Assembly (NCBI RefSeq): GCF_001570605.1
Contig: NZ_BBXG01000005.1
Span: forward strand, 310,001 to 374,000
Direction of reading: 5' to 3'
Source of the DNA: Herbidospora cretacea
GTDB taxonomy: Bacteria > Actinomycetota > Actinomycetes > Streptosporangiales > Streptosporangiaceae
DNA length: 64,000 nucleotides
The position numbers and the translations under genes were made by a program. The first letter of the stretch is position 1, and every line of letters begins with the position of its first letter. A model generated the notes under the pieces. It was not told the DNA's origin. It made no database searches and saw only the letters and a list, made by a program, of their open reading frames with translations. Shown here piece by piece: positions 1-64,000 of this stretch.

Positions 1-540
1 TGGAAGCACCTGATCTCCCAGGCCCGTGAGCACCGCAAGGCGTGGATGGTCGCGGCCGTCGCGCTCGCGCTGCCGATGCTGCGCCGACTCACCCGCGCTC
101 TGGCTTCCAGGATCACGATCGACCGGGAGGACCTGGAAGCCGAGATCCTGACCAGCTACATGGAGGCCATCACCCGGGTCAACCTCACCTGGACGCACCC
201 GCTCCTGCGGCTGTCCCGGCTGACCCAGTTCGCCGTTCTCCGCTCCTACGCCGTCCAGCGCTTCGACCTGCTCACCGAACCGGAACACGGCGAGGGCGAG
301 CAGGCGCTGTCCTACCCGGTCGGCCACGCCGACCTGCTACTGGCCGAGGCCGTCGGCACCGGCGTCATCACCGCCGAAGAGGCCGAGCTGATCGGCCTGA
401 CCCGTCTGGAGAACGTCCAGCTCAGCGTCTACTGCCGACAGCACAACCTCCTCTACTGCACGATGCTCAAGCGCCGCCAGCGCGCCGAAGCGGCCCTCTA
501 CCGGGCCCTCGCAGACGGCGAACTGGCCGACATCAGCTAA
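1..540 (+). CDS. Sigma-factor-like hypothetical protein (5' end outside window)
   Basis: The frame is open to the left edge, so the visible 179 residues are a C-terminal part; the Met at 46 is probably internal. The protein is mostly helical and basic. The stretch after residue ~115 (GVITAEEAELIGLTRLENVQ, then an Arg-rich helix) looks like a sigma region 4-type helix-turn-helix, but no promoter-recognition family could be assigned. It precedes the conjugation genes by 270 bp and ends just before a strong inverted repeat, so it is the last gene of its own transcript. A regulator of the transfer operon is plausible but inferred only from position. Confidence 0.6.
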   Translation, partial: WKHLISQAREHRKAWMVAAVALALPMLRRLTRALASRITIDREDLEAEILTSYMEAITRVNLTWTHPLLRLSRLTQFAVLRSYAVQRFDLLTEPEHGEGEQALSYPVGHADLLLAEAVGTGVITAEEAELIGLTRLENVQLSVYCRQHNLLYCTMLKRRQRAEAALYRALADGELADIS

Positions 541-551
541 AGCCCCGGGAC

Positions 552-600
552 GGGGCCGGCGAAGCCACTGCTCCATGAGCGAGCAAAATCCGCCGGCCCC
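552..600 (+). terminator. Inverted repeat after the first gene
   Basis: A perfect 10-bp stem (GGGGCCGGCG at 552-561, CGCCGGCCCC at 591-600) with a 29-nt loop lies 11 bp after the stop of the first gene. GGGAC (547-551) and GTCCC (604-608) can extend it. There is no T-tract, which is usual for actinomycete terminators. Confidence 0.45.
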
Positions 601-812
601 CATGTCCCATCTCGGTCCTTCGACCAGGTCTTTGTCTCACTGAAGGCAGCGCGGACGGCATCAGCCACGGCGCGGGTCACACCGCCACCGGTCCCTGTCA
701 CCCCGGTCCGCCACATTCCCACCGCGAAGGAGGAGGCCCACCCCGACCCATGTCGGGCTGGCGCCCCCGCGCTGCCTCAGACACCGAGAGAACCAACGCG
801 TGGAGGCATCAC

Positions 813-1220
813 GTGAAACCCACCGAGCCCGATCCGGCCGGGTCCCCGCTACGACGAGTGCGGACTTCCCGGCAGAAGATGCTGCTGCTCGCCGCGGTCG
901 TCGTGGGCGGCCTCTCCCTGGGCGTGCTGGTCGAGCTCCTCATCGCCCACGCCACCAGCGCCGCGACGCTCATGGCGGCTCAGGCGCCAGCGTCGCTGAA
1001 CGAGGTCATCAACAACCTGCGCAATGTGATCGTCGGCCTACTCGTTGCGCTGGCGACGCTCTTCGCGACCGTGGGCGGGCTTCGCTACATGCTCGCCCAG
1101 GGCGACCCCGGCGAAGCCGAAGCCGCCAAGAAGTGCGTGCGAAACGCCGCCATCGGCTACGGCCTGGCCATCCTGGCGCCGCTTCTGGTGGAGATCCTCA
1201 AGGGCATCGTCGGTGCCTGA
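813..1220 (+). CDS. Pilin-like T4SS subunit (TrbC/VirB2-type)
   Basis: This 135-residue membrane protein has a basic N-terminus and a signal-anchor-like hydrophobic segment (about residues 24-45). Two more hydrophobic helices follow, near 68-90 and 107-127, separated by a short charged loop (AQGDPGEAEAAKKC). Size and topology match VirB2/TrbC-type pilin subunits, and the gene stands first in the T4SS operon. I chose GTG 813 because GGAGG at 802-806 sits 6 nt upstream; an ATG at 750 in the same frame has a more distant AAGGAGGA. Its stop overlaps the GTG start of the next gene. Assignment rests on topology and context, not on a conserved motif. Confidence 0.7.
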   Translation: MKPTEPDPAGSPLRRVRTSRQKMLLLAAVVVGGLSLGVLVELLIAHATSAATLMAAQAPASLNEVINNLRNVIVGLLVALATLFATVGGLRYMLAQGDPGEAEAAKKCVRNAAIGYGLAILAPLLVEILKGIVGA

Positions 1221-2808
1221 GATACACGCCGCACGGCACAGGCGCATTTCGCCGTGCCTGTTCGTGGCCGCCACTGTCGTCACCTGGCTCGCGTCCAACG
1301 GCCCGGCTACGGCCAGCCCGAGCCCGTCACCGACGCCATCACCCGCTCCGTCGCCGGGCGCGGTCGCACCGCCCACATCTGACGGGTGCGGGTGGATGGA
1401 CGTCGGATGCAAGATCAACGAGGCGGTGAACGGCTGGTTCACCAGCGTGGTCACCGACGCGATCAACCCCGCCTTCGTCATGGTCGGCCAGACGCTGCTG
1501 TCTGCTCCGCCGCCGTCGATGTTGGCCCGGGTTCAGGAACTGACCGGACACGTGCAGACGGTCGCCAACGCCTTGCTCGTGCTGTTCGTGCTGGCCGGTG
1601 GCGTCATCGTCATGAGCCACGGCACCTTGCAGACCTCCACAACGGTCAAGGAGGTCCTGCCGGGGCTCGTCGGGGCGACCGCCCTGGTCAACAGCTCGCT
1701 GGCGATGTGCGAGTACGCCATCGAGATGGCCAACGCCTTGGTCGGCGCGCTGCTCGGTGCCGGAGTGGACGGGAGACGGGCCGGGAATCTCATCGCGCGC
1801 AAGGTCCTCGAACTGCTCACCGATCAGGAGACCTCGCTGGTCTTCCTGGTTCTGCTGATCGGCGTGGCCGTGGTGCTGGGCTTCATCCTGGCTTTCATCG
1901 CGATCATCCGCGTGACGCTGCTGATGTTCCTCATCATCACCGCACCCCTCGCGCTGCTCTGCCACGGGCTACCGCAGACGCAAGGGATCGCCCGCCTGTG
2001 GTGGCGCTCGTTCATCGGCGTCCTGGCCATCCAAGTGCTCCAGGCGCTGGTGTTGATCCTCGCTTTCAAGACCTTGCTCACTGACGCTGAGCAGGCGTTT
2101 CCCGCTAGCGGCGACACCGTGTTGGTCGCTGGGCAAACGGCGGCGAGCCGTGCGCTCGATGCCCTGATCCTCATCGGGATCTTGTTCGTGCTGGTGAAGA
2201 TCCCCGGCTGGGTGGCGCGCACCGTCTGGCAGCAGGCCCAGCCCACTCTGCTCAAGCGCGCAGTCAAGGCGGTGGTCGTCTACAAGACCCTCGGGGCGCT
2301 CGGATCGGCTTTCCGCAAGTCCCGCCGTGCGAAGACGGCTGGACGTACAGCCGCCCACCACAGCACTTCTGCGCCAGCAATCTCCAGGAAGAAGAAGGGG
2401 CCGCCCCGGGCCTCGGCGAAGACACCAGGCCGACAGGTTCCTTCAGGAGGTCGTCCCGTGAAACAGGCACCTGCTCCGCAAGGTCCGCAGCAACTCGCTC
2501 TGCCCTTCGAGGTGCGGCCGGTGTCCAAGCCTCCGGCCACAACACCGCCACCGTCGGCACCGGCCCCGCGCGGGCGTCAGTTGGCGTTGCCGTTCCCGGT
2601 GACACGCGTCCCGCGCACATCCCCACCAGCCGCCCCAGCCCCGCCAACGGGGGCGTGGGTCCGGCCCCGGCCGCCGTGGGTGCAGGACCGGTTGCCCGGC
2701 ATGCCGACCCGGGCGCCCAAGCCAGGCCAACTCCGGCTGCGCCTGGACCCTCCGCCACGACGACAACCCCGGCAGCCGAGGAACCCCGGCGAATCATCCG
2801 GACGCTGA
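1213..2808 (+). CDS. TrbL/VirB6-like conjugal transfer membrane protein
   Basis: The protein has 531 residues when started at GTG 1213, which overlaps the upstream stop and places a typical signal peptide at residues 1-34. The alternative upstream Met of this frame lies inside the pilin gene. A polytopic membrane region spans about residues 80-340, with long hydrophobic stretches such as LVFLVLLIGVAVVLGFILAF. VirB6/TrbL proteins form the inner-membrane channel of type IV secretion systems. The last ~170 residues are a Pro/Arg/Lys-rich cytoplasmic-type tail that repeats the motif QLALPF twice about 40 residues apart, an unusual feature that may bind a partner. Translational coupling with the pilin supports one transfer operon. 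Confidence 0.75.
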   Translation: MPEIHAARHRRISPCLFVAATVVTWLASNGPATASPSPSPTPSPAPSPGAVAPPTSDGCGWMDVGCKINEAVNGWFTSVVTDAINPAFVMVGQTLLSAPPPSMLARVQELTGHVQTVANALLVLFVLAGGVIVMSHGTLQTSTTVKEVLPGLVGATALVNSSLAMCEYAIEMANALVGALLGAGVDGRRAGNLIARKVLELLTDQETSLVFLVLLIGVAVVLGFILAFIAIIRVTLLMFLIITAPLALLCHGLPQTQGIARLWWRSFIGVLAIQVLQALVLILAFKTLLTDAEQAFPASGDTVLVAGQTAASRALDALILIGILFVLVKIPGWVARTVWQQAQPTLLKRAVKAVVVYKTLGALGSAFRKSRRAKTAGRTAAHHSTSAPAISRKKKGPPRASAKTPGRQVPSGGRPVKQAPAPQGPQQLALPFEVRPVSKPPATTPPPSAPAPRGRQLALPFPVTRVPRTSPPAAPAPPTGAWVRPRPPWVQDRLPGMPTRAPKPGQLRLRLDPPPRRQPRQPRNPGESSGR

Positions 2809-2820
2809 GGAGGAACACCC

Positions 2821-3768
2821 GTGCCCGACGACGAGCACCTGATCACCCGCATTCCGTCCGACGTCGACCAGCCCGACAAGATCGCCTACGGCCTCACCGT
2901 CCGGCAACTGGTGATCGTCGCGCTGACCGGGGGCATCGCGGCAGGCGTCTACGCCCTGTTCCACGAACTGCTCCCCGTCCTGGTCACGGCCGCCGTCCTC
3001 CTTCCCTTGGTCGCCGTCGGGATCGCGCTGGCGCTCGGGCGACGCGACGGACTGAGCCTGGACCAGTTCGCCTTCGCGGCCCTGCTGTTCGCGCGGACGC
3101 CCAGACGGCTGGTCACCGCAGCGGAAGGTGTCAGCGAGCCGCCTCGGTGGTGCCGTCTGCGAGGCAAGTTGCCGGCGCCGTTGCGGCTTCCCGTCCGGGC
3201 GATCCGCACTGACGGAGCGTTGGAGCTGGCTGAAGGCGGCGTAGCGGTGCTGGTGGAGACCTCGACCATCTCCTTCCATCTGCGAACCCCTGCCGAGCAG
3301 GCCGCCTTGGTCGGCGCGTTCGGCAGGTGGCTGAACTCCTTGGATGCCCCGGCCCAGATCCTCATCCGGGCCACGCCGATCGACCTCGGCCACCTCGTCC
3401 AGGGGATCAACGAACGCACCGGCGCCCTCCCGCATCCCGCCTTGGCCAGGGCCGCCGCCGAGCACACGGACTTCCTGGAACACCTCGGCGCTTCGACAGA
3501 GTTGCTCACCCGCCAAGTGCTCATCGTCCTGCGCGAACACCAGCCAGCGGGGGGACGTCGACGGCCGCGACGCGACGCCTGCGCGACGGTCGTCTTGCGG
3601 CGTGCCGCTGAAACCGAGCACACCCTCGCAGCCCTTGGAGTGAACGCGCGGGTCTTGGACGCCTCCGCTGCCCATCGGGTGCTGGCCGAGTGTCTCGACC
3701 CAGGCGGCTGGCATCCCGCCCCCGTGGCTCTTCCCGACGATCTGATCACGAGCGAGGTCGGTCAATGA
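2821..3768 (+). CDS. PrgI family (VirB3-like) T4SS protein
   Basis: The 315-residue protein has an N-terminal PrgI domain: IPSDVDQPDKIAYGLTVRQL followed by two transmembrane helices (about residues 27-46 and 50-75), then RDGLSLDQFAFAALLF. PrgI/VirB3 proteins anchor VirB4 ATPases in Gram-positive conjugation systems, and the VirB4 gene follows directly with an ATGA overlap. The C-terminal ~200 residues are soluble and contain VLVETSTISFHLRT and VLIVLREHQP, resembling the N-terminal domain of VirB4-type ATPases, so part of that domain may have been transferred to this protein. Start is GTG 2821 with GGAGG about 8 nt upstream. Confidence 0.8.
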   Translation: MPDDEHLITRIPSDVDQPDKIAYGLTVRQLVIVALTGGIAAGVYALFHELLPVLVTAAVLLPLVAVGIALALGRRDGLSLDQFAFAALLFARTPRRLVTAAEGVSEPPRWCRLRGKLPAPLRLPVRAIRTDGALELAEGGVAVLVETSTISFHLRTPAEQAALVGAFGRWLNSLDAPAQILIRATPIDLGHLVQGINERTGALPHPALARAAAEHTDFLEHLGASTELLTRQVLIVLREHQPAGGRRRPRRDACATVVLRRAAETEHTLAALGVNARVLDASAAHRVLAECLDPGGWHPAPVALPDDLITSEVGQ

Positions 3769-5564
3769 GATCAAGACGACGCGAAAGCGCAGGTCAGCAA
3801 AGATCGGTTGGGCATCCCGGAGCGCTGGAGGTCAGCGTCCGCACCGTCACCCTTCCCAACGGGATCGCGGCGTCTTTCGCCGTGACCGGCTATCCGCGAG
3901 AGGTCGGCGCGGGCTGGCTCGAACCCTTGCTCACCTACCCCGGCCGATTGGATGTCTCGCTGCACGTCGAGCCCATCCCACAGGCCGTGGCGGCCAAGCA
4001 GCTGCGCCGCCAGCTCGCCCGGCTGGAATCCGCAAGCCGCTCCGACGCCGAGCACGGCCGTCTGGCCGACTTCGCCACCGAAGCCGCCGCCGACGACGCC
4101 ACCGACCTGGCCGCCAACCTCGCACGCGGCCACGGACGACTCTTCAAAACCGGCCTCTACCTCACCGTCCACGCCCCTGACCAGGAACAGCTCGACGCGG
4201 AAGTCGAGCGCGTTCAGGCGCTGGCCGCCTCGCTCCTGCTCGACGCCCAGCCCACCACTTTCCGCGCTCTTCAAGGCTGGACCACCTGCCTGCCGCTGGC
4301 CAGCGACGAGCTGCGCATGCGGCGCACCTTCGACACCGCCGCCCTCGCGGCGGCGTTCCCCTTCACCTCCCCCGACCTGGCCGCGGTCGTTGGAGAAACC
4401 GCGGTCTTGTACGGGCTCAGCGCCACCAGCTCCGGAGTCGTGCTGTGGGACCGCTACGCCCAGGACAACCACAACTCCGTTGTGCTCGCCCGCTCCGGGG
4501 CCGGCAAGAGCTTCTTCACCAAGCTCGAAGTCCTCCGCCTGCTCTATCAGGGCGTCGAGGTCGCCATCGTCGACCCCGAGGACGAGTACGCCCGCCTGGC
4601 CCGCGCGGTCGGCGGCACGCATCTCAGCCTCGGCACTTCCGGGACGAGGTGGAACCCGTTTGACCTGCCCGCCAACCAGAGCGGCGATGTCCTCACCCGC
4701 CGCGCGCTGTTCTTGCAGACCTTGGTCGCCACCATGCTCGGCGCCCCGCTGACCGCACAGGCGCGAGCGGTACTCGACGCGGCGATCATCACCACTTACG
4801 CGGCAGCCGGGATCACCCGCGACCCCGCCACATGGGCCAAACCCGCGCCGCTGCTGGCCAACTTGGTCACCACCCTGACCTCCACCAAGGAGGGGCTCGA
4901 GCTGGCCGCCCAGCTCACCCCGTACGTGTCCGGCTCCTACCGGGAGTTGTTCGACGGCCCGACCACCACCGCCCCGGCCGGGCACCTGATCGTCTTCTCC
5001 CTGCGCGACCTGCCGGAGGAGGTCAAGGCGGTCGGCACCCTGCTGGCCCTGGACGCCATCTGGCGACGCGTGGCCAACCCTCGGGATCGCAGGAAGCGCC
5101 TGGTCGTCGTGGATGAAGCCTGGCTGCTCATGCGCGAAGCCGAGGGCGCCAAGTTCCTTAACCGGATGGCGAAGGCAGCCCGCAAGCACTGGGCCGGGCT
5201 CGCGGTCGTCACCCAGGACGCCACCGACCTCCTCGGCACCCAGCTCGGCCAGGCCATCGTCGCCAACGCCGCCAGCCAGATCCTGCTCCGCCAAGCACCG
5301 CAGGCCATCAGCGCCGTCGGCGACGCCTTCGACCTGACGGAAGGCGAACGGCAGTTCCTCCTCACCGCGGAACGAGGCGAGGCGCTGCTCGTCGCCGGCC
5401 CCGCCAGCCGCGTCGCCTTCCAGGTGATCGCCTCCCCCAGCGAGACCGAACTCATCACCACCGACCCAGCAGAGCTGGCCGCATTGGACCAGCAACTGCC
5501 GCCCGCGCAGCCGATCTTCAGCCCTGGCCACGACGAGCTGGACGAGGAGAGCGACCCGCTGTGA
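3765..5564 (+). CDS. VirB4-like T4SS ATPase
   Basis: The 599-residue cytoplasmic ATPase powers T4SS assembly and substrate transfer. Walker A (RSGAGKSFF) lies near residue 243 and Walker B (RLVVVDEAWLLM) near 444, followed by QDATDLLG and QILLRQAP motifs typical of the VirB4/TraC ATPase domain. The residues before ~200 form the VirB4 N-terminal domain. Start ATG 3765 overlaps the PrgI stop (ATGA); an in-frame Met at 3690 is inside PrgI and was rejected. The stop overlaps the GTG of the VirD4-like gene, so the ATPases are translationally coupled. Confidence 0.9.
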   Translation: MRSRRRESAGQQRSVGHPGALEVSVRTVTLPNGIAASFAVTGYPREVGAGWLEPLLTYPGRLDVSLHVEPIPQAVAAKQLRRQLARLESASRSDAEHGRLADFATEAAADDATDLAANLARGHGRLFKTGLYLTVHAPDQEQLDAEVERVQALAASLLLDAQPTTFRALQGWTTCLPLASDELRMRRTFDTAALAAAFPFTSPDLAAVVGETAVLYGLSATSSGVVLWDRYAQDNHNSVVLARSGAGKSFFTKLEVLRLLYQGVEVAIVDPEDEYARLARAVGGTHLSLGTSGTRWNPFDLPANQSGDVLTRRALFLQTLVATMLGAPLTAQARAVLDAAIITTYAAAGITRDPATWAKPAPLLANLVTTLTSTKEGLELAAQLTPYVSGSYRELFDGPTTTAPAGHLIVFSLRDLPEEVKAVGTLLALDAIWRRVANPRDRRKRLVVVDEAWLLMREAEGAKFLNRMAKAARKHWAGLAVVTQDATDLLGTQLGQAIVANAASQILLRQAPQAISAVGDAFDLTEGERQFLLTAERGEALLVAGPASRVAFQVIASPSETELITTDPAELAALDQQLPPAQPIFSPGHDELDEESDPL

Positions 5565-8005
5565 CTCTCGACGAACACGACGTGAAAGCCGTCTCGGACT
5601 TCCTGCGGACGCTGCCCACCCGGCTACCGGAGTTGCTGGCCCTGTACGGCTGGCGGGTAGCCCTGTCCGTCCTGGTGATGCTGTCGACCATGCTGGTGGT
5701 CCGACACCTGCTCGGCTGGGTTCGGCATGTCGGGCTGGCCCCGGACGCCCGCTTGATCGAGATCTCCTCCCCTCCGCACAGCGACCCGGCCGGAGCGGCG
5801 GTGTTGTGGAGCCAGCTCGTCGGGCTCCTCCGTCCGGCCTGGAAACGCTTCTTGGCCGGTCAGCCTCACCTCGCATGGGAGTACGTAGGCGACGAGTCCG
5901 GGGTCCGCATCCGCCTATGGGTGCCTGGTGTCATACCGCCCGGCACCGTCGAGAAGGCCATCCAAGCCGCCTGGCCCGGTGCGACGACCACCACCGGGCC
6001 CGCCGACGCCCCGCTCCACCCGGCGTCGCGGACGGCGGGAGGGCATCTGATGCTGGGCCGGGCCGAGCACTACCCCCTCAAGATCGACCACCCCAACGAC
6101 CCGATCCGATCCCTGCTCACCGCGATGAGCGGTCTCCGCGAAGGCGAACAGGCCCTCGTACAAATCCTCGCCCGGCCCACCACCGGCAAGCGCCTACGGC
6201 GAGGTCACCGTGCAGCCGCCGTCCTCCGTGGCGGCAAGACGAGCAGCACCGTCGGCCAGGCCTTGGACGAAGTGCTTCCGATGTCCGGGCACACCCGCCC
6301 CGGTGACCTGGCCCGGATGTTCCCCGAGCGAGCCGAGCAGGTCCGCGCGATCCTCGCCAAAGCGAGTCAGCCGCGCTACCAGGTCGCCGTCCGCTACGCC
6401 GTCGCGACCACCCGGGAAACCGACCAGCCCGAGAATGACCCGGCTCCATGGTGGCTGCGAGGCCAAGCCCACACCATCGCAGGCGTGTTCGCCCTGTTCA
6501 CCTCCGGACATCAGTACCTGCGACGCGCCCGCCTGTTCCGCGTCGCGACCGTGACGGCCACCCGCCGCCTGGACCAGGGTTACCTACTGTCGATCAGCGA
6601 GCTCGCCGCGCTCGCCCACCTGCCCTGGGACGCCGACGCACCCGGAATCACCCGCGCCGGGGCCCGGCCCGTCGTCCCATCCCCCGCCGTCCCCCGAAAC
6701 GCCGCAGACGGCCCTGTACGCGTCCTGGGCGACGCCGACAGCGGCCCGCGCCGCCCCGTCGCGGTGCCCGTCGCGGACGGCCGCCAACACACCCACGTCA
6801 TGGGCGGGACCGGCGTCGGGAAATCGACCCTGCTCGCCAACCTCGTTCTCGCCGACGCCCGCGCCGGCCGAGGCGCCCTGGTCATCGACCCCAAGGGCGA
6901 CCTCATCAACGACATCATGGCCCGCCTGCCCGAACGGGCGATCGGCAGGACCGTCGTGTTCGATCCGCAAGCGCCGGGCCGCCCGCCCTCCATCAACGTC
7001 CTGGCCGGTTCTGATCCGGCCTTCGCCGTCGACTCGCTGGTCACCATCTTCCACCGGTGCTTCTCCTCCGCGTGGGGGCCGCGGATCGATGACCTGCTCC
7101 GGTCGACGTGCCTGACCCTGACCAAGGTGCTCGGCCCCCGCGCCACCCTCGGCGAAGTGCCCCGGCTCCTGACCGACTCGGCCTTCCGAGCCCGCATCAC
7201 CGCCCAGGTAGACGACGAACTCCTCGCCGGGTTCTGGGATTCCTACCAGTCGCTCACCCCAGCCGGACAGGCGACCGTCATCGGCCCGGTGATGAACAAA
7301 CTGCGCGCCGTACTGCTCCGGCCCTTCATCCGCCAAGCCCTGACCAGCCCGAAGACCACTGTCCCCGTCGGACAGATCCTGAGCGACGGCGGCCTCATCC
7401 TCGCCCGCCTGCCCAAAGGCGTTCTCGGCGACGACGCCGCCCGGCTGTTCGGCTCCATCCTGCTCGCCCACACCTGGCAGGCCGCCACCCGGCGAGCCCG
7501 CCTCAGCGAACAGGATCGGCCTGACACCGCCCTGGTCATCGACGAGTGCCACAACTTCCTGAACCTGCCCGGCCACATCAACGACGTTCTCGCCGAGGCG
7601 CGCGGCTACCGCCTCTCGCTGATCCTGGCCCACCAGCACCTGGACCAGCTCCCCGCCGACCTGCGCGAAGCCCTGTCCGCCGACGCCCGCAACAAGATCT
7701 ACTTCGCGTCCTCACCGAAAGACGCCTCCGAACTCAAACACCACACCTCACCGCTGATCACCCCGCACGACCTCACCCACCTGGGCGCCTACCAGGCCGT
7801 TGGGCGCCTGGTGGTCGACGGCCAGCAGACGCCCGCATTCACCTTCCGGACCCGGCCCCTTCCGCCTGCCACACCGGGCCGGGAGCAGGAAATCCGAGAA
7901 GCGTCCTGCGACCGCTACAGCAGCCCCGACCTCGCCGACGCGACACCCGCCCGGAGGCGAAAGCGAGGGAAGGCCGCTGCGGCCATCGACCCCCGTACCT
8001 CCTGA
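5561..8005 (+). CDS. VirD4/TraD-like type IV coupling ATPase
   Basis: The 814-residue protein has an N-terminal membrane segment (about residues 27-48). A central P-loop (GGTGVGKSTLL, near residue 415) is followed by VIDPKGDLINDI, and Walker B (ALVIDECHNFL) lies near 656, followed by SLILAHQHLDQL and a TraG/VirD4-type C-terminal sensor region. Coupling proteins dock the DNA-relaxase complex to the transfer channel. Start GTG 5561 overlaps the VirB4 stop. Streptomyces-type transfer uses a single TraB ATPase instead, so this is the multi-component T4SS kind of transfer system. Confidence 0.88.
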   Translation: MTLDEHDVKAVSDFLRTLPTRLPELLALYGWRVALSVLVMLSTMLVVRHLLGWVRHVGLAPDARLIEISSPPHSDPAGAAVLWSQLVGLLRPAWKRFLAGQPHLAWEYVGDESGVRIRLWVPGVIPPGTVEKAIQAAWPGATTTTGPADAPLHPASRTAGGHLMLGRAEHYPLKIDHPNDPIRSLLTAMSGLREGEQALVQILARPTTGKRLRRGHRAAAVLRGGKTSSTVGQALDEVLPMSGHTRPGDLARMFPERAEQVRAILAKASQPRYQVAVRYAVATTRETDQPENDPAPWWLRGQAHTIAGVFALFTSGHQYLRRARLFRVATVTATRRLDQGYLLSISELAALAHLPWDADAPGITRAGARPVVPSPAVPRNAADGPVRVLGDADSGPRRPVAVPVADGRQHTHVMGGTGVGKSTLLANLVLADARAGRGALVIDPKGDLINDIMARLPERAIGRTVVFDPQAPGRPPSINVLAGSDPAFAVDSLVTIFHRCFSSAWGPRIDDLLRSTCLTLTKVLGPRATLGEVPRLLTDSAFRARITAQVDDELLAGFWDSYQSLTPAGQATVIGPVMNKLRAVLLRPFIRQALTSPKTTVPVGQILSDGGLILARLPKGVLGDDAARLFGSILLAHTWQAATRRARLSEQDRPDTALVIDECHNFLNLPGHINDVLAEARGYRLSLILAHQHLDQLPADLREALSADARNKIYFASSPKDASELKHHTSPLITPHDLTHLGAYQAVGRLVVDGQQTPAFTFRTRPLPPATPGREQEIREASCDRYSSPDLADATPARRRKRGKAAAAIDPRTS

Positions 8006-8051
8006 ACTTCTCGCGGAACCCGTCACATCCAGCTCTGATCTCGGAGGACCT

Positions 8052-8930
8052 GTGCCCGTATCCCGTATCCCGCTCGGACAGCCCCGATTCGACGCCGCCG
8101 CCATGGCCGAACTCGCCGCGCGTCTCACCCCGCGTGACTACGAGATCCTCACCTTCCTGTACGAGCACCGCGTCCTGACCACCCACCAGCTCCAGCGCAT
8201 CTTCTTCACGCTGCCCCAGCCCACCCGACGCCGCCTCGGCATCCTGCACAAGCTGCACACCATCACCCGGTTCCGGCCCTGGACCCCCTACGGCGGCTCC
8301 TCACCCCACCACTGGATCCTCGGACGGACCGGCGCCGAGCTCCTGGCCTTGAAGGCCGACACCACGATCAAGGAGCTCGGCTACCACCCGGACCTGGCCA
8401 TGGCCATCTCCGTCTCCACCAAGGCCGCCCACCAAATCGGCGTGAACGACTTCTTCGCCGACCTCCACCACCACGCCCGCCACAGCGACGGAACCGCCGA
8501 GGTCCGGCAATGGTGGGCCGAACGCCGCTGCGCCAAGCTCTGGGGCGACCTGGCCCGGCCCGACGCCTACGGCCGCTGGTGGGAGCACGGCAAGGAGATC
8601 GACTTCTTCCTCGAACACGACACCGGAAGCGAGACCCTGGCCAAGGTCACCGCCAAGCTCCCCGGCTACGCCAGCCTCGCCGAAGCGACCGGCATCACAA
8701 CGCCGGTACTCCTCTGGCTGCCTAGCCGCGCTCGGGAGGCCAATCTCCGCAAGTTGCTCGTCCATGCCGAGGTGCCGGTCGCGACCGCCGTGCACACCGG
8801 CCTCGATGACGGACCTGCGGGAAACATCTGGCTGCCCCTCGGCGCAGATCAGCCCCGCCTCCGGCTGGCCGAACTCGCTGACGCCTGGCCACATCTGAAC
8901 CGCCCCGGACAGGGCGACACCACCGCCTGA
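8052..8930 (+). CDS. Replication-relaxation family protein
   Basis: The protein has about 292 residues. Its N-terminus (RLTPRDYEILTFLYEHRVLT, then THQLQRIFF and RRRLGILHKL) is the winged helix-turn-helix of the replication-relaxation family found next to conjugation genes on actinomycete elements. The C-terminal half carries KEIDFFLEHDTGSETL, a nuclease-fold-like region typical of the family. GTG 8052 is preceded by GGAGGA only 3 nt away; ATG 8103 is an alternative. The family is thought to act in plasmid replication or relaxation of the transfer origin; the exact reaction is not known to me. Confidence 0.8.
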   Translation: MPVSRIPLGQPRFDAAAMAELAARLTPRDYEILTFLYEHRVLTTHQLQRIFFTLPQPTRRRLGILHKLHTITRFRPWTPYGGSSPHHWILGRTGAELLALKADTTIKELGYHPDLAMAISVSTKAAHQIGVNDFFADLHHHARHSDGTAEVRQWWAERRCAKLWGDLARPDAYGRWWEHGKEIDFFLEHDTGSETLAKVTAKLPGYASLAEATGITTPVLLWLPSRAREANLRKLLVHAEVPVATAVHTGLDDGPAGNIWLPLGADQPRLRLAELADAWPHLNRPGQGDTTA

Positions 8931-8972
8931 CTCGGTGACCGGACCCGCTCCTGAAGAAAGGGGCACAACAAG

Positions 8973-9899
8973 ATGAAGTCGGCCGCGGCCGGCGCCGTTC
9001 TCCTCCTGCTCGTCGTCCTCGTCTTCCTGGCGGCAGCCACCAGCCTCCTGACCACGTCCGCACAGCCCGGAGGCGGAGGTTGCCTGCTCACCGTGACAAC
9101 AGGCACGCGGGAGAACTCGCCGGCCACGGCTCCGACCACCGAGCTCGACCAAGAGCAGCAGGCCAACGCCGCCTCCATCATTCAGACCGGCTTGGTTCTC
9201 GGCCTCCCCGGGCGGGCGGTCGTGATCGCCATTGCCACCGCGCTCCAGGAATCCCACCTGCGTAACCTGACGTACGGGCACCTGGACTCGATCGGGCTCT
9301 TTCAGCAACGGCCCTCGCAGGGCTGGGGCACCAAGGAGCAGATCCTCGACCCCGAGTACGCAGCCCGCCAGTTCTACGAGCGGCTCGTCGAGGTCTCCGG
9401 CTGGGAACGACTCCCGCTCACACGTGCGGCCCAAGCCGTACAACGGTCCGCGTTCCCCGACGCCTACGCCAAGTGGGAGACCCTCGCCCAGCACGTCGTC
9501 GACGGGCTCACCGGCTCATGCGCCGTACTGATTCCCGGAGAACAGGCGGCAGCCGTGATCGCCTACGCGCAGGCCCAGCTCGGCAAGCCGTATGTCTGGG
9601 GTGCGGAGGGACCCGGTTCCTTCGACTGCTCCGGCCTCACCATGCGGGCGTACCAAGCAGCAGGAATCTCCATCCCTCGGGTCGCCGCCGACCAGTGGCG
9701 GCATGGTCAGCCCGTGACGTCCGGTCAGGAACAGCCCGGCGACCTGGTCTTCTTCAACATGAAGGATGACGGGCCGGGACACGTCGGCCTCGTGATCGGA
9801 GGCGGTCAGATGATCCACGCGCCCAATCGCCGGGAAGTGGTCAAGCTCGACTCCTACCAGCGCGACGACCTGATCGGATTCACGCGGCCCCGCCCCTGA
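8973..9899 (+). CDS. Lytic transglycosylase-NlpC/P60 peptidoglycan hydrolase (VirB1-like)
   Basis: The 308-residue exported enzyme has a signal anchor (residues 1-30). A transglycosylase-like region (near residue 92, ALQESHLRNL, then SIGLFQQRPSQGWG) contains the probable catalytic Glu. A C-terminal NlpC/P60 domain has catalytic Cys in FDCSGL (near 217), His in GHVGLV (near 269) and a third polar residue in IHAPN. Such bifunctional wall hydrolases open the peptidoglycan for the T4SS channel in Gram-positive conjugation. RBS GAAAGG lies about 10 nt upstream of ATG 8973. It ends the transfer operon as seen here. Confidence 0.88.
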   Translation: MKSAAAGAVLLLLVVLVFLAAATSLLTTSAQPGGGGCLLTVTTGTRENSPATAPTTELDQEQQANAASIIQTGLVLGLPGRAVVIAIATALQESHLRNLTYGHLDSIGLFQQRPSQGWGTKEQILDPEYAARQFYERLVEVSGWERLPLTRAAQAVQRSAFPDAYAKWETLAQHVVDGLTGSCAVLIPGEQAAAVIAYAQAQLGKPYVWGAEGPGSFDCSGLTMRAYQAAGISIPRVAADQWRHGQPVTSGQEQPGDLVFFNMKDDGPGHVGLVIGGGQMIHAPNRREVVKLDSYQRDDLIGFTRPRP

Positions 9900-9993
9900 A
9901 CGGGTCTCTTCGCCAAAAGTCCAGCTAGAGGCGCTAGGAGGTCAGGTACTCTCCGGGGAGCTTTCACGGCCTTCAAGATCAGAGGAGACCCGA

Positions 9994-10902
9994 ATGGACT
10001 GGCGGCCTTCCGGCATCTCCCCGTTCCGAGTGAGCATCCCGCAGGCACTCGACGGGCCGGTCGAGGTCCGTTCGGAGCACTCCGTACTGCGCATGGCCGT
10101 CGTCGAACGGTCGCACACCAAACAACTTCACGAGGCCTGGGACGCCCCCGGCGTGTACATCCTTCTCGACCGCCCCACCCCCGAGGGAACCTGGGGCGCT
10201 TACGTCGGGAAGGCGGCGCCGAGCACGCTGAGCAAGCGGCTCGTCAGCCATCTCCGCAACCGTGACCACTGGTACCGTGCACTGCTCGTTCGCAGGGACA
10301 CCGAGGACCCCTTCCACACCAGCCAGGTCGGGTGGCTCGAAGGACGTCTCTATGACGTCTTCGCGCAGGCCGAACTCGTCCAGCTGAACAATGGGAATCG
10401 GCCGCAGGACCACACCATGCACTTGGACGACCAGCTCAGCATGAACGAGTTCCTCCCGCCGATCTTGAGCGCCCTGCACCTCATCGGCCACCCCCTCACG
10501 TCGCCTACGCCAACCCGCCGATCACGGGTCAAGACCGGGCGTGTGGCATCCGTACCGGAGAGATCACACACGTTCCCCTCCCCGTCGCCCGCTTTCGACT
10601 CAGATCGTGGTCAGGAGGCGAAGTCTCGCCCGCAGGTCACCATGCTCGACCTCATGAACGCCGGCCTGCTCCGCCCCGAGACGAGACTTCAATCGACTTC
10701 TCGATCCCACCTCGCCGAAGCCACGCTCTGTGGCGACGGCCGGATTAGGTACGACGACTCGGTCTATGACGCACCGTCCGCAGCGGGCCGCGCGGTGACC
10801 GGGTACCACGTCAACGGCTGGCGCTTCTGGGGGATCGAGACGGATCAGGGAATCCGTGATCTCGCCTCGGTTCGCGGCGAGTTCGAGCGACAGGACTGGT
10901 AG
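9994..10902 (+). CDS. GIY-YIG nuclease fused to a RAMA/DUF4357-like domain
   Basis: The protein has 302 residues. Residues ~52-125 contain the GIY-YIG core: GVYILL and GAYVGKA (the two Tyr strands), LSKRLVSHL (conserved Arg), WLEGRLYD (conserved Glu) and QLNNGN (conserved Asn), so the catalytic set looks complete. After a low-complexity linker, residues ~215-302 match a RAMA-type domain: LMNAGLLRPET, GDGRIRYDDSVYDAPSAAGR and VNGWRFWGI. RAMA-like domains are predicted to read modified DNA bases in restriction systems. A modification-guided DNA cutter is therefore plausible. ATG 9994 has GAGGAGA about 7 nt upstream. The gene may be defence or anti-competitor cargo of the element. Confidence 0.75.
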   Translation: MDWRPSGISPFRVSIPQALDGPVEVRSEHSVLRMAVVERSHTKQLHEAWDAPGVYILLDRPTPEGTWGAYVGKAAPSTLSKRLVSHLRNRDHWYRALLVRRDTEDPFHTSQVGWLEGRLYDVFAQAELVQLNNGNRPQDHTMHLDDQLSMNEFLPPILSALHLIGHPLTSPTPTRRSRVKTGRVASVPERSHTFPSPSPAFDSDRGQEAKSRPQVTMLDLMNAGLLRPETRLQSTSRSHLAEATLCGDGRIRYDDSVYDAPSAAGRAVTGYHVNGWRFWGIETDQGIRDLASVRGEFERQDW

Positions 10903-10914
10903 TGCAGGAGATGT

Positions 10915-10949
10915 GCCCCGGTCGCACGCCAGAAGCGTGTGACCGGGGC
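10915..10949. terminator. Strong terminator between convergent genes
   Basis: A 15-bp stem with one G-T type mismatch (GCCCCGGTCGCACGC at 10915-10929, GCGTGTGACCGGGGC at 10935-10949) and a 5-nt loop lies 12 bp after the GIY-YIG gene and 26 bp before the stop of the convergent gene. It can serve both strands. Confidence 0.8.
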
Positions 10950-10975
10950 AAACCACCTGCGCCACCGGGCCGGGG

Positions 10976-11359
10976 CTACTGCCAGCCGGGGCCTGTCTCA
11001 CCGCCGTGTGTACGGCAGGTGCGTTCTTCCTCCTCGCTCAGCAGATGGGCGCGGAGGGTCTCCGTTCCGGTGTCGGCCGCCTTGTAGAGGCGGTGCCATC
11101 CGTCGATGATCAGGACGCCTCCACTAGGCACCGGTATCGCGAGCAGCGGATCGGTCAGGTCCACGCCCACGGCGTGTTCCTGGTCGATCTCGACCATCCG
11201 AAGCATCCCCATCCACTCGGAGACGGTGATGATCGCGGCCGGCCTTCTTCCTGCCGTGATCTGCTTCGCCTTCGAGACGTTCCAGCGCCAGGACAGCATC
11301 TGGAACCCCTCAACGTCCGCGCCCTCATCTCCGATGTCCGCCCGACCTCCGATGTTCAC
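10976..11359 (-). CDS. Small ParB-like hypothetical protein
   Basis: The 127-residue protein contains LAIPVPSGGVLIIDGWHRLY, a motif like the GHHR-containing box of ParB/sulfiredoxin-fold proteins (IDGxHRL), preceded by DLTDPLLAIP. In such proteins the box binds nucleotide. It is the last of three minus-strand genes joined by 4-bp overlaps (GTG 11359 overlaps the preceding TGA), so it belongs to the same transcript as the two helical proteins upstream. Function in partition or regulation of the element is possible but unproven; the fold assignment is from a single motif. Confidence 0.6.
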   Translation of the reverse strand: MNIGGRADIGDEGADVEGFQMLSWRWNVSKAKQITAGRRPAAIITVSEWMGMLRMVEIDQEHAVGVDLTDPLLAIPVPSGGVLIIDGWHRLYKAADTGTETLRAHLLSEEEERTCRTHGGETGPGWQ

Positions 11360-11892
11360 TCCGCCTCCTGACCGTCAAGCAGCCCTCGGTCATCTGATCG
11401 ACGGCGAGCCCCGGTAGCTCGAGGCAGGAAAACGGATGCCGTCTCGAGGAACTCGCGGGCCGCGGAGCGCATCAGAAGGGCAAGGCCGTACTCGATGTGC
11501 ATCAGCGCGAGTTCGTCCTCGGCACGGGCCGGGTCTGAGGCAGTTTCGTCGCCGGACTGGGGCGGAGTAGGGCGGTCAATCACCAGGTATGTGCCGATCC
11601 ACCGGGAGTACCGCACCAGAACCTGGACGGCGTCCAGACCCTCCTCCCTGCCGTTTCGGGCGATCGTGCTCCACCAGTCCCGCAGGGTCTGTGCTCTCGC
11701 CCCGGTGACGAGGTGGCGGGCGGTGATTCGCTGTCCCGAACTGATCCGCTGGGCCAGATCATGCGCGGCGTTCTTGTGAATGGTCATCGCGCGCTCGGCC
11801 GTGGTGACCACGGGATGCGGGCCGAGAACCCGCCCAGGCGCGGCGACCGGATCGGGGCTTTCTTCTGCCAAGGGCTCGGTCATGGTGTTCAC
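11356..11892 (-). CDS. Helical hypothetical protein, member 1 of a tandem paralog set
   Basis: The protein has 178 residues starting at GTG 11892 (GTGA overlap with the upstream stop; ATG 11883 is an alternative). Layout: N-terminal helix (AERAMTIHKNAAHDLAQRI), a middle LRDWWSTIARNGREEGLDAV segment, and a C-terminal SAAREFLETASVFL helix. The same order (polar helix, Trp-rich segment, then ARxFLETA near the C-terminus) occurs in the next two genes upstream, so the three look like diverged paralogs. No known domain was recognised. The set lies in the regulatory half of the mobile element. Confidence 0.65.
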   Translation of the reverse strand: MNTMTEPLAEESPDPVAAPGRVLGPHPVVTTAERAMTIHKNAAHDLAQRISSGQRITARHLVTGARAQTLRDWWSTIARNGREEGLDAVQVLVRYSRWIGTYLVIDRPTPPQSGDETASDPARAEDELALMHIEYGLALLMRSAAREFLETASVFLPRATGARRRSDDRGLLDGQEAE

Positions 11893-12461
11893 GTCCTTCG
11901 CGTCGGGTCGCTGTTCTGGGCGTCTGGGTCTCCGGTGACGGAACCGGGGCGGCGGCCACGCGAGGGCGGCTCCTCATCGTCCAGTTCCTCCTCACCGACC
12001 ACGTGATCGAGCCGCTTGCCGTGTTCGACGAGCAGTCGGCCGGTGGTGTGGAGGAAGTCTCGGGCGGCGGTGCGGGCCGCGTGGGCGAGGGCGTGGTCGA
12101 AGAGGGTGCCGGGTTCGCCCGAGGCGGGCTCGGCGGTGATCCACCGACGGGCCCTGGCGCGTACCCGGCGCAACGCCAGATCGGTTCCCACGCTGTTGAC
12201 AGCGAGTTGGTCGTCCACCAGCACCCACCAGGCCTCCAACTTCTGGGCGTGGGTGGCGGCGAACAGCACTTCAGACGACATTCGCGAACCGCGCTGGAGG
12301 ACGGTGCACGCTTGGGCGGCTGACGCGTAGGACGCACGCCGGGCCTCGTCGATCGTCGCGCGCGTCCGCCGGTCGAGCCAGACCTGCGGGTGGGTGTCCG
12401 GGTCGTTGATCGCCTCGCGCGGCGTCTCGGAGGTGCCGTCCCGGGGTTCTCCGGATTCCAC
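11889..12461 (-). CDS. Helical hypothetical protein, member 2 of the paralog set
   Basis: The protein has 190 residues when started at GTG 12461, which has AAAGGA 8 nt upstream; the frame is open further upstream but without a ribosome site. It contains RRTRATIDEARRASYASAAQ, KLEAWWVLVDDQLAV and HAARTAARDFLHTTGRLL, the same three-part layout as its neighbours, plus an acidic tail (EEELDDEEPPSRG). It overlaps the downstream gene by 4 bp. Function unknown. Confidence 0.65.
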   Translation of the reverse strand: MESGEPRDGTSETPREAINDPDTHPQVWLDRRTRATIDEARRASYASAAQACTVLQRGSRMSSEVLFAATHAQKLEAWWVLVDDQLAVNSVGTDLALRRVRARARRWITAEPASGEPGTLFDHALAHAARTAARDFLHTTGRLLVEHGKRLDHVVGEEELDDEEPPSRGRRPGSVTGDPDAQNSDPTRRT

Positions 12462-12516
12462 AGGAGGTGTCCTTTCTGCTTGGCAGGTATAGGAGAGGTA
12501 GGGCGAGGGCTGCCGA

Positions 12517-12888
12517 CTACACGGCGACGATGCCGACCAGCTTCTGGGCGGTCTCAAGGAACTGCTGCGCCGCCTGACGGCTGGCCTGGCCCATGGCCTG
12601 GGAGAACAGCTCGCCCCGGTTGGTCCCCCGGGGGCGAAGCAGGCTGCGCTCGGCCTCACCGCGCGTCCGCAGGATGGCCTCAATTCCGCTGAGTCCCTCC
12701 TCGTCGATTCGGCTCACCACCTCGCGCCACCAGCGGTAGGTGCACTGGGCGACGACCAGACGGTTCAGCTGGATTGCGCGGACGTCTTCGCCCTCGGCCA
12801 GGGCATCCGCGACCTTGCGGCTCGCCTCGGCCCATTCGAAGGAGGCCTGGATGTGGTGGTCCTTGGCGAGGTCTTCCATCAGCGTCAT
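12517..12888 (-). CDS. Helical hypothetical protein, member 3 of the paralog set
   Basis: The protein has 123 residues from ATG 12888, preceded by AAGGAGA. It contains YRWWREVVSRIDEEGLSGIE, then ELFSQAMGQASRQAAQQFLE followed by TAQKLV, so it shares the WW segment, the EGL turn and the C-terminal AxxFLETA helix with the two genes downstream. It is the shortest and possibly minimal form of the family. The gene is separated from member 2 by 55 bp. Function unknown; the repeated architecture suggests a small DNA- or protein-binding helical family that has expanded on this element. Confidence 0.68.
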   Translation of the reverse strand: MTLMEDLAKDHHIQASFEWAEASRKVADALAEGEDVRAIQLNRLVVAQCTYRWWREVVSRIDEEGLSGIEAILRTRGEAERSLLRPRGTNRGELFSQAMGQASRQAAQQFLETAQKLVGIVAV

Positions 12889-12980
12889 GTGATCTCTCCT
12901 TAAGCGGTGGTGAAAGAGGGTTGGTGGGGTGGGGTCCACCGGCCTCACGGTCAGCCGGTGGACCCGTGCGGGCGGTGGCG

Positions 12981-13985
12981 TCAGCCGGTCGTCAGCAGGT
13001 GGAAGGCGCGGTTCTTGATCTTGTTGTTGGCGTGGTCGTCGAGGAGGGCGCGCTCGGCGCGGACGGCCTTGACGTCGCTGGTGCCGATGACGGGGCTCTT
13101 GTGGTCGAGCCGCTCGGTGACCGCGTTGTAGGCGGCCCACCGCGTGTTACGGATCGGCTCCTGGGTCGGGGCTTCGGCGAACAGCCACTCCAGCTCTCGC
13201 ATGGTCAGGTCGTGGTTCTTGCGGGTGAGGTCTTTGGCGTCGGAGGCCAAGGGGTGCAGGACCGCCGCGAACTGGGGGAACTCCTTGAGGTCCATCGGGA
13301 CCGCGAGGAGCTTCTCGGCCTCGGCGGCGAACGCCTCGCCGTGCCGCCAGGTCAGCCGCAGCGCGTCCCGAGCCTCGGCGATACGCCCACCGACATTGCC
13401 CGTGTGCCGAACGGCGAACTTGGCGGCGTTGTTGCGCATGGCGGCGCGTTCGGTGTTGGCACAGACCACACGGACCGGGGTCGCAACCGTGGTGAACGCC
13501 CCCATGCCGTCATGCCGGGAGAACGCGGCCAGGTATAGGTCGATCTGATCGAACCCACCGACCATGAGCGGCTCCGGCAGGCGCATGGTGATGAACACCC
13601 GGCGTCCGCCATTCAGCGAGCCGCCGGTGTCGAAGATCGCGCCTGACTCGTCCACGAGCGTCTGGAGGAAGTCGGTGACGTCCTCGTTCTGCACGATCTT
13701 GTAATCCTTGCCCACCATGCCCAGTCGCTCCGGCTCCCCCGTGACGGGGTTCGTCCGGATGACCAGGAAGTCCTCGTCGGTGGTGACGGGCTGACCGGTG
13801 ACGGGGTCGGTCGTCGCGCCGACGGCGAGCTTCCGGACGTTCCACCCGGCGAGCTGGGCGTTGGTCAGGAGTTCCTCGGCGGTCATCGGGCCGGGCGCGG
13901 TGTAGCCGAGGCCGTGCCAGCCAGGCTTCCCTGCGGCGGCGAAACCAGCCGAACCGTTGGCGAAAATCTCGATTTCGTGGGCCAT
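12981..13985 (-). CDS. DUF932 domain phage/plasmid-like protein
   Basis: The protein has 334 residues from ATG 13985, with TGGAGG 8 nt upstream. Hallmarks of the family are present: KPGWHGLGYT near the N-terminus, FLVIRTNPVTGEPERLGMVG, GRRVFITMRLPEPL and a Cys-Asn-Thr stretch (VRVVCANTERAA). DUF932 proteins are common on plasmids, phages and integrative elements and are of unknown molecular function. The upstream wide-open frame (to 14324) is not used, because codon pattern and RBS favour 13985. Its presence supports a mobile-element origin of this half of the window. Confidence 0.85.
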   Translation of the reverse strand: MAHEIEIFANGSAGFAAAGKPGWHGLGYTAPGPMTAEELLTNAQLAGWNVRKLAVGATTDPVTGQPVTTDEDFLVIRTNPVTGEPERLGMVGKDYKIVQNEDVTDFLQTLVDESGAIFDTGGSLNGGRRVFITMRLPEPLMVGGFDQIDLYLAAFSRHDGMGAFTTVATPVRVVCANTERAAMRNNAAKFAVRHTGNVGGRIAEARDALRLTWRHGEAFAAEAEKLLAVPMDLKEFPQFAAVLHPLASDAKDLTRKNHDLTMRELEWLFAEAPTQEPIRNTRWAAYNAVTERLDHKSPVIGTSDVKAVRAERALLDDHANNKIKNRAFHLLTTG

Positions 13986-14109
13986 GACAGTACCTCCAGG
14001 TAGTGGCGATGTGGACCGGATGGGAAACCCGGCGTCGTCAGTTCGAAGGGGGGAGGTGTCGTGGGGCACCGGGCGGGCGGGCCCGCAGCGGCCCGCCCGC
14101 CCGGTGCGA

Positions 14110-15225
14110 TTACGCGGCGGTGGCGGTGGCCGCGAGGCCGAATCGGCGGGGTCGCTCGCAGGTGAGCTGGGCCTGTCCGAGGGCGACCAGCCGGTCGAGG
14201 GCGTTGGCAACGGCACCGGACGAGGCGTCGAGAACTCGTCCGATCTCGTACGGCGTGAACTCCTTGTCGGGGTGCTCCGTAAGGTGGCCCAACACGCGAT
14301 CCCGCAACGCGCCCGGCCGGACACCGCCCCCGGTCCCGCCGCCGCTGGCAGGCCGCGCCACCGCGCGGGCGGGGGCGGTGGTGGTGCCGGTCAGCACCGC
14401 GCGGGCGTTGCGGTGCACCTGAGACGCCTTGGCCATGGCCATCTCCAACCGGCCCAGGGCCGTGATCGCGTCGTCGTTGCCGTCCTTGGCGGTGACGGTC
14501 CCGATGATCAGGTCGGCCAACTCCAACAGTTCGCGCCGCGCCTGCGTCCACGCCGGGTCCTCAACGGCCGCCAGTTCCTCGGCCTCCTCCACGTCCTCGG
14601 CGTCCTCGCCAGGCGTCTCGTCGTCGGGCGTCTCGTCGTCGGGCGTCCCGTCGTCGGGCGTCTCGTCCGAGCCCGTCTCCGAGTCGGACTCCTGTTCGGA
14701 CGAGGGCTCGTCCGGCGAATCGGGCATGGCCTCCGGCTCGGGCGTCTCCTCGTCCTCGTCGAGGTGGGCAGGCTCCTCCTCGTCGGCCCCCTCGGCGCTG
14801 TCGTCAACAACGCTGAGCTCAGAGGTCGCGTCAGCATCGGGCTCGGGTGCGCCCTCGATGTCGTCGGCGAGGTCCGGCTGCTCGTCCGTGTTCTCGGCGG
14901 GTTCGTCGATGTTCTCCGAGATGTCAGTGACCGGGTGCCAACGGTCGGGCGTCCGGCCCTTACCCGGCCCACTGTGGCCGCCAGGCGTCCGGACCGCCCG
15001 CCCGTCAGCTTCCAACGCGTTCAGGATCTTGCTCGCGGCGGGGCGGCCGACGTTGGCCGCCATCGCGATCTCCGTAGCGGTAGCGCCCTCGTTGGTCACC
15101 AGGGCCGCCCACACGGCCTCCTGACGGGCGTTCGCGCCGTCGGTGGCCGGAACATCGGCGCTGGCGGCGTCCAGCTCGGTGGTCACGTTCTCCGTCACGT
15201 TGATTTCGTCGGCGTGAATGGTCAT
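14110..15225 (-). CDS. Double winged-helix protein with long acidic repeat linker
   Basis: The protein has 371 residues. Residues ~30-95 form a winged helix (AVWAALVTNEGATATEIAMA, then RPAASKILNALEADG). Residues ~100-225 are a highly acidic Glu/Asp/Pro linker with tandem DETPDD repeats. Residues ~225-285 are helical, and ~310-371 form a second winged helix (RDRVLGHLTEHPDKEFTPYE, then GAVANALDRLV). Two DNA-reading ends joined by a flexible acidic spacer suggest a bridging or plasmid-maintenance regulator. RBS AAGGGG precedes ATG 15225. The intergenic region of 808 bp upstream probably holds its promoter. Confidence 0.72.
   Translation of the reverse strand: MTIHADEINVTENVTTELDAASADVPATDGANARQEAVWAALVTNEGATATEIAMAANVGRPAASKILNALEADGRAVRTPGGHSGPGKGRTPDRWHPVTDISENIDEPAENTDEQPDLADDIEGAPEPDADATSELSVVDDSAEGADEEEPAHLDEDEETPEPEAMPDSPDEPSSEQESDSETGSDETPDDGTPDDETPDDETPGEDAEDVEEAEELAAVEDPAWTQARRELLELADLIIGTVTAKDGNDDAITALGRLEMAMAKASQVHRNARAVLTGTTTAPARAVARPASGGGTGGGVRPGALRDRVLGHLTEHPDKEFTPYEIGRVLDASSGAVANALDRLVALGQAQLTCERPRRFGLAATATAA
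14614..14667. repeat. 15-bp tandem repeats encoding acidic DETPD units
   Basis: About three and a half copies of a 15-bp unit (GTCGTCGGGCGTCTC, one copy with a C/T change) lie in the linker of the double winged-helix gene. They encode DETPD units and may vary in number between strains. Confidence 0.75.
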
Positions 15226-15591
15226 TGATAAGGCCCCTTTCCGGTTACGCGTTCCGGCCGTTCGCCCGGTGCGTTTTCGTTTGGAGCTCGACCATGTCTC
15301 GCGTCGTCATTCAATGCAAGCGAATCCACGATATTTCTTTTTGCCGCGACGGCTGGAGAGGCTTACCTAATCAGATCCTTGATGAGCTGCTCGAACATCT
15401 CACTAAAGGCCAAGCAGAAATGCTTGACTTGTGCCGCCAGAGCAGGTCGTTCACGATTAACCGAACGACGGCGAACGACTCCACATTGTCCAATTCTAAA
15501 GAGGAACATCTCGTAAGATTTCTCGGCGGCATCGGGGAGTCGCACCTTCTCGCCCGGCTTTCGAGACAGGCGAGCTTCTCTATCGGGCTGC

Positions 15592-15663
15592 CCTGCTGCT
15601 GCGCCGGCCTCGCCAGTCGGCCGCCTGGCCGGCGAGGAGCGCAGTCGGCCGAGAAGCAGCAGG
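15592..15663. repeat. Large inverted repeat (cruciform or RNA hairpin)
   Basis: Outer arms CCTGCTGCT (15592-15600) and AGCAGCAGG (15655-15663) pair over 9 bp. Inner arms CCTCGCC (15608-15614) and GGCGAGG (15631-15637) pair over 7 bp, with CGGCC/GGCCG pairing possible in the loop. Nested arms in a gene-free stretch suggest a functional fold. Confidence 0.6.
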
Positions 15664-15924
15664 CTTCAACGGCGGGAACCACCGCCAGATGGATTGAGGA
15701 CCGCACCACAACGGAAGCCGCGCACATATTTCAAACCTCGCCACAGGCGAGTCGGGGCGCCCGTCGCACCTCGCGAAACCGGCCTGACCTGCAAAATCCT
15801 CGCTTAACCAGCGAGTCGGTCTCAGCCGCTACAGCGACGGCTACCACAAAAGGCAACACCGACCGGAACGCCGAGTAACGCAGAGCTCGCCTAGTTGGAC
15901 CAGCGAAAGCAACACGCTTCATAT

Positions 15925-15952
15925 GGGCCCACCCGATCCGCCGGGTGGGCCC
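15925..15952. terminator. Perfect 10-bp terminator hairpin
   Basis: GGGCCCACCC (15925-15934) pairs perfectly with GGGTGGGCCC (15943-15952) across an 8-nt loop. It lies 81 bp downstream of the stop of the minus-strand gene at 16034, so it most likely ends that operon. Confidence 0.7.
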
Positions 15953-16033
15953 CAACCCTGGTAGACGCCCACCTGAGGGCGTTATATCGATGCCCGGACG
16001 ACCGACCGGGGCCATGGGCCAGACCGGCCTTTT

Positions 16034-16516
16034 CTAAGCGGCCTGTGTGAGTAGTTCAGGACGATCCGCATACTCATACGAGTTGGACCTACGGTCACGT
16101 CGACGTGACCGCCACCAGGAGAGCGACCACCACCGCGTTTCCTCCTCCACTGCCCATAGGTCCAGCTCCGTTCTCAGCGCGGACGGAGCCGCCTCCCCCG
16201 CATCGCTCGAAATGCCCGTGCCTTCGGGGTCATCCAGCGAATTCGCCTCGTACGACATGGCCATCTCGCCGCCTAGATCAGGCTGCGCTTCGTCAGCGGC
16301 AGGGGAATCCGAATCGGCGACCAGCGCAAGCGCTTCTCGCATTTCGCCAGGTCCTGACGCCGTTATGAAGGACGTCATCCCGCGTAGCGCGATCCATCGG
16401 CGATATCCCACCACTAGGAACGCCCAGTCCCGCCATTCCCCACGGAGAGACGCCAGTTCTTTCTGAGCCCATGGCTCCTGTCCATGCGCGGACGCCTGGT
16501 CCGCGTCGTCGGTCAG
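16034..16516 (-). CDS. Trp/Arg-rich hypothetical protein, possible CTG start
   Basis: The frame encodes up to 160 residues. The only conventional start is GTG 16414 (126 residues), which has no ribosome site. The frame stays open to CTG 16516, which overlaps the TGA of the preceding ATPase gene as CTGA and has GGGAGG 4 nt upstream, so a coupled CTG start is proposed. The extension reads as protein (WAQKELASLRGEWRDWAFLV). The middle is acidic; the C-terminus is ETRWWSLSWWRSRRRDRRSN, a Trp-Arg-rich membrane- or nucleic-acid-binding type tail. No family was recognised. Confidence 0.5.
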   Translation of the reverse strand: MTDDADQASAHGQEPWAQKELASLRGEWRDWAFLVVGYRRWIALRGMTSFITASGPGEMREALALVADSDSPAADEAQPDLGGEMAMSYEANSLDDPEGTGISSDAGEAAPSALRTELDLWAVEEETRWWSLSWWRSRRRDRRSNSYEYADRPELLTQAA

Positions 16517-17241
16517 GACGCCTCCCGCAGGGCCCTCGGAGGGTCCACAAGCTCTCCGTCCCTGCTCGGCAGACCGAGATCAGCCGGCGCCTCAGGCTCA
16601 CGACCCAGCGGAGACGGGGCCGGGCGGTCAGCGTCCTGCTCCGGCATCCGGCCGGGCTGCTCCAGCCTGACCTCCTGGACCGTCTCGGCCTGCTCGTTCA
16701 GATCGAGGTCGGCCCAGACCGCATGTCCGCTGATCGGGTCCCCGCTCGCGCCGACCTTGGCCGCCAGCGCCGAGACTCCCGGCAGCCCGTGCCCGTTCTC
16801 ATCCAGCTCGCCCCCGACCGGAGGAACGAGCCGAGGGGTCCCATAGCCTCCGAGGTCATACACGACAACCCTGGCCTGGTGGCCTGCCCGCCGCACCTCA
16901 ACCACGAAATGGCCTCCGGGGTCGCCCGAGCGGGTGTGGGACAGGGCGTTGCTGACCAGCTCGGCCGCGATCCACTCCGCGTCGTCGGCCCGCTCGGTGT
17001 CCACGAACGCCTGCTTGACGAAACGACGCGCCGGTGCGGCCTGGTCTCCACGGCCAGCGAACACCCGTCGCCAGAGCAGTCCACCCTGCACACGAGTGGG
17101 TCGGATGCTCGCGATGACCCGCCCCGGCAGAGGGTCCGGGAACACTTCTTCCGGCTGGCGTCGCTCCGGGTGGTGGCTCGCGCGGTCGCCGTCCTGAGTG
17201 GACTGTTCGGTTCGCCGCCGGTCATTCGGGTCGTGATTCAC
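16513..17241 (-). CDS. RsbW-like ATP-binding (HATPase) regulator
   Basis: The 242-residue protein has a GHKL-type ATPase domain near residues 75-180: N-box AAELVSNALSH, then VVVYDLGGYG in place of the usual DxGxG, and GHGLPGVSALAAKVGA as the G2 lid. In actinomycetes these stand-alone ATPases act as anti-sigma kinases or orphan regulators. The C-terminal 60 residues are Pro/Glu-rich and unstructured. Start GTG 17241 has GGAGGTGA about 6 nt upstream. It shares a transcript with the Trp/Arg-rich gene downstream. Confidence 0.8.
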   Translation of the reverse strand: MNHDPNDRRRTEQSTQDGDRASHHPERRQPEEVFPDPLPGRVIASIRPTRVQGGLLWRRVFAGRGDQAAPARRFVKQAFVDTERADDAEWIAAELVSNALSHTRSGDPGGHFVVEVRRAGHQARVVVYDLGGYGTPRLVPPVGGELDENGHGLPGVSALAAKVGASGDPISGHAVWADLDLNEQAETVQEVRLEQPGRMPEQDADRPAPSPLGREPEAPADLGLPSRDGELVDPPRALREAS

Positions 17242-17516
17242 CGTTGGTCACCTCCGTGCCGTCCCGGCCGTTCCGGGCGTGACCAGCACGGTCAACCACC
17301 TCCCCGCCCGAATCACATCCCCAATGGCCGCGACCGTCAGATCGTTCCGGAAACAGATCTGACCTGCGAAAACAGAACGCCCATTCGGTGGCGATCCCCG
17401 GAATGCGGCCCGTCGACATCCCCGATCCGGAGCTTGAGCCTCTCGCCCGAGCCGCCCTACCGTGCACCGGCCATCCCACCCGATCACCGGGGCGCAACCG
17501 TAGAAAGGACGTGATC

Positions 17517-18005
17517 ATGTCGTCCACGAAGGGCTACCAGGCGCTACTTGACTGCCGTCGCCGAGGCCGTCTCCTACGCCAGCACGGCTTCAGCGTCGAC
17601 CAGATCGCCGTCGTACTCAGCCTCGATCACGCCGTCACTCCCCTACGTCTCTACCGCTACGCCGCGGGACTCACTGCGGGAGAAGTCGTCGCCGCTTTCT
17701 CTCAACGGGACCCGAGCAGATGCGGGCTACGCGAAAGCCGCCTGTACGACTACGAGGCTTGGCCGGAATCCGGGCGACGGCCGCCGATCTTCGCGATCCG
17801 CCTGCTGGCGGCGATCTATCGGACTCACCCCGCGCGTCTCGTCCCACCTGCGAACGTCGCCCAATACCCCGTCCAGGAGCGCGGCGTACTTCTTGAGAAA
17901 GCAGATGGGGCCCTCGCGTTGTCGCCAGGGCCCCACCGCTCCGCAGACGGTTTCCTCAGTTCAGGAATCTCTGGAAGATCTGCCGGGCTTGGGCACTCGG
18001 CTTAG
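17517..18005 (+). CDS. Actinomycete HTH (XRE-like) regulator
   Basis: The protein has 162 residues from ATG 17517, with GAAAGGA 7 nt upstream. The core LRLYRYAAGLTAGEVVAAFS, followed by ESRLYDYEAWPESGRRPPIF, is the extended XRE-like helix-turn-helix seen in many actinomycete regulators, with the conserved ExWPxxGRRP signature. It diverges from the ATPase gene and converges with the BTAD gene, overlapping it by 50 bp at the 3' ends. The last ~25 residues, within the overlap, look degenerate. Confidence 0.75.
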   Translation: MSSTKGYQALLDCRRRGRLLRQHGFSVDQIAVVLSLDHAVTPLRLYRYAAGLTAGEVVAAFSQRDPSRCGLRESRLYDYEAWPESGRRPPIFAIRLLAAIYRTHPARLVPPANVAQYPVQERGVLLEKADGALALSPGPHRSADGFLSSGISGRSAGLGHSA

Positions 18006-19596
18006 CATCGATCTCCGCCAGTCGCTCGGTGAGCTGGTCGAACGACCGGCGGACCGCCGGGAGCCGGCCAAGTTCGCCTTGGGTTGTCATGAGCTGGCAC
18101 CACAGCAGTTCGCTGTACCGATCGATCCGTTCCACCGCATGCGTCAGAACGTCCAGTGCCCTGTCAGGGTCGGTCTTCCGCTCAAGCTCCGCCAGGCGGG
18201 CTGCGGCGTTCACCGCCTGAGTCATGGCGGCCTGCCGAGGCGCGGCACACCAGAGATCGTCCCGCCCGTCCAGGAGCGCCCCCTGGTAGAGGCCGACCAT
18301 GAGCCGCAGAGCCTCCACCCGTGCGGCATCGTCGGCAGCGGAGCTCGCCTGCCGGTACGCGTCCTCGAACCGCCACCAGTCCACATCGAAGTAGGCCACG
18401 GACAGACGGCGCCGTACACCCGACTTCACGACGAACCGCACCTCGGCCGCGAGGCCAGTCGCGTGCCGCATGGTCGCGTTGACATCACGGATCGCCGACT
18501 CCAGTCGTCGGCCACCCCGCTCGCCTTCATCAGGCCACAAGGTGTCGATGACCGTCTGTGTCGCTTCGCCTTCCCTGGACATCGCCAGCAGGGCGAACAG
18601 ATCCCGCCCCTCAGCACGGCCGAAGGCCACTTCCTTCCCCGAAACCGCCACATGCACGGGCCCCAGGACGTCGACCTTCACCCTGTGGGAACCAGCACCG
18701 GCGACGTCGATCGTGGCCGGTGGCACCGCCATTCCAGGAGACTCACTAGGCGCGTCCTCGGTGACCGGCAGGACAATCGGCTCTGGAAGTTGAGCACCCG
18801 TCGCCTCCGTAGTGGGTGCCGCCTCAAGAGGGGCACCAAGCCGGTCGTCCCCGTCGGAGCCAAGGTCAACGACTCCGACAGAAGCACTGCCAGCACCATG
18901 GAGGCGGCGCTGACGGATCGCCACCACGGAGAGCACCATCACAACGAGAACGAAGACTGCTCCCTCGAGGGTCGGCGTCGCCCGACCGCGCTGGCCTCCG
19001 GCAACCGGTCCGGTAATCGCCTCGCCTGATTCCTGGGCTCCGTCGCCGGATCCGATTTCAGGGGACGGGGCAGGGGCCGGAATAGGACGAACTGACGGAG
19101 AATCGTCGCGGGAGCCGGTTCGGTCCTTCTCCTTGCGACGTCCTTCTCTCTCGATCGCGGCAGGCTCCAAAACGGCTATGACCGGATCGAGTGGCCACTC
19201 TTGCCTCTCACCAGGTGCCAGACCCTGCTCCTTCCGAAGTGCTTCACCGGTCCGGTCGTCGTCAGAATCGGGCTCCGAGCTTGTCTTGCCAGCGTTCGAT
19301 CGCTCTCGCGTATCGGCCGGCCGAGCGGCGGATTGGCGCACCGGATGCCGCCTGGACTCCTCCAACCGGCCAAGCAGGTCGGGAACGCGGCCCTGTTTGA
19401 TGTCTTTGTTGACAGCCGCGCACCATTTACGGATGTCGTAGAGCTGCCGCGCCTGCTTCGATACAGAGGGACAGTAAGGTTCCGCCTTCGCCCAAGCTAC
19501 CGAATATCCCCCACTAGACACATAGACGAGGGCTCCAACCAGCGGAAATAGGGCTAGCTTCCCAAACTTCGCCATTCTGCCTTTCTTTTGATTCAT
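17956..19596 (-). CDS. Membrane-anchored BTAD/SARP-like regulator
   Basis: The 546-residue protein has two hydrophobic segments, a signal-anchor (residues ~12-35) and a second helix (~212-230, LEGAVFVLVVMVLSVVAIRQ), with a charged extracytoplasmic-type region between them. The C-terminal ~240 residues form a SARP-like DNA-binding/BTAD unit: KVDVLGPVHVAVSGKEVAFG, RDLFALLAMSREGEATQTVI, then WWRFEDAYRQA and TPR-like helices to the end. Membrane-bound BTAD proteins of this layout occur near actinomycete mobile elements; what they sense is unknown. RBS GGAGG is about 11 nt upstream of the ATG. Confidence 0.8.
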   Translation of the reverse strand: MNQKKGRMAKFGKLALFPLVGALVYVSSGGYSVAWAKAEPYCPSVSKQARQLYDIRKWCAAVNKDIKQGRVPDLLGRLEESRRHPVRQSAARPADTRERSNAGKTSSEPDSDDDRTGEALRKEQGLAPGERQEWPLDPVIAVLEPAAIEREGRRKEKDRTGSRDDSPSVRPIPAPAPSPEIGSGDGAQESGEAITGPVAGGQRGRATPTLEGAVFVLVVMVLSVVAIRQRRLHGAGSASVGVVDLGSDGDDRLGAPLEAAPTTEATGAQLPEPIVLPVTEDAPSESPGMAVPPATIDVAGAGSHRVKVDVLGPVHVAVSGKEVAFGRAEGRDLFALLAMSREGEATQTVIDTLWPDEGERGGRRLESAIRDVNATMRHATGLAAEVRFVVKSGVRRRLSVAYFDVDWWRFEDAYRQASSAADDAARVEALRLMVGLYQGALLDGRDDLWCAAPRQAAMTQAVNAAARLAELERKTDPDRALDVLTHAVERIDRYSELLWCQLMTTQGELGRLPAVRRSFDQLTERLAEIDAKPSAQARQIFQRFLN

Positions 19597-19799
19597 TACG
19601 CACCTCCGGAGGGGTTGGTTACGTCACCCTCCGGCTTATCACTCACTTTCCCGGTTCCAGACATTGGAATTGAATGCATTTACCAAAACCGCTAGTCGAC
19701 CGCAGGCGCTCTCTCGCTGGCGGGGCGACTACGCTCCCCCTTGACGGCGGAGTACCCCCGCTACTCTCCCGACCATCACCCGGAGATCAGCTTCGGACT

Positions 19800-20378
19800 A
19801 TGCTCGGCGGCGTGACAGCCGATGTCGCGACTCAGACGATTTCGGGGAGTTTCGCGCTTCCACTCGGCCCCGTGGTCAGCGGGCTTTACCGGCAGGTCTT
19901 TCGCCTGCCGCCCTTCAACACGAGCGAGGCGGGTTTCGCCGACCAGCAGGCGTACTTTCCAAAGCTGGTCGATCGTCCCGGCTTCCTACTGACTCTCGCG
20001 CGGGCTGGCGCCGAGTACGTGGGGTTCGGATACGGCTACCTCCTGGCCTCAGGCAGCCAGTGGTGGAACGGCCTGGAGGAACCGCTCGAAGAGGCGTTCA
20101 CTGCCGAGACCGGAGACAGAACCTTCGCGATCATCGACTTCGGAGTCCTCCCCGACTGGAGGAACCGGAGCATCGGCCGTCTGGTCCATGACGAGTTGTT
20201 GAGCAGGTCGGGCGCCGAGCGTGCGACTCTGGCCGTCCGGCCCACAGCGACCGAAACGAAGGCTTTCTACCAGCGTCTGGGCTGGCGAAAGGTCGGCTAT
20301 GAAGTCATGGACCCCCCGATCCCGTCGCCATCGTTCGACATCATGGTCTTGGAACAGATGCCGATGATCGGAAGATGA
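19800..20378 (+). CDS. GNAT family N-acetyltransferase
   Basis: The protein has about 192 residues from ATG 19800 (GTG 19812 also possible; the frame is open back to 19674, but that part does not look coding). GNAT motif A is recognisable: FAIIDFGVLPDWRNRSIGRL, an acetyl-CoA loop (R-N-R-S-I-G-R) ahead of the helix. AFYQRLGWRKVGYEVM, the usual GNAT C-terminal motif, follows. Substrate unknown. It converges on the XRE/TPR regulator with only 6 bp between stops. Start choice is uncertain because no strong ribosome site is present. Confidence 0.75.
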   Translation: MLGGVTADVATQTISGSFALPLGPVVSGLYRQVFRLPPFNTSEAGFADQQAYFPKLVDRPGFLLTLARAGAEYVGFGYGYLLASGSQWWNGLEEPLEEAFTAETGDRTFAIIDFGVLPDWRNRSIGRLVHDELLSRSGAERATLAVRPTATETKAFYQRLGWRKVGYEVMDPPIPSPSFDIMVLEQMPMIGR

Positions 20379-20384
20379 GGGACG

Positions 20385-21965
20385 TCACACCAATCCAGAC
20401 GCCCTCATCCGGTCATCGAGTTCAGCCACTGCCTTGGTCCGTTGCCAGGGGCTGAGCAGCGCCCGCGTTTGAACCACCGAGCGCGTCAGGCGGGGAGAAG
20501 TGTTGACCAGGGCCAGATCAACGGCCTTCTGGAGATGAACGCACGCTGTTTCCGGATCTCTTGAACTCTTCGATTCGGCCAGAGCCCGAGCCAGGTCGAG
20601 ATGGGCGAAGGCGAGATTGCGGCTGAAGCGCGGATCGATGTCGTCGACACTCGCTTGGGCGAGCGGCAGCGCCTGGTCCGCCTCTCCCAAGTCGAGGAGG
20701 CACAGCGTCCTGGTAGACATATGCAGCCCGTGATCGTAGAAGTGCAGCAACCCGAGGCCGCCGTCGTCCCCCGCCTTTGCGGCCAGGTCTCGTTGGGCGC
20801 GATCAAGCGACTTCATACATTGCGTGTGATCAGAACGACGACTGCCCTTGGCCGAACGGCGGGCCACGATCGCGTGCGCCCTGGCTCCGACGTCGGAGGC
20901 GTACGAGACCAGGACCTTGCTCTTGGCTCGTCGGCCCCAGGCGAGCGCGCCAAGAGCGTGTTCCACGCCGAGCCTGGCGTCACCCTGCCAGGTCGCCAAC
21001 TGCGACCAGTTGGCGAGGACGAAGGAGCACATGGCGTCGTCATCGGCCTCGTGGGCCGCCGCGCGGGCCTGGCCGTAGTAATAGTCCGCACCGGCTCCAT
21101 CGTTAAGGTTGAAGAGCATCCAGCCGATCGACCTGTTGATGTTGGCCAGCAGCGACAGCAGACGAGGTCGCAACCGGATGTCCGCCTGGGACAGCAGCGA
21201 ACGCACGAGCTGTTGCTGGGCGAGGACGGTCTGCAGCACCGGAAGCGGTCCGAGAGCGTCCTCCTGCCGCCGGCAGTGGTGCAGGACAGCTTCGATGTGG
21301 CCGAGCGTCGCCTCGTCCAGCCGCGAGGGATCGGCGACCACACGTCCGACGCGTTCACGCTCCTCGTGGTCGAGCTGTGCCGTGAGCGGGGAAGCGGCAG
21401 CCGCGGTGGCAGCCGCACCGATCAGGCCCAGGACATCTCGCCGGTTGAAGTTCATGGCCCATCGTGCCAATGCCTGAACGGTCCGCTGGAACTCGGCATC
21501 GAGAGTTTGGCCAGGCAATATGTGCGCGGACCAGGACGGCAGAGCGGCGGTGACAGAGCCGACGTCTGCCAGCTCGGGTGACGGCCTGGCGGACAGCGTC
21601 GTCGCTTGCCCGCCAGCGGGAGGGCGGTGGTCTTCACCGTCGACCAAATCCGATGCGCGACATTGGTAGATGCGCGCAAGCTTGTTGAGCACCCCGAGCG
21701 ACGGCTCGTTGCCCGCCGGTCCGGGCCAGGCTTCCCATGAGCCCAGTCTTCGGACGGTCAACGGCTCGGAAGGCCACAGCGAGTTCCATATCTCGGTGAC
21801 TCGAATCTGTGTGTAGCGGTGCGCCTCCCGGAAAGCTTGCCGCGAGTTGAGGTTCCAGCGTTCGCGAAAGACCTCGGCGACCTCTTCCCAGGTCGAACCC
21901 ATGTCCCGCAGTTCAGTGGACAAATGGTCCATCTGTTGTTTAACGCTGCGCAGCTTGCGCGGCAT
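20385..21965 (-). CDS. XRE-type regulator with TPR-like C-terminus
   Basis: The 526-residue protein has an N-terminal helix-turn-helix (residues ~25-100, with REAHRYTQIRVTEIWNSLWP and RLGSWEAWPGPAGNEPSLGV), a Pro/Ser linker with a hydrophobic segment near 190 (RDVLGLIGAAATAAAASPL), and ~300 residues of TPR-like helical repeats. This is the common actinomycete architecture for regulators sensing peptides or partner proteins. It is divergent from the small genes that precede the radical SAM operon, so it is a candidate regulator of that operon. Start ATG 21965 lies in a 229-bp divergent promoter region. Confidence 0.8.
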   Translation of the reverse strand: MPRKLRSVKQQMDHLSTELRDMGSTWEEVAEVFRERWNLNSRQAFREAHRYTQIRVTEIWNSLWPSEPLTVRRLGSWEAWPGPAGNEPSLGVLNKLARIYQCRASDLVDGEDHRPPAGGQATTLSARPSPELADVGSVTAALPSWSAHILPGQTLDAEFQRTVQALARWAMNFNRRDVLGLIGAAATAAAASPLTAQLDHEERERVGRVVADPSRLDEATLGHIEAVLHHCRRQEDALGPLPVLQTVLAQQQLVRSLLSQADIRLRPRLLSLLANINRSIGWMLFNLNDGAGADYYYGQARAAAHEADDDAMCSFVLANWSQLATWQGDARLGVEHALGALAWGRRAKSKVLVSYASDVGARAHAIVARRSAKGSRRSDHTQCMKSLDRAQRDLAAKAGDDGGLGLLHFYDHGLHMSTRTLCLLDLGEADQALPLAQASVDDIDPRFSRNLAFAHLDLARALAESKSSRDPETACVHLQKAVDLALVNTSPRLTRSVVQTRALLSPWQRTKAVAELDDRMRASGLV

Positions 21966-22194
21966 CGGCCGACCTTTCCCACGATCCGGACGGCACCTGT
22001 TTCTTCAAGGCTACCGACGCACTCATGCCATCGCCACGGCGTACAGGATTCGGCGGGCAGATCACCGATTCCTGCACAAGACACGGCCAATGCGATTTCC
22101 CCTCTACTGCAGAGGTGGATATCGGCGCTCCGACGACGTGTTCTTCGGCATGGATTCAGTCTTTGCTGAAGGGGTCGAGCGAGAGGAGGAAACG

Positions 22195-22263
22195 ATGAAC
22201 ACGAGCTCGTCTGGCGCCGCCGCGACCACTCACGCCGGCCTCCGCAAGGAGCACCAGCGGTGA
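22195..22263 (+). CDS. 22-residue leader peptide ORF
   Basis: ATG 22195 has an excellent ribosome site (GAGAGGAGG, 22182-22190) and opens a 22-codon frame rich in Ser/Ala/Thr (MNTSSSGAAATTHAGLRKEH). Its stop overlaps the GTG of the next gene as GTGA. It may be a coupling leader or a true small peptide; the strong RBS suggests it is translated. No family can be assigned. Confidence 0.5.
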   Translation: MNTSSSGAAATTHAGLRKEHQR

Positions 22264-22640
22264 GGACGCTTCGAGGAGTTGTCGATCGTTTCCGCCAGCC
22301 GCAGGGGAGCCATCACCAGGGCTCATCACGCACCATTCGCGAAACTCGTCTCATCGATCGCTGCACCGGACGCCAACAGGCTGCGGAGCTCGATCGCGAG
22401 CACGTCGGCTGGTTGGTGATCTGGCTCGCCTGGCAGCGCCAGTTCTGTGCCCTGGCGCAACTGCCGGTCGACAAGCCGATCGTCATCACCGCCGGCAAGC
22501 CCGAGGAACTGCGCAACGCACTGATCGAGGCGGAGATGGCCCTAATACGGGCTGGTGTCCTGCCGCCCCCATTTGCCTTCCGACGCGATGTGAATCTCCG
22601 GCACACCGCGTCAACCGAAGTGTGGCCGAGCTGGAGATAG
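22260..22640 (+). CDS. Hypothetical protein
   Basis: The 126-residue protein is coupled to the 22-residue ORF upstream. A central helix (EHVGWLVIWLAWQRQFCALA) is followed by the amphipathic segment KPEELRNALIEAEMALIRAG. The N-terminal 40 residues are basic. No known domain was recognised. It is terminated 57 bp downstream by a strong hairpin. Position between a regulator and a biosynthetic operon suggests an accessory role, which is inference only. Confidence 0.55.
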   Translation: MRTLRGVVDRFRQPQGSHHQGSSRTIRETRLIDRCTGRQQAAELDREHVGWLVIWLAWQRQFCALAQLPVDKPIVITAGKPEELRNALIEAEMALIRAGVLPPPFAFRRDVNLRHTASTEVWPSWR

Positions 22641-22696
22641 GTGCGGGCAGCTCGGCCGCGCACGAGGCGCGAGGGTTGGCCATTGCCCTCGTCCTC

Positions 22697-22736
22697 GGGC
22701 GGCGTCTCACGGCCCGAATAATGTGAGGCGCCGCCC
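22697..22736 (+). terminator. Terminator hairpin 1 of 3 before the radical SAM operon
   Basis: GGGCGGCGTCTCAC (22697-22710) pairs with GTGAGGCGCCGCCC (22723-22736) with one mismatch and a 12-nt loop. It separates the hypothetical gene from the next small gene. Confidence 0.7.
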
Positions 22737-22780
22737 AACTCTCCCCACGATCTCGCCCTGGCTCACAGCGAGAAGGACCC

Positions 22781-23053
22781 ATGAGCACACAGAACGTCCT
22801 CGTCACGGGTGATGCCGGTTGCACCGGTGCTGTCTCGGCTGATTTCTCCGACCGCAGTGCGTGCAAAGACACCATGGCGCGGGTGTTGGAGGCCACTGCG
22901 GAGATCGTGGCGTGCCTGGTGCGTGAGCGGCTGGCCGGAGCGTGCATCTCAGCGCTGGGTCGCGTTGACCGCGAATGGATCGATGAGCGTGCCACCAACG
23001 ATGGGGTGACACCGATGACCGATGCGGAATGGGCCTGGCTGTCGGGCCCCTGA
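22781..23053 (+). CDS. Cys-containing 90-residue hypothetical protein
   Basis: ATG 22781 is preceded by AGAAGGA at close spacing. The product has four Cys, an acidic C-terminal half and ends in TDAEWAWLSGP. Codon use is actinomycete-like (mostly G/C third positions), so I take it as real. It stands alone between two strong hairpins, in the position where a precursor peptide of a peptide-modifying operon might lie. Nothing in it identifies a leader or core. Alternatives are a small regulator or an unrelated cargo gene. Confidence 0.5.
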   Translation: MSTQNVLVTGDAGCTGAVSADFSDRSACKDTMARVLEATAEIVACLVRERLAGACISALGRVDREWIDERATNDGVTPMTDAEWAWLSGP

Positions 23054-23120
23054 GACCGCCGCCAAGCCATCCCGCTCGGTGCTTCCCCCGAGCACCCGCG
23101 GTGGATCTGGCGGGCGGAAG

Positions 23121-23161
23121 GGCGGGGTGGGGAATCGAGGGAGGGAGCTCCCCACCCCGCC
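23121..23161 (+). terminator. Terminator hairpin 2 of 3
   Basis: GGCGGGGTGGGG (23121-23132) and CCCCACCCCGCC (23150-23161) form a perfect 12-bp stem with a 17-nt loop, 67 bp after the 90-residue ORF. Confidence 0.75.
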
Positions 23162-23310
23162 ATCCGGTGAAAGGCAGGCAGCGAAGCACGAACCGTCTCT
23201 CCGCCCAGATGAGCTCCCGCTGGGCCGATCGATCTGGGTTTCCGTGGCCCAGGTAATGCGGTCAGCGTGTGTGCCCCCCACGAGCGCTGACGGTCGGTCC
23301 GGCGGTTGAC

Positions 23311-23354
23311 GGCGGGGTGGGAGAGCAGCAGCCAGGCTGCTCACCCGCCCCGCC
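23311..23354 (+). terminator. Terminator/attenuator hairpin 3 of 3
   Basis: A 19-bp stem with two mismatches (23311-23329 with 23336-23354) and a 6-nt loop lies 183 bp before the first operon gene. Its arms repeat those of the hairpin 190 bp upstream. Confidence 0.7.
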
Positions 23355-23537
23355 ATCCAACCAAGCCGAACGGAGAGAGCAAGTCAGGTTCTTCTCCACC
23401 AAGACAACGTGCGGCATACGACATGGGCAGTAGGGAGCACACGCGGTGACCAGCTTCTTGGCCAATACGAACGGCAGGTGCACTCTCCTGACCGATTCGT
23501 CTCCCAGCTCGGCGCGGCGGAGGACGGGAGAAGGCCG

Positions 23538-25031
23538 ATGATCCTCGAAGAGCGAGTCGCATCCGCTGAGTTTCGTGGTGATGCCGCAGATCTGGCTATG
23601 GTGCGTGACACGGTGGTCGAGGCCATCGGCAAAGCCGCTGACATCGGAGAGGTGGCCCGAGACGATGCGGGCCTGCGCCTGTGTCTGGGGACAGGGGGAT
23701 CAGTCCGCCTATTCATCGGTTCGCCGGCCCAGCCGAAGGCGCACGCCGAGGGCTCTTACACGGCGACTCTGATCCTTGAGGAGACAGCAGGGCTGTCTAC
23801 CGACCAGGCGCGGGAAGCCCTTGCAGCGGTGCGGCGGATCCCGTTCACCACGACCGAGATGAACGTGCTGCGCGATCAGATGCCGTTGACGGGCGAACTG
23901 TCAGCGTTTCTGCCGCCGGGGTGTCTGTCGTCGGTGGCGCCGGTGCTGACGGTTCATCACATGACCGACTTCCTGGTGATGGTGGAAGCGGTCCTGGCGA
24001 TGGGGGTTCCCGCACAGGCCATCACGGTGCTGGACAAGGGGTATCCGTACCGGCACACCGACCGGGTCGATGCCCATCTGACCCGGCAGGGCATCGCGGT
24101 GTGGCCGTGGACGGACGCGGCGAACGCCCTGGACGATCACGCCCAGCGGGCCACCGGGCTCGGCCTGCGGGGCCTGCTGGTCGACGACGGCGGTTACACG
24201 CTGCCCGTTCTGCTGGAACAGCGCCCTGACCTGCTTTCGCACTTCGTCGGCTTGGTGGAGCAGACGATCTCGGGCATCACCCGGCTGGAGCCATGGGAGG
24301 GCCGGATTCCGTTGCCGATCTTCTCGGTGGCCGAGTCGCGGCTGAAGGCGACGGTGGAGTGCTACGGCATCGCCGACGCGGCGGTCCGCAACCTGCTGCG
24401 CCTCCTGCCCGAGGAAAAGCTCGAAGGCCAGCCCGCCCTCGTGGTCGGGTTCGGTCGGATCGGCGAGCACATCGCCGACGTGCTGAGATCCCGCCGCATG
24501 CGCGTGGCCGTCCACGACCGGCAGTTGGTTCGCCTGATCGCGGCCCACGAACGCGGGTTCCTCACCAACCGGTGCCTCAGCACGCTCCTGAGCGATCACC
24601 GCCCCCTGCTGATCGTCGGCTGCACCGGCCGGACCGGTCTACGCGGCGAACACGCCGCCGCCATCACCCGGAACTGCTACCTGGTGTCCACGACCTCCCG
24701 CAACCGTGAGTTCGCGGTCGCAGAACTGACGGATGAGGCACGGAGAGTCACCGACGAAGGGGTCCTGGGAACCCGGCTGCACCTACCGTCGGGCGCCCAG
24801 GCAACGCTCGTGGGCGACGGCTTCCCCATCAACTTCCACCACGCCGAGTCGCTGCCGAACATGTACTCCGACCTGATCCTCGCCAGCCTTCTGGTGGCCG
24901 CCTCGACCCTCGCCGCGCCTGATCACGGCTTCGCCGCCGGGCATAACGTGGCCGCCTCCGATCGGGTCCTGGAGTCCTGTGGCCTGCTTGAGCGCTACTA
25001 CGCACGCTTCGGCCCCGAGGCCCTGCGATGA
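23538..25031 (+). CDS. S-adenosylhomocysteine hydrolase-like NAD-binding protein
   Basis: The protein has 497 residues from ATG 23538 (GGGAGAAGG upstream; the open frame to 23409 lacks a ribosome site). It resembles adenosylhomocysteinase in outline. A Rossmann NAD motif ALVVGFGRIGEHIADVLRSR lies near residue 297, and FSVAESRLKATVECYGIADA stands where the SAHH active-site helix belongs. The Lys of that helix is kept, but the downstream Asp-Asn and YGC positions differ (Glu, Cys, YGI). C-terminal HHAESLPNMYSDLILASLLV also recalls SAHH. It may process SAH or another nucleosidyl thioether made by the operon's methyltransferases; true SAHH activity is doubtful. First gene of a ten-gene operon. 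Confidence 0.7.
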   Translation: MILEERVASAEFRGDAADLAMVRDTVVEAIGKAADIGEVARDDAGLRLCLGTGGSVRLFIGSPAQPKAHAEGSYTATLILEETAGLSTDQAREALAAVRRIPFTTTEMNVLRDQMPLTGELSAFLPPGCLSSVAPVLTVHHMTDFLVMVEAVLAMGVPAQAITVLDKGYPYRHTDRVDAHLTRQGIAVWPWTDAANALDDHAQRATGLGLRGLLVDDGGYTLPVLLEQRPDLLSHFVGLVEQTISGITRLEPWEGRIPLPIFSVAESRLKATVECYGIADAAVRNLLRLLPEEKLEGQPALVVGFGRIGEHIADVLRSRRMRVAVHDRQLVRLIAAHERGFLTNRCLSTLLSDHRPLLIVGCTGRTGLRGEHAAAITRNCYLVSTTSRNREFAVAELTDEARRVTDEGVLGTRLHLPSGAQATLVGDGFPINFHHAESLPNMYSDLILASLLVAASTLAAPDHGFAAGHNVAASDRVLESCGLLERYYARFGPEALR

Positions 25032-25666
25032 TCACCGCCCAAGGCGAGCGGCTCTTCACCGCCCAAGACGCCAGCGGCCTGCTCAGCCCAGGGGTCGTCA
25101 CCAGCGGAGCACGACGACGGGTCTGGCACGAAGAACACGACCCGGCCGCCGCTGTACGACTCGCGCTGACCTCGGCCCGGCGCTCTTGGGTCGAGGCCGT
25201 GGCCATCGCCCCTACCGGCACGGCACTCGCGCGGACCGGCCTGGCGCTGGCCTTCTCCAAACACCTGAGCACGGTCCGGGGCCGCCGCAGCGGAGAAGCC
25301 GCGTGCGTGACGAGCCCGCTGCCACCAACACTGCCCAAACCTCGGCTGCTCCGCATCCCCCACTTGGTCACCGCCGCAGGACCCGACGGAGTCTGGGGAG
25401 ACACCGTGGTCTGGGAGGTCATGACCGCAGAACGGCTCGGCTCCTGGCTGGACCGTGGTCACCCGATCAATCTGCAAAAAGTCGAAGCGTGTGTGCCCCA
25501 GCTGATCGCATTGCGCCGTGCCGTGCGCGAGGGCACCCTCCCCGACACACCGGCCAGTCGCGTACTGCGAGAACTGCTGCGGACCCGCTACCTGTCGATC
25601 CGCCTGGTACTTCAGCACCAGGCCCTGTTCGATTCCCTGCTCTCGACCAAGGAGACCCACCCGTGA
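25028..25666 (+). CDS. Hypothetical operon protein
   Basis: The 212-residue protein overlaps the SAHH-like gene by ATGA and the next by GTGA, so it is firmly within the operon. It has an N-terminal region of short strands (GERLFTAQDASGLLSPGVVT), GTALARTGLALAFSKHL in the middle and basic helices at the C-terminus (SRVLRELLRTRYLSIRLVLQ). No family was recognised. Conservation of tight coupling suggests it partners one of the enzymes beside it. Confidence 0.65.
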   Translation: MITAQGERLFTAQDASGLLSPGVVTSGARRRVWHEEHDPAAAVRLALTSARRSWVEAVAIAPTGTALARTGLALAFSKHLSTVRGRRSGEAACVTSPLPPTLPKPRLLRIPHLVTAAGPDGVWGDTVVWEVMTAERLGSWLDRGHPINLQKVEACVPQLIALRRAVREGTLPDTPASRVLRELLRTRYLSIRLVLQHQALFDSLLSTKETHP

Positions 25667-26439
25667 GCAACAGCTGGACCTCGGCATCCGGGGCTGATCT
25701 GTCGGCCGGTTATGCCCGTCACGCCGGTAGGTTGCGCGGCGCGCTCCGTCACGCCCTGGTCGCCCGCGCCCTGCGCACCAACCTGCCCGCCGACCCCCAG
25801 CAGGTCCTGGACATCGGCGGCGGCGACGGCCACCAGGCCGTCCTGCTCGCACGGGCCGGACACCAGGTGACCCTGCTGGACCCCGACCCGGGCATGCACA
25901 AACGGGCCGCCGACCGGCTGGCAGCCGAAAGCGACCAGGTCCGCGCCCGAGTCACGCTGGTTGAAGGCACCGCTGACCAAGCAAGGGACCTAGCCGAGAA
26001 CGGCTTCGACCTCGTGTGCTGCCACGGGGTGCTCATGTACGCCGAAGACCCGCACACGTTCCTTAACGACCTCGCAGCGGCGGTCCGGCCGAGCGGCCTG
26101 GTGTCACTGCTGACCAAGAACGCGAACGGGCTGGCCATGCGTCCCGGGCTGGAGGGCCGGTGGGCGGACGCCGTCGCGATCATGGGCGCCGGTTCCGTCG
26201 AGGGCAACCTCGGGGTGAGCAGCCGGGCCGACACCCTCACCGCGGTCGAGACGATCCTCGGCGAGGCCGGCGTGACGACCTCCCAGTGGTACGGGGTTCG
26301 GGTGTTCACCGACCATTTGGGCGATGCCCCGGTTGGAGAAGGGTTCGACTACGTTCTGGAGGCCGAATGGCAGGCCGGGTGCCGTGACCCCTACCGGCAG
26401 ATCGCCCGCCTGTTCCACCTCATCGGGCGCAAACAATGA
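25663..26439 (+). CDS. Class I SAM-dependent methyltransferase
   Basis: The 258-residue protein has all class I motifs: VLDIGGGDGHQAVLLARAGH (motif I, near residue 49), VTLLDPDPGM (acidic residue binding ribose), VEGTADQARDL and FDLVCCHGVLMYAEDPHTFL (motifs II-III). The overall look is of the SmtA-like small-molecule or RNA methyltransferase group. GTG 25663 overlaps the upstream stop, giving MSNSWTSASG at the N-terminus. Substrate unknown; the SAHH-like protein in the same operon could remove its by-product. Confidence 0.82.
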   Translation: MSNSWTSASGADLSAGYARHAGRLRGALRHALVARALRTNLPADPQQVLDIGGGDGHQAVLLARAGHQVTLLDPDPGMHKRAADRLAAESDQVRARVTLVEGTADQARDLAENGFDLVCCHGVLMYAEDPHTFLNDLAAAVRPSGLVSLLTKNANGLAMRPGLEGRWADAVAIMGAGSVEGNLGVSSRADTLTAVETILGEAGVTTSQWYGVRVFTDHLGDAPVGEGFDYVLEAEWQAGCRDPYRQIARLFHLIGRKQ

Positions 26440-27242
26440 CCACTACTCTCACGATCAGGGGCGCCTGGTCGGCCGCCCGCCAGAACTGCGCCCCGGGCTG
26501 TTTCTCCTACCACGCCTCGTGGCGGCTGTTCCGGCTGGCGGGTCTGAAGGGCAATCCCCGCTGGCACGGCGCCTTCTACAGGCGGGCCCTCGACGACAGG
26601 CAGCCGTCGACGGCCTTGGTGTGCGGTTCTTCAGACGAGACCATGCCGCAGATCCTCACCGAGCTTCAGCCCGACATTCAGATCACGGTGGCCGACACCT
26701 GCCCCACCCCGTTGACTCTCATCAACGCCTGGGCGAAGAAGACAGGCGCCCGAGTCTCCACCCTTCGATCCGAAGCGCCGCAGCTCGACGGAGTATCCGG
26801 GGCTTTCGACCTGATCGTCACCGACGGGCTGCTGTCGCTGCTGCCCACTTCCGCCGACCGCGAAGCAGTGATCGCCCGCCTGGCAGGCCTGTTGTCCGAG
26901 GACGGCCTGCTGCTCTACACCACCCGCATCGCCGGTCCGGCCGGTCACCTGGAGTACGACCGGATCGGCCGCGCCGGACAGGCTCTTACCGCCGCGACCT
27001 GGCCTGTGGCCTCGGCTGAGCGGGTACAGCTCGCCCGGCAACAGCTACGCCGTCTCTCCAGGCCCAGCCCGTTCACCTCTCCCGACCAGATCGCCGACGC
27101 TTTCCGCAGCAGCTTCGGCCAGGTTCATCTGTTCACCCGTAGCGCGCCTCCCACGATCGCCTTGGCTCTCCACCCGGCCTTCCTGACTGGACGCGGCAGC
27201 CTCTGCGTCGGCATAGCCGCCACCCAACCGAGGCACCCATGA
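26436..27242 (+). CDS. Methyltransferase-fold protein
   Basis: The 268-residue protein has a Rossmann-like methyltransferase core with a weak motif I (TALVCGSSDETMPQILTEL), ITVADTCPTPLTLINAWAKK and FDLIVTDGLLSLLP, followed by LLSEDGLLLYTTRIAGPAGH. The glycine-rich loop is degenerate (CGSSDE in place of GxGxG), so it may bind a modified cofactor or be a non-catalytic partner of the methyltransferase encoded just upstream, with which it overlaps by 4 bp. An N-terminal CAPGCFSYHASWRLFRLAGL holds two Cys. Confidence 0.68.
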   Translation: MTTTLTIRGAWSAARQNCAPGCFSYHASWRLFRLAGLKGNPRWHGAFYRRALDDRQPSTALVCGSSDETMPQILTELQPDIQITVADTCPTPLTLINAWAKKTGARVSTLRSEAPQLDGVSGAFDLIVTDGLLSLLPTSADREAVIARLAGLLSEDGLLLYTTRIAGPAGHLEYDRIGRAGQALTAATWPVASAERVQLARQQLRRLSRPSPFTSPDQIADAFRSSFGQVHLFTRSAPPTIALALHPAFLTGRGSLCVGIAATQPRHP

Positions 27243-28198
27243 CGGCCTCGATCAACACCATCGCCTACTCGCCGGGGACCGCCCTGGACGAGGAACTCGC
27301 GGACCTTGGGTACGCCGCCATGTGTGGCTGGCCTGACCAGCGGCCGGTGACCTCCGCTCTGGTGCGCTCCCGACTTCGCCCCAGCGGCAACGCCCAGCCG
27401 ACCACCGTGCTCCTGGCCCGTCTCGGCGACGGCACGCTGGCCGCTGCGGCGGCTCTTCGGTATGCCGCCGGGCCGGGTTCATCGGCCCGTCTGTGGGGCC
27501 CCATCGTCGCGCCCGATTGCCAGAAGCGCGGACTCGGTACGGCACTGCTACAACAGGCGACCGCACTCCAGCCCGACGGGCAGACGATCCTGCTCACCGC
27601 CGAGATCCCTGAAGCCCGGAAGCACGGCTACGAGTTCTTCGAGAAGGCCGGATGGCAGCCGCGCTCCACCGCGGCCCTGCTGAAAGCCGATCTCGGCTCA
27701 CTGCCGCCTCTCCTCGACCGCGACTGGGTGAGGGTGCGGCGGGCCGAAGCCGCTGACGCCGACGCCGACGCGCTGAGCCGCCTGTACCAGGCTCTTCATC
27801 CCGACCACGGACGGCAGATCGCTCAGGACACCTACCGGCGCTGGAGCGCAGACGAAAGGTTCGTCTCCGACGGCCTGCTCATCGTGGATGGACCTGGCGG
27901 CGACCTCTACGGGGCGGCCCTCATGTATCCGCTGGCCCACGACGACCCCGCAGAACCCGCCGAGGCGCTACTGGCTGACGTGCTCATCTCCCCGGACATC
28001 GACCGGACCGAGGTGGCCCCGCCGCTGATCGCGGCCGCTCTCACCGCAGGGGTGCGTCATCACGCCGTCGTGGCTCGGGCGATCGTCCCGGACAGTGATC
28101 CTGCTCTGCGGGCTGACCTGCGCTCGGTCGGTCTGGCCCCGGCAGGACAGATCCGCTACTTCCAGGCTCCTGCCGGTCCCATCCGGAGGGGCCCGTGA
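27239..28198 (+). CDS. Double GNAT acetyltransferase-like protein
   Basis: The 319-residue protein has two GNAT-like halves. The first is clear: SARLWGPIVAPDCQKRGLGT followed by ALLQQA (acetyl-CoA motif QKRGLGT, near residue 100) and HGYEFFEKAGWQPR. The second (from ~165, VRVRRAEAADADADALSRLY onward, with EALLADVLISPDIDRTEVAP) lacks an obvious acetyl-CoA loop. Two-domain GNATs of this kind often acylate aminoglycosides, tRNA-borne residues or biosynthetic intermediates. It overlaps both neighbours by 4 bp within the operon. Confidence 0.75.
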   Translation: MTASINTIAYSPGTALDEELADLGYAAMCGWPDQRPVTSALVRSRLRPSGNAQPTTVLLARLGDGTLAAAAALRYAAGPGSSARLWGPIVAPDCQKRGLGTALLQQATALQPDGQTILLTAEIPEARKHGYEFFEKAGWQPRSTAALLKADLGSLPPLLDRDWVRVRRAEAADADADALSRLYQALHPDHGRQIAQDTYRRWSADERFVSDGLLIVDGPGGDLYGAALMYPLAHDDPAEPAEALLADVLISPDIDRTEVAPPLIAAALTAGVRHHAVVARAIVPDSDPALRADLRSVGLAPAGQIRYFQAPAGPIRRGP

Positions 28199-28896
28199 CC
28201 TCCCCACCCACCCTGCAGTTAACGGTGATCCTCCTCGGCCCGCCCGCAAGTGGAAAGAGCACCTTGTCCCGGCAGCTTGTGGACAGGTGCAACGCGCGGC
28301 TGTTCCGCCTGCGCGAATACGTCCAGAGCCTCTCCGAAGCCGGATCCGCGGCTCTGGACGGTACGAGCCGTGACTCGCTCGGCTGGCTCCCCGACGAGGT
28401 CGCCATCCAGCTGGTGCACGACGCCGTCTCCGGCCCGTATCGTCCTGCTGACACACCGGTGGTGTTCGAGGGCTACCCCGGCAACGGGCTCCAGGCCCGC
28501 CATCTGGCGGACTTGTTGATTCGCCTGGACACCCCGGTGACAGCGATCCACCTCCGCGCCGATTGGCCCACCGCCCAGCAACGCGCTCAACTCCGGTGGG
28601 TGTGCCGCCACTGCGAGCCCGCGAGCACGGGCCATCCGCATAGGCCTGCCCAAGCCACCGCCACCAGTGCCTGCGCCAGCTGCGGCAACACGCTACTGAA
28701 GCGTCAAGACGACGCTCCAGAGCGGCTTTTGGCTCGCACCCAGCGCTTCACCACCTGCCTGCCTGAGATCTACACCGCCCTCACCGGCCACGGGATTCCC
28801 TGGCGCACGATCGACAGCCGCCATCCCGCCGACGAAGTCCTCTCGGCAGCTTTAGACGCGGTCTCCACCTCCCCATCGACCAGGAGCGGCCAGTGA
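28195..28896 (+). CDS. Adenylate-kinase-like P-loop kinase with zinc LID
   Basis: The 233-residue protein has P-loop GPPASGKSTLSRQL at residue ~15 and FEGYPGNGLQARHL (NMP-binding/Walker B-like element, compare FDGFPR in adenylate kinase). A four-Cys LID (CRHC near 140 and CASC near 160, followed by GNTLLKRQDD) is typical of zinc-bearing adenylate kinases of Gram-positives. The RQDD sequence matches the LID Arg-x-Asp-Asp. It probably phosphorylates a nucleoside monophosphate or nucleotide-like intermediate rather than AMP for housekeeping, given its place in the operon. Coupled by ATGA-type overlaps on both sides. Confidence 0.75.
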   Translation: MTSPPTLQLTVILLGPPASGKSTLSRQLVDRCNARLFRLREYVQSLSEAGSAALDGTSRDSLGWLPDEVAIQLVHDAVSGPYRPADTPVVFEGYPGNGLQARHLADLLIRLDTPVTAIHLRADWPTAQQRAQLRWVCRHCEPASTGHPHRPAQATATSACASCGNTLLKRQDDAPERLLARTQRFTTCLPEIYTALTGHGIPWRTIDSRHPADEVLSAALDAVSTSPSTRSGQ

Positions 28897-30032
28897 CTTC
28901 CGTCGACCTCCCCATGCCAACGATCAAATCCAGAGGTGACGCCTACGGCCACGCCAGGATGCCGGCCTCCGCCGACGACCCCGAGGTCAGGCGTATCGAC
29001 CGGGTGCCTTACGGCCGGTTCCGGAACGTGTACCTCTACATCACCGAGGCGTGCCAGCTCCGCTGCGGCTCCTGCTACATGGGCCAGCGGCTGGAACGCG
29101 CCCTGAAGATGCCCTTCGAGGAGATCCGCAACAACCTCACCGCCTGGCGCCAGATGGGCGGCTCCAAGCTCACCATCCTCGGCGGCGAACCCACCCTCCA
29201 CCCGCGCTACGAGGACACCATCCGACTAGCGGGCGAGCTCGGGTACGAGCACGTCATCACTACCAGCAACGGCCTGGGCCCGGCCGCCAGGAAGTTCCGG
29301 CGTCTGGAGCCGTCCGACTTCGCGTACGTGCAGATCAGCATGGACGGCGGATCACCCGACACCCACGACGCCGTCCGCGGCGAAGGCACCTTCACCACCA
29401 CGCTAGAGACCATCCGGGAACTGACCGAGCGCGGCTTCGACACCCGGATCATCTGCACCGTCAACAAGGCCAACCAGAGCGACTGCCTGAACCTGCTGAA
29501 CATCGCCGACGACCTCGGCGTCAGCCTGGTCAAGTTCCACGTCTTCTCCGTCATCGGCCGCGGCCACGACAACGAGTCCTGGGGCATGAACCCCACCGAG
29601 TGGCTCCAGTTCTGCGACGAACTCCCGCCGATCGCCGCCAACCACCAGACCCGTGTCTGGTACCAGCCGACCTTCGCCCGCCGCTCCGAAATGCCCCGTT
29701 ACGAGGCGGAGGGTTATCGCGGCTGCATCGGCCGGACCTTGGACCGGATCTCGATCTTTCCCGACGGCCGCGCCTACGTGTGTTCCTTCCTGTTCGACAC
29801 CGAACTGAACTACGCCACCAGCACGAACGGCCAGATCGAGATCAACAAGGGCCCCAACGAGTTCGACCTGTTCACCGGAGCCCTCACCAAAGCCGCCTGC
29901 GGCGACTGCAAGGCCACCGCCTCGTGCATGGGCGGCTGCCCCGCCGAGGAACTCATCGACGGCGCCGCCTCCTGCACCGAGCCGGACATCGTCCCCGTCT
30001 GCCGGTTGTGGAAATCCACCCCGGCCAACTGA
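28893..30032 (+). CDS. Radical SAM/SPASM enzyme
   Basis: The 379-residue protein has the radical SAM cluster motif CX3CX2C in CQLRCGSCYM (near residue 54), then LTILGGEPTLHPRY (GGE motif, near 95) and FAYVQISMDGGSPDTHDAVR. The C-terminus is a SPASM domain with Cys-rich segments GCIGRTLDRISIFPDGRAYV followed by CSF, ACGDCKATASCMGGCP and a final SCTEP with VPVC. SPASM enzymes bind extra [4Fe-4S] clusters and usually modify ribosomal peptides or act in cofactor biosynthesis. No precursor peptide is obvious beside it. This is the likely central catalyst of the operon. Confidence 0.88.
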   Translation: MTSVDLPMPTIKSRGDAYGHARMPASADDPEVRRIDRVPYGRFRNVYLYITEACQLRCGSCYMGQRLERALKMPFEEIRNNLTAWRQMGGSKLTILGGEPTLHPRYEDTIRLAGELGYEHVITTSNGLGPAARKFRRLEPSDFAYVQISMDGGSPDTHDAVRGEGTFTTTLETIRELTERGFDTRIICTVNKANQSDCLNLLNIADDLGVSLVKFHVFSVIGRGHDNESWGMNPTEWLQFCDELPPIAANHQTRVWYQPTFARRSEMPRYEAEGYRGCIGRTLDRISIFPDGRAYVCSFLFDTELNYATSTNGQIEINKGPNEFDLFTGALTKAACGDCKATASCMGGCPAEELIDGAASCTEPDIVPVCRLWKSTPAN

Positions 30033-30049
30033 CCCACCAAGGAGCACCT

Positions 30050-30487
30050 ATGTCGAGCGAGCGCTACAAGACCTGCGTGGACCTGCACCTCATCCTCCGC
30101 CAGGGCGACCAGGTCCTGCTGGGCCAGCGGCAGAACACCGGCTACGCCGACGGGTCATGGCACCTGCCCAGCGGCCACCTCGACCCCGGCGAGTCGGCCA
30201 GCCAGGGAGCCCTCCGCGAAGCCGCCGAAGAAATCGGCGTCACGATCGAACCCGGCAACATCCAGTTCGCCCACCTCATGCACCACTACACCAACGACGC
30301 CCGCACCGCCCTGTTCTACGAGGCCGAACAGTGGACCGGCGAGATCACCAACATGGAGCCCGACAAATGCGCCGAGTGGCGCTGGTTCCCCCTCGACGCG
30401 CTCCCCGACCAGATGATCCCCTACGCCGCCGAGGCCCTCGCCCACTACATCAAGGGCGACGTGTACTCCGAGCGCGGCTGGTCCTGA
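30050..30487 (+). CDS. NUDIX hydrolase
   Basis: The 145-residue protein has a perfect Nudix box: G-x5-E-x7-REAAEEIGV in GHLDPGESASQGALREAAEE (near residue 43). It begins with CVDLHLILRQGDQVLLGQRQ. NUDIX enzymes hydrolyse nucleoside diphosphates linked to a second group. RBS AAGGAG lies 6 nt upstream of ATG 30050, 17 bp after the radical SAM gene. Along with the kinase and PfkB-like genes it suggests that the pathway handles a nucleotide-linked molecule. Confidence 0.88.
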   Translation: MSSERYKTCVDLHLILRQGDQVLLGQRQNTGYADGSWHLPSGHLDPGESASQGALREAAEEIGVTIEPGNIQFAHLMHHYTNDARTALFYEAEQWTGEITNMEPDKCAEWRWFPLDALPDQMIPYAAEALAHYIKGDVYSERGWS

Positions 30488-30488
30488 C

Positions 30489-31364
30489 ATGACCAGCATC
30501 GTGGACCTCGCCTGCTTCAGCTACCTCGCCGCCGCGCGCCTGCTCACCGTCGACCGCTACCCGGCGGCCGACACCGGCGCCGAGGTCCACGATGCCCACC
30601 AGTCCCTGGCTGGCGACGGACCCATCACCGCCATCACCGCCGCCAGCCAGGGCCTGCGGGTGACCCTCAGCGGAAATGACGTCGGCGAAGACACCGTCGG
30701 ACTCGACCTCCTCGCCCAACTCGAGCGCTATGAGGTCCGCCACCGCATCTCCACCCGACCTGAGACGGTCACGCCGAACCTGACGGTGATCACCGACAGG
30801 ATCGGCACCAGAACGTGGTTCGCCCATCTCAGTTCGGCGACCGCTGACCTTCTCGGAGCGGACCTGTCCCTGCTCACCCCCGCCCGACTCGCCTACATCG
30901 ACTGCTACGAGATCATCACCGACGCGGCCGTCCGAGCCATCCGCCACGTCACCCGTTCAGGCGGCCCGCTCATGCTGAACCTCGGCGGCGATCCGATCCA
31001 CCCGGCCATCCAGAAAGCCGCTGTCGGCACCGACCTCGTCGCCGTTCAAACCAGCCTCCCCGACGACGAGGCGAACACGGCCGAGACCGTCGCCGACCGC
31101 TTCTACGAACAGCTTCGCCCACAGGTCGCGCTCGTGACCCTTGGCCGATACGGCGTGATCGCCCGTACCGAGACCGGCTTTCACCACGAGCCCGCAGGCA
31201 CCGGGCCGATTGCGCACACCCACGGAGCCGGTGCCGCGTTCTCCGCCGGATTCGCCGTCGCCCATCTCGCCGGCAGCGACATCAAGGACTGCCTGACTCA
31301 CGCCTGCCGGACCGGCACCGAACACTGCTCGCCCAGCCCGTCACCACTGTCTCTTCCACACTAG
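30489..31364 (+). CDS. PfkB-like protein without the catalytic Asp
   Basis: The 291-residue ribokinase-fold protein has the C-terminal signature region HTHGAGAAFSAGFAVAHLAG. Active PfkB kinases carry DTxGAGDxF here; the second Asp, the catalytic base, is Ala in this protein, and the first is His. The N-terminal substrate-binding Gly-Gly is also absent (SLAGDGPITAITAASQG). It is therefore likely to bind rather than phosphorylate its ligand, or to use a different chemistry. Start is ATG 30489, 1 bp after the NUDIX stop, so it is coupled. Confidence 0.75.
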   Translation: MTSIVDLACFSYLAAARLLTVDRYPAADTGAEVHDAHQSLAGDGPITAITAASQGLRVTLSGNDVGEDTVGLDLLAQLERYEVRHRISTRPETVTPNLTVITDRIGTRTWFAHLSSATADLLGADLSLLTPARLAYIDCYEIITDAAVRAIRHVTRSGGPLMLNLGGDPIHPAIQKAAVGTDLVAVQTSLPDDEANTAETVADRFYEQLRPQVALVTLGRYGVIARTETGFHHEPAGTGPIAHTHGAGAAFSAGFAVAHLAGSDIKDCLTHACRTGTEHCSPSPSPLSLPH

Positions 31365-31374
31365 GAGAACCAGC

Positions 31375-32028
31375 ATGACGTTGATCGACTCCTACACTCC
31401 GGCCCTGCGCGAACTGGACTGGAACAACGCCGCCCAAGTCGAGGCAGTCACCGGGGACCTGCTCTCCGCCCTGGCCCAGGACACGAGCGCGCTGCGGCAG
31501 GCCGTCGAAGCGGTGTCCGGCGACGAGCACCTCCAGAGCCTGTGCGAGCACTACGACATCCTGGACAAGCTCGTCCTGCACGACGACCCGTCCGGCTTCC
31601 GCGTCAGGCTCCACCTGTTCGGCCCCGACCACTACGACCGGCCCCACAACCACCGCTGGACCTACTCCGCCCGCCTGCTCTCCGGCAGCTACACCCACAC
31701 CCTGTACGGCACCGAAGACGGCTTCGACGACACCACCGACGTCGCCGCGCTCCAGCCCCTGATGGTCCGCACCGAACAGCCCGGCCCCGGCTACACCCTG
31801 CACCACAGCATGGTCCACGCCGCCGTGGCCCAGCCCGACACCGTCTCCCTCATCGTGCGAGGACCGGCCGTCAAGGACCGCTTCCTCGTCACCGACCGCA
31901 CCACCGGCCAGGTCTGGTGGCAGTACGGCGCCGCCACCGAGTCGGCAGTCGAGGCCGCCGCCAAGCGCATGTCCCCCGCCATGATCGCCGACTGCACGGC
32001 TCGGTTGGAGAAACTCGCCCTCATCTGA
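31375..32028 (+). CDS. Cupin-like metalloenzyme
   Basis: The 217-residue protein has a cupin core: RLHLFGPDHYDRPHNHRWTY (HxHN... first metal-binding motif, near residue 85), LLSGSYTHTLYG, then GYTLHHSMVHAAVAQPDTVS (second motif with His, near 142). Residues 150-217 carry TGQVWWQYGAATESAVEAAA. The fold resembles small-molecule dioxygenases or isomerases. It is the last gene of the operon (RBS AGGAGAA). A decayed copy of its 3' third lies at 61669-61863. Confidence 0.75.
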   Translation: MTLIDSYTPALRELDWNNAAQVEAVTGDLLSALAQDTSALRQAVEAVSGDEHLQSLCEHYDILDKLVLHDDPSGFRVRLHLFGPDHYDRPHNHRWTYSARLLSGSYTHTLYGTEDGFDDTTDVAALQPLMVRTEQPGPGYTLHHSMVHAAVAQPDTVSLIVRGPAVKDRFLVTDRTTGQVWWQYGAATESAVEAAAKRMSPAMIADCTARLEKLALI

Positions 32029-32078
32029 CCAGCCGTAACCTGCTGTTCGGGCCACAATCGGCTCGCTGGTTGAGCGGT

Positions 32079-32095
32079 GGGCGGAAGTCCCGCCC
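32079..32095 (+). terminator. Short hairpin after the radical SAM operon
   Basis: GGGCGG and CCGCCC pair across a 5-nt loop, 50 bp after the cupin gene. The stem is only 6 bp, so it is a weak terminator candidate. Confidence 0.35.
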
Positions 32096-32182
32096 CGGAC
32101 CCAGCTCACAGCGCCTACCGGCTGCCTTAACCCCCAAGCCATTCTCTGTGCAGGAGATGGGCCTACCTCGCCACATCCGCCG

Positions 32183-33187
32183 TCAACTGGCGTCTGGTGA
32201 CACCACCGTGATCTGCGGCATCGGCATCTTCTCAACGAACCGCAGTTTGGAGACCTCAGGGAAACAGATGGGTCTCGGCTCCACCGGCGGCTTCGGCTTC
32301 TTACCGTCCGTCGCTTGCCACTTGATCTTTGTCGTCTGCTCCACCGGGTCGGTCACACCCACCCAAACGGCCGGACGCCCACCTATCGGAGCCTCGGCCG
32401 CGCTGTACTCCTTCCCATCGAGTTCGGCATGGACGAGCGGTACTTCGCTCTGAGCGATACGGAGATTCCCCTCGATGATCAGCGTTTCCAGAAGAATGCG
32501 CTCACCGAGCGCTTCGTCGATGAGCTGGTAACCAAGGACCGCGAGGGGAACCCCCACGGTGAAGCTGGTCACTTCCTCTTTGTCCGGGTGCTCGTGGGCC
32601 GTCATCTGAATATGGCCCACGACGTCAGGGTGGTTCAAAAGCTCGAGTGCCAGGAAAGCCATCGGGCCCTTGTCCAGTCCCTCCTTGTCGAATACCGGCA
32701 CGTGCGGTTCGGCCTCGCCGCAGATCCCCGTCCCGTCCGGCCTTCGAGCGAGCGCTGTGCAAGACGTCGGGTCGTACCCGATCGCTTCGACGTAGAACTT
32801 CGTGCTGACCGGCTTGCCATCCACCTCGATGGTCTTGGGCTTGAGCGCCCTGACCGTCGGCGCGTGCTTCGCGATCTTCGCCAGGGCCGGCGCCGAGAAG
32901 CCCGCTTTCGAGACGATCAGAAGTTTGTCGGTCGGCAAATCCTCGTGTTTTTGAATCAGTGATTCGACCTGCGGGAGATTGAGCGGACGGGTCCGCTCCG
33001 ACACCTCGATGCCGATACAGATCGGCTCTCCGTCGAACTTCCCCTCTACGACGACGTCGACCTCGCGGTAGACACCCGCCGACCGGTCGTACAGTTCCTT
33101 GGATTCCGTGACGGTCGCCCCTGTATCCGCGTAAAGCTCACGGACGAGACGGACCACGACTTGAAAGGGCGTCGAACGCTTCGGCAT
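32183..33187 (-). CDS. Mrr-like restriction-endonuclease-fold protein
   Basis: The protein has 334 residues from ATG 33187 (a longer open frame lacks support). Residues ~10-110 look like a PD-(D/E)xK nuclease core: YREVDVVVEGKFDGEPICIG followed by IEVSERTRP, then SLIQKHEDLPTDKLLIVSKA. D44 and E61 fit the metal ligands, but the usual Lys of ExK is Ser63. The rest (from ~180) is a beta-rich C-terminal domain with the segments TSFTVGVPLAVLGYQLIDEA and GRPAVWVGVTDPVEQTTKIK. It may be a defence nuclease or a DNA-binding relative that lost activity. Confidence 0.65.
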   Translation of the reverse strand: MPKRSTPFQVVVRLVRELYADTGATVTESKELYDRSAGVYREVDVVVEGKFDGEPICIGIEVSERTRPLNLPQVESLIQKHEDLPTDKLLIVSKAGFSAPALAKIAKHAPTVRALKPKTIEVDGKPVSTKFYVEAIGYDPTSCTALARRPDGTGICGEAEPHVPVFDKEGLDKGPMAFLALELLNHPDVVGHIQMTAHEHPDKEEVTSFTVGVPLAVLGYQLIDEALGERILLETLIIEGNLRIAQSEVPLVHAELDGKEYSAAEAPIGGRPAVWVGVTDPVEQTTKIKWQATDGKKPKPPVEPRPICFPEVSKLRFVEKMPMPQITVVSPDAS

Positions 33188-33320
33188 AGCCAGAAAGCAT
33201 AACCCTCTCCCTGGAGTCCCTGATAACTCAACAAATGGACACAAATCGTCACGATAGGACATCCAAGATTGAATATCAGGAGAATCTCCCGACCCGCTGT
33301 TTGCCGGGGTTCGCGCTCCC

Positions 33321-33357
33321 ACTCCCCTGGAGAGACCTCGTTTCACTCCGGGGGAGT
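33321..33357 (-). terminator. Hairpin downstream of the nickel exporter gene
   Basis: ACTCCCC (33321-33327) and GGGGAGT (33351-33357) form a stem, extended by TGGA/TCCG pairs, in the 288-bp gap between the exporter and the Mrr-like gene. It probably ends the exporter transcript. Nothing else was seen in this gap. Confidence 0.45.
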
Positions 33358-33475
33358 TGCCCGCTTCACCTCAGGCAGAAGATCTGGGGATCAGCGCGCT
33401 CAGATCGACTCGCCCTCACGGTCAGGGAGGTAGCTGGACAACCTCGTTGCCGATTAGCAGCGGCCAAGCGAGCCG

Positions 33476-34255
33476 TTATGCGGTGAGGACGAAGAGCGCG
33501 CCGGTCAGGTACACACAGCCGACGATCGCGACAGCGACGCCCGCCACCACTGGGATCCAGGCGGACAGGGCGGCGGCCGAACTGCCTCTCAGACTGCGGC
33601 CAAGCAGGCTGTAGCCGCGGATTGTGGCGACGCCTACCGCAGTGAGTGTGCACGCAATGCCGAGGCCGAACACCAGGACAAGGATGACCACGTCGAGGGC
33701 GCGACCGGTGAGCAGGCCGCTGACCAAAACGACGAAAGCCGACGGTGAGGGCAGCAGGCCACCCGACAGGGCCAGCGCGATCAGCCCCTTCCGAGACCAC
33801 GGGTCGGTGAGCACGTCACCATGCCCGTGGCCGTGACCATGTCCGTGCCCATGGCCATGACCGTGTCCGCGCCCATGGGCGTGCGCCCTTTGGCGGAGGT
33901 GGCGGATGGTCAGGTGGACACCGACCCCGATGACGACGACGGCGGCCACGACCTGCATCCAGGCGGTGATGGACTCCGTGCCCATTCCGGCGATGTCGGA
34001 GACGCCGACCCAGAGCAGCGCCAGAACCAGCACGGAGAACGTGTGCATGATCGCGACGATGACGCCGAGTCGGACGGCGTCGCGGTAGCGGCCGTGGACA
34101 CCGACCAGATAGGCGGCGGTGACGCTCTTGCCATGCCCGGGGGCCACGGCGTGCATGGCGCCGACGCCCAATGCGATGGCCAGCGTCAGCCAGAACGCGC
34201 CACCGCCGTCGAAGAACGCGACGAACCGGCTGTCGAAGCCGTTGAGACCCGTCAT
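33476..34255 (-). CDS. NicO/RcnA-type nickel/cobalt exporter
   Basis: The protein has 259 residues from ATG 34255 (AGGAGGAAG 6 nt upstream). It has about six hydrophobic segments, the family motif HAVAPGHGKSVTAAYLVG (HxxAPGHGK, residues ~34-51), a long His-Gly loop (HGHGHGHG, about residues 126-146) and SGGLLPSPSAFVVL. NicO/RcnA/UreH-type transporters move nickel or cobalt, usually outwards, with the His loop binding metal. It overlaps by ATGA the secreted-domain partner encoded upstream. Placement beside the nickel importer suggests an efflux valve for the same metal. Confidence 0.82.
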   Translation of the reverse strand: MTGLNGFDSRFVAFFDGGGAFWLTLAIALGVGAMHAVAPGHGKSVTAAYLVGVHGRYRDAVRLGVIVAIMHTFSVLVLALLWVGVSDIAGMGTESITAWMQVVAAVVVIGVGVHLTIRHLRQRAHAHGRGHGHGHGHGHGHGHGHGDVLTDPWSRKGLIALALSGGLLPSPSAFVVLVSGLLTGRALDVVILVLVFGLGIACTLTAVGVATIRGYSLLGRSLRGSSAAALSAWIPVVAGVAVAIVGCVYLTGALFVLTA

Positions 34256-34896
34256 GCCGACTTCCTCCTGCTCCGTACCCGCAGCACGACCATGACGCCG
34301 ATCCCGACGGCCACCACAAACGTCAGCCAGAGGGCGACGACGATGGTGGTCGCGGGGACTCCAGGGCCGGAGAAGCTCAGGTGCTGGGTCGTGGTCTTCG
34401 AGGTGAAGAGCATCTGTGCCTGTTCGACCGGCGGCTCGAACATGAGCACGGTGCGGTAGTTGCTGTCGAGGTCGGTCAAGGCCTTCAGGGTGACGTCGAG
34501 TTCGTCGACCGGCTTGCCGCAGGCATAGCTGAACTCGACGCCGTTGTCGGTCACCCCGACCAAAGATGCCATCTTCCCCGGGCACGGCTTACCGTCCTGC
34601 GCCACCGCGATGCTGCTGAGCAGGTAGTCGCGGACGACGGAGGAGCGCTCCAGCTTCTCCTCGCCGGTGAGCTGGGGCGCGGCCTCCTTGAACGCGCCCT
34701 TGGCGGTGCCGAGGGCGAACCAGTCGTCGGCGCTCGCGCTGTAGTGGATCGCCACCTGCGTACCGGTGGCGCTGATCCGCGCCGTCGGCGGCGCACCGAA
34801 AGGATGCGCGGAGGCGGGCGCGGCGAGGCCCGCCATGACCGGCAGTACGGCCGCGACGAGCAGCACGGCCGCCACCGCGCGGGTTGGGATGTTCAC
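34252..34896 (-). CDS. Secreted, membrane-anchored partner of the NicO exporter
   Basis: The 214-residue protein has a signal peptide (residues 1-30, ending ASAHPFG), so the mature N-terminus probably starts with His, a common metal-binding arrangement. An extracytoplasmic domain with two Cys (GKPCPG and SYACGK) follows, and a C-terminal membrane helix (VPATTIVVALWLTFVVAVGI) with a basic tail. Such proteins are often found fused or adjacent to NicO/HupE exporters. Start GTG/ATG at 34896 lies below a 214-bp gap in which no regulatory site was recognised. Confidence 0.7.
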   Translation of the reverse strand: MNIPTRAVAAVLLVAAVLPVMAGLAAPASAHPFGAPPTARISATGTQVAIHYSASADDWFALGTAKGAFKEAAPQLTGEEKLERSSVVRDYLLSSIAVAQDGKPCPGKMASLVGVTDNGVEFSYACGKPVDELDVTLKALTDLDSNYRTVLMFEPPVEQAQMLFTSKTTTQHLSFSGPGVPATTIVVALWLTFVVAVGIGVMVVLRVRSRRKSA

Positions 34897-35110
34897 GCGT
34901 TCTCCTGCACGAACCCGGCTTGATGATCAACTCGTGATCTTCAGGTGGCGTCCGGGAGGAGGGACAGGCGGAGTGTCGCCGCCCAGAAGAGCGAGCGATC
35001 ACATTCAGCCAGGTGCCGTCGGCGGGCGTGCGACGAGAGAGCAACCAGCGAATGAACGTCCGATTTGCTCCTGAAGAGTGCCGTTTGCGAATACAGCCTT
35101 CAACTGACCT

Positions 35111-35746
35111 TCACGACATGCGAACGGTCGGCCCTCCAGAGGGTTCGGTCCAACGGGTGAGCAACTCCTCGTCGTGGGTGATGGCGAGGATGCCGGCGCC
35201 GGTCTCCTTCCGGTAGGTCTCCAGGCGGGCGACGAGGTGGGCCTGGGTGGAGGCGTCGAGCATGGTGGTCATCTCGTCGCAGATCACGTACCGGGGCTTC
35301 AGCGCGAGCGCGCGGGCAACGCAGGCGCGCTGAAGCTGGCCGTCGGAGACCTCGTGAGGGCGGCGGGTCAGCAGTTCGGGGGTGAGGCCCACGTCGTCGG
35401 TCAGGTCCTCGACCGGGCGGCCGGTGGCGTGGAAAGGCTCTTCGGCGATCTCGCGCAGGGTGAGCCGGGGGTCGACGGCGAGGCGGGGCTGCTGGAAGAT
35501 CAGCGCGACCCGGGTGCGCAGGTCGCGGGCGGCCCGGTGGCGCCAGCGGTGGATCTCGGTCCCGTCCATGCTGAGGCTGCCCGCGTCGGGGCGTAGCATC
35601 AGGGCGAGCACTCGGGCCAGGGTCGACTTGCCGCAGCCGCTCGGCCCGGCCAGCCCGGTGACGACGCCGGGCACCACTTCCAGGTCGGCACCGCGTAGCA
35701 CCCGCTGCCTGCCGTAGGCGACGGTGATGCCGTCAGCGCGCAACAT
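35111..35746 (-). CDS. nikE: NikE-like nickel/peptide ABC ATPase
   Basis: The 211-residue ATPase starts at ATG 35746 (GGAG 5 nt upstream); a longer open frame overlaps NikD and was rejected. Walker A GPSGCGKSTL lies near residue 35, a signature-like VSDGQLQRACVARAL near 125 (VSDGQ in place of LSGGQ), and Walker B PRYVICDEMTTMLD near 148. It energises the nickel importer. The protein is short compared with most Nik/Opp ATPases because it lacks the C-terminal oligopeptide-type extension; NikD next door keeps it. Confidence 0.85.
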   Translation of the reverse strand: MLRADGITVAYGRQRVLRGADLEVVPGVVTGLAGPSGCGKSTLARVLALMLRPDAGSLSMDGTEIHRWRHRAARDLRTRVALIFQQPRLAVDPRLTLREIAEEPFHATGRPVEDLTDDVGLTPELLTRRPHEVSDGQLQRACVARALALKPRYVICDEMTTMLDASTQAHLVARLETYRKETGAGILAITHDEELLTRWTEPSGGPTVRMS

Positions 35747-36665
35747 GATGCTCCAAGGGGTGATGGCAAGCCACCGGTCCGGCCTTGGGGAGGTCCGAGC
35801 AGGCGGCGGTGGATCGGTCGCAGCGGGGCCGGAACGCGCACCCCGAGGGCAGGTCGGTGAGTTCCGGCGGTCGGCCGGAAATAGGGACGAAGCTTCGGGA
35901 CGGCAGCGCCTCCAGCAGGCCGGCCGCGTAGGGGTGACGTGGTCCGGCGAAGAACTCGGCAGCCGGGGCGTGGGAGACGACGCGGCTGGCGTACATGACC
36001 GCGATGTGGTCGGCGACCTGTTCGGCGGCGCGCAGGTCATGGGTGATGAGCAGGACCGCACGGCCATCGTCGGCCAGGCGTCGCAGTTCGGCCATGGTGG
36101 CCTCGACGAGCGGCCGGTCCAGGCCGCTGGTCGGCTCGTCGGCGACGATCAGCCACGGGTCGCCCGCGAGGGCGATGGCGTTGACGACGCGCTGGGCCAT
36201 GCCGCCGGACAGCTGGTGGGGGTAGCGGTCGAGCTGGGCCGGGTCGAGCCCGGCCCGTCCGGCGAGTTCGTCGGCCGAGGCCTGGCTGCCCAGCTCGCGC
36301 AGGGCCTCGGTGAGCTGGGCGCGGGCGGTGCGGACCGGTGTGAGGTGGGAGGCCGGACTCTGCGGGACCAGGCCGATCCGGCGCCCGCGCACGGTCCGGG
36401 CGAGCACCTTCTCCGGCGCGGCGATCAGGTCGAGCGGCTGCGCGCCTTCGGTCCGCAGCCAGGCCGACCCGGACACGGTCGCATTACCCGGCAGCAGGCC
36501 CATCAACGCGTGGGCCATCACCGACTTGCCGCAGCCCGATTCGCCGACCAGGGCCAGGCACTCGCCCTGACGTACCTCGAAGGAGGCCTCACTCACCGCG
36601 TGAACGGTCGCGCCGGGGAGGTGGAACCGCACCGAGAGGTCGTGGACGGTCAACGAGGAGGTCAA
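35733..36665 (-). CDS. nikD: NikD-like nickel/peptide ABC ATPase
   Basis: The 310-residue protein has Walker A GESGCGKSVMAHAL (near residue 42), signature LSGGMAQRVVNAIAL, Walker B WLIVADEPTSGLD and a C-terminal oligopeptide-transport-type extension with Cys-rich CAFRPRCDRSTAAC typical of the Opp/Nik group. TTG 36665 overlaps the NikC stop (TTGA) and is chosen as the start; no ATG/GTG fits with a ribosome site. It overlaps NikE by 14 bp. Confidence 0.85.
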   Translation of the reverse strand: MTSSLTVHDLSVRFHLPGATVHAVSEASFEVRQGECLALVGESGCGKSVMAHALMGLLPGNATVSGSAWLRTEGAQPLDLIAAPEKVLARTVRGRRIGLVPQSPASHLTPVRTARAQLTEALRELGSQASADELAGRAGLDPAQLDRYPHQLSGGMAQRVVNAIALAGDPWLIVADEPTSGLDRPLVEATMAELRRLADDGRAVLLITHDLRAAEQVADHIAVMYASRVVSHAPAAEFFAGPRHPYAAGLLEALPSRSFVPISGRPPELTDLPSGCAFRPRCDRSTAACSDLPKAGPVACHHPLEHHVAR

Positions 36666-37519
36666 AGCTGAAGCTCCGATCGCCAGCGCGGGTTGGTGCG
36701 GTCGCGCCAGTACTGGACGAGCGCCGAGATCGCCAGGGTGGGGACGAGGATGAACAGGCCGGGGAACAGGGAGGCCCACCAGTCTCCGGCCAGCAGCGAC
36801 CGCGCCCCGTCGTTGATCATGTTGCCGAGTGAGGCGAGGTGCGGGGGCAGGCCGAGGCCGAGGAAGCTGAGCGCCGTTTCGTGCCAGATGGCGTGCGGGA
36901 CCATCAGCACCGATGCCAGCGCGATGTGCGGCATCAGGTGGGGTAGGAAGTGCCGCCGGACGACGCGTAGCCGGGTCGATCCGCCGGAGATCGCGGCGTC
37001 GACGAACGGCCGGGCGCGCAGCGTGAGCACCTCAGAGCGGACGATCCGGGCGGCGGTCGTCCAGTGGGTGAGCCCGACGGAGACCACCACCGCCGTGGCG
37101 CTGGGAGAGAACAGCGCCACGATGAAGATGCCGAACAGCAGGTGGGGTACGGAGTTGAAGCCGTCCACCACCCTCATGATGACCCGGTCGGCGAAGCCAC
37201 CGAGCATGCCGGCGGCGAGTCCCGCGACAGCGCCGATGGTCATCGACACCAGGGCCGCGACCAGGCCGATCAGCAGGGAGACGCGCAGCCCGTAGATCAC
37301 CCGGAGCAGCACGTCGCGCCCGACCTCGTCGGTGCCGAAGGGGTGCGCGAACGAGGGTGCCTGGTTGGCCGACCCTAGGTCGACGAGCTGCTGGTCGAGC
37401 TGGACCACGAGGGGAACCACCACCACGGCCAGCGCGAGCACGACGAGCACCCCCGCCGCTATGCGCATGGACGTCCGTCGAGACCGGACCTTTCGTTTTG
37501 CCGGGAGCGTCGCGGTCAT
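36662..37519 (-). CDS. nikC: NikC-like nickel ABC permease
   Basis: The 285-residue integral membrane protein has an N-terminal anchor (residues ~17-40), the extracytoplasmic PSFAHPFGTDEVGRDVLLRV signature of DppC/NikC permeases, and the cytoplasmic EAA-like loop GGSTRLRVVRRHFLPHLMPH. ATG 37519 overlaps the NikB stop by one base. It forms the channel with NikB. Confidence 0.88.
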   Translation of the reverse strand: MTATLPAKRKVRSRRTSMRIAAGVLVVLALAVVVVPLVVQLDQQLVDLGSANQAPSFAHPFGTDEVGRDVLLRVIYGLRVSLLIGLVAALVSMTIGAVAGLAAGMLGGFADRVIMRVVDGFNSVPHLLFGIFIVALFSPSATAVVVSVGLTHWTTAARIVRSEVLTLRARPFVDAAISGGSTRLRVVRRHFLPHLMPHIALASVLMVPHAIWHETALSFLGLGLPPHLASLGNMINDGARSLLAGDWWASLFPGLFILVPTLAISALVQYWRDRTNPRWRSELQL

Positions 37520-38502
37520 CAGCTCACCCCCAGGACCCGCACACGCGGATCGGCGATCACATAGGCGCTGTCGGCGATCAGGTTGCCGATGACCACGGCG
37601 AGCGTGGCCAGCAGAGTGAGCGCCGCCAGCAGCGGGAAGTCCGCGGCGAGTGCGGCCTCTACGGATGCCGACGCCACCCCCGGCCAGGAGAACACCGTCT
37701 CGACCAGGATCGCGCCGGTCACCAGCTCGGGGATGCGTGCCCCGACGAGCGTGATGAACGGCAGTAGCGCCGAGCGCAGCGCGTGCCGCACCACCACAGT
37801 GCGTTCCCGCAGCCCACGCGCGCGAGCCCCGAGCACGAAGTCCTCCCGAAGCGTCGTGATCAGCGACTCACGCACGAACAGCAGCAACCAGGACGACTGC
37901 GAGAACGCCAGCACCGCCACCGGAAGCACCATGTGGTGCAACACGTCACCGAACTCCAGCGTCGTCGCGGCCGGGTCGGTCAGCCCGCCCGGCGGAAGCC
38001 ACTGCAATTTGACGGCGAAGATCCACATCACGATCAGCGCGGTCCAGAACACCGGCGCGGCCTCGTTGGCGTAGGCGGTGCCGGTGATCGTGCGGTCGAG
38101 CCACGAGTCGCGGCGCCAGGCGGCCAGCGCGCCCACGGCGAGGCTGACCACCAGCATGAGCACCAGGGCGCAGCCCGTGGCGAGCAGCGTCCAGCCGAAC
38201 CTTTCGCCGATCACCTCGATCACGGGCCGGTGCATGCTGCGCGACTCGCCAAGGTCGCCCTGCACCAGGTTGCCAAGCCAGGTGAAGTACTGCTCGGCGA
38301 CCGGCTTGTCCAGGCCCCAGTTCTCGCGGATCTGGGCCGTGATCTCGGGGCTCGTCGTGAGCGCGCGGACCCCGAGATACTGCTTGACCGGGTCGAACGG
38401 TGACGCCTTGGCCAGCGCGAACATGCCCAAGGTGACGGCGAACAGCAGCGGCACGGTGAACGCCAGCCGCCAGAGCGCCATCCGGGCGAGCGCCCGGGTC
38501 AT
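37519..38502 (-). CDS. nikB: NikB-like nickel ABC permease
   Basis: The protein has 327 residues from ATG 38502, which overlaps the NikA stop. It has about six membrane segments and the DppB/NikB landmarks: an N-terminal helix, LVQGDLGESRSMHRPVIEVI, and the EAA loop ARGLRERTVVVRHALRSALL. A longer frame starting at 38589 lies inside NikA and was rejected. It is the partner permease of NikC. Confidence 0.88.
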   Translation of the reverse strand: MTRALARMALWRLAFTVPLLFAVTLGMFALAKASPFDPVKQYLGVRALTTSPEITAQIRENWGLDKPVAEQYFTWLGNLVQGDLGESRSMHRPVIEVIGERFGWTLLATGCALVLMLVVSLAVGALAAWRRDSWLDRTITGTAYANEAAPVFWTALIVMWIFAVKLQWLPPGGLTDPAATTLEFGDVLHHMVLPVAVLAFSQSSWLLLFVRESLITTLREDFVLGARARGLRERTVVVRHALRSALLPFITLVGARIPELVTGAILVETVFSWPGVASASVEAALAADFPLLAALTLLATLAVVIGNLIADSAYVIADPRVRVLGVS

Positions 38503-40097
38503 GCGACCGGCTTCCACTCGGCGATGTTGCGGAACAGGCCACCGGTCTCGTGCTCGTGCGGCTCGACGGAGGGGGCGATCCCGGTCCACTGGCCGCGCAC
38601 CACGTAGACGTGCTTGAGGTAGACGAGGTAGGCCCAGGCGGCGTCGTCGCTGATGCGCTGCTGGAAGGCGTCGTAGGTCTGCTTGCGGACGGCGGGGTCG
38701 GCCTCCTCGCGGCCCTTGTCGAGCAGCGCATCGACCTCGGGGACCTTGTAGAAGCCCGGGTTGAAGAAACCCTGACCGGCGAGGGTCGAGTGGAACAGCT
38801 CATAGTTGGTGTAGTCGGGGTCGTAGGGGGCGCCGTAGCCCATGACCAAGGCGTCCTTGCTCATGCGCGGCTCGATCGCGTCCCAGTCCAGACCGGCGAG
38901 CTCAATGTCGATGCCGACCTTCTTGGCGTCGGAGGCCACGGCCAGGCCGAGGTCCTTTCGCAGCGCGTCGCCCGCCGGGTACATCAGGGTGAAGCTCGCC
39001 CGGGTGCCGTCCTTGACCCGGACGCCGTCGTCACCGACCTTCCAGCCGGCCTCGTCGAGAACCTTGGTGGCCTGCGCCTGGTCAGGCGCGGGAGACCCGG
39101 CGATGGCCGCGTTGTACCAGGTGGTGCCGGGCGCGATCGGGCCATAGGCGGGTTCGCCCGCACCGGCGAGGATGGTGTCGACCATCGCCTGGCGGTCGAG
39201 GGCCAGGTTGACCGCCTTGCGGATCGCCAGGTCACCGGTGACCGGCTGGCCGAAGGGGAACATGACGCCCCGATAGTCGGCGCTGTCGACCTTGTGGACC
39301 GTCAGGCCCTGCTGGCCGTCGAAGCGCGCGGCGGCCTTGGGCGGCAGCACGGTGGCGTCAAATTCCCCGGCGGCCATCCGGGTGGCGCGTACGTTGTCGT
39401 CACCGGCGTAGGCGACCACCAGGTTCTTGATCGCGGGTGCGCCGCCCCAGTACGTCGGGTTGGCCTTCACGACGAGCTTGTCGCCGGGCGTCCAGGACAC
39501 GAAGCTGTAGGGCCCGGTGCCGACCGGCTTGGTGTTGAACGGCGCGCTCTCCAGGCTCTGCCCGTCGAGCAGCTTCTTCGGCACGATGCCCAGCGTGGCC
39601 CGCTGCAGGATCGCGGCGTACGGGTACTTGAGGTGGAACACCACGGTCGAGGCGTCGGGCGCGTCCACCGACTCGATCGCCGCGAAGTCGCCGCGGATGC
39701 TGGAGTTGTTCTTCTCGTCCATGACGGCCTGGTAGGTGTAAGCCACGTCCGCGCTGGTCAGCGGGGTTCCGTCGTGGAACTTGACGTCCTTGCGCAATGT
39801 GAAGGTGACCGTCTCACCGTCGGTCGCGGGCATCGCGTCCGCCAGCGCGGGCTTGAGCGAGAGATCGGCGTTCCGGCTGAGCAGCCCGTCGAACATGAGC
39901 CCACCGCCGTCGACTGCGTAACCCAGAACGGGGTTCAGGGTGGCGGGCTCGGAGGGGATCCCGAGGACGAACGTGTCGTCCGCCGAACCACTCGACGAGG
40001 TCTGGGGAACCGTCGGCGCGGAGCAAGCACCGAGGGCCAGCGAGGCAATTAGGACGAGCGGAGCGAGACGGGCGAACCTGACACGAAAGGGCTTCAC
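38499..40097 (-). CDS. nikA: NikA-like substrate-binding lipoprotein
   Basis: The 532-residue SBP_bac_5-family protein has a lipoprotein signal (LIASLALGACS, acylated Cys at residue 25). The body has the peptide/nickel-binding family landmarks RKDVKFHDGTPLTSADVAYT and KLVVKANPTYWGGAPAIKNL. It captures nickel, probably as a chelate, outside the membrane and delivers it to NikBC. Start is GTG 40097; the ribosome site is weak. The promoter region carries a strong Nur box at 40128-40144. The family also includes peptide binders; nickel is favoured because of the Nur box and neighbours. Confidence 0.85.
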   Translation of the reverse strand: MKPFRVRFARLAPLVLIASLALGACSAPTVPQTSSSGSADDTFVLGIPSEPATLNPVLGYAVDGGGLMFDGLLSRNADLSLKPALADAMPATDGETVTFTLRKDVKFHDGTPLTSADVAYTYQAVMDEKNNSSIRGDFAAIESVDAPDASTVVFHLKYPYAAILQRATLGIVPKKLLDGQSLESAPFNTKPVGTGPYSFVSWTPGDKLVVKANPTYWGGAPAIKNLVVAYAGDDNVRATRMAAGEFDATVLPPKAAARFDGQQGLTVHKVDSADYRGVMFPFGQPVTGDLAIRKAVNLALDRQAMVDTILAGAGEPAYGPIAPGTTWYNAAIAGSPAPDQAQATKVLDEAGWKVGDDGVRVKDGTRASFTLMYPAGDALRKDLGLAVASDAKKVGIDIELAGLDWDAIEPRMSKDALVMGYGAPYDPDYTNYELFHSTLAGQGFFNPGFYKVPEVDALLDKGREEADPAVRKQTYDAFQQRISDDAAWAYLVYLKHVYVVRGQWTGIAPSVEPHEHETGGLFRNIAEWKPVA

Positions 40098-40127
40098 GGG
40101 AGTGAAGGTAAAGCGATCATCTTGTTA

Positions 40128-40144
40128 TTGCAAGTCTGTCGCAA
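40128..40144 (-). promoter_or_regulatory. Nur box at nikABCDE
   Basis: TTGCAA-GTCTG-TCGCAA matches the Nur operator (TTGCAA-N5-TTGCAA, known from Streptomyces) in 11 of 12 fixed positions, 31 bp upstream of the nikA start. Nickel-bound Nur should repress the importer here. Confidence 0.8.
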
Positions 40145-40263
40145 GTACATCAGGTAACAAACAACGCCCAGCCTGGGGTGGCGCCCGGACGGTGAAGGCG
40201 GTCACCCCAGCGAGATGAGATCCGGAGCCGGCAAGCAGACAACGCAGCCTTGCCTGACCACAT

Positions 40264-40680
40264 TCAGGCGGCGGAACACTGGTGGCAGCGGCCGAGAAGC
40301 AGCTGACCTGCCTGGTTCAGGGTGAACCGCCGTCCGGTCGCCAGGTCGGCGGCGGTGCGGTCCAGGTCGCCGGCGGGGATCTCCAGCAACGTGCCGCAGG
40401 GTTGGCAGATGAGGTGATGGTGCGGGGTTATGGCCAGGCCATAGAGCAACTCCCCCGCCCACTCGATGCAGTGCAGCACGCCTGATTCGGTCATCGCCGT
40501 GACGTTCCGGTAGACGCTCGACGCGTTGATGGTCGGCCGTACGGCAGCCGCCAGCTGGGCCAGCGTCGACACGCTGTGGTGTGTGTTCGTCCGTTCCAGA
40601 ATCGTCAGGATGGCCATCCGCGCCCCGGTCCGGCGCAGTCCTCGATCGGCCAGCATCTGGTCGGTCTCGATGCGGTCCAC
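40264..40680 (-). CDS. nur: Fur-family nickel-responsive regulator (Nur)
   Basis: The 138-residue protein has a winged helix (DRGLRRTGARMAILTILERT, then INASSVYRNVTAMTESGV), the His-rich metal/dimer segment ITPHHHLICQPCGTLLEI and a C-terminal CHQC, giving the two CxxC pairs of the structural zinc site. GTG 40680 aligns the N-terminus with Streptomyces Nur; ATG 40656 is an alternative. Of the Fur group (Fur, Zur, Nur, CatR, PerR) Nur is chosen because nikA, sodF and this gene itself carry Nur-type operators. Its own operator lies just upstream, implying autoregulation. Confidence 0.82.
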   Translation of the reverse strand: MDRIETDQMLADRGLRRTGARMAILTILERTNTHHSVSTLAQLAAAVRPTINASSVYRNVTAMTESGVLHCIEWAGELLYGLAITPHHHLICQPCGTLLEIPAGDLDRTAADLATGRRFTLNQAGQLLLGRCHQCSAA

Positions 40681-40706
40681 CTCCCTCAGTTGCGATAGAT
40701 ATGCTA

Positions 40707-40723
40707 TTGCGAGCTCTTTGCAA
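40707..40723. promoter_or_regulatory. Nur box between nur and the MucR-like gene
   Basis: TTGCGA-GCTCT-TTGCAA (one mismatch to the operator) lies 27 bp from the nur start and 12 bp from the MucR-like start, so it can control both divergent promoters. A further TTGCGA half-site at 40690-40695 lies on the nur side. Confidence 0.78.
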
Positions 40724-40735
40724 CTGGAGGTCGAG

Positions 40736-41539
40736 ATGGACGGCGACGTCCACGGGCGCATCGGTGAACTCGCCTGCGACGAGGTGACCGGCGAGGTGCA
40801 GTGCCACCTGTGCGGGCGGTCCTTCCGCGCCCTGGGCAGCCACATCCGGGTCCACGATCTGACTGCCGACGCCTACCGGGAGGCTTTCGGCCTGTTCGCG
40901 ACCAAGGCACTCACCTCCCAAGAGCTGTCGGAGACCCGCCGTGACCGCCAGCAGCGGCTGTACCGGCGCTCTCCGGCCACCCGTTCCAACCTCGGAACGG
41001 GCCAGAAACTGGCCCGATCTGGAGAGCTCAACACTCTGACCAGGCGAGACAGTCCACAACGTCGCACCTCCCAGTTGAGGGAACTGAAAGACGGGCGCGC
41101 CACCCGCTCACGCACCACGCAAGAGCGGCTCCGCACCGCGCTCGCCGACGCCGGTTTCCCCGACAGTGCCGCCGGGCTGCGCACGCTGTACGTCGACAGG
41201 CAGACCAGCATGGAGAACCTCGCGGCCCTGCTCGGCGTCAGCCGCGTCACCCTGCGCAACGCCCTGCTGGCCGCCGACATCCCGTTGCGCGCCATCGGAG
41301 TGAACACCGACACGGGACGACGCTCGCGGATCGCCTCCAACATCGCGCGCGCGGCCGCACTTGTCGGAACCACCGACCTGCACCAATGGCTACACGAGCG
41401 CCGCTCGCAAGGGGCGAGTCTCCAGCAGCTCGCGACCGAGCTGAACCGCAGTGTGCCGTGGGTGAAGGACCGGCTCTCGGAGCGGAGTGATCATGAGGGC
41501 CGCGCGCGGTCGAGCAGACCGGCCGTACCTCCGGGCTGA
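40736..41539 (+). CDS. MucR/Ros-type zinc-finger regulator
   Basis: The 267-residue protein has an N-terminal Ros/MucR-like finger: VQCHLCGRSFRALGSHIRVH (Cys-x2-Cys...His-x3-His) followed by DLTADAYREAFGL, the family signature. Residues ~160-190 and 215-250 contain two further HTH-like segments (NLAALLGVSRVTLRNALLAA and SLQQLATELNRSVPWVKDRL), suggesting extra DNA-binding modules. MucR-type proteins are rare outside proteobacteria and phages. RBS GGAGG is 5 nt upstream of ATG 40736, directly behind the Nur box. It is probably a second-level regulator of nickel starvation genes. Confidence 0.7.
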   Translation: MDGDVHGRIGELACDEVTGEVQCHLCGRSFRALGSHIRVHDLTADAYREAFGLFATKALTSQELSETRRDRQQRLYRRSPATRSNLGTGQKLARSGELNTLTRRDSPQRRTSQLRELKDGRATRSRTTQERLRTALADAGFPDSAAGLRTLYVDRQTSMENLAALLGVSRVTLRNALLAADIPLRAIGVNTDTGRRSRIASNIARAAALVGTTDLHQWLHERRSQGASLQQLATELNRSVPWVKDRLSERSDHEGRARSSRPAVPPG

Positions 41540-41604
41540 TGGGTGCCGGCCGCCTCCAGCGAAGACGACGAGAAGGTCGAACGCCACGCTGGTCTGAGAG
41601 GGGA

Positions 41605-41654
41605 CGCCGCGTCCGGGCGGGAAAGCAGCCACTCGATCCGGCCCGGACGCGGCG
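41605..41654. terminator. Bidirectional terminator
   Basis: CGCCGCGTCCGGGC (41605-41618) pairs perfectly with GCCCGGACGCGGCG (41641-41654) over 14 bp, between the convergent MucR-like and sodF genes. Confidence 0.8.
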
Positions 41655-41658
41655 AGTT

Positions 41659-42258
41659 CTAGGCGCGCGCCGCGTCGAAGCGCGCGATGACGTCGTTCCA
41701 GTTGATGAGCGACCAGAGCTTCTCGACGTAGTCAGGCCGGACGTTCTTGTACTGCAGGTAGTAGGCGTGCTCCCAGGCGTCGAACACCAGCAGCGGGGTC
41801 GAGCTCATGCCGACGTTGCCGTGGTGGTCGTAGACCTGCTCGACGATCAGACGACGGCCCAGGGGCTCCCACGCCAGCACGCCCCAGCCGGAGCCCTGCA
41901 CGGTCGCCGTGGCGGTCGTGAGCTGCTTCTGGAAAGCCTCGAAGGAGCCGAAATGTTCGACGATCGAGTCGCCGAGTTCGCCGTCGGGGCGGTCGCCGCC
42001 GTCCGGGGAGAGGTTCTGCCAGAAGATCGTGTGCAGGACGTGGCCCGACAGGTTGAACGCGTAGGTCTTCTCCAGGCCGACCAGGCCGCTGAAGTCGCCC
42101 TTGTCACGGACTTCGGCGAGCCGGTCGAGCGTGTCGTTGGCGCCCTTCACGTAGGCGGCGTGGTGCTTGCTGTGGTGCAGCTCCAGGATCTCGCCCGTGA
42201 TCGCCGGCTCCAGCGCCGCGTAGTCGTAGGGCATATCCGGAAGGGTGTACTGGCTCAC
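41659..42258 (-). CDS. sodF: Iron superoxide dismutase
   Basis: The protein has 199 residues from GTG 42258 (AAGGAGGA 7 nt upstream). It shows [20 protein letters not shown] with the two first metal His (including [10 protein letters not shown]), [11 protein letters not shown], and the second metal pair in [20 protein letters not shown] (Asp and His). It dismutates superoxide in the cytoplasm. In Streptomyces the FeSOD gene is repressed by Nur when nickel is ample, since a nickel SOD takes over; the Nur box at 42275-42291 shows the same wiring here. Confidence 0.93.
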
Positions 42259-42274
42259 TTGCCCATCCTCCTTA

Positions 42275-42291
42275 TTGCACATTGATCGCAA
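42275..42291 (-). promoter_or_regulatory. Nur box at sodF
   Basis: TTGCAC-ATTGA-TCGCAA matches the Nur operator with two mismatches, 17 bp upstream of the sodF start and next to its ribosome site. Confidence 0.75.
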
Positions 42292-42335
42292 CAGCAATGA
42301 GTACACAATAAGGGACGTGATCTCGGCCCCTGTGA

Positions 42336-42854
42336 TCAGCGTGGTCCCATCCGCATGATCAGCCGTTGGGCGCCATCTGGATGGAGGGCGACGGTCTGCC
42401 AGCCGCGCTGCCGGTAGAGGCCGATCGCGGCCTTCGCGCGGGCGTTGGTGATCAGCCAGCGCGGGCCCGGGGCGGGCGAGTTGATCACAGCGTCATGCAG
42501 GGCGCCGCCCACACCCCAGCCACGGTGGCCGGGGGTCACACACAGTTCCCGCAGGATGAAGTCGGCGCCGGTCGGCTGATGGAGCAGGGCGGCCAGGGAC
42601 GAACAGCGGTGGCCGTACCCGAACCCGATCAGCTCCTCCCCGGCGAAGGCGGCGGCAAGGGTGAAGCCGGGCCGGGAGCTGTCGGCCAACAGGCGGGAGG
42701 CCACGGTGCGGGCAACCGCGAGAGGCTCGTTCCAGGGCGGCCGGGTGAACACGGCCCCGCCCACGTCGGCGACGGATGGCAGCAGCGACCACAGGTCCGA
42801 CGACTTCACGTAGGCGATGACTGGGCGATGAGGCTCTGGGTGACCAGCGACCAC
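42336..42854 (-). CDS. Nur-linked GNAT acetyltransferase
   Basis: The protein has 172 residues from GTG 42854 (GGAGAAG just upstream; GTG 42893 is an alternative but lies against the Nur box). Motif A is clear: [20 protein letters not shown] (acetyl-CoA loop HRGWGVGG, near residue 105), followed by [20 protein letters not shown]. It is transcribed divergently from the RiPP operon under shared Nur boxes. It could acetylate the mature peptide (tailoring or self-protection), which is inference from wiring only. Confidence 0.75.
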
Positions 42855-42895
42855 GTCTTCTCCAGGTGACCGGGCGGGAGGCTTGCGCCTCACTA

Positions 42896-42912
42896 ATGCG
42901 AGTCTTTCGCAA
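42896..42912. promoter_or_regulatory. Nur box on the GNAT side of the divergent promoter
   Basis: ATGCGA-GTCTT-TCGCAA keeps the TGC/GCA cores at the correct N5 spacing, 42 bp upstream of the GNAT start and 109 bp from the RiPP precursor start. Confidence 0.65.
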
Positions 42913-42963
42913 TAACATAATTCAGGCAACAAGGGGTTGACCCACCCGAGGTGCCGACTTAGG

Positions 42964-42980
42964 TTGCGAATCGTTCGCAC
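42964..42980. promoter_or_regulatory. Nur box on the RiPP side of the divergent promoter
   Basis: TTGCGA-ATCGT-TCGCAC keeps the palindromic core at N5 spacing, followed immediately by another TTGCGA half-site (42981-42986). It lies 41 bp upstream of the precursor gene. Confidence 0.72.
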
Positions 42981-43020
42981 TTGCGAATGAACGGCAAGCA
43001 ATCTCGAAGGAGGACGGCCC

Positions 43021-43128
43021 ATGGCACATCCCACGTTCGAAGAGCTGGCCGAGTCGAGCGTGTGCATCCGCTCGCACACGCCCGCCGTGGACGAGGCGTT
43101 CACCTGGCACGAGGACGACGCCGAGTAG
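43021..43128 (+). CDS. Candidate RiPP precursor peptide
   Basis: The 35-residue ORF has a strong ribosome site (GAAGGAGG, 43006-43013) and is the first gene of the Nur-controlled operon. The N-terminal half (MAHPTFEELAESSV) looks like a short amphipathic leader. The rest (CIRSHTPAVDEAFTWHEDD, then AE) offers one Cys, Ser/Thr residues for azoline formation, two His and an acidic end for metal binding. A perfect hairpin follows, which would give extra precursor transcript. A YcaO enzyme with leader-binding region is next. The peptide resembles no precursor that I know; the cleavage site is not apparent. Confidence 0.72.
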   Translation: MAHPTFEELAESSVCIRSHTPAVDEAFTWHEDDAE

Positions 43129-43134
43129 TCCCCC

Positions 43135-43166
43135 GCGGGAGGCCGAGCTCGCAAGCGGCCTCCCGC
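43135..43166 (+). terminator. Intercistronic hairpin after the precursor gene
   Basis: GCGGGAGGCCG (43135-43145) pairs perfectly with CGGCCTCCCGC (43156-43166) across a 10-nt loop, 6 bp after the precursor stop. It probably attenuates read-through into the YcaO gene and so sets precursor stoichiometry. Confidence 0.78.
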
Positions 43167-43192
43167 ACCCCCGGCCACGGAGGATTCGAACG

Positions 43193-45106
43193 TTGTTACG
43201 TCTCACCCCTGGGCACCACCTGCATCCAGGCCCCGACGGGGTGTGGCGGCACCACGCTCCCGACGGCCGGGTGTCCCTCGTACGCGCCCCGGACGAGGTG
43301 ATGCGCGCTCTGGCCCGAGAGGAACTGCCCGACGACGAGGAGTTGCTCCGCGCCTTCGAGGAGCGCGGGCTGCTGGTCGCGGCGGCTCAGGACGACCCGT
43401 CCGGGATCGTGCATCTCGTCGGCGACGGGCCCATCGCGGATCAGGTGGAGAAGCTCCTCAATCCCCAGGTCAAGGTGGTGCGCGGGCCTCTCGGCGGCGC
43501 TCCCGACATGGTGGTGGCCTGCGCGGGCTGGTTGCCGGACGCCGAGTGGCTGGCGCTCGACCGGTGGTGCCTGGAGCGGGGCATCCTGTGGCATCGCTGC
43601 CACGCGGAGGGGCTGCGGTTCTTCGCGGGGCCGTGCGGGGTGCCCTACGCCGACGTCCGGGCGCGACGGCTGGCCGCCGCCGGGCTACCCGGGGAGCTCG
43701 TCGCTCACTGGGCCTATCTGGATTCCGGGGAGACGCCGCCGGTGCCGTGGCCCTCGGCGGGTGGGGTCGCGGTCGTGGCCGGGCTGATCGTCGCCGACGT
43801 GCTGGCCGTCTTGTCGGGGCGGACCGTCCCGGCCTGCCAGTACGAGTTCGACCCAGCCAACAACGAGATGATCCACCATCCGGTGCTGTCTTTGGCCGAA
43901 CCCTCCGGGACCTCTCTCGTCGACCCTCGCCTCGGGGTGATCACGAAGGTGGTGCGTGAGCCGAGTGCCGTGCCGTCGTGTGTGATCTACCGGGCGTTCG
44001 TGGCCGACACCCGGACCTTCGCGCCCTGGCCGGCCGATCGGGTCGCCGGAGGCGCGGCGCTCGAGGATCCGGCGCGGGCTCGGGCCGCCGCGATCGGGGA
44101 GGCGGTCGAGCGGTACTGCGGGAACGCGCCGCCGCAGGAGACCGTCCGGGCGGCTTATGTCGATCTGCCCGGTGCGGTCGATCCGCTGGAGTTCGCGCTC
44201 TACTCCCCCGATCAGTACGCGGCCAAAGGATTTCCCTTCGTTCCGATGACCCGCGAACTGGTGCAGGACTGGTCGCTCGGCCGGGATCTCGGCACTGGGG
44301 ATTCTGTGTACGTGCCCAGTGCGCTCGTGCTGCTCAACCGCAGGCGGGAGCCGTACACGAACTTTCAGATGAGCGCGGGGATCGCGGCGGGAAAGGGACG
44401 CGCGGCGGCCGAGAAGTCGGCGCTGAACGAGCTCTACGAGCGGGACGCGCTGACCACCTGGTGGATGCGCGGCGGCCCGGCCGGAGAGGTCAGGCTCGAC
44501 GGACCCGACGAGCTGGTCGGTGCGGTCGCCGCCGCGAAGGCCACGGGGCTCTCGGTCACGCTGCTCCGGATTCCCTCCGACTACGGGCGCGTCGTGGTCG
44601 GCGCGTTCGTCGAGGACGCCTTCCAGCGCATCGTCGGGTTCGGCGCAGCGTGCCGGGCGACGGCGGGTGAGGCGGCGGCGAAGGCGTTCACCGAGGCCTG
44701 CGTGTCCTACACCAACAGCATCGGGCTGCTCGACCCGGCGACCTACGAGACCGCCGATCACCCCTACCGGCCCTTTCGGAAGGACTGCGCCTACCGCGAC
44801 GACTTCCGCGCCGACTGGCACGACCTCACAGACCTGGAGCTGAACCTGCAGCTCTACCTCGACCCACGCATGCAGGGCGAGAACCTCGACCGGCTCCGGC
44901 ATCCGATGCAGATCACCTTGCCTGAACCGCTGCCCGAACCCCGTGCGATCTCCGTCGACCTGACCACGCCGGACATCCTCGGCACCGGTCTGCGGGTGGT
45001 GCGGGTGCTCGTTCCTGGCCTGTACGGCAACGCCCCGGCAGCCTTTCCTCTGCTCGGCGGCACCCGGCTGAGGCCGGTCGTCCTCGATCCTCTCCCTCTC
45101 GCCTAG
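43193..45106 (+). CDS. YcaO cyclodehydratase with N-terminal leader-binding/E1-like region
   Basis: The 637-residue protein starts at TTG 43193 (GGAGG 9 nt upstream). Residues ~1-225 resemble the truncated E1-like, precursor-recognising part of fused azoline synthases (SGIVHLVGDGPIADQVEKLL). Residues ~260-637 are a YcaO domain with ATP/Mg residues in AAIGEAVERYCG (near 300), EKSALNELYERDAL (near 408) and AGEAAAKAFTEACV (near 490). It ends in DPLPLA, a variant of the Pro-x-Pro tail of azoline-forming YcaOs. It should convert Cys/Ser/Thr of the precursor to azolines (or form a thioamide-type change) using ATP. Upstream hairpin limits its expression relative to the peptide. Confidence 0.87.
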   Translation: MLRLTPGHHLHPGPDGVWRHHAPDGRVSLVRAPDEVMRALAREELPDDEELLRAFEERGLLVAAAQDDPSGIVHLVGDGPIADQVEKLLNPQVKVVRGPLGGAPDMVVACAGWLPDAEWLALDRWCLERGILWHRCHAEGLRFFAGPCGVPYADVRARRLAAAGLPGELVAHWAYLDSGETPPVPWPSAGGVAVVAGLIVADVLAVLSGRTVPACQYEFDPANNEMIHHPVLSLAEPSGTSLVDPRLGVITKVVREPSAVPSCVIYRAFVADTRTFAPWPADRVAGGAALEDPARARAAAIGEAVERYCGNAPPQETVRAAYVDLPGAVDPLEFALYSPDQYAAKGFPFVPMTRELVQDWSLGRDLGTGDSVYVPSALVLLNRRREPYTNFQMSAGIAAGKGRAAAEKSALNELYERDALTTWWMRGGPAGEVRLDGPDELVGAVAAAKATGLSVTLLRIPSDYGRVVVGAFVEDAFQRIVGFGAACRATAGEAAAKAFTEACVSYTNSIGLLDPATYETADHPYRPFRKDCAYRDDFRADWHDLTDLELNLQLYLDPRMQGENLDRLRHPMQITLPEPLPEPRAISVDLTTPDILGTGLRVVRVLVPGLYGNAPAAFPLLGGTRLRPVVLDPLPLA

Positions 45107-45116
45107 GAGCTGTGAC

Positions 45117-46121
45117 ATGCGTGTGGGCCTGGCCCTCGGCTACCACGGAGAACCGATCTCGGAGCTGCTGCCCCTGGTCGAGCACGCCGACCGCATCGGC
45201 GTCGACTCGGTGTGGAGCGTCGAGGAGTACGGCGCGGACGGGGTGACGATCCTCGCCTACCTGGCCGCGAAGACCGAGAACATCAAGCTCGGCACCGGCA
45301 TCCTCCAGCTCGCCGGGCGCACCCCGGCCAACACCGCGATGACCGCGCTGACGCTCGACATCCTGTCGGAGGGCCGCCTGCTGCTCGGGCTGGGTGTGTC
45401 GGTGCCGTGGATCGTCGAGGGCTGGCACGGTTCGGAGTTCGGCAAGCCGGTCAAGCGGATGCGCGAGTACGTCGAGATCCTGCGCAAGGCCGTCGCCTGC
45501 GACGAGCGGGTGTCCTTCGAGGGCGAGTACTACCGCCTGCCCTTCTCCGACAGGTCCCGGCCGGTCAAGGCGCTGCTCGACCCTGTCCGGACCGTCATCC
45601 CCACCTACGTCGCCGGGATCGGGCCCGGCATGACCCGGCTGGCCGGGGAGGTCGCCGACGGGTGGCTGCCCGGTTTCTACTCCCCGGAGCGGGAGAAGGT
45701 CATGACCGCTCCGCTGGACGAGGGTCTCGGGCGGTCGGGCCGATCCGCGATCGACATCACCGTCATCACCCACGGTGCCATCACGAATGACGTGGCCAAG
45801 GCGCGGGACGAGCTGCGCCCTCTCTATGCCGCCTACATCGGCCCGGACATCCCGGGCGTCCGCAACACGTACTACGAGCTCGCCTGCGGGCTCGGGTTCG
45901 AGAAAGAAGCACATGTGATCCGCAAACACCACCGCGAGAAGAGGCGGGCCGAGGCCGTCGCCGCCGTCCCGGACCAGTTACTCGACGAGGTCGCCCTGCT
46001 CGGGCCGGCCGAGCGCATCCGTGACCGGGTGGCGGCCTGGAAGGAGTCGCGGGTGACCACGCTCGCGCTCATCACCCGCGACAAGGCCCTGCTCGACGTC
46101 GTGTGCGAGGCCGCGGCGTGA
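45117..46121 (+). CDS. LLM-class (F420/FMN) oxidoreductase
   Basis: The 334-residue TIM-barrel protein of the luciferase-like monooxygenase family shows ALGYHGEPISELLPLVEHAD near the N-terminus, IKLGTGILQLAGRTPANTAM (cofactor-binding strand), GRLLLGLGVSVPWIVEGWHG, and TYVAGIGPGMTRLAGEVADG. Actinomycete members often use F420. In this operon it is a good candidate for oxidising azolines to azoles or otherwise tailoring the YcaO product, the role played by an FMN dehydrogenase in classical azole pathways. RBS AGGAG is 8 nt upstream; its stop overlaps the next start (GTGA). Confidence 0.85.
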   Translation: MRVGLALGYHGEPISELLPLVEHADRIGVDSVWSVEEYGADGVTILAYLAAKTENIKLGTGILQLAGRTPANTAMTALTLDILSEGRLLLGLGVSVPWIVEGWHGSEFGKPVKRMREYVEILRKAVACDERVSFEGEYYRLPFSDRSRPVKALLDPVRTVIPTYVAGIGPGMTRLAGEVADGWLPGFYSPEREKVMTAPLDEGLGRSGRSAIDITVITHGAITNDVAKARDELRPLYAAYIGPDIPGVRNTYYELACGLGFEKEAHVIRKHHREKRRAEAVAAVPDQLLDEVALLGPAERIRDRVAAWKESRVTTLALITRDKALLDVVCEAAA

Positions 46122-47107
46122 GACGGCTCCTCGTTCTGGCCCTCCTGCTGACCGCGTGCGGGCAGACCACCCCGGCCGCCGCACCGGTCGAGCAGAAGGC
46201 CATCACGGTGCAGAACTGCGGACGGACGCTGACCTTCGACCAGCCACCAGCCAAGGTCGTTACCGGCTATCAGCCCTCGCTGGAAACCCTGCTCGCCCTC
46301 GGCCTCCAGGACAAGATCGTCGGGCGGACCGCGTTCGAGGAGAACGGCCCTGACGGCTTCCTGCCTGGCCAGAAGGCCTTCTATGACGCCATTCCGCAGA
46401 TCTCCGAGACGATCATGCTGCCGCAGAAGGAGGTCATGCTCGCCCAGGGCGCCGACTTCGTCATCGACAACGGGCAGAGCAGCTTCGACCCCGCCGGGGG
46501 CTACGCGACCGTCGACGAGCTCCAGACCGCCGGGGCGCCGGTGTTCGTGCTGGGGAACTGGTGCAGCCCCGAGGAGACGCTGAAGTCGACCGTCGAGCAG
46601 ACCTTCATCGACCTGCGGAATCTCGGGATCGTCTTCGGCGTCCAGGACCGGGCCGAGAAGCTGATCGCCGACCTCCAGGCCCAGCTCGCCGATGTCGAGA
46701 AGCGGGTGGCGGGGCGGCCGAAGGTGAAGGTCCTGGCCACCGACGGCGGCACCGGGCCTGTCACCGCCTACGGCGGCGCGGGCCTGATGAACCAGATGAT
46801 CGCGAAGGCCGGCGGCGAGAACGTCCTGGCCGCCACCCAGGCCGACTATTCCGAGTTCAGCGTCGAGCAGGTCGCCGCCGCGAACCCGGAGGCACTGTTG
46901 GTGATCGACTATGTGGTGTACGACGGCAAGGCGGCCCCCACGGCGGACAAGAAAGCCGCCGACGTGCTCGGGGTGGCGAAGAACAGCCCGGCAGCGACCG
47001 AGAAGCGCGTGTTGCCGATCCCCGCAGCGGCGGCGCATCCGGGGTACCGGAACATCCTGGCCATCGTCGAGATGGCCAAGTTCCTGCACCCAGACGCTTT
47101 CGTCTGA
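46118..47107 (+). CDS. FecB/BtuF-type metallophore-binding lipoprotein
   Basis: The protein has 329 residues from GTG 46118, coupled to the oxidoreductase. A short signal ends in LLLTACG (lipobox, acylated Cys near residue 13). The body is a periplasmic_binding_2 fold: NCGRTLTFDQPPAKVVTGYQ, then PSLETLLALGLQDKIVGRTA. This family binds ferric siderophores, haem or cobalamin. Here it should bind the metal-loaded product of the operon. No Met or Ala ATG fits the lipoprotein signal better than GTG 46118. Confidence 0.87.
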   Translation: MRRLLVLALLLTACGQTTPAAAPVEQKAITVQNCGRTLTFDQPPAKVVTGYQPSLETLLALGLQDKIVGRTAFEENGPDGFLPGQKAFYDAIPQISETIMLPQKEVMLAQGADFVIDNGQSSFDPAGGYATVDELQTAGAPVFVLGNWCSPEETLKSTVEQTFIDLRNLGIVFGVQDRAEKLIADLQAQLADVEKRVAGRPKVKVLATDGGTGPVTAYGGAGLMNQMIAKAGGENVLAATQADYSEFSVEQVAAANPEALLVIDYVVYDGKAAPTADKKAADVLGVAKNSPAATEKRVLPIPAAAAHPGYRNILAIVEMAKFLHPDAFV

Positions 47108-47154
47108 TGAAACCGATCATCGACAGGCCGACAAACGACGAGGCCGCCTTATGA
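47107..47154 (+). CDS. 15-residue micro-ORF linking binding protein and permease
   Basis: ATG 47107 shares its A with the TGA of the binding-protein gene, and the micro-ORF (MKPIIDRPTNDEAAL) ends in a TGA that overlaps the ATG of the permease (ATGA). It thus bridges exactly the gap between two coupled genes. It has no ribosome site of its own and may serve as a translation relay. A functional micropeptide is possible but unsupported. Confidence 0.45.
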   Translation: MKPIIDRPTNDEAAL

Positions 47155-48215
47155 CGGTGGCGCAGAAGGCGGCGAGCCAGCGCGTCTCCGTCTTCCGACG
47201 CAGGTCGACGTTCGGTCTGGTCCTCGGCCTGCTGGCCGCAGCCGTCGTGTTCTCCACCTGGCTGGCCGTCAGTATCGGCGCGGTTCAGGTCGGGCTGGCC
47301 GAGTGCTGGGGCATCGTCGCCAACCGGCTGTTCCCCGGGTCGGTCACCCCGTTCTGGACCCCGGTCCAGGAGCAGATCGTCTGGGACTTCCGGCTCCCCC
47401 GCGCGCTGCTGGCACTCCTGGTCGGGGCCGGGCTGTCGGTGGTCGGCGCGGTCCTCCAGGCGCTCGTGCGCAACCCGCTCGCCGACCCGTTCCTGCTCGG
47501 CATCTCCTCGGGCGCCTCGCTCGGCGCGGTGGCGGTGTTCGTGCTCGGGGCGTCCGCCCTAGGCGGGCTGTCGTTGTCGGCCGCCGCGTTCGGCGGGGCG
47601 CTGCTGGCGCTTGTTCTCGTGTACGTGCTGGCGCAACGCGGCGGCAGGCTCATCCCGTCGCGGCTGGTCCTGGCGGGGGTCGCGCTGCACTTCCTGTTCC
47701 AGGCGATCTATTCGTACATCCTCCAGCAGGCCCAGAGCGGCCGGGCCGCCCAGCAGGTGCTGTTCTGGCTGCTCGGATCGCTCGGCGGCGCGCGGTGGGA
47801 GATGCTCCCGATCCCGGCGATCGTGCTGGGTGCCGGCGTCGCCTACCTCCTGGTCCAGCACCGGCCCCTCAACGCCCTGGCCGCCGGGGAGGACACCGCG
47901 ACCTCGCTCGGCGTGAATGTGGGCGCCTTCCGGCTCCAGATGTTCGTGCTGACCTCGCTGCCCGTCGGCGTAATGGTCGCCACCAGCGGGGCCATCGCCT
48001 TCGTCGGCCTGATGGTGCCGCACGCCGCCCGGCTGCTCGTCGGGGCCGACCACCGCCGGGTGTTGCCGGTGTCGGCCCTGCTGGGAGCGGCGTTCCTCCA
48101 GCTCGTGGACATCGCGGCTCGGACTGTGGACGCGCCGCAGGAGCTCGCGCTGACCATCGTCACCGCCGTCTTCGGCGCGCCGTTCTTTCTGTGGCTGCTG
48201 CGGAGGCGGGCATGA
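47151..48215 (+). CDS. FecCD-type metallophore ABC permease
   Basis: The 354-residue protein has about ten membrane segments and the FecCD landmarks VWDFRLPRALLALLVGAGLS, VRNPLADPFLLGISSGASLG and AFVGLMVPHAARLLVGADHR. It forms the membrane channel of a siderophore/cobalamin-type importer. Only one permease gene is present, so it should act as a homodimer. ATG 47151 overlaps the micro-ORF stop; its own stop overlaps the ATPase start (ATGA). Confidence 0.92.
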   Translation: MTVAQKAASQRVSVFRRRSTFGLVLGLLAAAVVFSTWLAVSIGAVQVGLAECWGIVANRLFPGSVTPFWTPVQEQIVWDFRLPRALLALLVGAGLSVVGAVLQALVRNPLADPFLLGISSGASLGAVAVFVLGASALGGLSLSAAAFGGALLALVLVYVLAQRGGRLIPSRLVLAGVALHFLFQAIYSYILQQAQSGRAAQQVLFWLLGSLGGARWEMLPIPAIVLGAGVAYLLVQHRPLNALAAGEDTATSLGVNVGAFRLQMFVLTSLPVGVMVATSGAIAFVGLMVPHAARLLVGADHRRVLPVSALLGAAFLQLVDIAARTVDAPQELALTIVTAVFGAPFFLWLLRRRA

Positions 48216-48952
48216 GGCTGGTCCTGGACGGAGTGGCCGTCACCATCGACGGCACGCCGATCGTGCGCGAGGCCGACCTCATCGTCGAGCCGGGGAGTTT
48301 CGCGGCCTTGGTCGGCCCCAACGGCTGCGGGAAGTCGACGCTCCTGCGGACGATCTACCGGGCACTACGCCCGGCGGCCGGACTCATCTCGCTCAACGAC
48401 GAGGACCTCCGCAAGCTCAAGCACCGCGAGACCGCCCGCCGGATCGCGGTCGTCGCCCAGGAGTACCCCGCCGAACTCGACTTCACCGTCGAGGACGTCG
48501 TGCTCATGGGCCGCACCCCCCACAAACGCCCGCTCTCCCGCACCACCGGCGAGGACCTGCAACGCTGCGCCGAGGCGCTCGAACGGGTCTCGGCGACCGG
48601 CCTGGCGCGCAGGTCCTTCGTCACCCTGTCCGGCGGCGAGAAACAGCGGGTCCTGATCGCCCGCGCCCTCGCTCAGGAGAGCAGCCTGCTGCTGCTCGAC
48701 GAGCCGACCAACCATCTCGACATCCGCCATCAGCTCGACGTCCTGCACCTGGTCCGCGACCTGGGCCTGACCACGCTCGCCGCGCTGCACGACCTCAACC
48801 ACGCCCTGGAGTTCGCCGACCGGATCTACGTCATGGACACCGGCCGCGTCGTCGCCGACGAGCTCACCCCCGAGGTCATCGCGCGGGTCTTCGGCGTGCG
48901 CGCGGTGTCTCGCACCCAGTACGTCTTCGAACGGCTCAAGGAGGAGACATGA
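48212..48952 (+). CDS. FecE-type metallophore ABC ATPase
   Basis: The 246-residue ATPase has Walker A GPNGCGKSTLLRTIYRAL (near residue 34), signature LSGGEKQRVLIARAL and Walker B LLLLDEPTNHLDIRHQ, with the D-loop/H-loop LAALHDLNHALEFADRIYVM. It powers re-uptake of the chelate through the FecCD-type permease. Coupled by 4-bp overlaps on both sides. Confidence 0.93.
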   Translation: MRLVLDGVAVTIDGTPIVREADLIVEPGSFAALVGPNGCGKSTLLRTIYRALRPAAGLISLNDEDLRKLKHRETARRIAVVAQEYPAELDFTVEDVVLMGRTPHKRPLSRTTGEDLQRCAEALERVSATGLARRSFVTLSGGEKQRVLIARALAQESSLLLLDEPTNHLDIRHQLDVLHLVRDLGLTTLAALHDLNHALEFADRIYVMDTGRVVADELTPEVIARVFGVRAVSRTQYVFERLKEET

Positions 48953-50646
48953 TCGCGCGGCTGCTGTCCCCGGCGGTGCGCCTCAGGCTGGCCGCGCTGG
49001 TGGCGATCCTGCTGACCATCACGGCCACCTACGTGTTCCAGGGCGTGCTGATCGCCCACTCCCTGGCGGCGATCTTCGCCGGAGACGGCTTCCTGTGGCC
49101 GGTCATCGGGATCGCTCTCCTTCAGGTGGTGCGAAGCTGCGCACTAGCCGTGCGGGAGACGGCTTCGCTACGGACATCCGGGCTGGTCAAGGCCGAGCTC
49201 CGGGAACGCCTGGTGGCCAAGCTGCTGGTCCTCGGGCCTGGGTGGGCTCAGCGAGGTCGTACCGGAGCAACACAGACCTCGCTCGTCGATGGCATCGAGA
49301 CCGCCGACGCCTTCGTGGGCCGGTTCCTGCCGCAGGTGATCGCGGCGATCATCGGCGCGGTCGCGGTGACGGCGTACCTGTTCACCCTCGACATCGTCGT
49401 CGGGCTGGTGGTGCTGGGCTGCTCGATCCTGCTGCCGGTGCTGCCGCTGGTGTCCGAGACGGTGCTGCGCAGCCGCAACAAGGCGTGGTTCACCGCCTAC
49501 AAGGCCCTGTACTCCGAGAACCTCGACGCCCTCCAGGGCATGGTGACCCTGAAGGCGTTCAACGCCAGCCGCCGCCGGGGAACCGAACTCGCCACCCTGG
49601 CCGAGAAGTTCTGCACCGACTCCATCCGGCTCATGGCCGTGGTCGTCCTGTACGTCGGCGGTGTCGCCTTCGTCATCGCGACCGGCACCGCCGTGGCCAT
49701 CGGGGTAGGCGCCTACCGGCTGACGGCCGGAGAGATCACGGTCACCGAACTGCTGCTCATCCTGATGCTGACCGCCGAGTGCTTCCGCCCGCTGCGCGAC
49801 CTGGAGGCGGCCTACCACTCCAGCTACAACGCCATCCCGTCGCTGCGCGGAGTGCTGGAGGTGCTCGACGAACCCGTACAGGAAGCGGGAACCGACTCCG
49901 TCACCGGCCCCGCGCGGGTGACCTTCACCGACGTCACCTTCACCTATCGAGACCGCACCAGGCCCGCCCTAAGCGACTTCTCACTTGACGTCGCCCCGGG
50001 CGAACGGGTGGCGCTGGTCGGCAGATCGGGGGCCGGCAAGACCACGGTCGCCGCGCTGCTGCTGCGCTTCTTCGACACCAGCCAGGGGCGCATCTCCGTG
50101 AACGGCGTCGACATCCGTGATCTGCCGCTCGACCAGTTGCGCTCACTGGTGGCCGTGGTCTCCCAGGACACCTACCTCTTCCACGGCACCGTCCGGCACA
50201 ACCTGGCCCTCGGCCGCCCCGACGCCACCGACGCGGAGATCACCGAAGCCGCCACCGCCGCCCAAGCCCACGAGTTCATCACCGCCCTCCCTCAGGGCTA
50301 CGACACGATCGTCGGCGAACGCGGCCTGAAGCTGTCAGGTGGGGAACGCCAACGCATCGCCATCGCCCGCGCCCTGCTGAAAGACGCCCCGATCCTCGTG
50401 CTCGACGAGGCCACCTCCAGCGTCGACGCCGCCAACGAGGCCGCCATCCAGCTAGCGCTCGACACCCTGACCGGCGGCCGGACGACGCTGATGATCGCCC
50501 ACCGCCTGTCGACCGTGCGGAACGCCGACCGCGTGATCGTGATGTCCCAAGGCGAGGTGGTCGAGTCGGGCCACCACGACGACCTGCTCACCCAACGTGG
50601 TGCTTACGCCCGCTTGGTGGCCGCACAGGAAGGAGCAGCCCGATGA
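48949..50646 (+). CDS. ABC exporter half-transporter 1
   Basis: The 565-residue protein has an N-terminal transmembrane domain (about residues 10-290) and an ATPase domain with Walker A GRSGAGKTTVAALLLRFF (near residue 360), signature LSGGERQRIAIARALL and Walker B ILVLDEATSSVD. It pairs with the next gene as a heterodimeric exporter of the CydDC/MsbA type. In RiPP operons such pumps secrete the mature peptide. No peptidase C39 domain is present, so leader removal must be by another protease. Confidence 0.92.
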   Translation: MIARLLSPAVRLRLAALVAILLTITATYVFQGVLIAHSLAAIFAGDGFLWPVIGIALLQVVRSCALAVRETASLRTSGLVKAELRERLVAKLLVLGPGWAQRGRTGATQTSLVDGIETADAFVGRFLPQVIAAIIGAVAVTAYLFTLDIVVGLVVLGCSILLPVLPLVSETVLRSRNKAWFTAYKALYSENLDALQGMVTLKAFNASRRRGTELATLAEKFCTDSIRLMAVVVLYVGGVAFVIATGTAVAIGVGAYRLTAGEITVTELLLILMLTAECFRPLRDLEAAYHSSYNAIPSLRGVLEVLDEPVQEAGTDSVTGPARVTFTDVTFTYRDRTRPALSDFSLDVAPGERVALVGRSGAGKTTVAALLLRFFDTSQGRISVNGVDIRDLPLDQLRSLVAVVSQDTYLFHGTVRHNLALGRPDATDAEITEAATAAQAHEFITALPQGYDTIVGERGLKLSGGERQRIAIARALLKDAPILVLDEATSSVDAANEAAIQLALDTLTGGRTTLMIAHRLSTVRNADRVIVMSQGEVVESGHHDDLLTQRGAYARLVAAQEGAAR

Positions 50647-52340
50647 CCAGGTTCCTGACTTTGATCGGCCGACACCGCACCCTGCTGATCTTCGCCATCC
50701 TGAGCGGCATCGCCCACCACCTGGTCGTCCTGGCCTCGGCCGGAACCGGCGCGTGGGTGGTCAGCCGAGCCATCACCGGCCAGGAGTTCACCGGCGGCCT
50801 GATCCTGCTCGGCGTGCTGCTGCCCTTCGTGGGGATCACGCCGTGGCTGGAGTCCTACCTCGCCCACATGGCCGCCTTCCGGGTTCTCGCCGACATCCGA
50901 GGCAGGGTCTACGCCGCCTTCGAGCGATTGGCCCCCGGCTACCTGCTCGAACGCCGCTCCGGCGACCTCGGCGCGGCGGCCATCTCCGACGTCGAGCAGT
51001 TGGAGCTGTGGTTCGCCCACACGCTCAGCCCTCTGGTCAGCGCCGCGACCGTCCCGGTGGCCGCGCTGACCGCGCTCGGCACCTTCGACCCGACCCTCGC
51101 GGTGGCGCTGGCGCCCGCGTTGCTGTTGCTCGCGACGGTCCCGTCATGGCTGCGCCGCAAGGCCGAAGCCCAGGGCGTGGAACTGCGCGCCCAGATCGGC
51201 GAACTCAACGCCGAAGCCGTCGACACCCTCCAGGGCCTGCGCGAACTGGTCACCTTCGGCTCGACCCCCCGCTTCGACGTCCTGGAGAAGAAGCTCCTGG
51301 GGGCCAAGCTCGCCCACGCCCGCCGCTCCGGCCTCGAACACGGCGTCACCAACGCCCTGACCGTCTTCGGCCTGCTCGCGGTGCTGGTCACCGCCGCGCT
51401 CCTGGTCAGCGGGGGCTCCCTGGACCCGGCGCTGTTCCCGGTCGCGGTGGTCCTGGCCGCGACCACGTTCGCCCCGGTCATCGCGGTCACCGACGTGGCC
51501 CGCGACATCAACCAGGTGGTTGCCGCCGGTCGGCGCATCATGACGATCCTGGACACCGAACCCCCGGTCCGCGACCGCGTCACCGAATTCTCCGAGGCCG
51601 TCACTCCGAGGGTGGTCTTCGACCAGGTCCGTTTCCGGTACGCCCCCGCGCTCCCCGACGCCGTCACCGACGCCACCTTCGACGTCGAGCCGGGCGAGAC
51701 CGTCGCCCTGGTCGGCCACTCGGGGGCCGGCAAGTCGACCTGCGCCAGCCTGCTCATGCGCTTCTGGGACGTCACCGACGGCGCGATCACCATCGGCGGC
51801 CACGACATCCGTGACCTCCCGCAAGACGACCTGCGCAAGCTGATCACCCTGGTCCCGCAGGACGTCTACCTGTTCAACATCCCCCTGAAGGACAACATCC
51901 GCCTGGGCCGCCCCGAGGCCACCGACGCCGAAGTCGTCGCCGCGGCGAAGGCGGCCCTGGCCGACGAGTTCATCTCAGGCCTGCCCGACGGCTACGACAC
52001 GGTCCCCGGCGAACTCGGCGCCCGGTTGTCGGGAGGCCAGCGTCAGCGCATCGCCATCGCCCGCGCCCTGCTCAAGGACGCCCCGATCCTCATCATGGAC
52101 GAGGCCGTCTCCAACCTCGACGCCGAGAGCGAGCAGGAGGTCACCCAGGCGACGACCCAGGTCAGAGCGGGTCGAACCACGTTGGTCATCGCCCACCGCC
52201 TGTCCACGATCCGCACCGCCGACCGCGTGGTCATGCTGGGAGGCGGCAGGGTGATCGCCACCGGCACCCACGACGGCCTGCTCGCCGACAGCTCCGACTA
52301 TCGGAGCCTGCTGGCCAGTCAGGTGGCGGGCGTGGACTGA
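50643..52340 (+). CDS. ABC exporter half-transporter 2
   Basis: The 565-residue protein has a six-helix transmembrane domain, Walker A GHSGAGKSTCASLLMRFW (near residue 359), signature LSGGQRQRIAIARALL and Walker B ILIMDEAVSNLDAESE. The Glu-Ala-Val after Walker B is slightly unusual. Start ATG 50643 overlaps the partner's stop. It is the last gene of the Nur-linked operon and overlaps the convergent CGNR gene by 22 bp. Confidence 0.92.
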   Translation: MTRFLTLIGRHRTLLIFAILSGIAHHLVVLASAGTGAWVVSRAITGQEFTGGLILLGVLLPFVGITPWLESYLAHMAAFRVLADIRGRVYAAFERLAPGYLLERRSGDLGAAAISDVEQLELWFAHTLSPLVSAATVPVAALTALGTFDPTLAVALAPALLLLATVPSWLRRKAEAQGVELRAQIGELNAEAVDTLQGLRELVTFGSTPRFDVLEKKLLGAKLAHARRSGLEHGVTNALTVFGLLAVLVTAALLVSGGSLDPALFPVAVVLAATTFAPVIAVTDVARDINQVVAAGRRIMTILDTEPPVRDRVTEFSEAVTPRVVFDQVRFRYAPALPDAVTDATFDVEPGETVALVGHSGAGKSTCASLLMRFWDVTDGAITIGGHDIRDLPQDDLRKLITLVPQDVYLFNIPLKDNIRLGRPEATDAEVVAAAKAALADEFISGLPDGYDTVPGELGARLSGGQRQRIAIARALLKDAPILIMDEAVSNLDAESEQEVTQATTQVRAGRTTLVIAHRLSTIRTADRVVMLGGGRVIATGTHDGLLADSSDYRSLLASQVAGVD

Positions 52341-52846
52341 CGGGCGCGGTGGCGGCGGACCGCGTCGCGGTTGGCACACGGCTGGGAGCAGTACCGCTGC
52401 CGCGCGGTCCGTGAGGTGTCGGCGAAGATCTGGCCGCAGCCTTCCCTGGCGCACCGGCCGAGCCGGTCCATCCCCCGGTTCACGAGATGCAGGGCGGTTC
52501 CCACGGAGATCAGCGCGAACAGGACCGCACCGAGCGGCTGCCGGTCGTCGCGATAGTGGATGTGCCAGCCGTGGGCGTGGTCGGTGAGCCGAGGGTAGGC
52601 GGCCGATCGGGCCAGCATGTCGTTGAGCAACTCGGCCTTCTCCCGCTCGTCGGCGGCGTCAACGACTTTCGTCCAGGTGTCGATGACTTCGCGGGTGCGG
52701 TCGAGGTCAGCGGCTTCGACGGGCCGTTCCAGCACCAGACCGGCCGCGCGGCACCGTTCGGCGAGTTCGTCGGCGCTGGCCGGTGGGTGATTCGCCAGCT
52801 CCACGGCGAAGTTCACCACGTCCGCGCCGTAAGGGTTGAGGTGCAC
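52319..52846 (-). CDS. CGNR zinc-finger (ABATE-domain) protein
   Basis: The 175-residue protein has an ABATE-like N-terminus (PYGADVVNFAVELANHPPAS), a middle helical region and a C-terminal CGNR-type finger: CAREGCGQIFADTSRTARQR followed by YCSQPCANRDAVRRHRAR. These are predicted stress- or antibiotic-related transcriptional regulators in actinomycetes. It converges on the exporter operon and is divergent from the GNAT-MFS pair. Confidence 0.85.
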   Translation of the reverse strand: MHLNPYGADVVNFAVELANHPPASADELAERCRAAGLVLERPVEAADLDRTREVIDTWTKVVDAADEREKAELLNDMLARSAAYPRLTDHAHGWHIHYRDDRQPLGAVLFALISVGTALHLVNRGMDRLGRCAREGCGQIFADTSRTARQRYCSQPCANRDAVRRHRARQSTPAT

Positions 52847-52872
52847 AAGCTCATTACATCAGCCTGTACGTC

Positions 52873-53337
52873 ATGGTACGAGCAGCAACAGAACATGACA
52901 TTCCGGAACTCGTCCGCCTCCGTGCCCTGCTCTTCGACGACCTCGGCGGCGACTTCTTTAACCCCGCGAACCCCGCCGACGAGTGGCGCGAGGCGCTCGT
53001 CCGGGTCTTCAAACAGAAGCTCACCGAACCCGACTGCCTGATCCTGGTCGTGGACGGCGACACCGGCCTGGCCGCCTGCGGCATCGGCACGATCGAGCAG
53101 TGGTTCCCCGGCCCCCACTCCCGCAACGGCCGGATCGGCCACGTCATCGGCATGGTCACCGACCCCACATACCGACGTCGCGGACACAACCGGGCGATCA
53201 TGCTCGGCCTGCTCGACTGGTTCCGCGACCGCGACGCCGTACGCGTCGACCTGACCGCCTCCCTCGAGGCCGAACCGCTGTACCGGCAGCTCGGCTTCTC
53301 CGATCACCCCGATCCGCTGCTGTGCTGGAAGCCGTGA
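52873..53337 (+). CDS. GNAT family N-acetyltransferase
   Basis: The 154-residue protein has GNAT motif A in GHVIGMVTDPTYRRRGHNRA (acetyl-CoA loop RRRGHNRA, near residue 100) and the C-terminal LEAEPLYRQLGFSDH. Substrate unknown. It is coupled to the MFS gene downstream by a GTGA overlap, a common resistance-type pairing of modification and efflux. Confidence 0.85.
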   Translation: MVRAATEHDIPELVRLRALLFDDLGGDFFNPANPADEWREALVRVFKQKLTEPDCLILVVDGDTGLAACGIGTIEQWFPGPHSRNGRIGHVIGMVTDPTYRRRGHNRAIMLGLLDWFRDRDAVRVDLTASLEAEPLYRQLGFSDHPDPLLCWKP

Positions 53338-54521
53338 CGCGGTACCGCTGGGTCGTCCTCGGTGTCGCGACCTTCACCCAGGCGGCGGCCGCCTTCTTCG
53401 TGCAGGGGATCGGCGCGATGAGCGTCCACCTGCAACGAGACCTCGGGATCAACACCACTCAACTCGGCCTGCTGCTGTCGGCGGCCCAGTTGCTGCCGTT
53501 GGCCGGTCTGGTGGTGGCGGGGCGACTGCTCGACCGCCACGACGAACGCTGGGTCGTCGGCATTGGCGCCCTCGTCGTCGCCCTCGCGCTGGCCGCCGGA
53601 AGCGCGGCCCCCGGATACGTCTCCCTGCTCGTCGTCCTGCTCATCGTGGGCGCCGGATACAGCACCATCCAACCGGGCGGCAGCAAGTCCGTCGCGTCGT
53701 GGTTCGACGCCTCCCAGCGCGGGCTGGCGATGGGGATCCGGCAGGCCGGGCTGCCGCTCGGGGGCGTCGTGGCCGCGTTCACGCTCCCCGCCCTCGCCGA
53801 CGCCTTCGGCTGGCGGTCGACCCTCGTCGCCGGCGCGGTCGTCGCGCTCGCGGGCGCCCTCGCTTTCATGACCTTCTACCGCCGCCCGGCCCACTCTGTG
53901 CAGACCGTGTCCCGCGTCCGGCTGGAGCTGCTCCGCGAGACGTACATGAAGAAGATCATCTTGTCCGGTACGGCCATGGTGTCGGTCCACAGCGGCGTGG
54001 GCGTCCTCACCGTGCTCTACCTGCACGAGGTGACGGCCATGACCCCCGCTTCGGCCGCACTTGTCTACGTGGCGGTGCAGTGCGCGGGCGCGCTCGGCCG
54101 GATCGTCCTGGCGGCGTGGAGCGACCAGCACCGGTCCGGCCGCTACGCCTGCGTCCTGGCCTGTCTGGTCGCCGTGATCGTCGGCATGATCGCCCTGACG
54201 TCTCCGGTCGGCCACTCCCCCGTCGCGGCCTGCCTGGTATTCGTGTGGCTCGGCTTCTTCGGGATCGGCTGGTACGGCCCGTGGATCGCCTACGCCGCCG
54301 AATCGGCACCGCCCGGCCACACCGGCTTCGCCCTCGGCCTGGCGATGGCGATCAACCAGGTCGCCGTCATCCTGGCGCCGACCGTCCTCGGCCTGCTGAC
54401 CGACCTGACCGGCGGCTTCACCGCCGCCTGGGTCCTGCTCGCGGCACTCACCGCCGTCACCTTGATGCTGACGTCCCACGCCGACGGGTCACATGAGCGG
54501 CCAGCGCTCCCAGCACGGTGA
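53334..54521 (+). CDS. MFS transporter
   Basis: The 395-residue protein has about twelve membrane segments. The motif A-like loop between helices 2 and 3 reads GRLLDRHDERWV, and SVASWFDASQRGLAMGIRQA matches the loop motif of major facilitator superfamily carriers. GTG 53334 overlaps the GNAT stop, which rejects a much longer open frame inside that gene. The last ~20 residues overlap the convergent YcnI-like gene. Substrate unknown. Confidence 0.87.
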   Translation: MTRYRWVVLGVATFTQAAAAFFVQGIGAMSVHLQRDLGINTTQLGLLLSAAQLLPLAGLVVAGRLLDRHDERWVVGIGALVVALALAAGSAAPGYVSLLVVLLIVGAGYSTIQPGGSKSVASWFDASQRGLAMGIRQAGLPLGGVVAAFTLPALADAFGWRSTLVAGAVVALAGALAFMTFYRRPAHSVQTVSRVRLELLRETYMKKIILSGTAMVSVHSGVGVLTVLYLHEVTAMTPASAALVYVAVQCAGALGRIVLAAWSDQHRSGRYACVLACLVAVIVGMIALTSPVGHSPVAACLVFVWLGFFGIGWYGPWIAYAAESAPPGHTGFALGLAMAINQVAVILAPTVLGLLTDLTGGFTAAWVLLAALTAVTLMLTSHADGSHERPALPAR

Positions 54522-55065
54522 AGGCTCCCAGCGCCACAGCCACCTGGACGTTGGTCGCGCCGTCGGCACCGACGGCCGGAGGTGCCGACGGATTGAGTGC
54601 CGGGTCCAGGACGGCGGCGGTGGCGATCAGCCGGGGCGCGGGCTCCTCGGACGCGTCTTCGACGCCGATCCACTCGTATCCCTTGCCACCGGCGCATCGC
54701 TGGGTGGTCGGGAAGAGCAGCGGCGCGCCGACCTTCCCCGACAGCCGCGCCGTCAGCGTGAAGGCTGCCTTGGTGCCGTCGGCGACCCCCGGGCCGGTCC
54801 ATTCGACCGTGTTCCCCTTCACCGCGCCGCGCCAGCCGCCGGGCTGACCGGCCGACAGCACCGTAGAACCGTCCGGCACCCGGACGACGAGCGCCTCGGT
54901 GGGCGCGCCGTCGCATCCGTGGTCGAAGGAGAAGGTCAGCGTGACCGACCCGTCCCCGTTGGGCTGCGCGGACTCCAGCAGCACGTGAGCCAGTGCCGGT
55001 GCGGCCGGCAGCAGCGCCAAGACGACCGCCGTCAGTCCCACCGCTACGAACCGAAGGGACCTCAT
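54457..55065 (-). CDS. YcnI-like (DUF1775) copper-related exported protein 2
   Basis: The protein has 202 residues from ATG 55065. A signal peptide ends in APALAHVLLES, so the mature protein should start with His. The body matches YcnI: LTFSFDHGCDGAPTEALVVR and FPTTQRCAGGKGYEWIGVED. A C-terminal membrane helix (VQVAVALGAFTVLGALAAHV) anchors it. YcnI proteins bind copper through their N-terminal His. Start overlaps the CopC/CopD stop (ATGA). It is a second copy besides 56750-57493. Confidence 0.8.
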   Translation of the reverse strand: MRSLRFVAVGLTAVVLALLPAAPALAHVLLESAQPNGDGSVTLTFSFDHGCDGAPTEALVVRVPDGSTVLSAGQPGGWRGAVKGNTVEWTGPGVADGTKAAFTLTARLSGKVGAPLLFPTTQRCAGGKGYEWIGVEDASEEPAPRLIATAAVLDPALNPSAPPAVGADGATNVQVAVALGAFTVLGALAAHVTRRRGTSASR

Positions 55066-56753
55066 GGGATCACCACCTTCTGGGAGATGACCGGGCTCTC
55101 GAACTCCGACAGCCGCACGACCAGCGTCACCGTCCACGTCCCGTCGAGCGGGAAGTCGACCGTCGCCTCGTAGGTGCCCTTGCCCGTCGTGGACAGCGGC
55201 TTCTTGAACGGCCCCAGTTCGTAGGCGGGCAGCCGTACCGACAACTCCGGCGTCTCATGCGGCACCAGAGGCACGCCCTTGGCGTCCACCAGGGAGAGCT
55301 GGAGCGAGTTGACCCCCCGCCTGCCGGGACTGATCACCATGGTGGCCTTGCCGTCGCCGACGGCCGCGGTGAGCGTCTTGGGCCCGGCCGAAGGAGCCGG
55401 CGCCGCCGCCACGGACGCAGGGGCGGCTTCGTCTCGCGGCGTCTGCGAGACCAGCACGCCGGTGACGGCCACCACCACAGCCAGACCCGCCGCCTCGATC
55501 CCGACCGTGCGGCGCAGCGCGTCCAAGGTGGTCCGCCTGCTCGCGCCGGAAAGCACGGAGGGGACGAGCCGGTAGCGGTTCCAGGCGGCGACGCCGATGA
55601 CGGCGAGCACCAGTACGAGTTTGATCAGGACGAGCCGACCGTAGGTGGTCGTCCACAGGCCGTCCACGCTGTCGGCGATCCGCCACCACAGCAGGACCGC
55701 GCTCGCGCCGAGCCCGGCGACCAGCCACAGCGCCGCGCCCGAGAAGCGACTGACCGCCGAGGCGACCTCCGACACCCGGTGGTCGGGGTCGGGCAGGAAC
55801 AGCATGCACAGTCCCAGCAGCCCGCCGAACCACAACGCCGCCGTGGCCACGTGCAGCAGGTCCGCGGCGAGCACCAGCCAGCCCGGCCCGTACACCCTGG
55901 TGTGGCCGACCACGGCGAGGGAGCCCAGGGCCAGCGCCATTCCGGCAGCGGCCACGACCGGCAGCTCACGGCGCACCGCGGCCAAGGCGATCACCGTGCC
56001 GACGATCAGCAGAACCGCAGCAGTGGCGGGCGCCGTCGACAGCGCTGCAGGCCACAGCAGGCCGGAGAACAGGTCACCGACGCCCGCTCCGTCCTGCCAG
56101 AGCTTCACCAACGGCACCAACGCGACGGCGCCGAGCACCGAAGCGGCGGCCAGCGCGTCACGGACACGCCTGACCTTCCGGGCAAAGGTCGCGGACCTGC
56201 GCACGCTCGGCTCGGCGATGAACAGGCCGAAGGCGGTGAGGCCCGCGAATCCGAGCATCCCGCCATACCGGAGCACCTCGGCGCCGATCCGGAGGAGGTT
56301 CACCTCGCGGTTGGCGACGACGTCGGGGACGGCGACGGTACTCGCGCTCGGCTTGCCGACGGAGAAGCTGATCCCGCCGCCGACCGGGTGGGTGTCGGCG
56401 GAGACGACCCGCCAGCTGACGATGTACGTGCCCTCGGCGAGAGTCGACGCCGGGGTGTAGACCACGGTGTCGTTCACCGACCGGACGTCGGCCGGCACAG
56501 GACGCCCGGCCGAGTCGAGCAGCACGTTCCCCTTCGGCGCGAGGCTGACCGCCTCGTTGAAGGTGGCCGTGATCGTGCGCGGCGCCTGGGCGAGCACTTG
56601 GCCGTCGGCCGGGTCGGTGCTCTTCAGTACGGCGTGGGCGTCGGCCGTCCCCGGCAGGAGGAGAACCAGGACGACGGCCAGGAGCAGGACGGCCCAGGTG
56701 GGCGTGGCCGAGAGCCGCACCCACCCGGGCGTCCGGTGGACCGGACGGATCAA
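55062..56753 (-). CDS. CopC-CopD fusion copper transport protein (YcnJ-like)
   Basis: The protein has 563 residues from TTG 56753, coupled to the upstream stop as TTGA with AGGAAG 5 nt before it. A signal peptide ends in GTADA, then the CopC domain begins with HAVLKSTDPADGQVL and ends near DTHPVGGGISFSVG, giving the N-terminal His and the His of DTHPVGG as copper ligands. The CopD part (about residues 170-440) has eight membrane segments. A FixH/YtkA-like extracellular domain (KATMVISPGRRGVNSLQLSL) forms the C-terminus. It moves copper across the membrane. Confidence 0.87.
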   Translation of the reverse strand: MIRPVHRTPGWVRLSATPTWAVLLLAVVLVLLLPGTADAHAVLKSTDPADGQVLAQAPRTITATFNEAVSLAPKGNVLLDSAGRPVPADVRSVNDTVVYTPASTLAEGTYIVSWRVVSADTHPVGGGISFSVGKPSASTVAVPDVVANREVNLLRIGAEVLRYGGMLGFAGLTAFGLFIAEPSVRRSATFARKVRRVRDALAAASVLGAVALVPLVKLWQDGAGVGDLFSGLLWPAALSTAPATAAVLLIVGTVIALAAVRRELPVVAAAGMALALGSLAVVGHTRVYGPGWLVLAADLLHVATAALWFGGLLGLCMLFLPDPDHRVSEVASAVSRFSGAALWLVAGLGASAVLLWWRIADSVDGLWTTTYGRLVLIKLVLVLAVIGVAAWNRYRLVPSVLSGASRRTTLDALRRTVGIEAAGLAVVVAVTGVLVSQTPRDEAAPASVAAAPAPSAGPKTLTAAVGDGKATMVISPGRRGVNSLQLSLVDAKGVPLVPHETPELSVRLPAYELGPFKKPLSTTGKGTYEATVDFPLDGTWTVTLVVRLSEFESPVISQKVVIP

Positions 56754-57493
56754 GAGGTCTTCCTGCTCCGCACCAGCGCGGTCACGCCCGCCGCCGCTCC
56801 GATCGCACCCAGCACCAGGCCGAGCCAGCCGACCACACCCGAGCCGCCCGAGTCGGAGGACGCCGCCGAGTCGGCGGAGACCTGCGAGGGGGCGATCACC
56901 GGGGCGGCCGACGGCGCCGTGCTTTCCGTCGGCACGGCCGTGGGGGCAGCGCCCTCGGCGGCGGTCAGCACGATGAAGGGAGCAGGGTGCTCCGGCTCGT
57001 CCGCGCCTTCCTCGGTGACCTCGGTCCAGGGCGTCTCGCCCTTCTCGCACTTCTGGATCGCCGGGAAGACGAGCTTGGCGCCCACTTCCTCGGGGAGCTT
57101 CAGCGACAGTTCGAACGCGTCCCGGAAGCCTTCGGGCAGCGGGTCCTTGGCGGTGTAGACGACCTGGTCGACCCGCTCGGTGTACTGGCCACCGTGACCG
57201 TTGTCCACGGGGGTGTCGAGCTTCTCCATCTTCTTCTCGACGTCCCAGCCCTGGTTGATCGTCGGGGTGACCGCGATGATCTGTTCGGGCATCGAGATGG
57301 CGACCGAGGTCGTGCCCGACCCGTCACAACCGTGCGGGACGGAGACGGTCAGCACGGTGTAGCTACCGGCCACGGTGGTCGTGGCACTGACGGTGACGTG
57401 GGCCGACGCCGCGCCCGCGCCGAACAGGACCAGCCCGAGGGCGGCCGTGCCGACGGCGGCGGTGCGCAGGGTGTGACGCAGGGCAGAACGCAT
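56750..57493 (-). CDS. YcnI-like (DUF1775) exported copper-binding protein 1
   Basis: The protein has 247 residues from ATG 57493. A signal peptide ends in GAASAHVTVSA, placing His first in the mature protein. VLTVSVPHGCDGSGTTSVAI and INQGWDVEKKMEKLDTPVDN are typical of YcnI, whose Trp and N-terminal His bind copper. It ends with a Ser/Ala-rich linker and a membrane anchor (VVGWLGLVLGAIGAAAGVTA). First gene of the copper operon. Confidence 0.88.
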   Translation of the reverse strand: MRSALRHTLRTAAVGTAALGLVLFGAGAASAHVTVSATTTVAGSYTVLTVSVPHGCDGSGTTSVAISMPEQIIAVTPTINQGWDVEKKMEKLDTPVDNGHGGQYTERVDQVVYTAKDPLPEGFRDAFELSLKLPEEVGAKLVFPAIQKCEKGETPWTEVTEEGADEPEHPAPFIVLTAAEGAAPTAVPTESTAPSAAPVIAPSQVSADSAASSDSGGSGVVGWLGLVLGAIGAAAGVTALVRSRKTS

Positions 57494-57576
57494 GGGGGGT
57501 TTCTCCTCAGAAAACAGATCATGGCCGAACCATCGGGTCCGGTCCGGGGAAGCGGGGCCTGTCGTCCCCGTGGTGT

Positions 57577-58107
57577 TCAGATCTGGTTGAGGAGAGGCGG
57601 AGCGCGCATCCCGACCGATCCGGCGCACAGCCGGGTCAGCAGGGGAACGACGCGCGAGGCGACCAGGACGGAACACCGGGCCGACGTCGGAAGATTGGGG
57701 AGATGGACGGTGCGGTAGCTCACCCCGAGCAGCGAGAGCAGCCCCCACCACATGCGCTCGCCGTACTCCAGCAGCAGCGCGGTGATGACGGTGGCCGCGG
57801 CGTGCGAGAGGACCCCGGACAACGAGGCGTCTTGGCCGAGATCGTGGTGGACGGGGGCCGTCAGATAGCCGCTGAGGCCGTGAATGCCGAGCTGGGCGGC
57901 GCCGAGCAGGGCCAGCAGCTCCAGCCGGGTGACCCTTCGGCCCGCCAGCCCGTAGGCGACGCCCCAGGCCATCAAGACCACGGGGATCAGAGCGAACAGA
58001 GGCGGGGTCGTCCCATGGGCACGATGAGCCGCGACGGCGATCACCGTGGTACTGAGTGCCACTAAGGCCGAGCGCAGACCGCGCATCATCCGTTTCGGGC
58101 ACTTCAT
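57577..58107 (-). CDS. Small membrane protein upstream of the copper operon
   Basis: The 176-residue protein has four probable membrane segments, a His-rich loop (GYLTAPVHHDLGQDASLSGV) and a basic C-terminus. Membrane proteins of this size are often found beside CopC/CopD/YcnI genes in actinomycetes and may assist copper handling. It precedes the YcnI gene by 83 bp on the same strand. No family name could be given. Confidence 0.65.
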   Translation of the reverse strand: MKCPKRMMRGLRSALVALSTTVIAVAAHRAHGTTPPLFALIPVVLMAWGVAYGLAGRRVTRLELLALLGAAQLGIHGLSGYLTAPVHHDLGQDASLSGVLSHAAATVITALLLEYGERMWWGLLSLLGVSYRTVHLPNLPTSARCSVLVASRVVPLLTRLCAGSVGMRAPPLLNQI

Positions 58108-58290
58108 GGCGGGAGCCTAGCAACGGCCCCGACCGCCTCCAACCTTCGACCGCCCGCCTTGTTATGTGCAGGTTCGACGCTCGCGTCCCCAAGCCCGGAC
58201 CGCCTCACTCTCAAGGATGCCGAGCATGGGAACACCTAGTAGAGGTCGTGGAGACCGTCCGCAGGGCAAGAAGAGGCGTATTCCTAAGCC

Positions 58291-59244
58291 TCAGTCGTTG
58301 CCGTAGTCGGGCCCGTCGTACTCCGTGTCCCCCTCAATGCCCTCGACCTCGAATGAGGTCGGCAGACCCGCTTGCTCGACCAATTCGTACCGGTTCAGGA
58401 CCAGATGGCAGTGAGGGCAGCTGAAGTAGTCAGCGGCGATTGTGACCGTGAAGGTCGGGTAATCGAAATCGAAATCGAACTCCGCCCCATCATCCGCGCT
58501 CTCGCCAGTAGAAACGGTCTCCTCAAGTTCTCTGTCGAGCTCCTCATCTCCTTCCAACAGCCCTTCCTGGTCGCACGCGGGACATTGCTGAGGCGCTTGG
58601 TAGCTCAAGAAGGCGGTCAGGTCCCCGACAGAGTTCCACTCTGTAAGCATTCGTTTGGTCATGGTGCCGGCGCGGTGCTGTGCGAGCCGCTGCTGCGCAC
58701 GAGCAATCAGCGCTTCGGTACGGTCCTCGATGTTCTTCTTGTTCTGCGCCAGATATCCGTCGACGACAGCTTCGCGATCGGACCCGACGAGGTCAGATAT
58801 TTCCTTGTCCATGTTATCGACGAGGATTGCGACCTGAGCCCAGAACTTAGGCCACCAGACTTTCGGTGGGATACCCAGAAATGCTACACCGGGACCATGC
58901 AGGTACTCGTTCCGCGCCTCGGTGAAGCGCGATGATTCCTTAAGATCGAAAGGGCGAAACGCCCTTGAGCATCGGGTCAGCACAGTCTTGGCGCGCACCG
59001 AGGAGAAGTGTCCACCACCCTTGGTCAAACCCAGGGCGGCGAGCACGTTCGTACCCTCCTCGGTCGGCTCGGCGATCAGAACCGGAGAAATACGGGCGAG
59101 GGCCGCTTTAGCTAGTAGCTCCAGCGCCAAAGACGCCCATAGCGCCTGCTCGTCGAATGAGCGGACACCGTCGCCATCCATAGCACGATTAAGAAATAGC
59201 TTGGCCTTGATCCAAAGCGCCTCATGGTCGTAAGGGGCGATCAT
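58291..59244 (-). CDS. HEPN-like protein with zinc-ribbon C-terminus
   Basis: The 317-residue protein has a helical N-terminal domain with the HEPN RNase signature RNEYLHG (R111-x4-H116) after LKESSRFTEA. EALWIKAKLFLNRA and ALELLAKAALARIS are the other core helices. Two CPxC pairs follow, CPACDQEG (near 221) and CPHCHLVL (near 278), making a zinc ribbon around an acidic insert (DDGAEFDFDFDYP). HEPN proteins are typical RNA-cleaving effectors of defence and toxin systems. It overlaps the oxygenase gene by ATGA. Confidence 0.7.
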   Translation of the reverse strand: MIAPYDHEALWIKAKLFLNRAMDGDGVRSFDEQALWASLALELLAKAALARISPVLIAEPTEEGTNVLAALGLTKGGGHFSSVRAKTVLTRCSRAFRPFDLKESSRFTEARNEYLHGPGVAFLGIPPKVWWPKFWAQVAILVDNMDKEISDLVGSDREAVVDGYLAQNKKNIEDRTEALIARAQQRLAQHRAGTMTKRMLTEWNSVGDLTAFLSYQAPQQCPACDQEGLLEGDEELDRELEETVSTGESADDGAEFDFDFDYPTFTVTIAADYFSCPHCHLVLNRYELVEQAGLPTSFEVEGIEGDTEYDGPDYGND

Positions 59245-59894
59245 TCGCTACCCTCTCCGACGCTAAAGGCGATCCGCGTGATTTCCCGATCGGGCTCGCT
59301 TTCTGCCGCCGCTCGAGCGTGCAGCACCCTCCGATTGTTGATGAGCAGCACCTTTCCCGGCTCGTCCCAATGATGTTCAACCGCGGACTTGGCGGCATCC
59401 GCAAAGAAGGCTGCGGCACGCCGGGACCGTTCGTCGCAAGGATCCATGCAACCCGGGTCATAGCACAGGTCAAGCCCTGAGGCTGCCGTGCGAAAGAAGC
59501 TCTCGCCGCCGTTATTGACCAGAAACACACCATGCTGCAGGTCGAGGTACGAAAGACGCTGATAGTCGATGATCTTGGCCTTCCACAGGAGCGTCGGCAC
59601 CTGACTCGTCTCCTCCATCATGAGCAGCACGAAGTCTGGAGGTTCGGGCAGGTGGGCGCCGTCCGTGTGCAACGGTTGGACCCCCATGCCGTATCGCGAG
59701 CTGAGGGAATTCGGCTTCGCCGCAGCAGTATCTAGCGGACGCAACGACGTGACCGGGGGGTCCGTGCGCCGGAAGGTCACCTCATTCCAGCCCATGGCCC
59801 CGGCGTTGAGCCGAAGGGATGCAAGCGACCCGGATCCCGACGCCCACCCGTTCTTGAGTGCCTGCGCGGCGAGATCCTCCAGCCTTGATGTCAT
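59241..59894 (-). CDS. TauD/TfdA-like Fe(II)/2-oxoglutarate oxygenase
   Basis: The protein has 217 residues from ATG 59894 (a longer frame lacks a ribosome site). Facial-triad residues are visible: His and Asp in PLHTDGAH (near residue 76), distal His in RRVLHARA (near 191), and the 2-oxoglutarate Arg in EITRIAFSVG (near 208). It is shorter than most family members (~280). Translational coupling to a HEPN protein is unusual. It could modify a small molecule, an amino-acid residue or nucleic acid that controls the HEPN partner; inference only. Confidence 0.75.
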   Translation of the reverse strand: MTSRLEDLAAQALKNGWASGSGSLASLRLNAGAMGWNEVTFRRTDPPVTSLRPLDTAAAKPNSLSSRYGMGVQPLHTDGAHLPEPPDFVLLMMEETSQVPTLLWKAKIIDYQRLSYLDLQHGVFLVNNGGESFFRTAASGLDLCYDPGCMDPCDERSRRAAAFFADAAKSAVEHHWDEPGKVLLINNRRVLHARAAAESEPDREITRIAFSVGEGSE

Positions 59895-60402
59895 TCGCCC
59901 TGTTGTACCGGATGACCACCTGCAAAGCATGCGATTTGCCCACAGGACGCCGACCGCCGACGTGCTCGCCTAGAACCAGGTCCGGAACACCGGGAATCGC
60001 GACCGGGCTGCCGTTGACGACCGGCGAACTGATGCGCCGCCACGAGTACGTTCGGCAGGTACGACGTGACGCCCGTACCGGACTCCATCACCACGGCCGA
60101 CTACGGGTCCATTGCCGTGCACGGCTGGTATCGGGGTGCGGTCCTGGCGACAGGCGACGAGTCGTCCACATTCTGAACCCCGACGGTGGCCGCGTCAGCA
60201 GTCTTCGTCAGATCACCGATACTGCGAACTTGGCCACCGTCTAGGACACCTGGCCCCGGAGCTCCTACACCTATCGCGACTTGGCGTTACGGTCACCTCG
60301 ACCGTGGCTCCGGCGATCTACGTCCACTGCCAGCATGCCCAGGGCCGCCAGCAAGGCCGTCCAGGCGAAATTCCACGCGACCGAACGGGCCGGTAGGTCA
60401 GG
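59895..60402. pseudogene. 508-bp gap with possible decayed coding remnants
   Basis: No intact gene was found. A plus-strand stretch ending at 60177 reads as protein (ITTADYGSIAVHGWYRGAVL, then ATGDESSTF and a stop) with good third-position GC, but it has no start and the upstream frame is broken. A second stretch (DTWPRSSYTYRDLALRS, near 60244-60295) is in another frame. These look like pieces of a decayed gene of unknown kind. Confidence 0.35.
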
Positions 60403-61536
60403 ATGAACACCGTGAGGGTGAATCTGAGCTCGTACGAATTGGTGTGGCCAGCCACACTGTTCATTGGCGAAGGCGAGCGGATCATAGATTCCAGGGGCGT
60501 GTCCTGGAGCGATCGAGCTAGCTGGCTGCTGACGGAGGCGCTGTCCGGAACGACGGCTGTGGCGGATTTCGAGGACTCCGCGAGGACGAAAGAAGCGGGG
60601 GCCGCCGACCCGTGGGCATCCACTCTGTCAGGGGGTTCGGTCGTCGACCGCCAGCGGGAGTGGTTCACCGAACTCATCAACCGCGCCGGAGAATTGCGTC
60701 AGGCATCGACTCCGCGCCCCTACTGGCCGCAGCGTCGCCCCCAAGCCTCCACCCAGATACCTAACGATCCCGGCGACCCGCGCCGCGACTTCGCCCGCAT
60801 CATCGACGAGTTCACTGAAAACGGCTACCTTGCCGAGGCATTCGGTAAGGAGTGCGTCGATGAATACAGTGATCTGCCCGACCCTTCGGAGGTCATTGGC
60901 CGGCGCCTGCATCTCTCTGGGCTTTGGCCCTTGACCCCAACCACCTGGGACCAGGACACCTTCTATGGACTCATAGAGGTATTTCACGACCTGGTCAGCC
61001 GTCCTCGCAGTCGCTCTTTTCACCCCTACGGGGGATGCGGCTGGCATTACTCCGAATTCCACGTCGTGCCCGCCCGGACCCTGTACCGCTGGAAGATCAA
61101 CGAATTACTGCGCTTGGCGGGCATCGACTACGAAATCGCCGCAGAAGGCGAGGACCTCGGGCGTTTGGTGGCGGTAACCGATGACGCGCGCAGCGAACTC
61201 ATCCATCAGGTCCTGCACACACCCACACCCGACATCACACACCGCGTCGAGCATGCGATCGCCCTTTTCCGCAGCCGTTCCACCTCGTTGGAGAGCAAGC
61301 GCTCCGCGATCGTCACGTTGGCTGGCGTCCTTGAGGAACGGCGGCAGCTGATCCGCGACGGCATCGGTAAACCGGACGATGGAGCATTGTTCGAAATCGC
61401 CAACCGCTTCGCCCTTCGCCACCGGAGAGCCGACCAATTCGGTGACTACGACCCGGCCTTCCTAGATTGGATCTTCTGGTGGTACCTGGCCACCGTGGAA
61501 CTCACCAACCGCCTGATCGTTGCCCGCGAGGCCTGA
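60403..61536 (+). CDS. Hypothetical defence-island protein
   Basis: The protein has 377 residues from ATG 60403. No catalytic motif is certain. The C-terminal region has HRVEHAIALFRSRSTSLESK, then VTLAGVLEERRQLI and a terminal LFEIANRFALRHRRADQFGD followed by DPAFLDWIFWWYLATVELTN. Such an all-helical end with Arg-His pairs is common in uncharacterised defence proteins and is HEPN-like in appearance, although the Rx4-6H motif is not clear. GC3 is lower than in the copper and nickel genes, fitting recent arrival. Function unknown. Confidence 0.6.
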   Translation: MNTVRVNLSSYELVWPATLFIGEGERIIDSRGVSWSDRASWLLTEALSGTTAVADFEDSARTKEAGAADPWASTLSGGSVVDRQREWFTELINRAGELRQASTPRPYWPQRRPQASTQIPNDPGDPRRDFARIIDEFTENGYLAEAFGKECVDEYSDLPDPSEVIGRRLHLSGLWPLTPTTWDQDTFYGLIEVFHDLVSRPRSRSFHPYGGCGWHYSEFHVVPARTLYRWKINELLRLAGIDYEIAAEGEDLGRLVAVTDDARSELIHQVLHTPTPDITHRVEHAIALFRSRSTSLESKRSAIVTLAGVLEERRQLIRDGIGKPDDGALFEIANRFALRHRRADQFGDYDPAFLDWIFWWYLATVELTNRLIVAREA

Positions 61537-61668
61537 TTCACTCTCCGCCCGACGAGCTGGCCCCGAGGCAGTAGACGGCCTCGGGGCCGGCTGCCTTCAC
61601 CCCATCCAACGGCTGGAAGAGACGTTCACGAGAACCGCGGCCTCGCGGGCAAGCGGCTGTGCATATGC

Positions 61669-61863
61669 GACACCGTCTCCCTCATCGTGCTAGCCCAACC
61701 ATCAAGAACTGCTGCTTGCCTTGCAACCGACCGAACACCGGCCAGGTCTGGTGGCAGTACGGCGCAGCCACCGAGTCCGCAGTGGAAGCTGCCGCGAAGT
61801 GCATGCCCCCAGCCATGATCACCGACTGTGTAACGCAATTGGGGAGCTCGTCCTCATCCGAGC
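61669..61863 (+). pseudogene. Degenerate 3' fragment of the cupin gene of the radical SAM operon
   Basis: This stretch aligns with 31839-32028, the last third of the cupin gene. GACACCGTCTCCCTCATCGT is identical at both places, a diverged middle follows, then GGCCAGGTCTGGTGGCAGTA is again identical and the match continues to the end, with the peptide TGQVWWQYGAATESAVEAAA in both. In-frame stops and frame changes leave no intact gene. It shows that a copy of the end of this operon once lay here. Confidence 0.85.
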
Positions 61864-61967
61864 AGCCCGTTCTGCTCCCAGCAGCCCACACCGCAATGGG
61901 ATCTCGGGTAGGTAAAGCGGTCTGGGGAACATCGGAGTACATCGTCCCTAAACCGCCTCACTTCCTC

Positions 61968-64000
61968 TTAGCGGTTGTCGCGATCTTGAAACTGAGGGTG
62001 GTCTTGGTCCGCTTGCTGGGCCATATGAAGAGGTAAGGGCAGCACGGTACGGTCCCCCCAGGAGGCCGTCTGGTTGGAGAGCCGGGCGGCAAGGGCGATG
62101 AGATGCTCTGCGTCCCAGGTACCTAGACGTGGAATCGTGTACTCCACGCGAGCGATCGAATGCCAGTTGTCCTTGAGTTTTGTGAGCTGGGAATCGGGGA
62201 GAGTGAAGCGGGTGTGGTCGGTGCCGGTCCGGTTGCCCCCTCGATGGCTAACGGTGGCTTGTGCATAAATCCAGGAGGTGATGCCGTCCTGGGTACGGGT
62301 GTAGATGGTTGAGCCGGGGAAGAGAGGCTTGCGGTCGGGATCGTCTACGGTGGCGGCTTCGCGTCGTTCGGTCGGGCGGGGAATTTTGTCGCTGGAGACC
62401 CGGATAACCGCGATGTCGATGCCAGCAGTGTGAAGGGAGTCCCCGGGAAGGGGGCCTTCACCAAAGGAGTTGTTGCGTAGGCCTGACCAGAGCGAGGCAT
62501 TCTCACCCTCGACGAAGACGACCACATGTCCTTGGTGTTTGAGTTCGGACAAAGCGCCGTCGATGTAGCTTCGAGTGGTGTGTGCTTTGTCGCCGAAACG
62601 CGAGAGTCCCTTGAGTCCGATGGGGGCGGCCATCCGACGAGCTGCAGCGGTTGAGTACGGCTTCCAACCATCAGGGCCGTACATTTCGGCGCGCCAGAAG
62701 CTGTCCGGACTGGGGCTGGCGTGAAGGGCGACAAGACAGACCGAGAGAAGTGCCGGGCGTGCGGGCTTTCCCCTACGGCGCGGGAACGTGTGTAGGCGGA
62801 TCTTGACCCCTACGAGGACGGCATCCCGGCTTAGATGGGCCTGTGCGTTGGACTTGGGCGCGACGGCGTGGGCGAGACGGTTGTCGGTGAGTCCCGCACC
62901 GCGTAGGAGATCGGCCAGAGCGGCTTGTGCTGCGTAGTCGTCGCGATCTTCCAGTGGTGGTTCGGGCTCGCCCGCGTCGCGGGCTCTCTTGCGAGCAGTT
63001 CGTTCTGGGATCGTGAGGGTGCGTTCGGGTGCTCCTCCGTTGTCTCCGCCCATGAGGGCTTGCAGAGGGATCCCTCGCGCTCCGAGCAGTTCGCGGAGTA
63101 GGTGCTTGGCGTCCTGCTGCTGTCCGTCGTCGGAACCTGTGACGGGGCCCTGGGTTTCTGCGAGCACCGCGATCAACATGCCGGGGTCAGGCCGCAGGCA
63201 GGGAAGAGCATTGGCGATCGGCGTACGGTCATGTGTGCCATGAACAACGAGCTCGGGGGCGCGGCAGCAGATGATAGACACGCCGTCGGCCAACATGTGC
63301 GATGGACCGTCTGCGATCGTCTGGAGATCCGGCCGCTGGAAGCTGCGGGCCGCCTGCCATAGGACCCGTGAGCGGAACTCCGGATCGTTGTAGAGGACGA
63401 CCAGACGCAGCGACTGCCAACCCGCGGCCGTGAGAGCCCGCAGGATCTTGTCGGGGCTCATCACGGCGGGAAAGTCTGGACGCGGCGTGGTCATCCGCGT
63501 CGCCTGATAGGTGATCGGTGCGGCACCAAGGACGTTCGCAGCGTGGTCCGCGAGGTGAAGCAGGAAGCGGGCGCCGACGCCGGTGCCAATGGGGTGCCTG
63601 TCAGCGTTGTGGATCGGTCGGACCGGGCCGAGGTCAGTGTCAAAGTTCAGGCCGGCGAGCTCCGGCAGCGGCGCCAAGCCGAACGCCTCCACGATCTGTG
63701 CGGTCGCGCCCAGATAGGACACAGACTCGGGAGAACTAGCCGCTGGAATGTCGGGACTCGTTCGGTGCGGCCATTTGATCTTGACGGGAGTTTTGAGGAT
63801 CACAGCACCTGCGGCGGGAGGAGCCACATACAGGTTCTTCACGCCGCTCCAACTGGCGGCGGTGCGGGTGATATTAGCGTCGAGGAATGCGACGAATTCC
63901 GAGGCTCCTGGGAGCGTTCCGACCTCGACAGAGATCTTGTGCATCGCGTGTCCCGTGACGGATCGGCGCTCGCCGGTTTCGGCGTCTTCCCACGCAGCGG
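61968..64000 (-). CDS. pPIWI_RE family Argonaute-like protein (5' end outside window)
   Basis: The visible 658 residues begin at an internal Met; the frame continues to the right edge (AWEDAETGERRSVTGHAMHK), so the N-terminus is missing. The C-terminal ~330 residues form the RNase H/PIWI domain of the pPIWI_RE type (NAQAHLSRDAVLVGVKIRLH followed by TFPRRRGKPARPALLSVCLV, GHVVVFVEGENASLWSGLRN, HSIARVEYTIPRLGTWDAEH). These proteins are predicted to act in defence, usually with a DinG-type helicase and a nuclease encoded nearby; those would lie beyond 64000. Upstream domains (DUF3962-like) are also present in part. GC3 is low for the window. Confidence 0.82.
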   Translation of the reverse strand, partial: AAWEDAETGERRSVTGHAMHKISVEVGTLPGASEFVAFLDANITRTAASWSGVKNLYVAPPAAGAVILKTPVKIKWPHRTSPDIPAASSPESVSYLGATAQIVEAFGLAPLPELAGLNFDTDLGPVRPIHNADRHPIGTGVGARFLLHLADHAANVLGAAPITYQATRMTTPRPDFPAVMSPDKILRALTAAGWQSLRLVVLYNDPEFRSRVLWQAARSFQRPDLQTIADGPSHMLADGVSIICCRAPELVVHGTHDRTPIANALPCLRPDPGMLIAVLAETQGPVTGSDDGQQQDAKHLLRELLGARGIPLQALMGGDNGGAPERTLTIPERTARKRARDAGEPEPPLEDRDDYAAQAALADLLRGAGLTDNRLAHAVAPKSNAQAHLSRDAVLVGVKIRLHTFPRRRGKPARPALLSVCLVALHASPSPDSFWRAEMYGPDGWKPYSTAAARRMAAPIGLKGLSRFGDKAHTTRSYIDGALSELKHQGHVVVFVEGENASLWSGLRNNSFGEGPLPGDSLHTAGIDIAVIRVSSDKIPRPTERREAATVDDPDRKPLFPGSTIYTRTQDGITSWIYAQATVSHRGGNRTGTDHTRFTLPDSQLTKLKDNWHSIARVEYTIPRLGTWDAEHLIALAARLSNQTASWGDRTVLPLPLHMAQQADQDHPQFQDRDNR

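Follow-up and report, generated by a model that had tools for sequence, protein, structure and literature searches.

Streptamidine is the product of the described cluster closest in gene plan to the operon reported here. That cluster contains fecBCDE, genes for a YcaO protein and a flavin enzyme, and a pair of ABC transporters; clusters of this type are found in over 230 species, and the family product carries an N-terminal amidine (PMC8442711). The family was suspected of metal import, a hypothesis that failed in the authors' assays: streptamidine is reported to bind none of Fe, Co, Cu, Mg, Mn, Ni or Zn, and the mutant shows no phenotype under metal starvation. In S. coelicolor, Nur (structure 3EYY) represses sodF and nikABCDE (PMC7055735). 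The first-pass annotation of the present locus knew of no described YcaO-modified nickelophore; none is named among the literature matches listed, although the gene plan itself has a precedent in streptamidine.

A YcaO operon within a nickel island

The window, the whole 64,000-nucleotide stretch analysed, comes from the soil actinomycete Herbidospora cretacea (contig NZ_BBXG01000005.1, 310,001 to 374,000). The operon sits in a nickel island together with nikABCDE, sodF and a gene of the Fur family, all three preceded by Nur boxes; neither the island nor these boxes had been listed in the first-pass annotation. Nur boxes below come from a motif scan.

35111..40097, minus strand: nikABCDE-type nickel importer operon (longest ORFs, starts not settled)
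38499-40097, minus strand: NikA (best model TIGR02294, 2.9e-57, below its cut-off)
37519-38589, minus strand: NikB (across NikB-E, general transporter Pfam models ABC_tran and BPD_transp_1)
36662-37519, minus strand: NikC (same models)
35733-36779, minus strand: NikD (same models)
35111-36067, minus strand: NikE (same models)
40128..40144, no strand: perfect Nur box before nikA
40264..40683, minus strand: Fur-family regulator, not the Nur ortholog (PF01475, 1.8e-18)
40690..40723, no strand: two Nur-type boxes (40690 one mismatch, 40707 perfect) in the gap between the Fur-family and ROS/MUCR genes
40736..41539, plus strand: ROS/MUCR-type regulator, divergent from the Fur-family gene (PF05443, 7e-10)
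41659..42258, minus strand: sodF, Fe/Mn superoxide dismutase, GTG start (PF02777, 1.3e-33)
42275..42291, no strand: perfect Nur box before sodF
42336..42890, minus strand: GNAT-family gene, start uncertain (PF00583, 7.7e-5)
42896..42912, no strand: Nur-type box, one mismatch (L009 and L010 carry a perfect box in this position)
42937..42965, plus strand: promoter-like TTGACC - 17 bp - TAGGTT, found by eye, its -10 overlapping the next Nur-type box
42964..42997, no strand: two abutting Nur-type boxes (42964 one mismatch, 42981 perfect)
43021..43128, plus strand: precursor peptide, 35 aa, kept in relatives
43135..43166, plus strand: stable RNA hairpin in the precursor-YcaO gap (folding of 43126-43192)
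43193..45106, plus strand: YcaO protein, 637 aa (PF02624, 3.5e-46)
45117..46121, plus strand: LLM (luciferase-like, F420/FMN) oxidoreductase (PF00296; TIGR03559, 3.9e-94, below its cut-off)
46118..47107, plus strand: FecB-type binding protein with lipoprotein-like signal (PF01497)
47151..48215, plus strand: FecCD permease (PF01032, 1.2e-92)
48212..48952, plus strand: FecE-type ATPase (domain and family profiles)
48949..50646, plus strand: ABC exporter half, CydD/MsbA-like (PF00664 + PF00005)
50643..52340, plus strand: ABC exporter half, MsbA/CydC-like (PF00664 + PF00005)

The YcaO, LLM, FecB, FecCD and FecE genes and both exporter halves all lie at or near the positions first assigned to them, and the GTG of the FecB gene overlaps the stop of the LLM gene. 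The 35-residue precursor, first proposed as a candidate, can be called a gene because its reading frame is kept in relatives. The Pfam matches of the exporter half at 48949..50646 include no peptidase domain. The stretch 43126-43192 has a minimum free energy of -32.6 kcal/mol (z -2.81, equalled in 2 of 200 shuffles), and its hairpin is possibly a processing or attenuation site. The importer proteins belong by profile matches to the FecBCDE iron-chelate family. The domain pair PF01497 and PF01032, a metallophore criterion stated for NRPS clusters, among which it is reported as highly siderophore-specific (PMC12971057), is present in this RiPP operon. The genome also has a nickel SOD gene.

Nur-type operators and their regulator

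Two Nur-type operators had been proposed before the precursor; they are present, but there are three (42896, 42964 and 42981), and the pair at 42964..42997 ends 23 bp 5' of the precursor start. Perfect TTGC-N9-GCAA sites occur four times in the window (40128, 40707, 42275 and 42981) against 0.34 expected, a number that 0 of 100 shuffles reached. Across the 8.28 Mb genome the stricter form TTGCRN7YGCAA has only 4 perfect occurrences, and the island accounts for 3 of these inside a 2.2 kb stretch (40128, 40707 and 42275); the perfect box at 42981 falls outside this form. Sites with one mismatch are not enriched, either in the window (14 against 14.5 expected) or across the genome, where 250 compare with 894 for the pattern reversed, and weak boxes were therefore counted only where conserved.

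Of the 19 precursor genes in the family described below, 18 have a Nur box with one mismatch or none within 150 bp upstream, and in 14 the box is perfect; the exception is L072, whose best upstream site has two mismatches. The full published consensus TTGCAA-N5-TTGCAA (up to two mismatches) precedes 15 of the 19. The same threshold was reached in 48 of 8489 control windows, a count that includes true sites, and by none of the 14 genes of the ALV type. In the window and 26 loci taken together, 32 of 34 perfect boxes fall within 400 bp before matches to nikA, sodF, Fur, GNAT, precursor, FecB or FhuF genes.

The genome encodes a Nur ortholog (L089, 2.5e-55 to 3eyy). The Fur-family protein of the island was considered for this role and rejected, as it matches FurB (5.3e-12) better than S. 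coelicolor Nur (3eyy, 1.8e-7). It could still be that this protein responds to some other metal than nickel and reads the boxes in place of Nur: its gene lies inside the island with boxes before it, it is closer to FurB (Zur), and a relative occurs in L043 and L049. We consider this very improbable, because the boxes agree with the published Nur box and precede classical Nur targets, a Nur ortholog exists, and the 22-kb loci L009-L011 retain the boxes while no relative of the island protein was found there. Nur control of the operon, as first predicted, is well supported by the motif evidence, with boxes common to the operon, nikABCDE and sodF in one island; by analogy with S. coelicolor, this control would be repression.

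The precursor family and the YcaO enzyme

We identified 19 intact precursor genes with the gene order of the window. A first locus set comprised 20 regions chosen from 69 matching genomes, and a second, used for the ALV precursors below, comprised 20 loci covering 19 of 23 genomes plus G020. Of the precursor-profile matches, two degenerate copies (L084 and L085), a fragment (L087) and partial matches (G134, G444 and G576) were left out of the counts. Profile A2, built from the 19 genes and matching them by construction, contributed nothing further beyond the degenerate copies, the fragment and G134. On the proposed homology check, whether the operon co-occurs with nik genes and Nur boxes elsewhere, the boxes accompany 18 of 19 precursors, and in L045 nik genes 81-89% identical adjoin the same precursor. 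In 6 of the 19 loci, sodF and the precursor are no more than 6 kb apart. A GNAT-related gene is found near sodF in L009, L043, L044, L045, L049 and L095.

The 19 aligned precursors share invariant MAH..F and HTPAVD..F.W. YcaO and LLM genes lie beside each of them, the YcaO of L045 lacking its catalytic half. The window enzyme had been described as a fused leader-binding/YcaO protein. Its YcaO part holds, whereas the leader-binding half was not confirmed: Pfam recognised the YcaO part alone, residues 1-256 matched nothing in NCBIfam at E up to 10, the YcaO sequence gave two chance matches only in the PDB, and an AlphaFold model from 4 sequences (pLDDT 38.9) was unusable. The protein ends in ...DPLPLA. 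It scores 204.5 bits against the 219.25 cut-off of TIGR03604 (azol(in)e peptides, TOMM, SagD type), and the core is not Cys/Ser/Thr-rich as in azol(in)e peptides. The azoline or thioamide product first suggested is unsupported, since Thr20 is the sole invariant Ser/Thr/Cys, some family members lack Cys15, and TfuA, the thioamide partner, was not found among the operon proteins. One TfuA is encoded in another cluster of the same genome. A nickel-binding XXH N-terminus formed from (K/R)(S/A)H was also considered; it requires a cleavage site of which there is no sign here.

Transport genes across relatives

Full FecB, FecCD and FecE genes lie near the precursor in 12 of the 19 loci. Elsewhere, L042 and L047 have FecB only, L044, L046 and L050 have no importer within the fetched stretch, L053 has none adjacent, and the L045 locus runs into the contig end. 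An ABC exporter pair is present in 6 of 8 clade-1 loci; MatE follows LLM in all 11 clade-2 loci.

The 7 loci without a complete importer near the precursor would fit a peptide for which nickel starvation is only the trigger, acting as a signal or an antagonist of competitors, with FecBCDE, where present, importing another chelate or giving self-protection. The lack of metal binding and of a metal-starvation phenotype for streptamidine and the GNAT gene near the boxes, a possible protection gene, point the same way. We regard this as unlikely, though the most serious competitor, given the 12 complete importers, the Nur-type boxes that precede FecB itself in L049, L056 and L060, and the Fec genes that ALV clusters also carry.

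A FhuF-like gene precedes the precursor in 10 of 11 clade-2 loci (PF11575 confirmed in L056 and L058) and suits reductive release of Fe(III). Together with the iron-chelate assignment of FecBCDE, it raises the prospect of an iron (or cobalt or copper) chelator merely placed under Nur. This is improbable: no site in 24 sources reached 14 of 19 matches to an IdeR consensus, the boxes are common to nik and sodF, and the FhuF match is absent from all 8 clade-1 loci.

Relationship to streptamidine and ALV precursors

As in the streptamidine (ami) cluster, the operon has a YcaO gene beside a short precursor that is not Ser/Thr/Cys-rich, a FecBCDE-type importer (three Fec genes here, four in ami) and two ABC transporters (PMC8442711). 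Its LLM enzyme may be a counterpart of the flavin-dependent dehydrogenase amiE of the ami cluster. It differs in the precursor motif, HTPAVD in 19 of 19 rather than motif A or B with ALV, in the extra N-terminal half of its YcaO and in its Nur boxes; all proteins of 43021-52340 fall in families other than amiB (hypothetical) and amiC (hydrolase). Lacking the ALV motif as well as amiB and amiC, the operon was rejected as a strict member of the streptamidine family.

HTPAVD precursors do resemble some ALV precursors in their leader (FEEL) and follower (V..(P/A)F.W). In a tree, the YcaO domains that go with HTPAVD precursors fall into a single group (98/97) next to those that go with ALV precursors, namely the domains of two-YcaO ALV clusters. 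The comparison covered the precursors and YcaO domains of these ALV clusters as stand-ins for AmiA and AmiD.

The ALV set (n = 14; 10 of the 20 second-set loci and 4 of the first) was picked by regular expression and by eye, so some others may be missed. Second-set loci with no accepted ALV precursor were L141, L143-L146, L148, L149, L152, L153 and L155, and the same holds for L061 and L096. A first Zur test used the consensus TGAAAATNATTTTCA. Scored with motifs quoted in PMC5472717, 10 of the 14 ALV genes have a Zur-like box instead of a Nur box. Core and regulator therefore seem to change together, which suggests a joint change of metal, from ALV with Zur-like to HTPAVD with Nur boxes.

Discussion

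We propose, with a probability of about 0.57, that the locus is an operon under Nur repression whose ribosomal product is a nickel metallophore. At low nickel, Nur would leave the promoter boxes and nikABCDE, sodF and the operon would be switched on together. The peptide (43021-43128) would be modified by YcaO, probably with help from LLM, trimmed by a protease from outside the operon and exported by the two ABC halves; it would bind nickel outside the cell, and the complex would be taken back by FecB-FecCD-FecE. If streptamidine and ALV precursors are a guide, the core may lie between leader MAHxxFEE... and follower AVDxxFxW, as about (C/G)(I/V/L)(R/K)(S/A)H-T-P, with the invariant His, plus Cys in clade 1, as putative ligands. 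Observations on the other side are that streptamidine bound no metal, including nickel (PMC8442711), that a FhuF-like gene occurs in 10 of 19 clusters and a complete importer in only 12, that Cys15 varies, that the island regulator is not the Nur ortholog and that the L072 box has two mismatches.

A broader view, somewhat short of even odds, is that the streptamidine superfamily consists of ribosomal metallophores whose core and metalloregulator change together (ALV with Zur-like boxes for zinc, (C/G)(V/I/L)(K/R)(S/A)H-TPAVD with Nur for nickel), the window holding the first genetically anchored ribosomal nickelophore. If the peptide carries nickel, cells would have a new route of nickel scavenging, genetically encoded peptides would join the few known nickel metallophores, and the Nur regulon would extend to secreted chelators. 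The operon may also help to explain a widespread peptide family of obscure purpose, the streptamidine type. Operators resembling those of two different metal sensors, which track two precursor types, give reason to try nickel or zinc depletion specifically, and not general metal starvation.

No RiPP is known to belong to a described Nur regulon. The S. coelicolor regulon likewise has Nur boxes before sodF and nikABCDE (PMC3919588, PMC7055735), while the set in our host is larger by a GNAT gene, another gene of the Fur family and the operon for the RiPP and its importer. Methanobactin and the MNIO bufferins are ribosomal, modified and metal-related like the operon peptide, but concern copper and depend on MNIO enzymes without YcaO. 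The cycle of export, metal capture and re-import proposed here is that of opine metallophores such as staphylopine and pseudopaline (PMC5719457), which are non-ribosomal and use other enzymes and another importer family.

A nickel island adjoining the precursor operon

The operon described in the first-pass annotation was found with all its parts at 43021-52340, where the gene ends mostly overlap or nearly abut: it encodes a peptide of 35 residues and a YcaO protein of 637, followed by an LLM enzyme, the FecB-type binding protein, FecCD permease and FecE-type ATPase of an importer, and two exporter halves. The gap between the precursor and YcaO genes can form a hairpin (-32.6 kcal/mol, z -2.81; equalled by 2 of 200 shuffles), with which a short message might outnumber the remainder of the operon transcript. 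To the left lie nik-type genes, a Fur-family gene, a ROS/MUCR gene and sodF.

Features of the island
35111-40097, nikABCDE-type genes
40264-40683, Fur-family gene
40736-41539, ROS/MUCR-type regulator gene
42336-42890, GNAT gene
43021-52340, operon beginning with the precursor gene

The genome of H. cretacea has five Fur-family genes and a nickel SOD gene. The Nur ortholog is encoded on a different contig (L089, 2.5e-55 to the S. coelicolor Nur structure 3eyy); the island's Fur-family protein is distinct from it, is closer to FurB than to Nur, and has relatives at two homologous precursor loci, L043 and L049. The ROS/MUCR-type gene, here in an actinomycete, is transcribed away from the Fur-family gene, and the interval between the two holds two Nur-type boxes. 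Several relatives also keep the GNAT gene close to sodF and the precursor.

Nur is described as repressing sodF and nikABCDE in S. coelicolor (PMC7055735), and its box is given as tTGCaa-N5-ttGCAA (PMC3919588). Perfect TTGC-N9-GCAA sites precede nikA, the Fur-family gene, sodF and the precursor; the window has four, against 0.34 expected (0 of 100 shuffles). One-mismatch sites are not enriched, either in the window (14 vs 14.5 expected) or genome-wide (250 vs 894 for the reversed pattern). The form TTGCRN7YGCAA is perfect at four places in the 8.28 Mb genome, three of them inside the island; the precursor's perfect box falls outside this stricter form.

Conservation of the Nur boxes

The precursor belongs to a family of 19 intact genes, named HTPAVD (clade 1, eight genes; clade 2, eleven). 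Nur boxes near homologous precursors in other actinomycetes had been proposed as a check, and 18 of the 19 genes carry one with at most one mismatch within 150 bp upstream, the exception being L072, whose best site has two. The box is perfect in 14 (clade 1, 8/8; clade 2, 6/11). Control 300-bp windows from the same loci, true sites included, gave 37/2528 perfect and 115/2528 one-mismatch sites. Against the full published consensus, 15 of the 19 genes match with up to two mismatches and 18 with up to three (controls, 48/8489 and 79/8489 windows). Across the window and 26 loci (L009-L011, L042-L061, L093-L095), 32 of 34 perfect boxes stand upstream of, and no more than 400 bp from, a match to nikA, sodF, Fur, GNAT, precursor, FecB or FhuF; the other two are L043:6864 and L050:6548. 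Nur, presumably loaded with nickel, very probably controls the operon.

Genes accompanying the precursor

The LLM and YcaO genes accompany all 19 precursors, L045 having only the N-terminal part of YcaO. At L045:395-2374 this part runs in frame into LLM without the catalytic half, and the precursor and Nur boxes are retained. The peptide is very probably a modified RiPP, which these enzymes would modify and a protease encoded outside the operon would trim. Clade 1 has an ABC exporter pair in 6/8 loci, and clade 2 a MatE gene 3' of LLM in 11/11 (Pfam was run on two). sodF is near the precursor in 6/19 loci.

Importer genes at the 19 precursor loci
Complete FecB, FecCD and FecE (12/19), clade 1: window, L009, L010, L011, L043
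Complete, clade 2: L048, L049, L052, L056, L058, L059, L060
Incomplete or absent (7/19), FecB only: L042, L047
No importer in the stretch: L044, L046, L050
No adjacent importer: L053
Truncated by contig end: L045

For L042, L044, L046, L047, L050 and L053 the importer may lie elsewhere or have been lost. A FhuF-like gene lies directly 5' of the precursor in 10/11 clade 2 loci (L046-L048, L050, L052, L053, L056, L058-L060) and 0/8 of clade 1 (PF11575 tested on L056 and L058), which is unexpected for a nickel chelator. Such a gene points to reductive release and hence to iron, and the genomes without a full importer offer less support for re-uptake; each observation speaks against a simple nickel reading. 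Gene order, conservation, operators, the shared island and the tree are shown at sequence level, whereas repression by nickel-loaded Nur and the peptide's modification chemistry, maturation, export, nickel binding and re-uptake are inferred. With the Nur boxes and the shared island, we put the peptide being a nickel metallophore, which would be exported, bind nickel and be taken up again, somewhat above even (roughly 0.57). No YcaO nickelophore was named among the matches listed in the open-licence literature, and the strings HTPAVD and FEWRED were absent from that searched.

A second Nur island, in Acrocarpospora macrocephala (L095), retains nik genes and sodF as well as GNAT, boxes and FecBCDE, and of the precursor just a fragment, possibly a receiver-only state that takes up others' chelator.

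Comparison with the streptamidine family

The ami cluster is described as comprising fecBCDE, a precursor, amiB, a hydrolase, a YcaO, a flavin dehydrogenase and two ABC transporters, and its product streptamidine as an amidine-bearing HLSATH peptide; its authors suspected metal import, and report that none of Fe, Co, Cu, Mg, Mn, Ni and Zn was seen to bind and that metal starvation brought out no phenotype (PMC8442711). Among the matches listed in the open-licence literature, none named a Zur or Nur link for streptamidine. Further relatives and sister loci yielded 14 ALV-motif precursors (L136-L140, L142, L147, L150, L151, L154, L051, L054, L055, L057), which we take as probable kin of this family.

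Within 150 bp upstream, perfect Nur boxes are absent from all 14, and a single gene shows a one-mismatch site. With up to two mismatches, 10/14 match the actinobacterial znuA motif TGaNAANNNTTNtCA (as given in PMC5472717), against 94/8489 control windows; for L051 the distance is 150 bp if counted from the start codon adopted here and 33 bp if counted from an in-frame ATG further upstream. Of the remaining four, L138, L140 and L142 carry another palindrome, CGGAAATGGTTTCCG, 36-40 bp upstream. Up to two mismatches to TGaNAANNNTTNtCA are also seen in 4/19 HTPAVD genes, because Nur and Zur palindromes resemble each other. By a stricter ChIP Zur motif (up to two mismatches) the counts are 5/14 ALV genes, 240/8489 controls and 0/19 HTPAVD genes, on which Zur-like control of the ALV genes is more weakly supported.

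ALV-type precursors whose start codons are preceded, at about 30-80 bp, by Zur-like palindromes, some of these precursors being multi-core (LPALQGPGTNALVHTPF repeats), are candidate ribosomal zinc metallophores (L054:6519, L055:13727, L057:7893, L139:13640, L147:13952, L150:12825, L151:6789, L154:12827). H. cretacea itself has a second YcaO cluster, a candidate thioamidated zinc system (L096, contig 32, 12000-31999) with three YcaO genes, TfuA, FecBCD and two ABC exporters, in which a Fur-family gene adjoins a ZnuA-like gene and Zur-like sites occur at 17975 and 19670.

In a tree of 62 YcaO domains, with long branches marked unsure, 18 HTPAVD rows form one group (98/97), adjoined by 11 ALV rows (99/98) that are one of the YcaO copies in ALV clusters; the two join at 100/99. 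The second copy (10 rows) is more distant, as are the rows from L150, L151 and L154, which have a single YcaO and the most ami-like gene plan. In the leader (FEEL) and follower (V..(P/A)F.W), HTPAVD precursors can be aligned with those of the ALV type, for instance L137; the middle parts differ. Together, the grouping, the differing middles and the differing boxes suggest that a change of core accompanies a change of operator.
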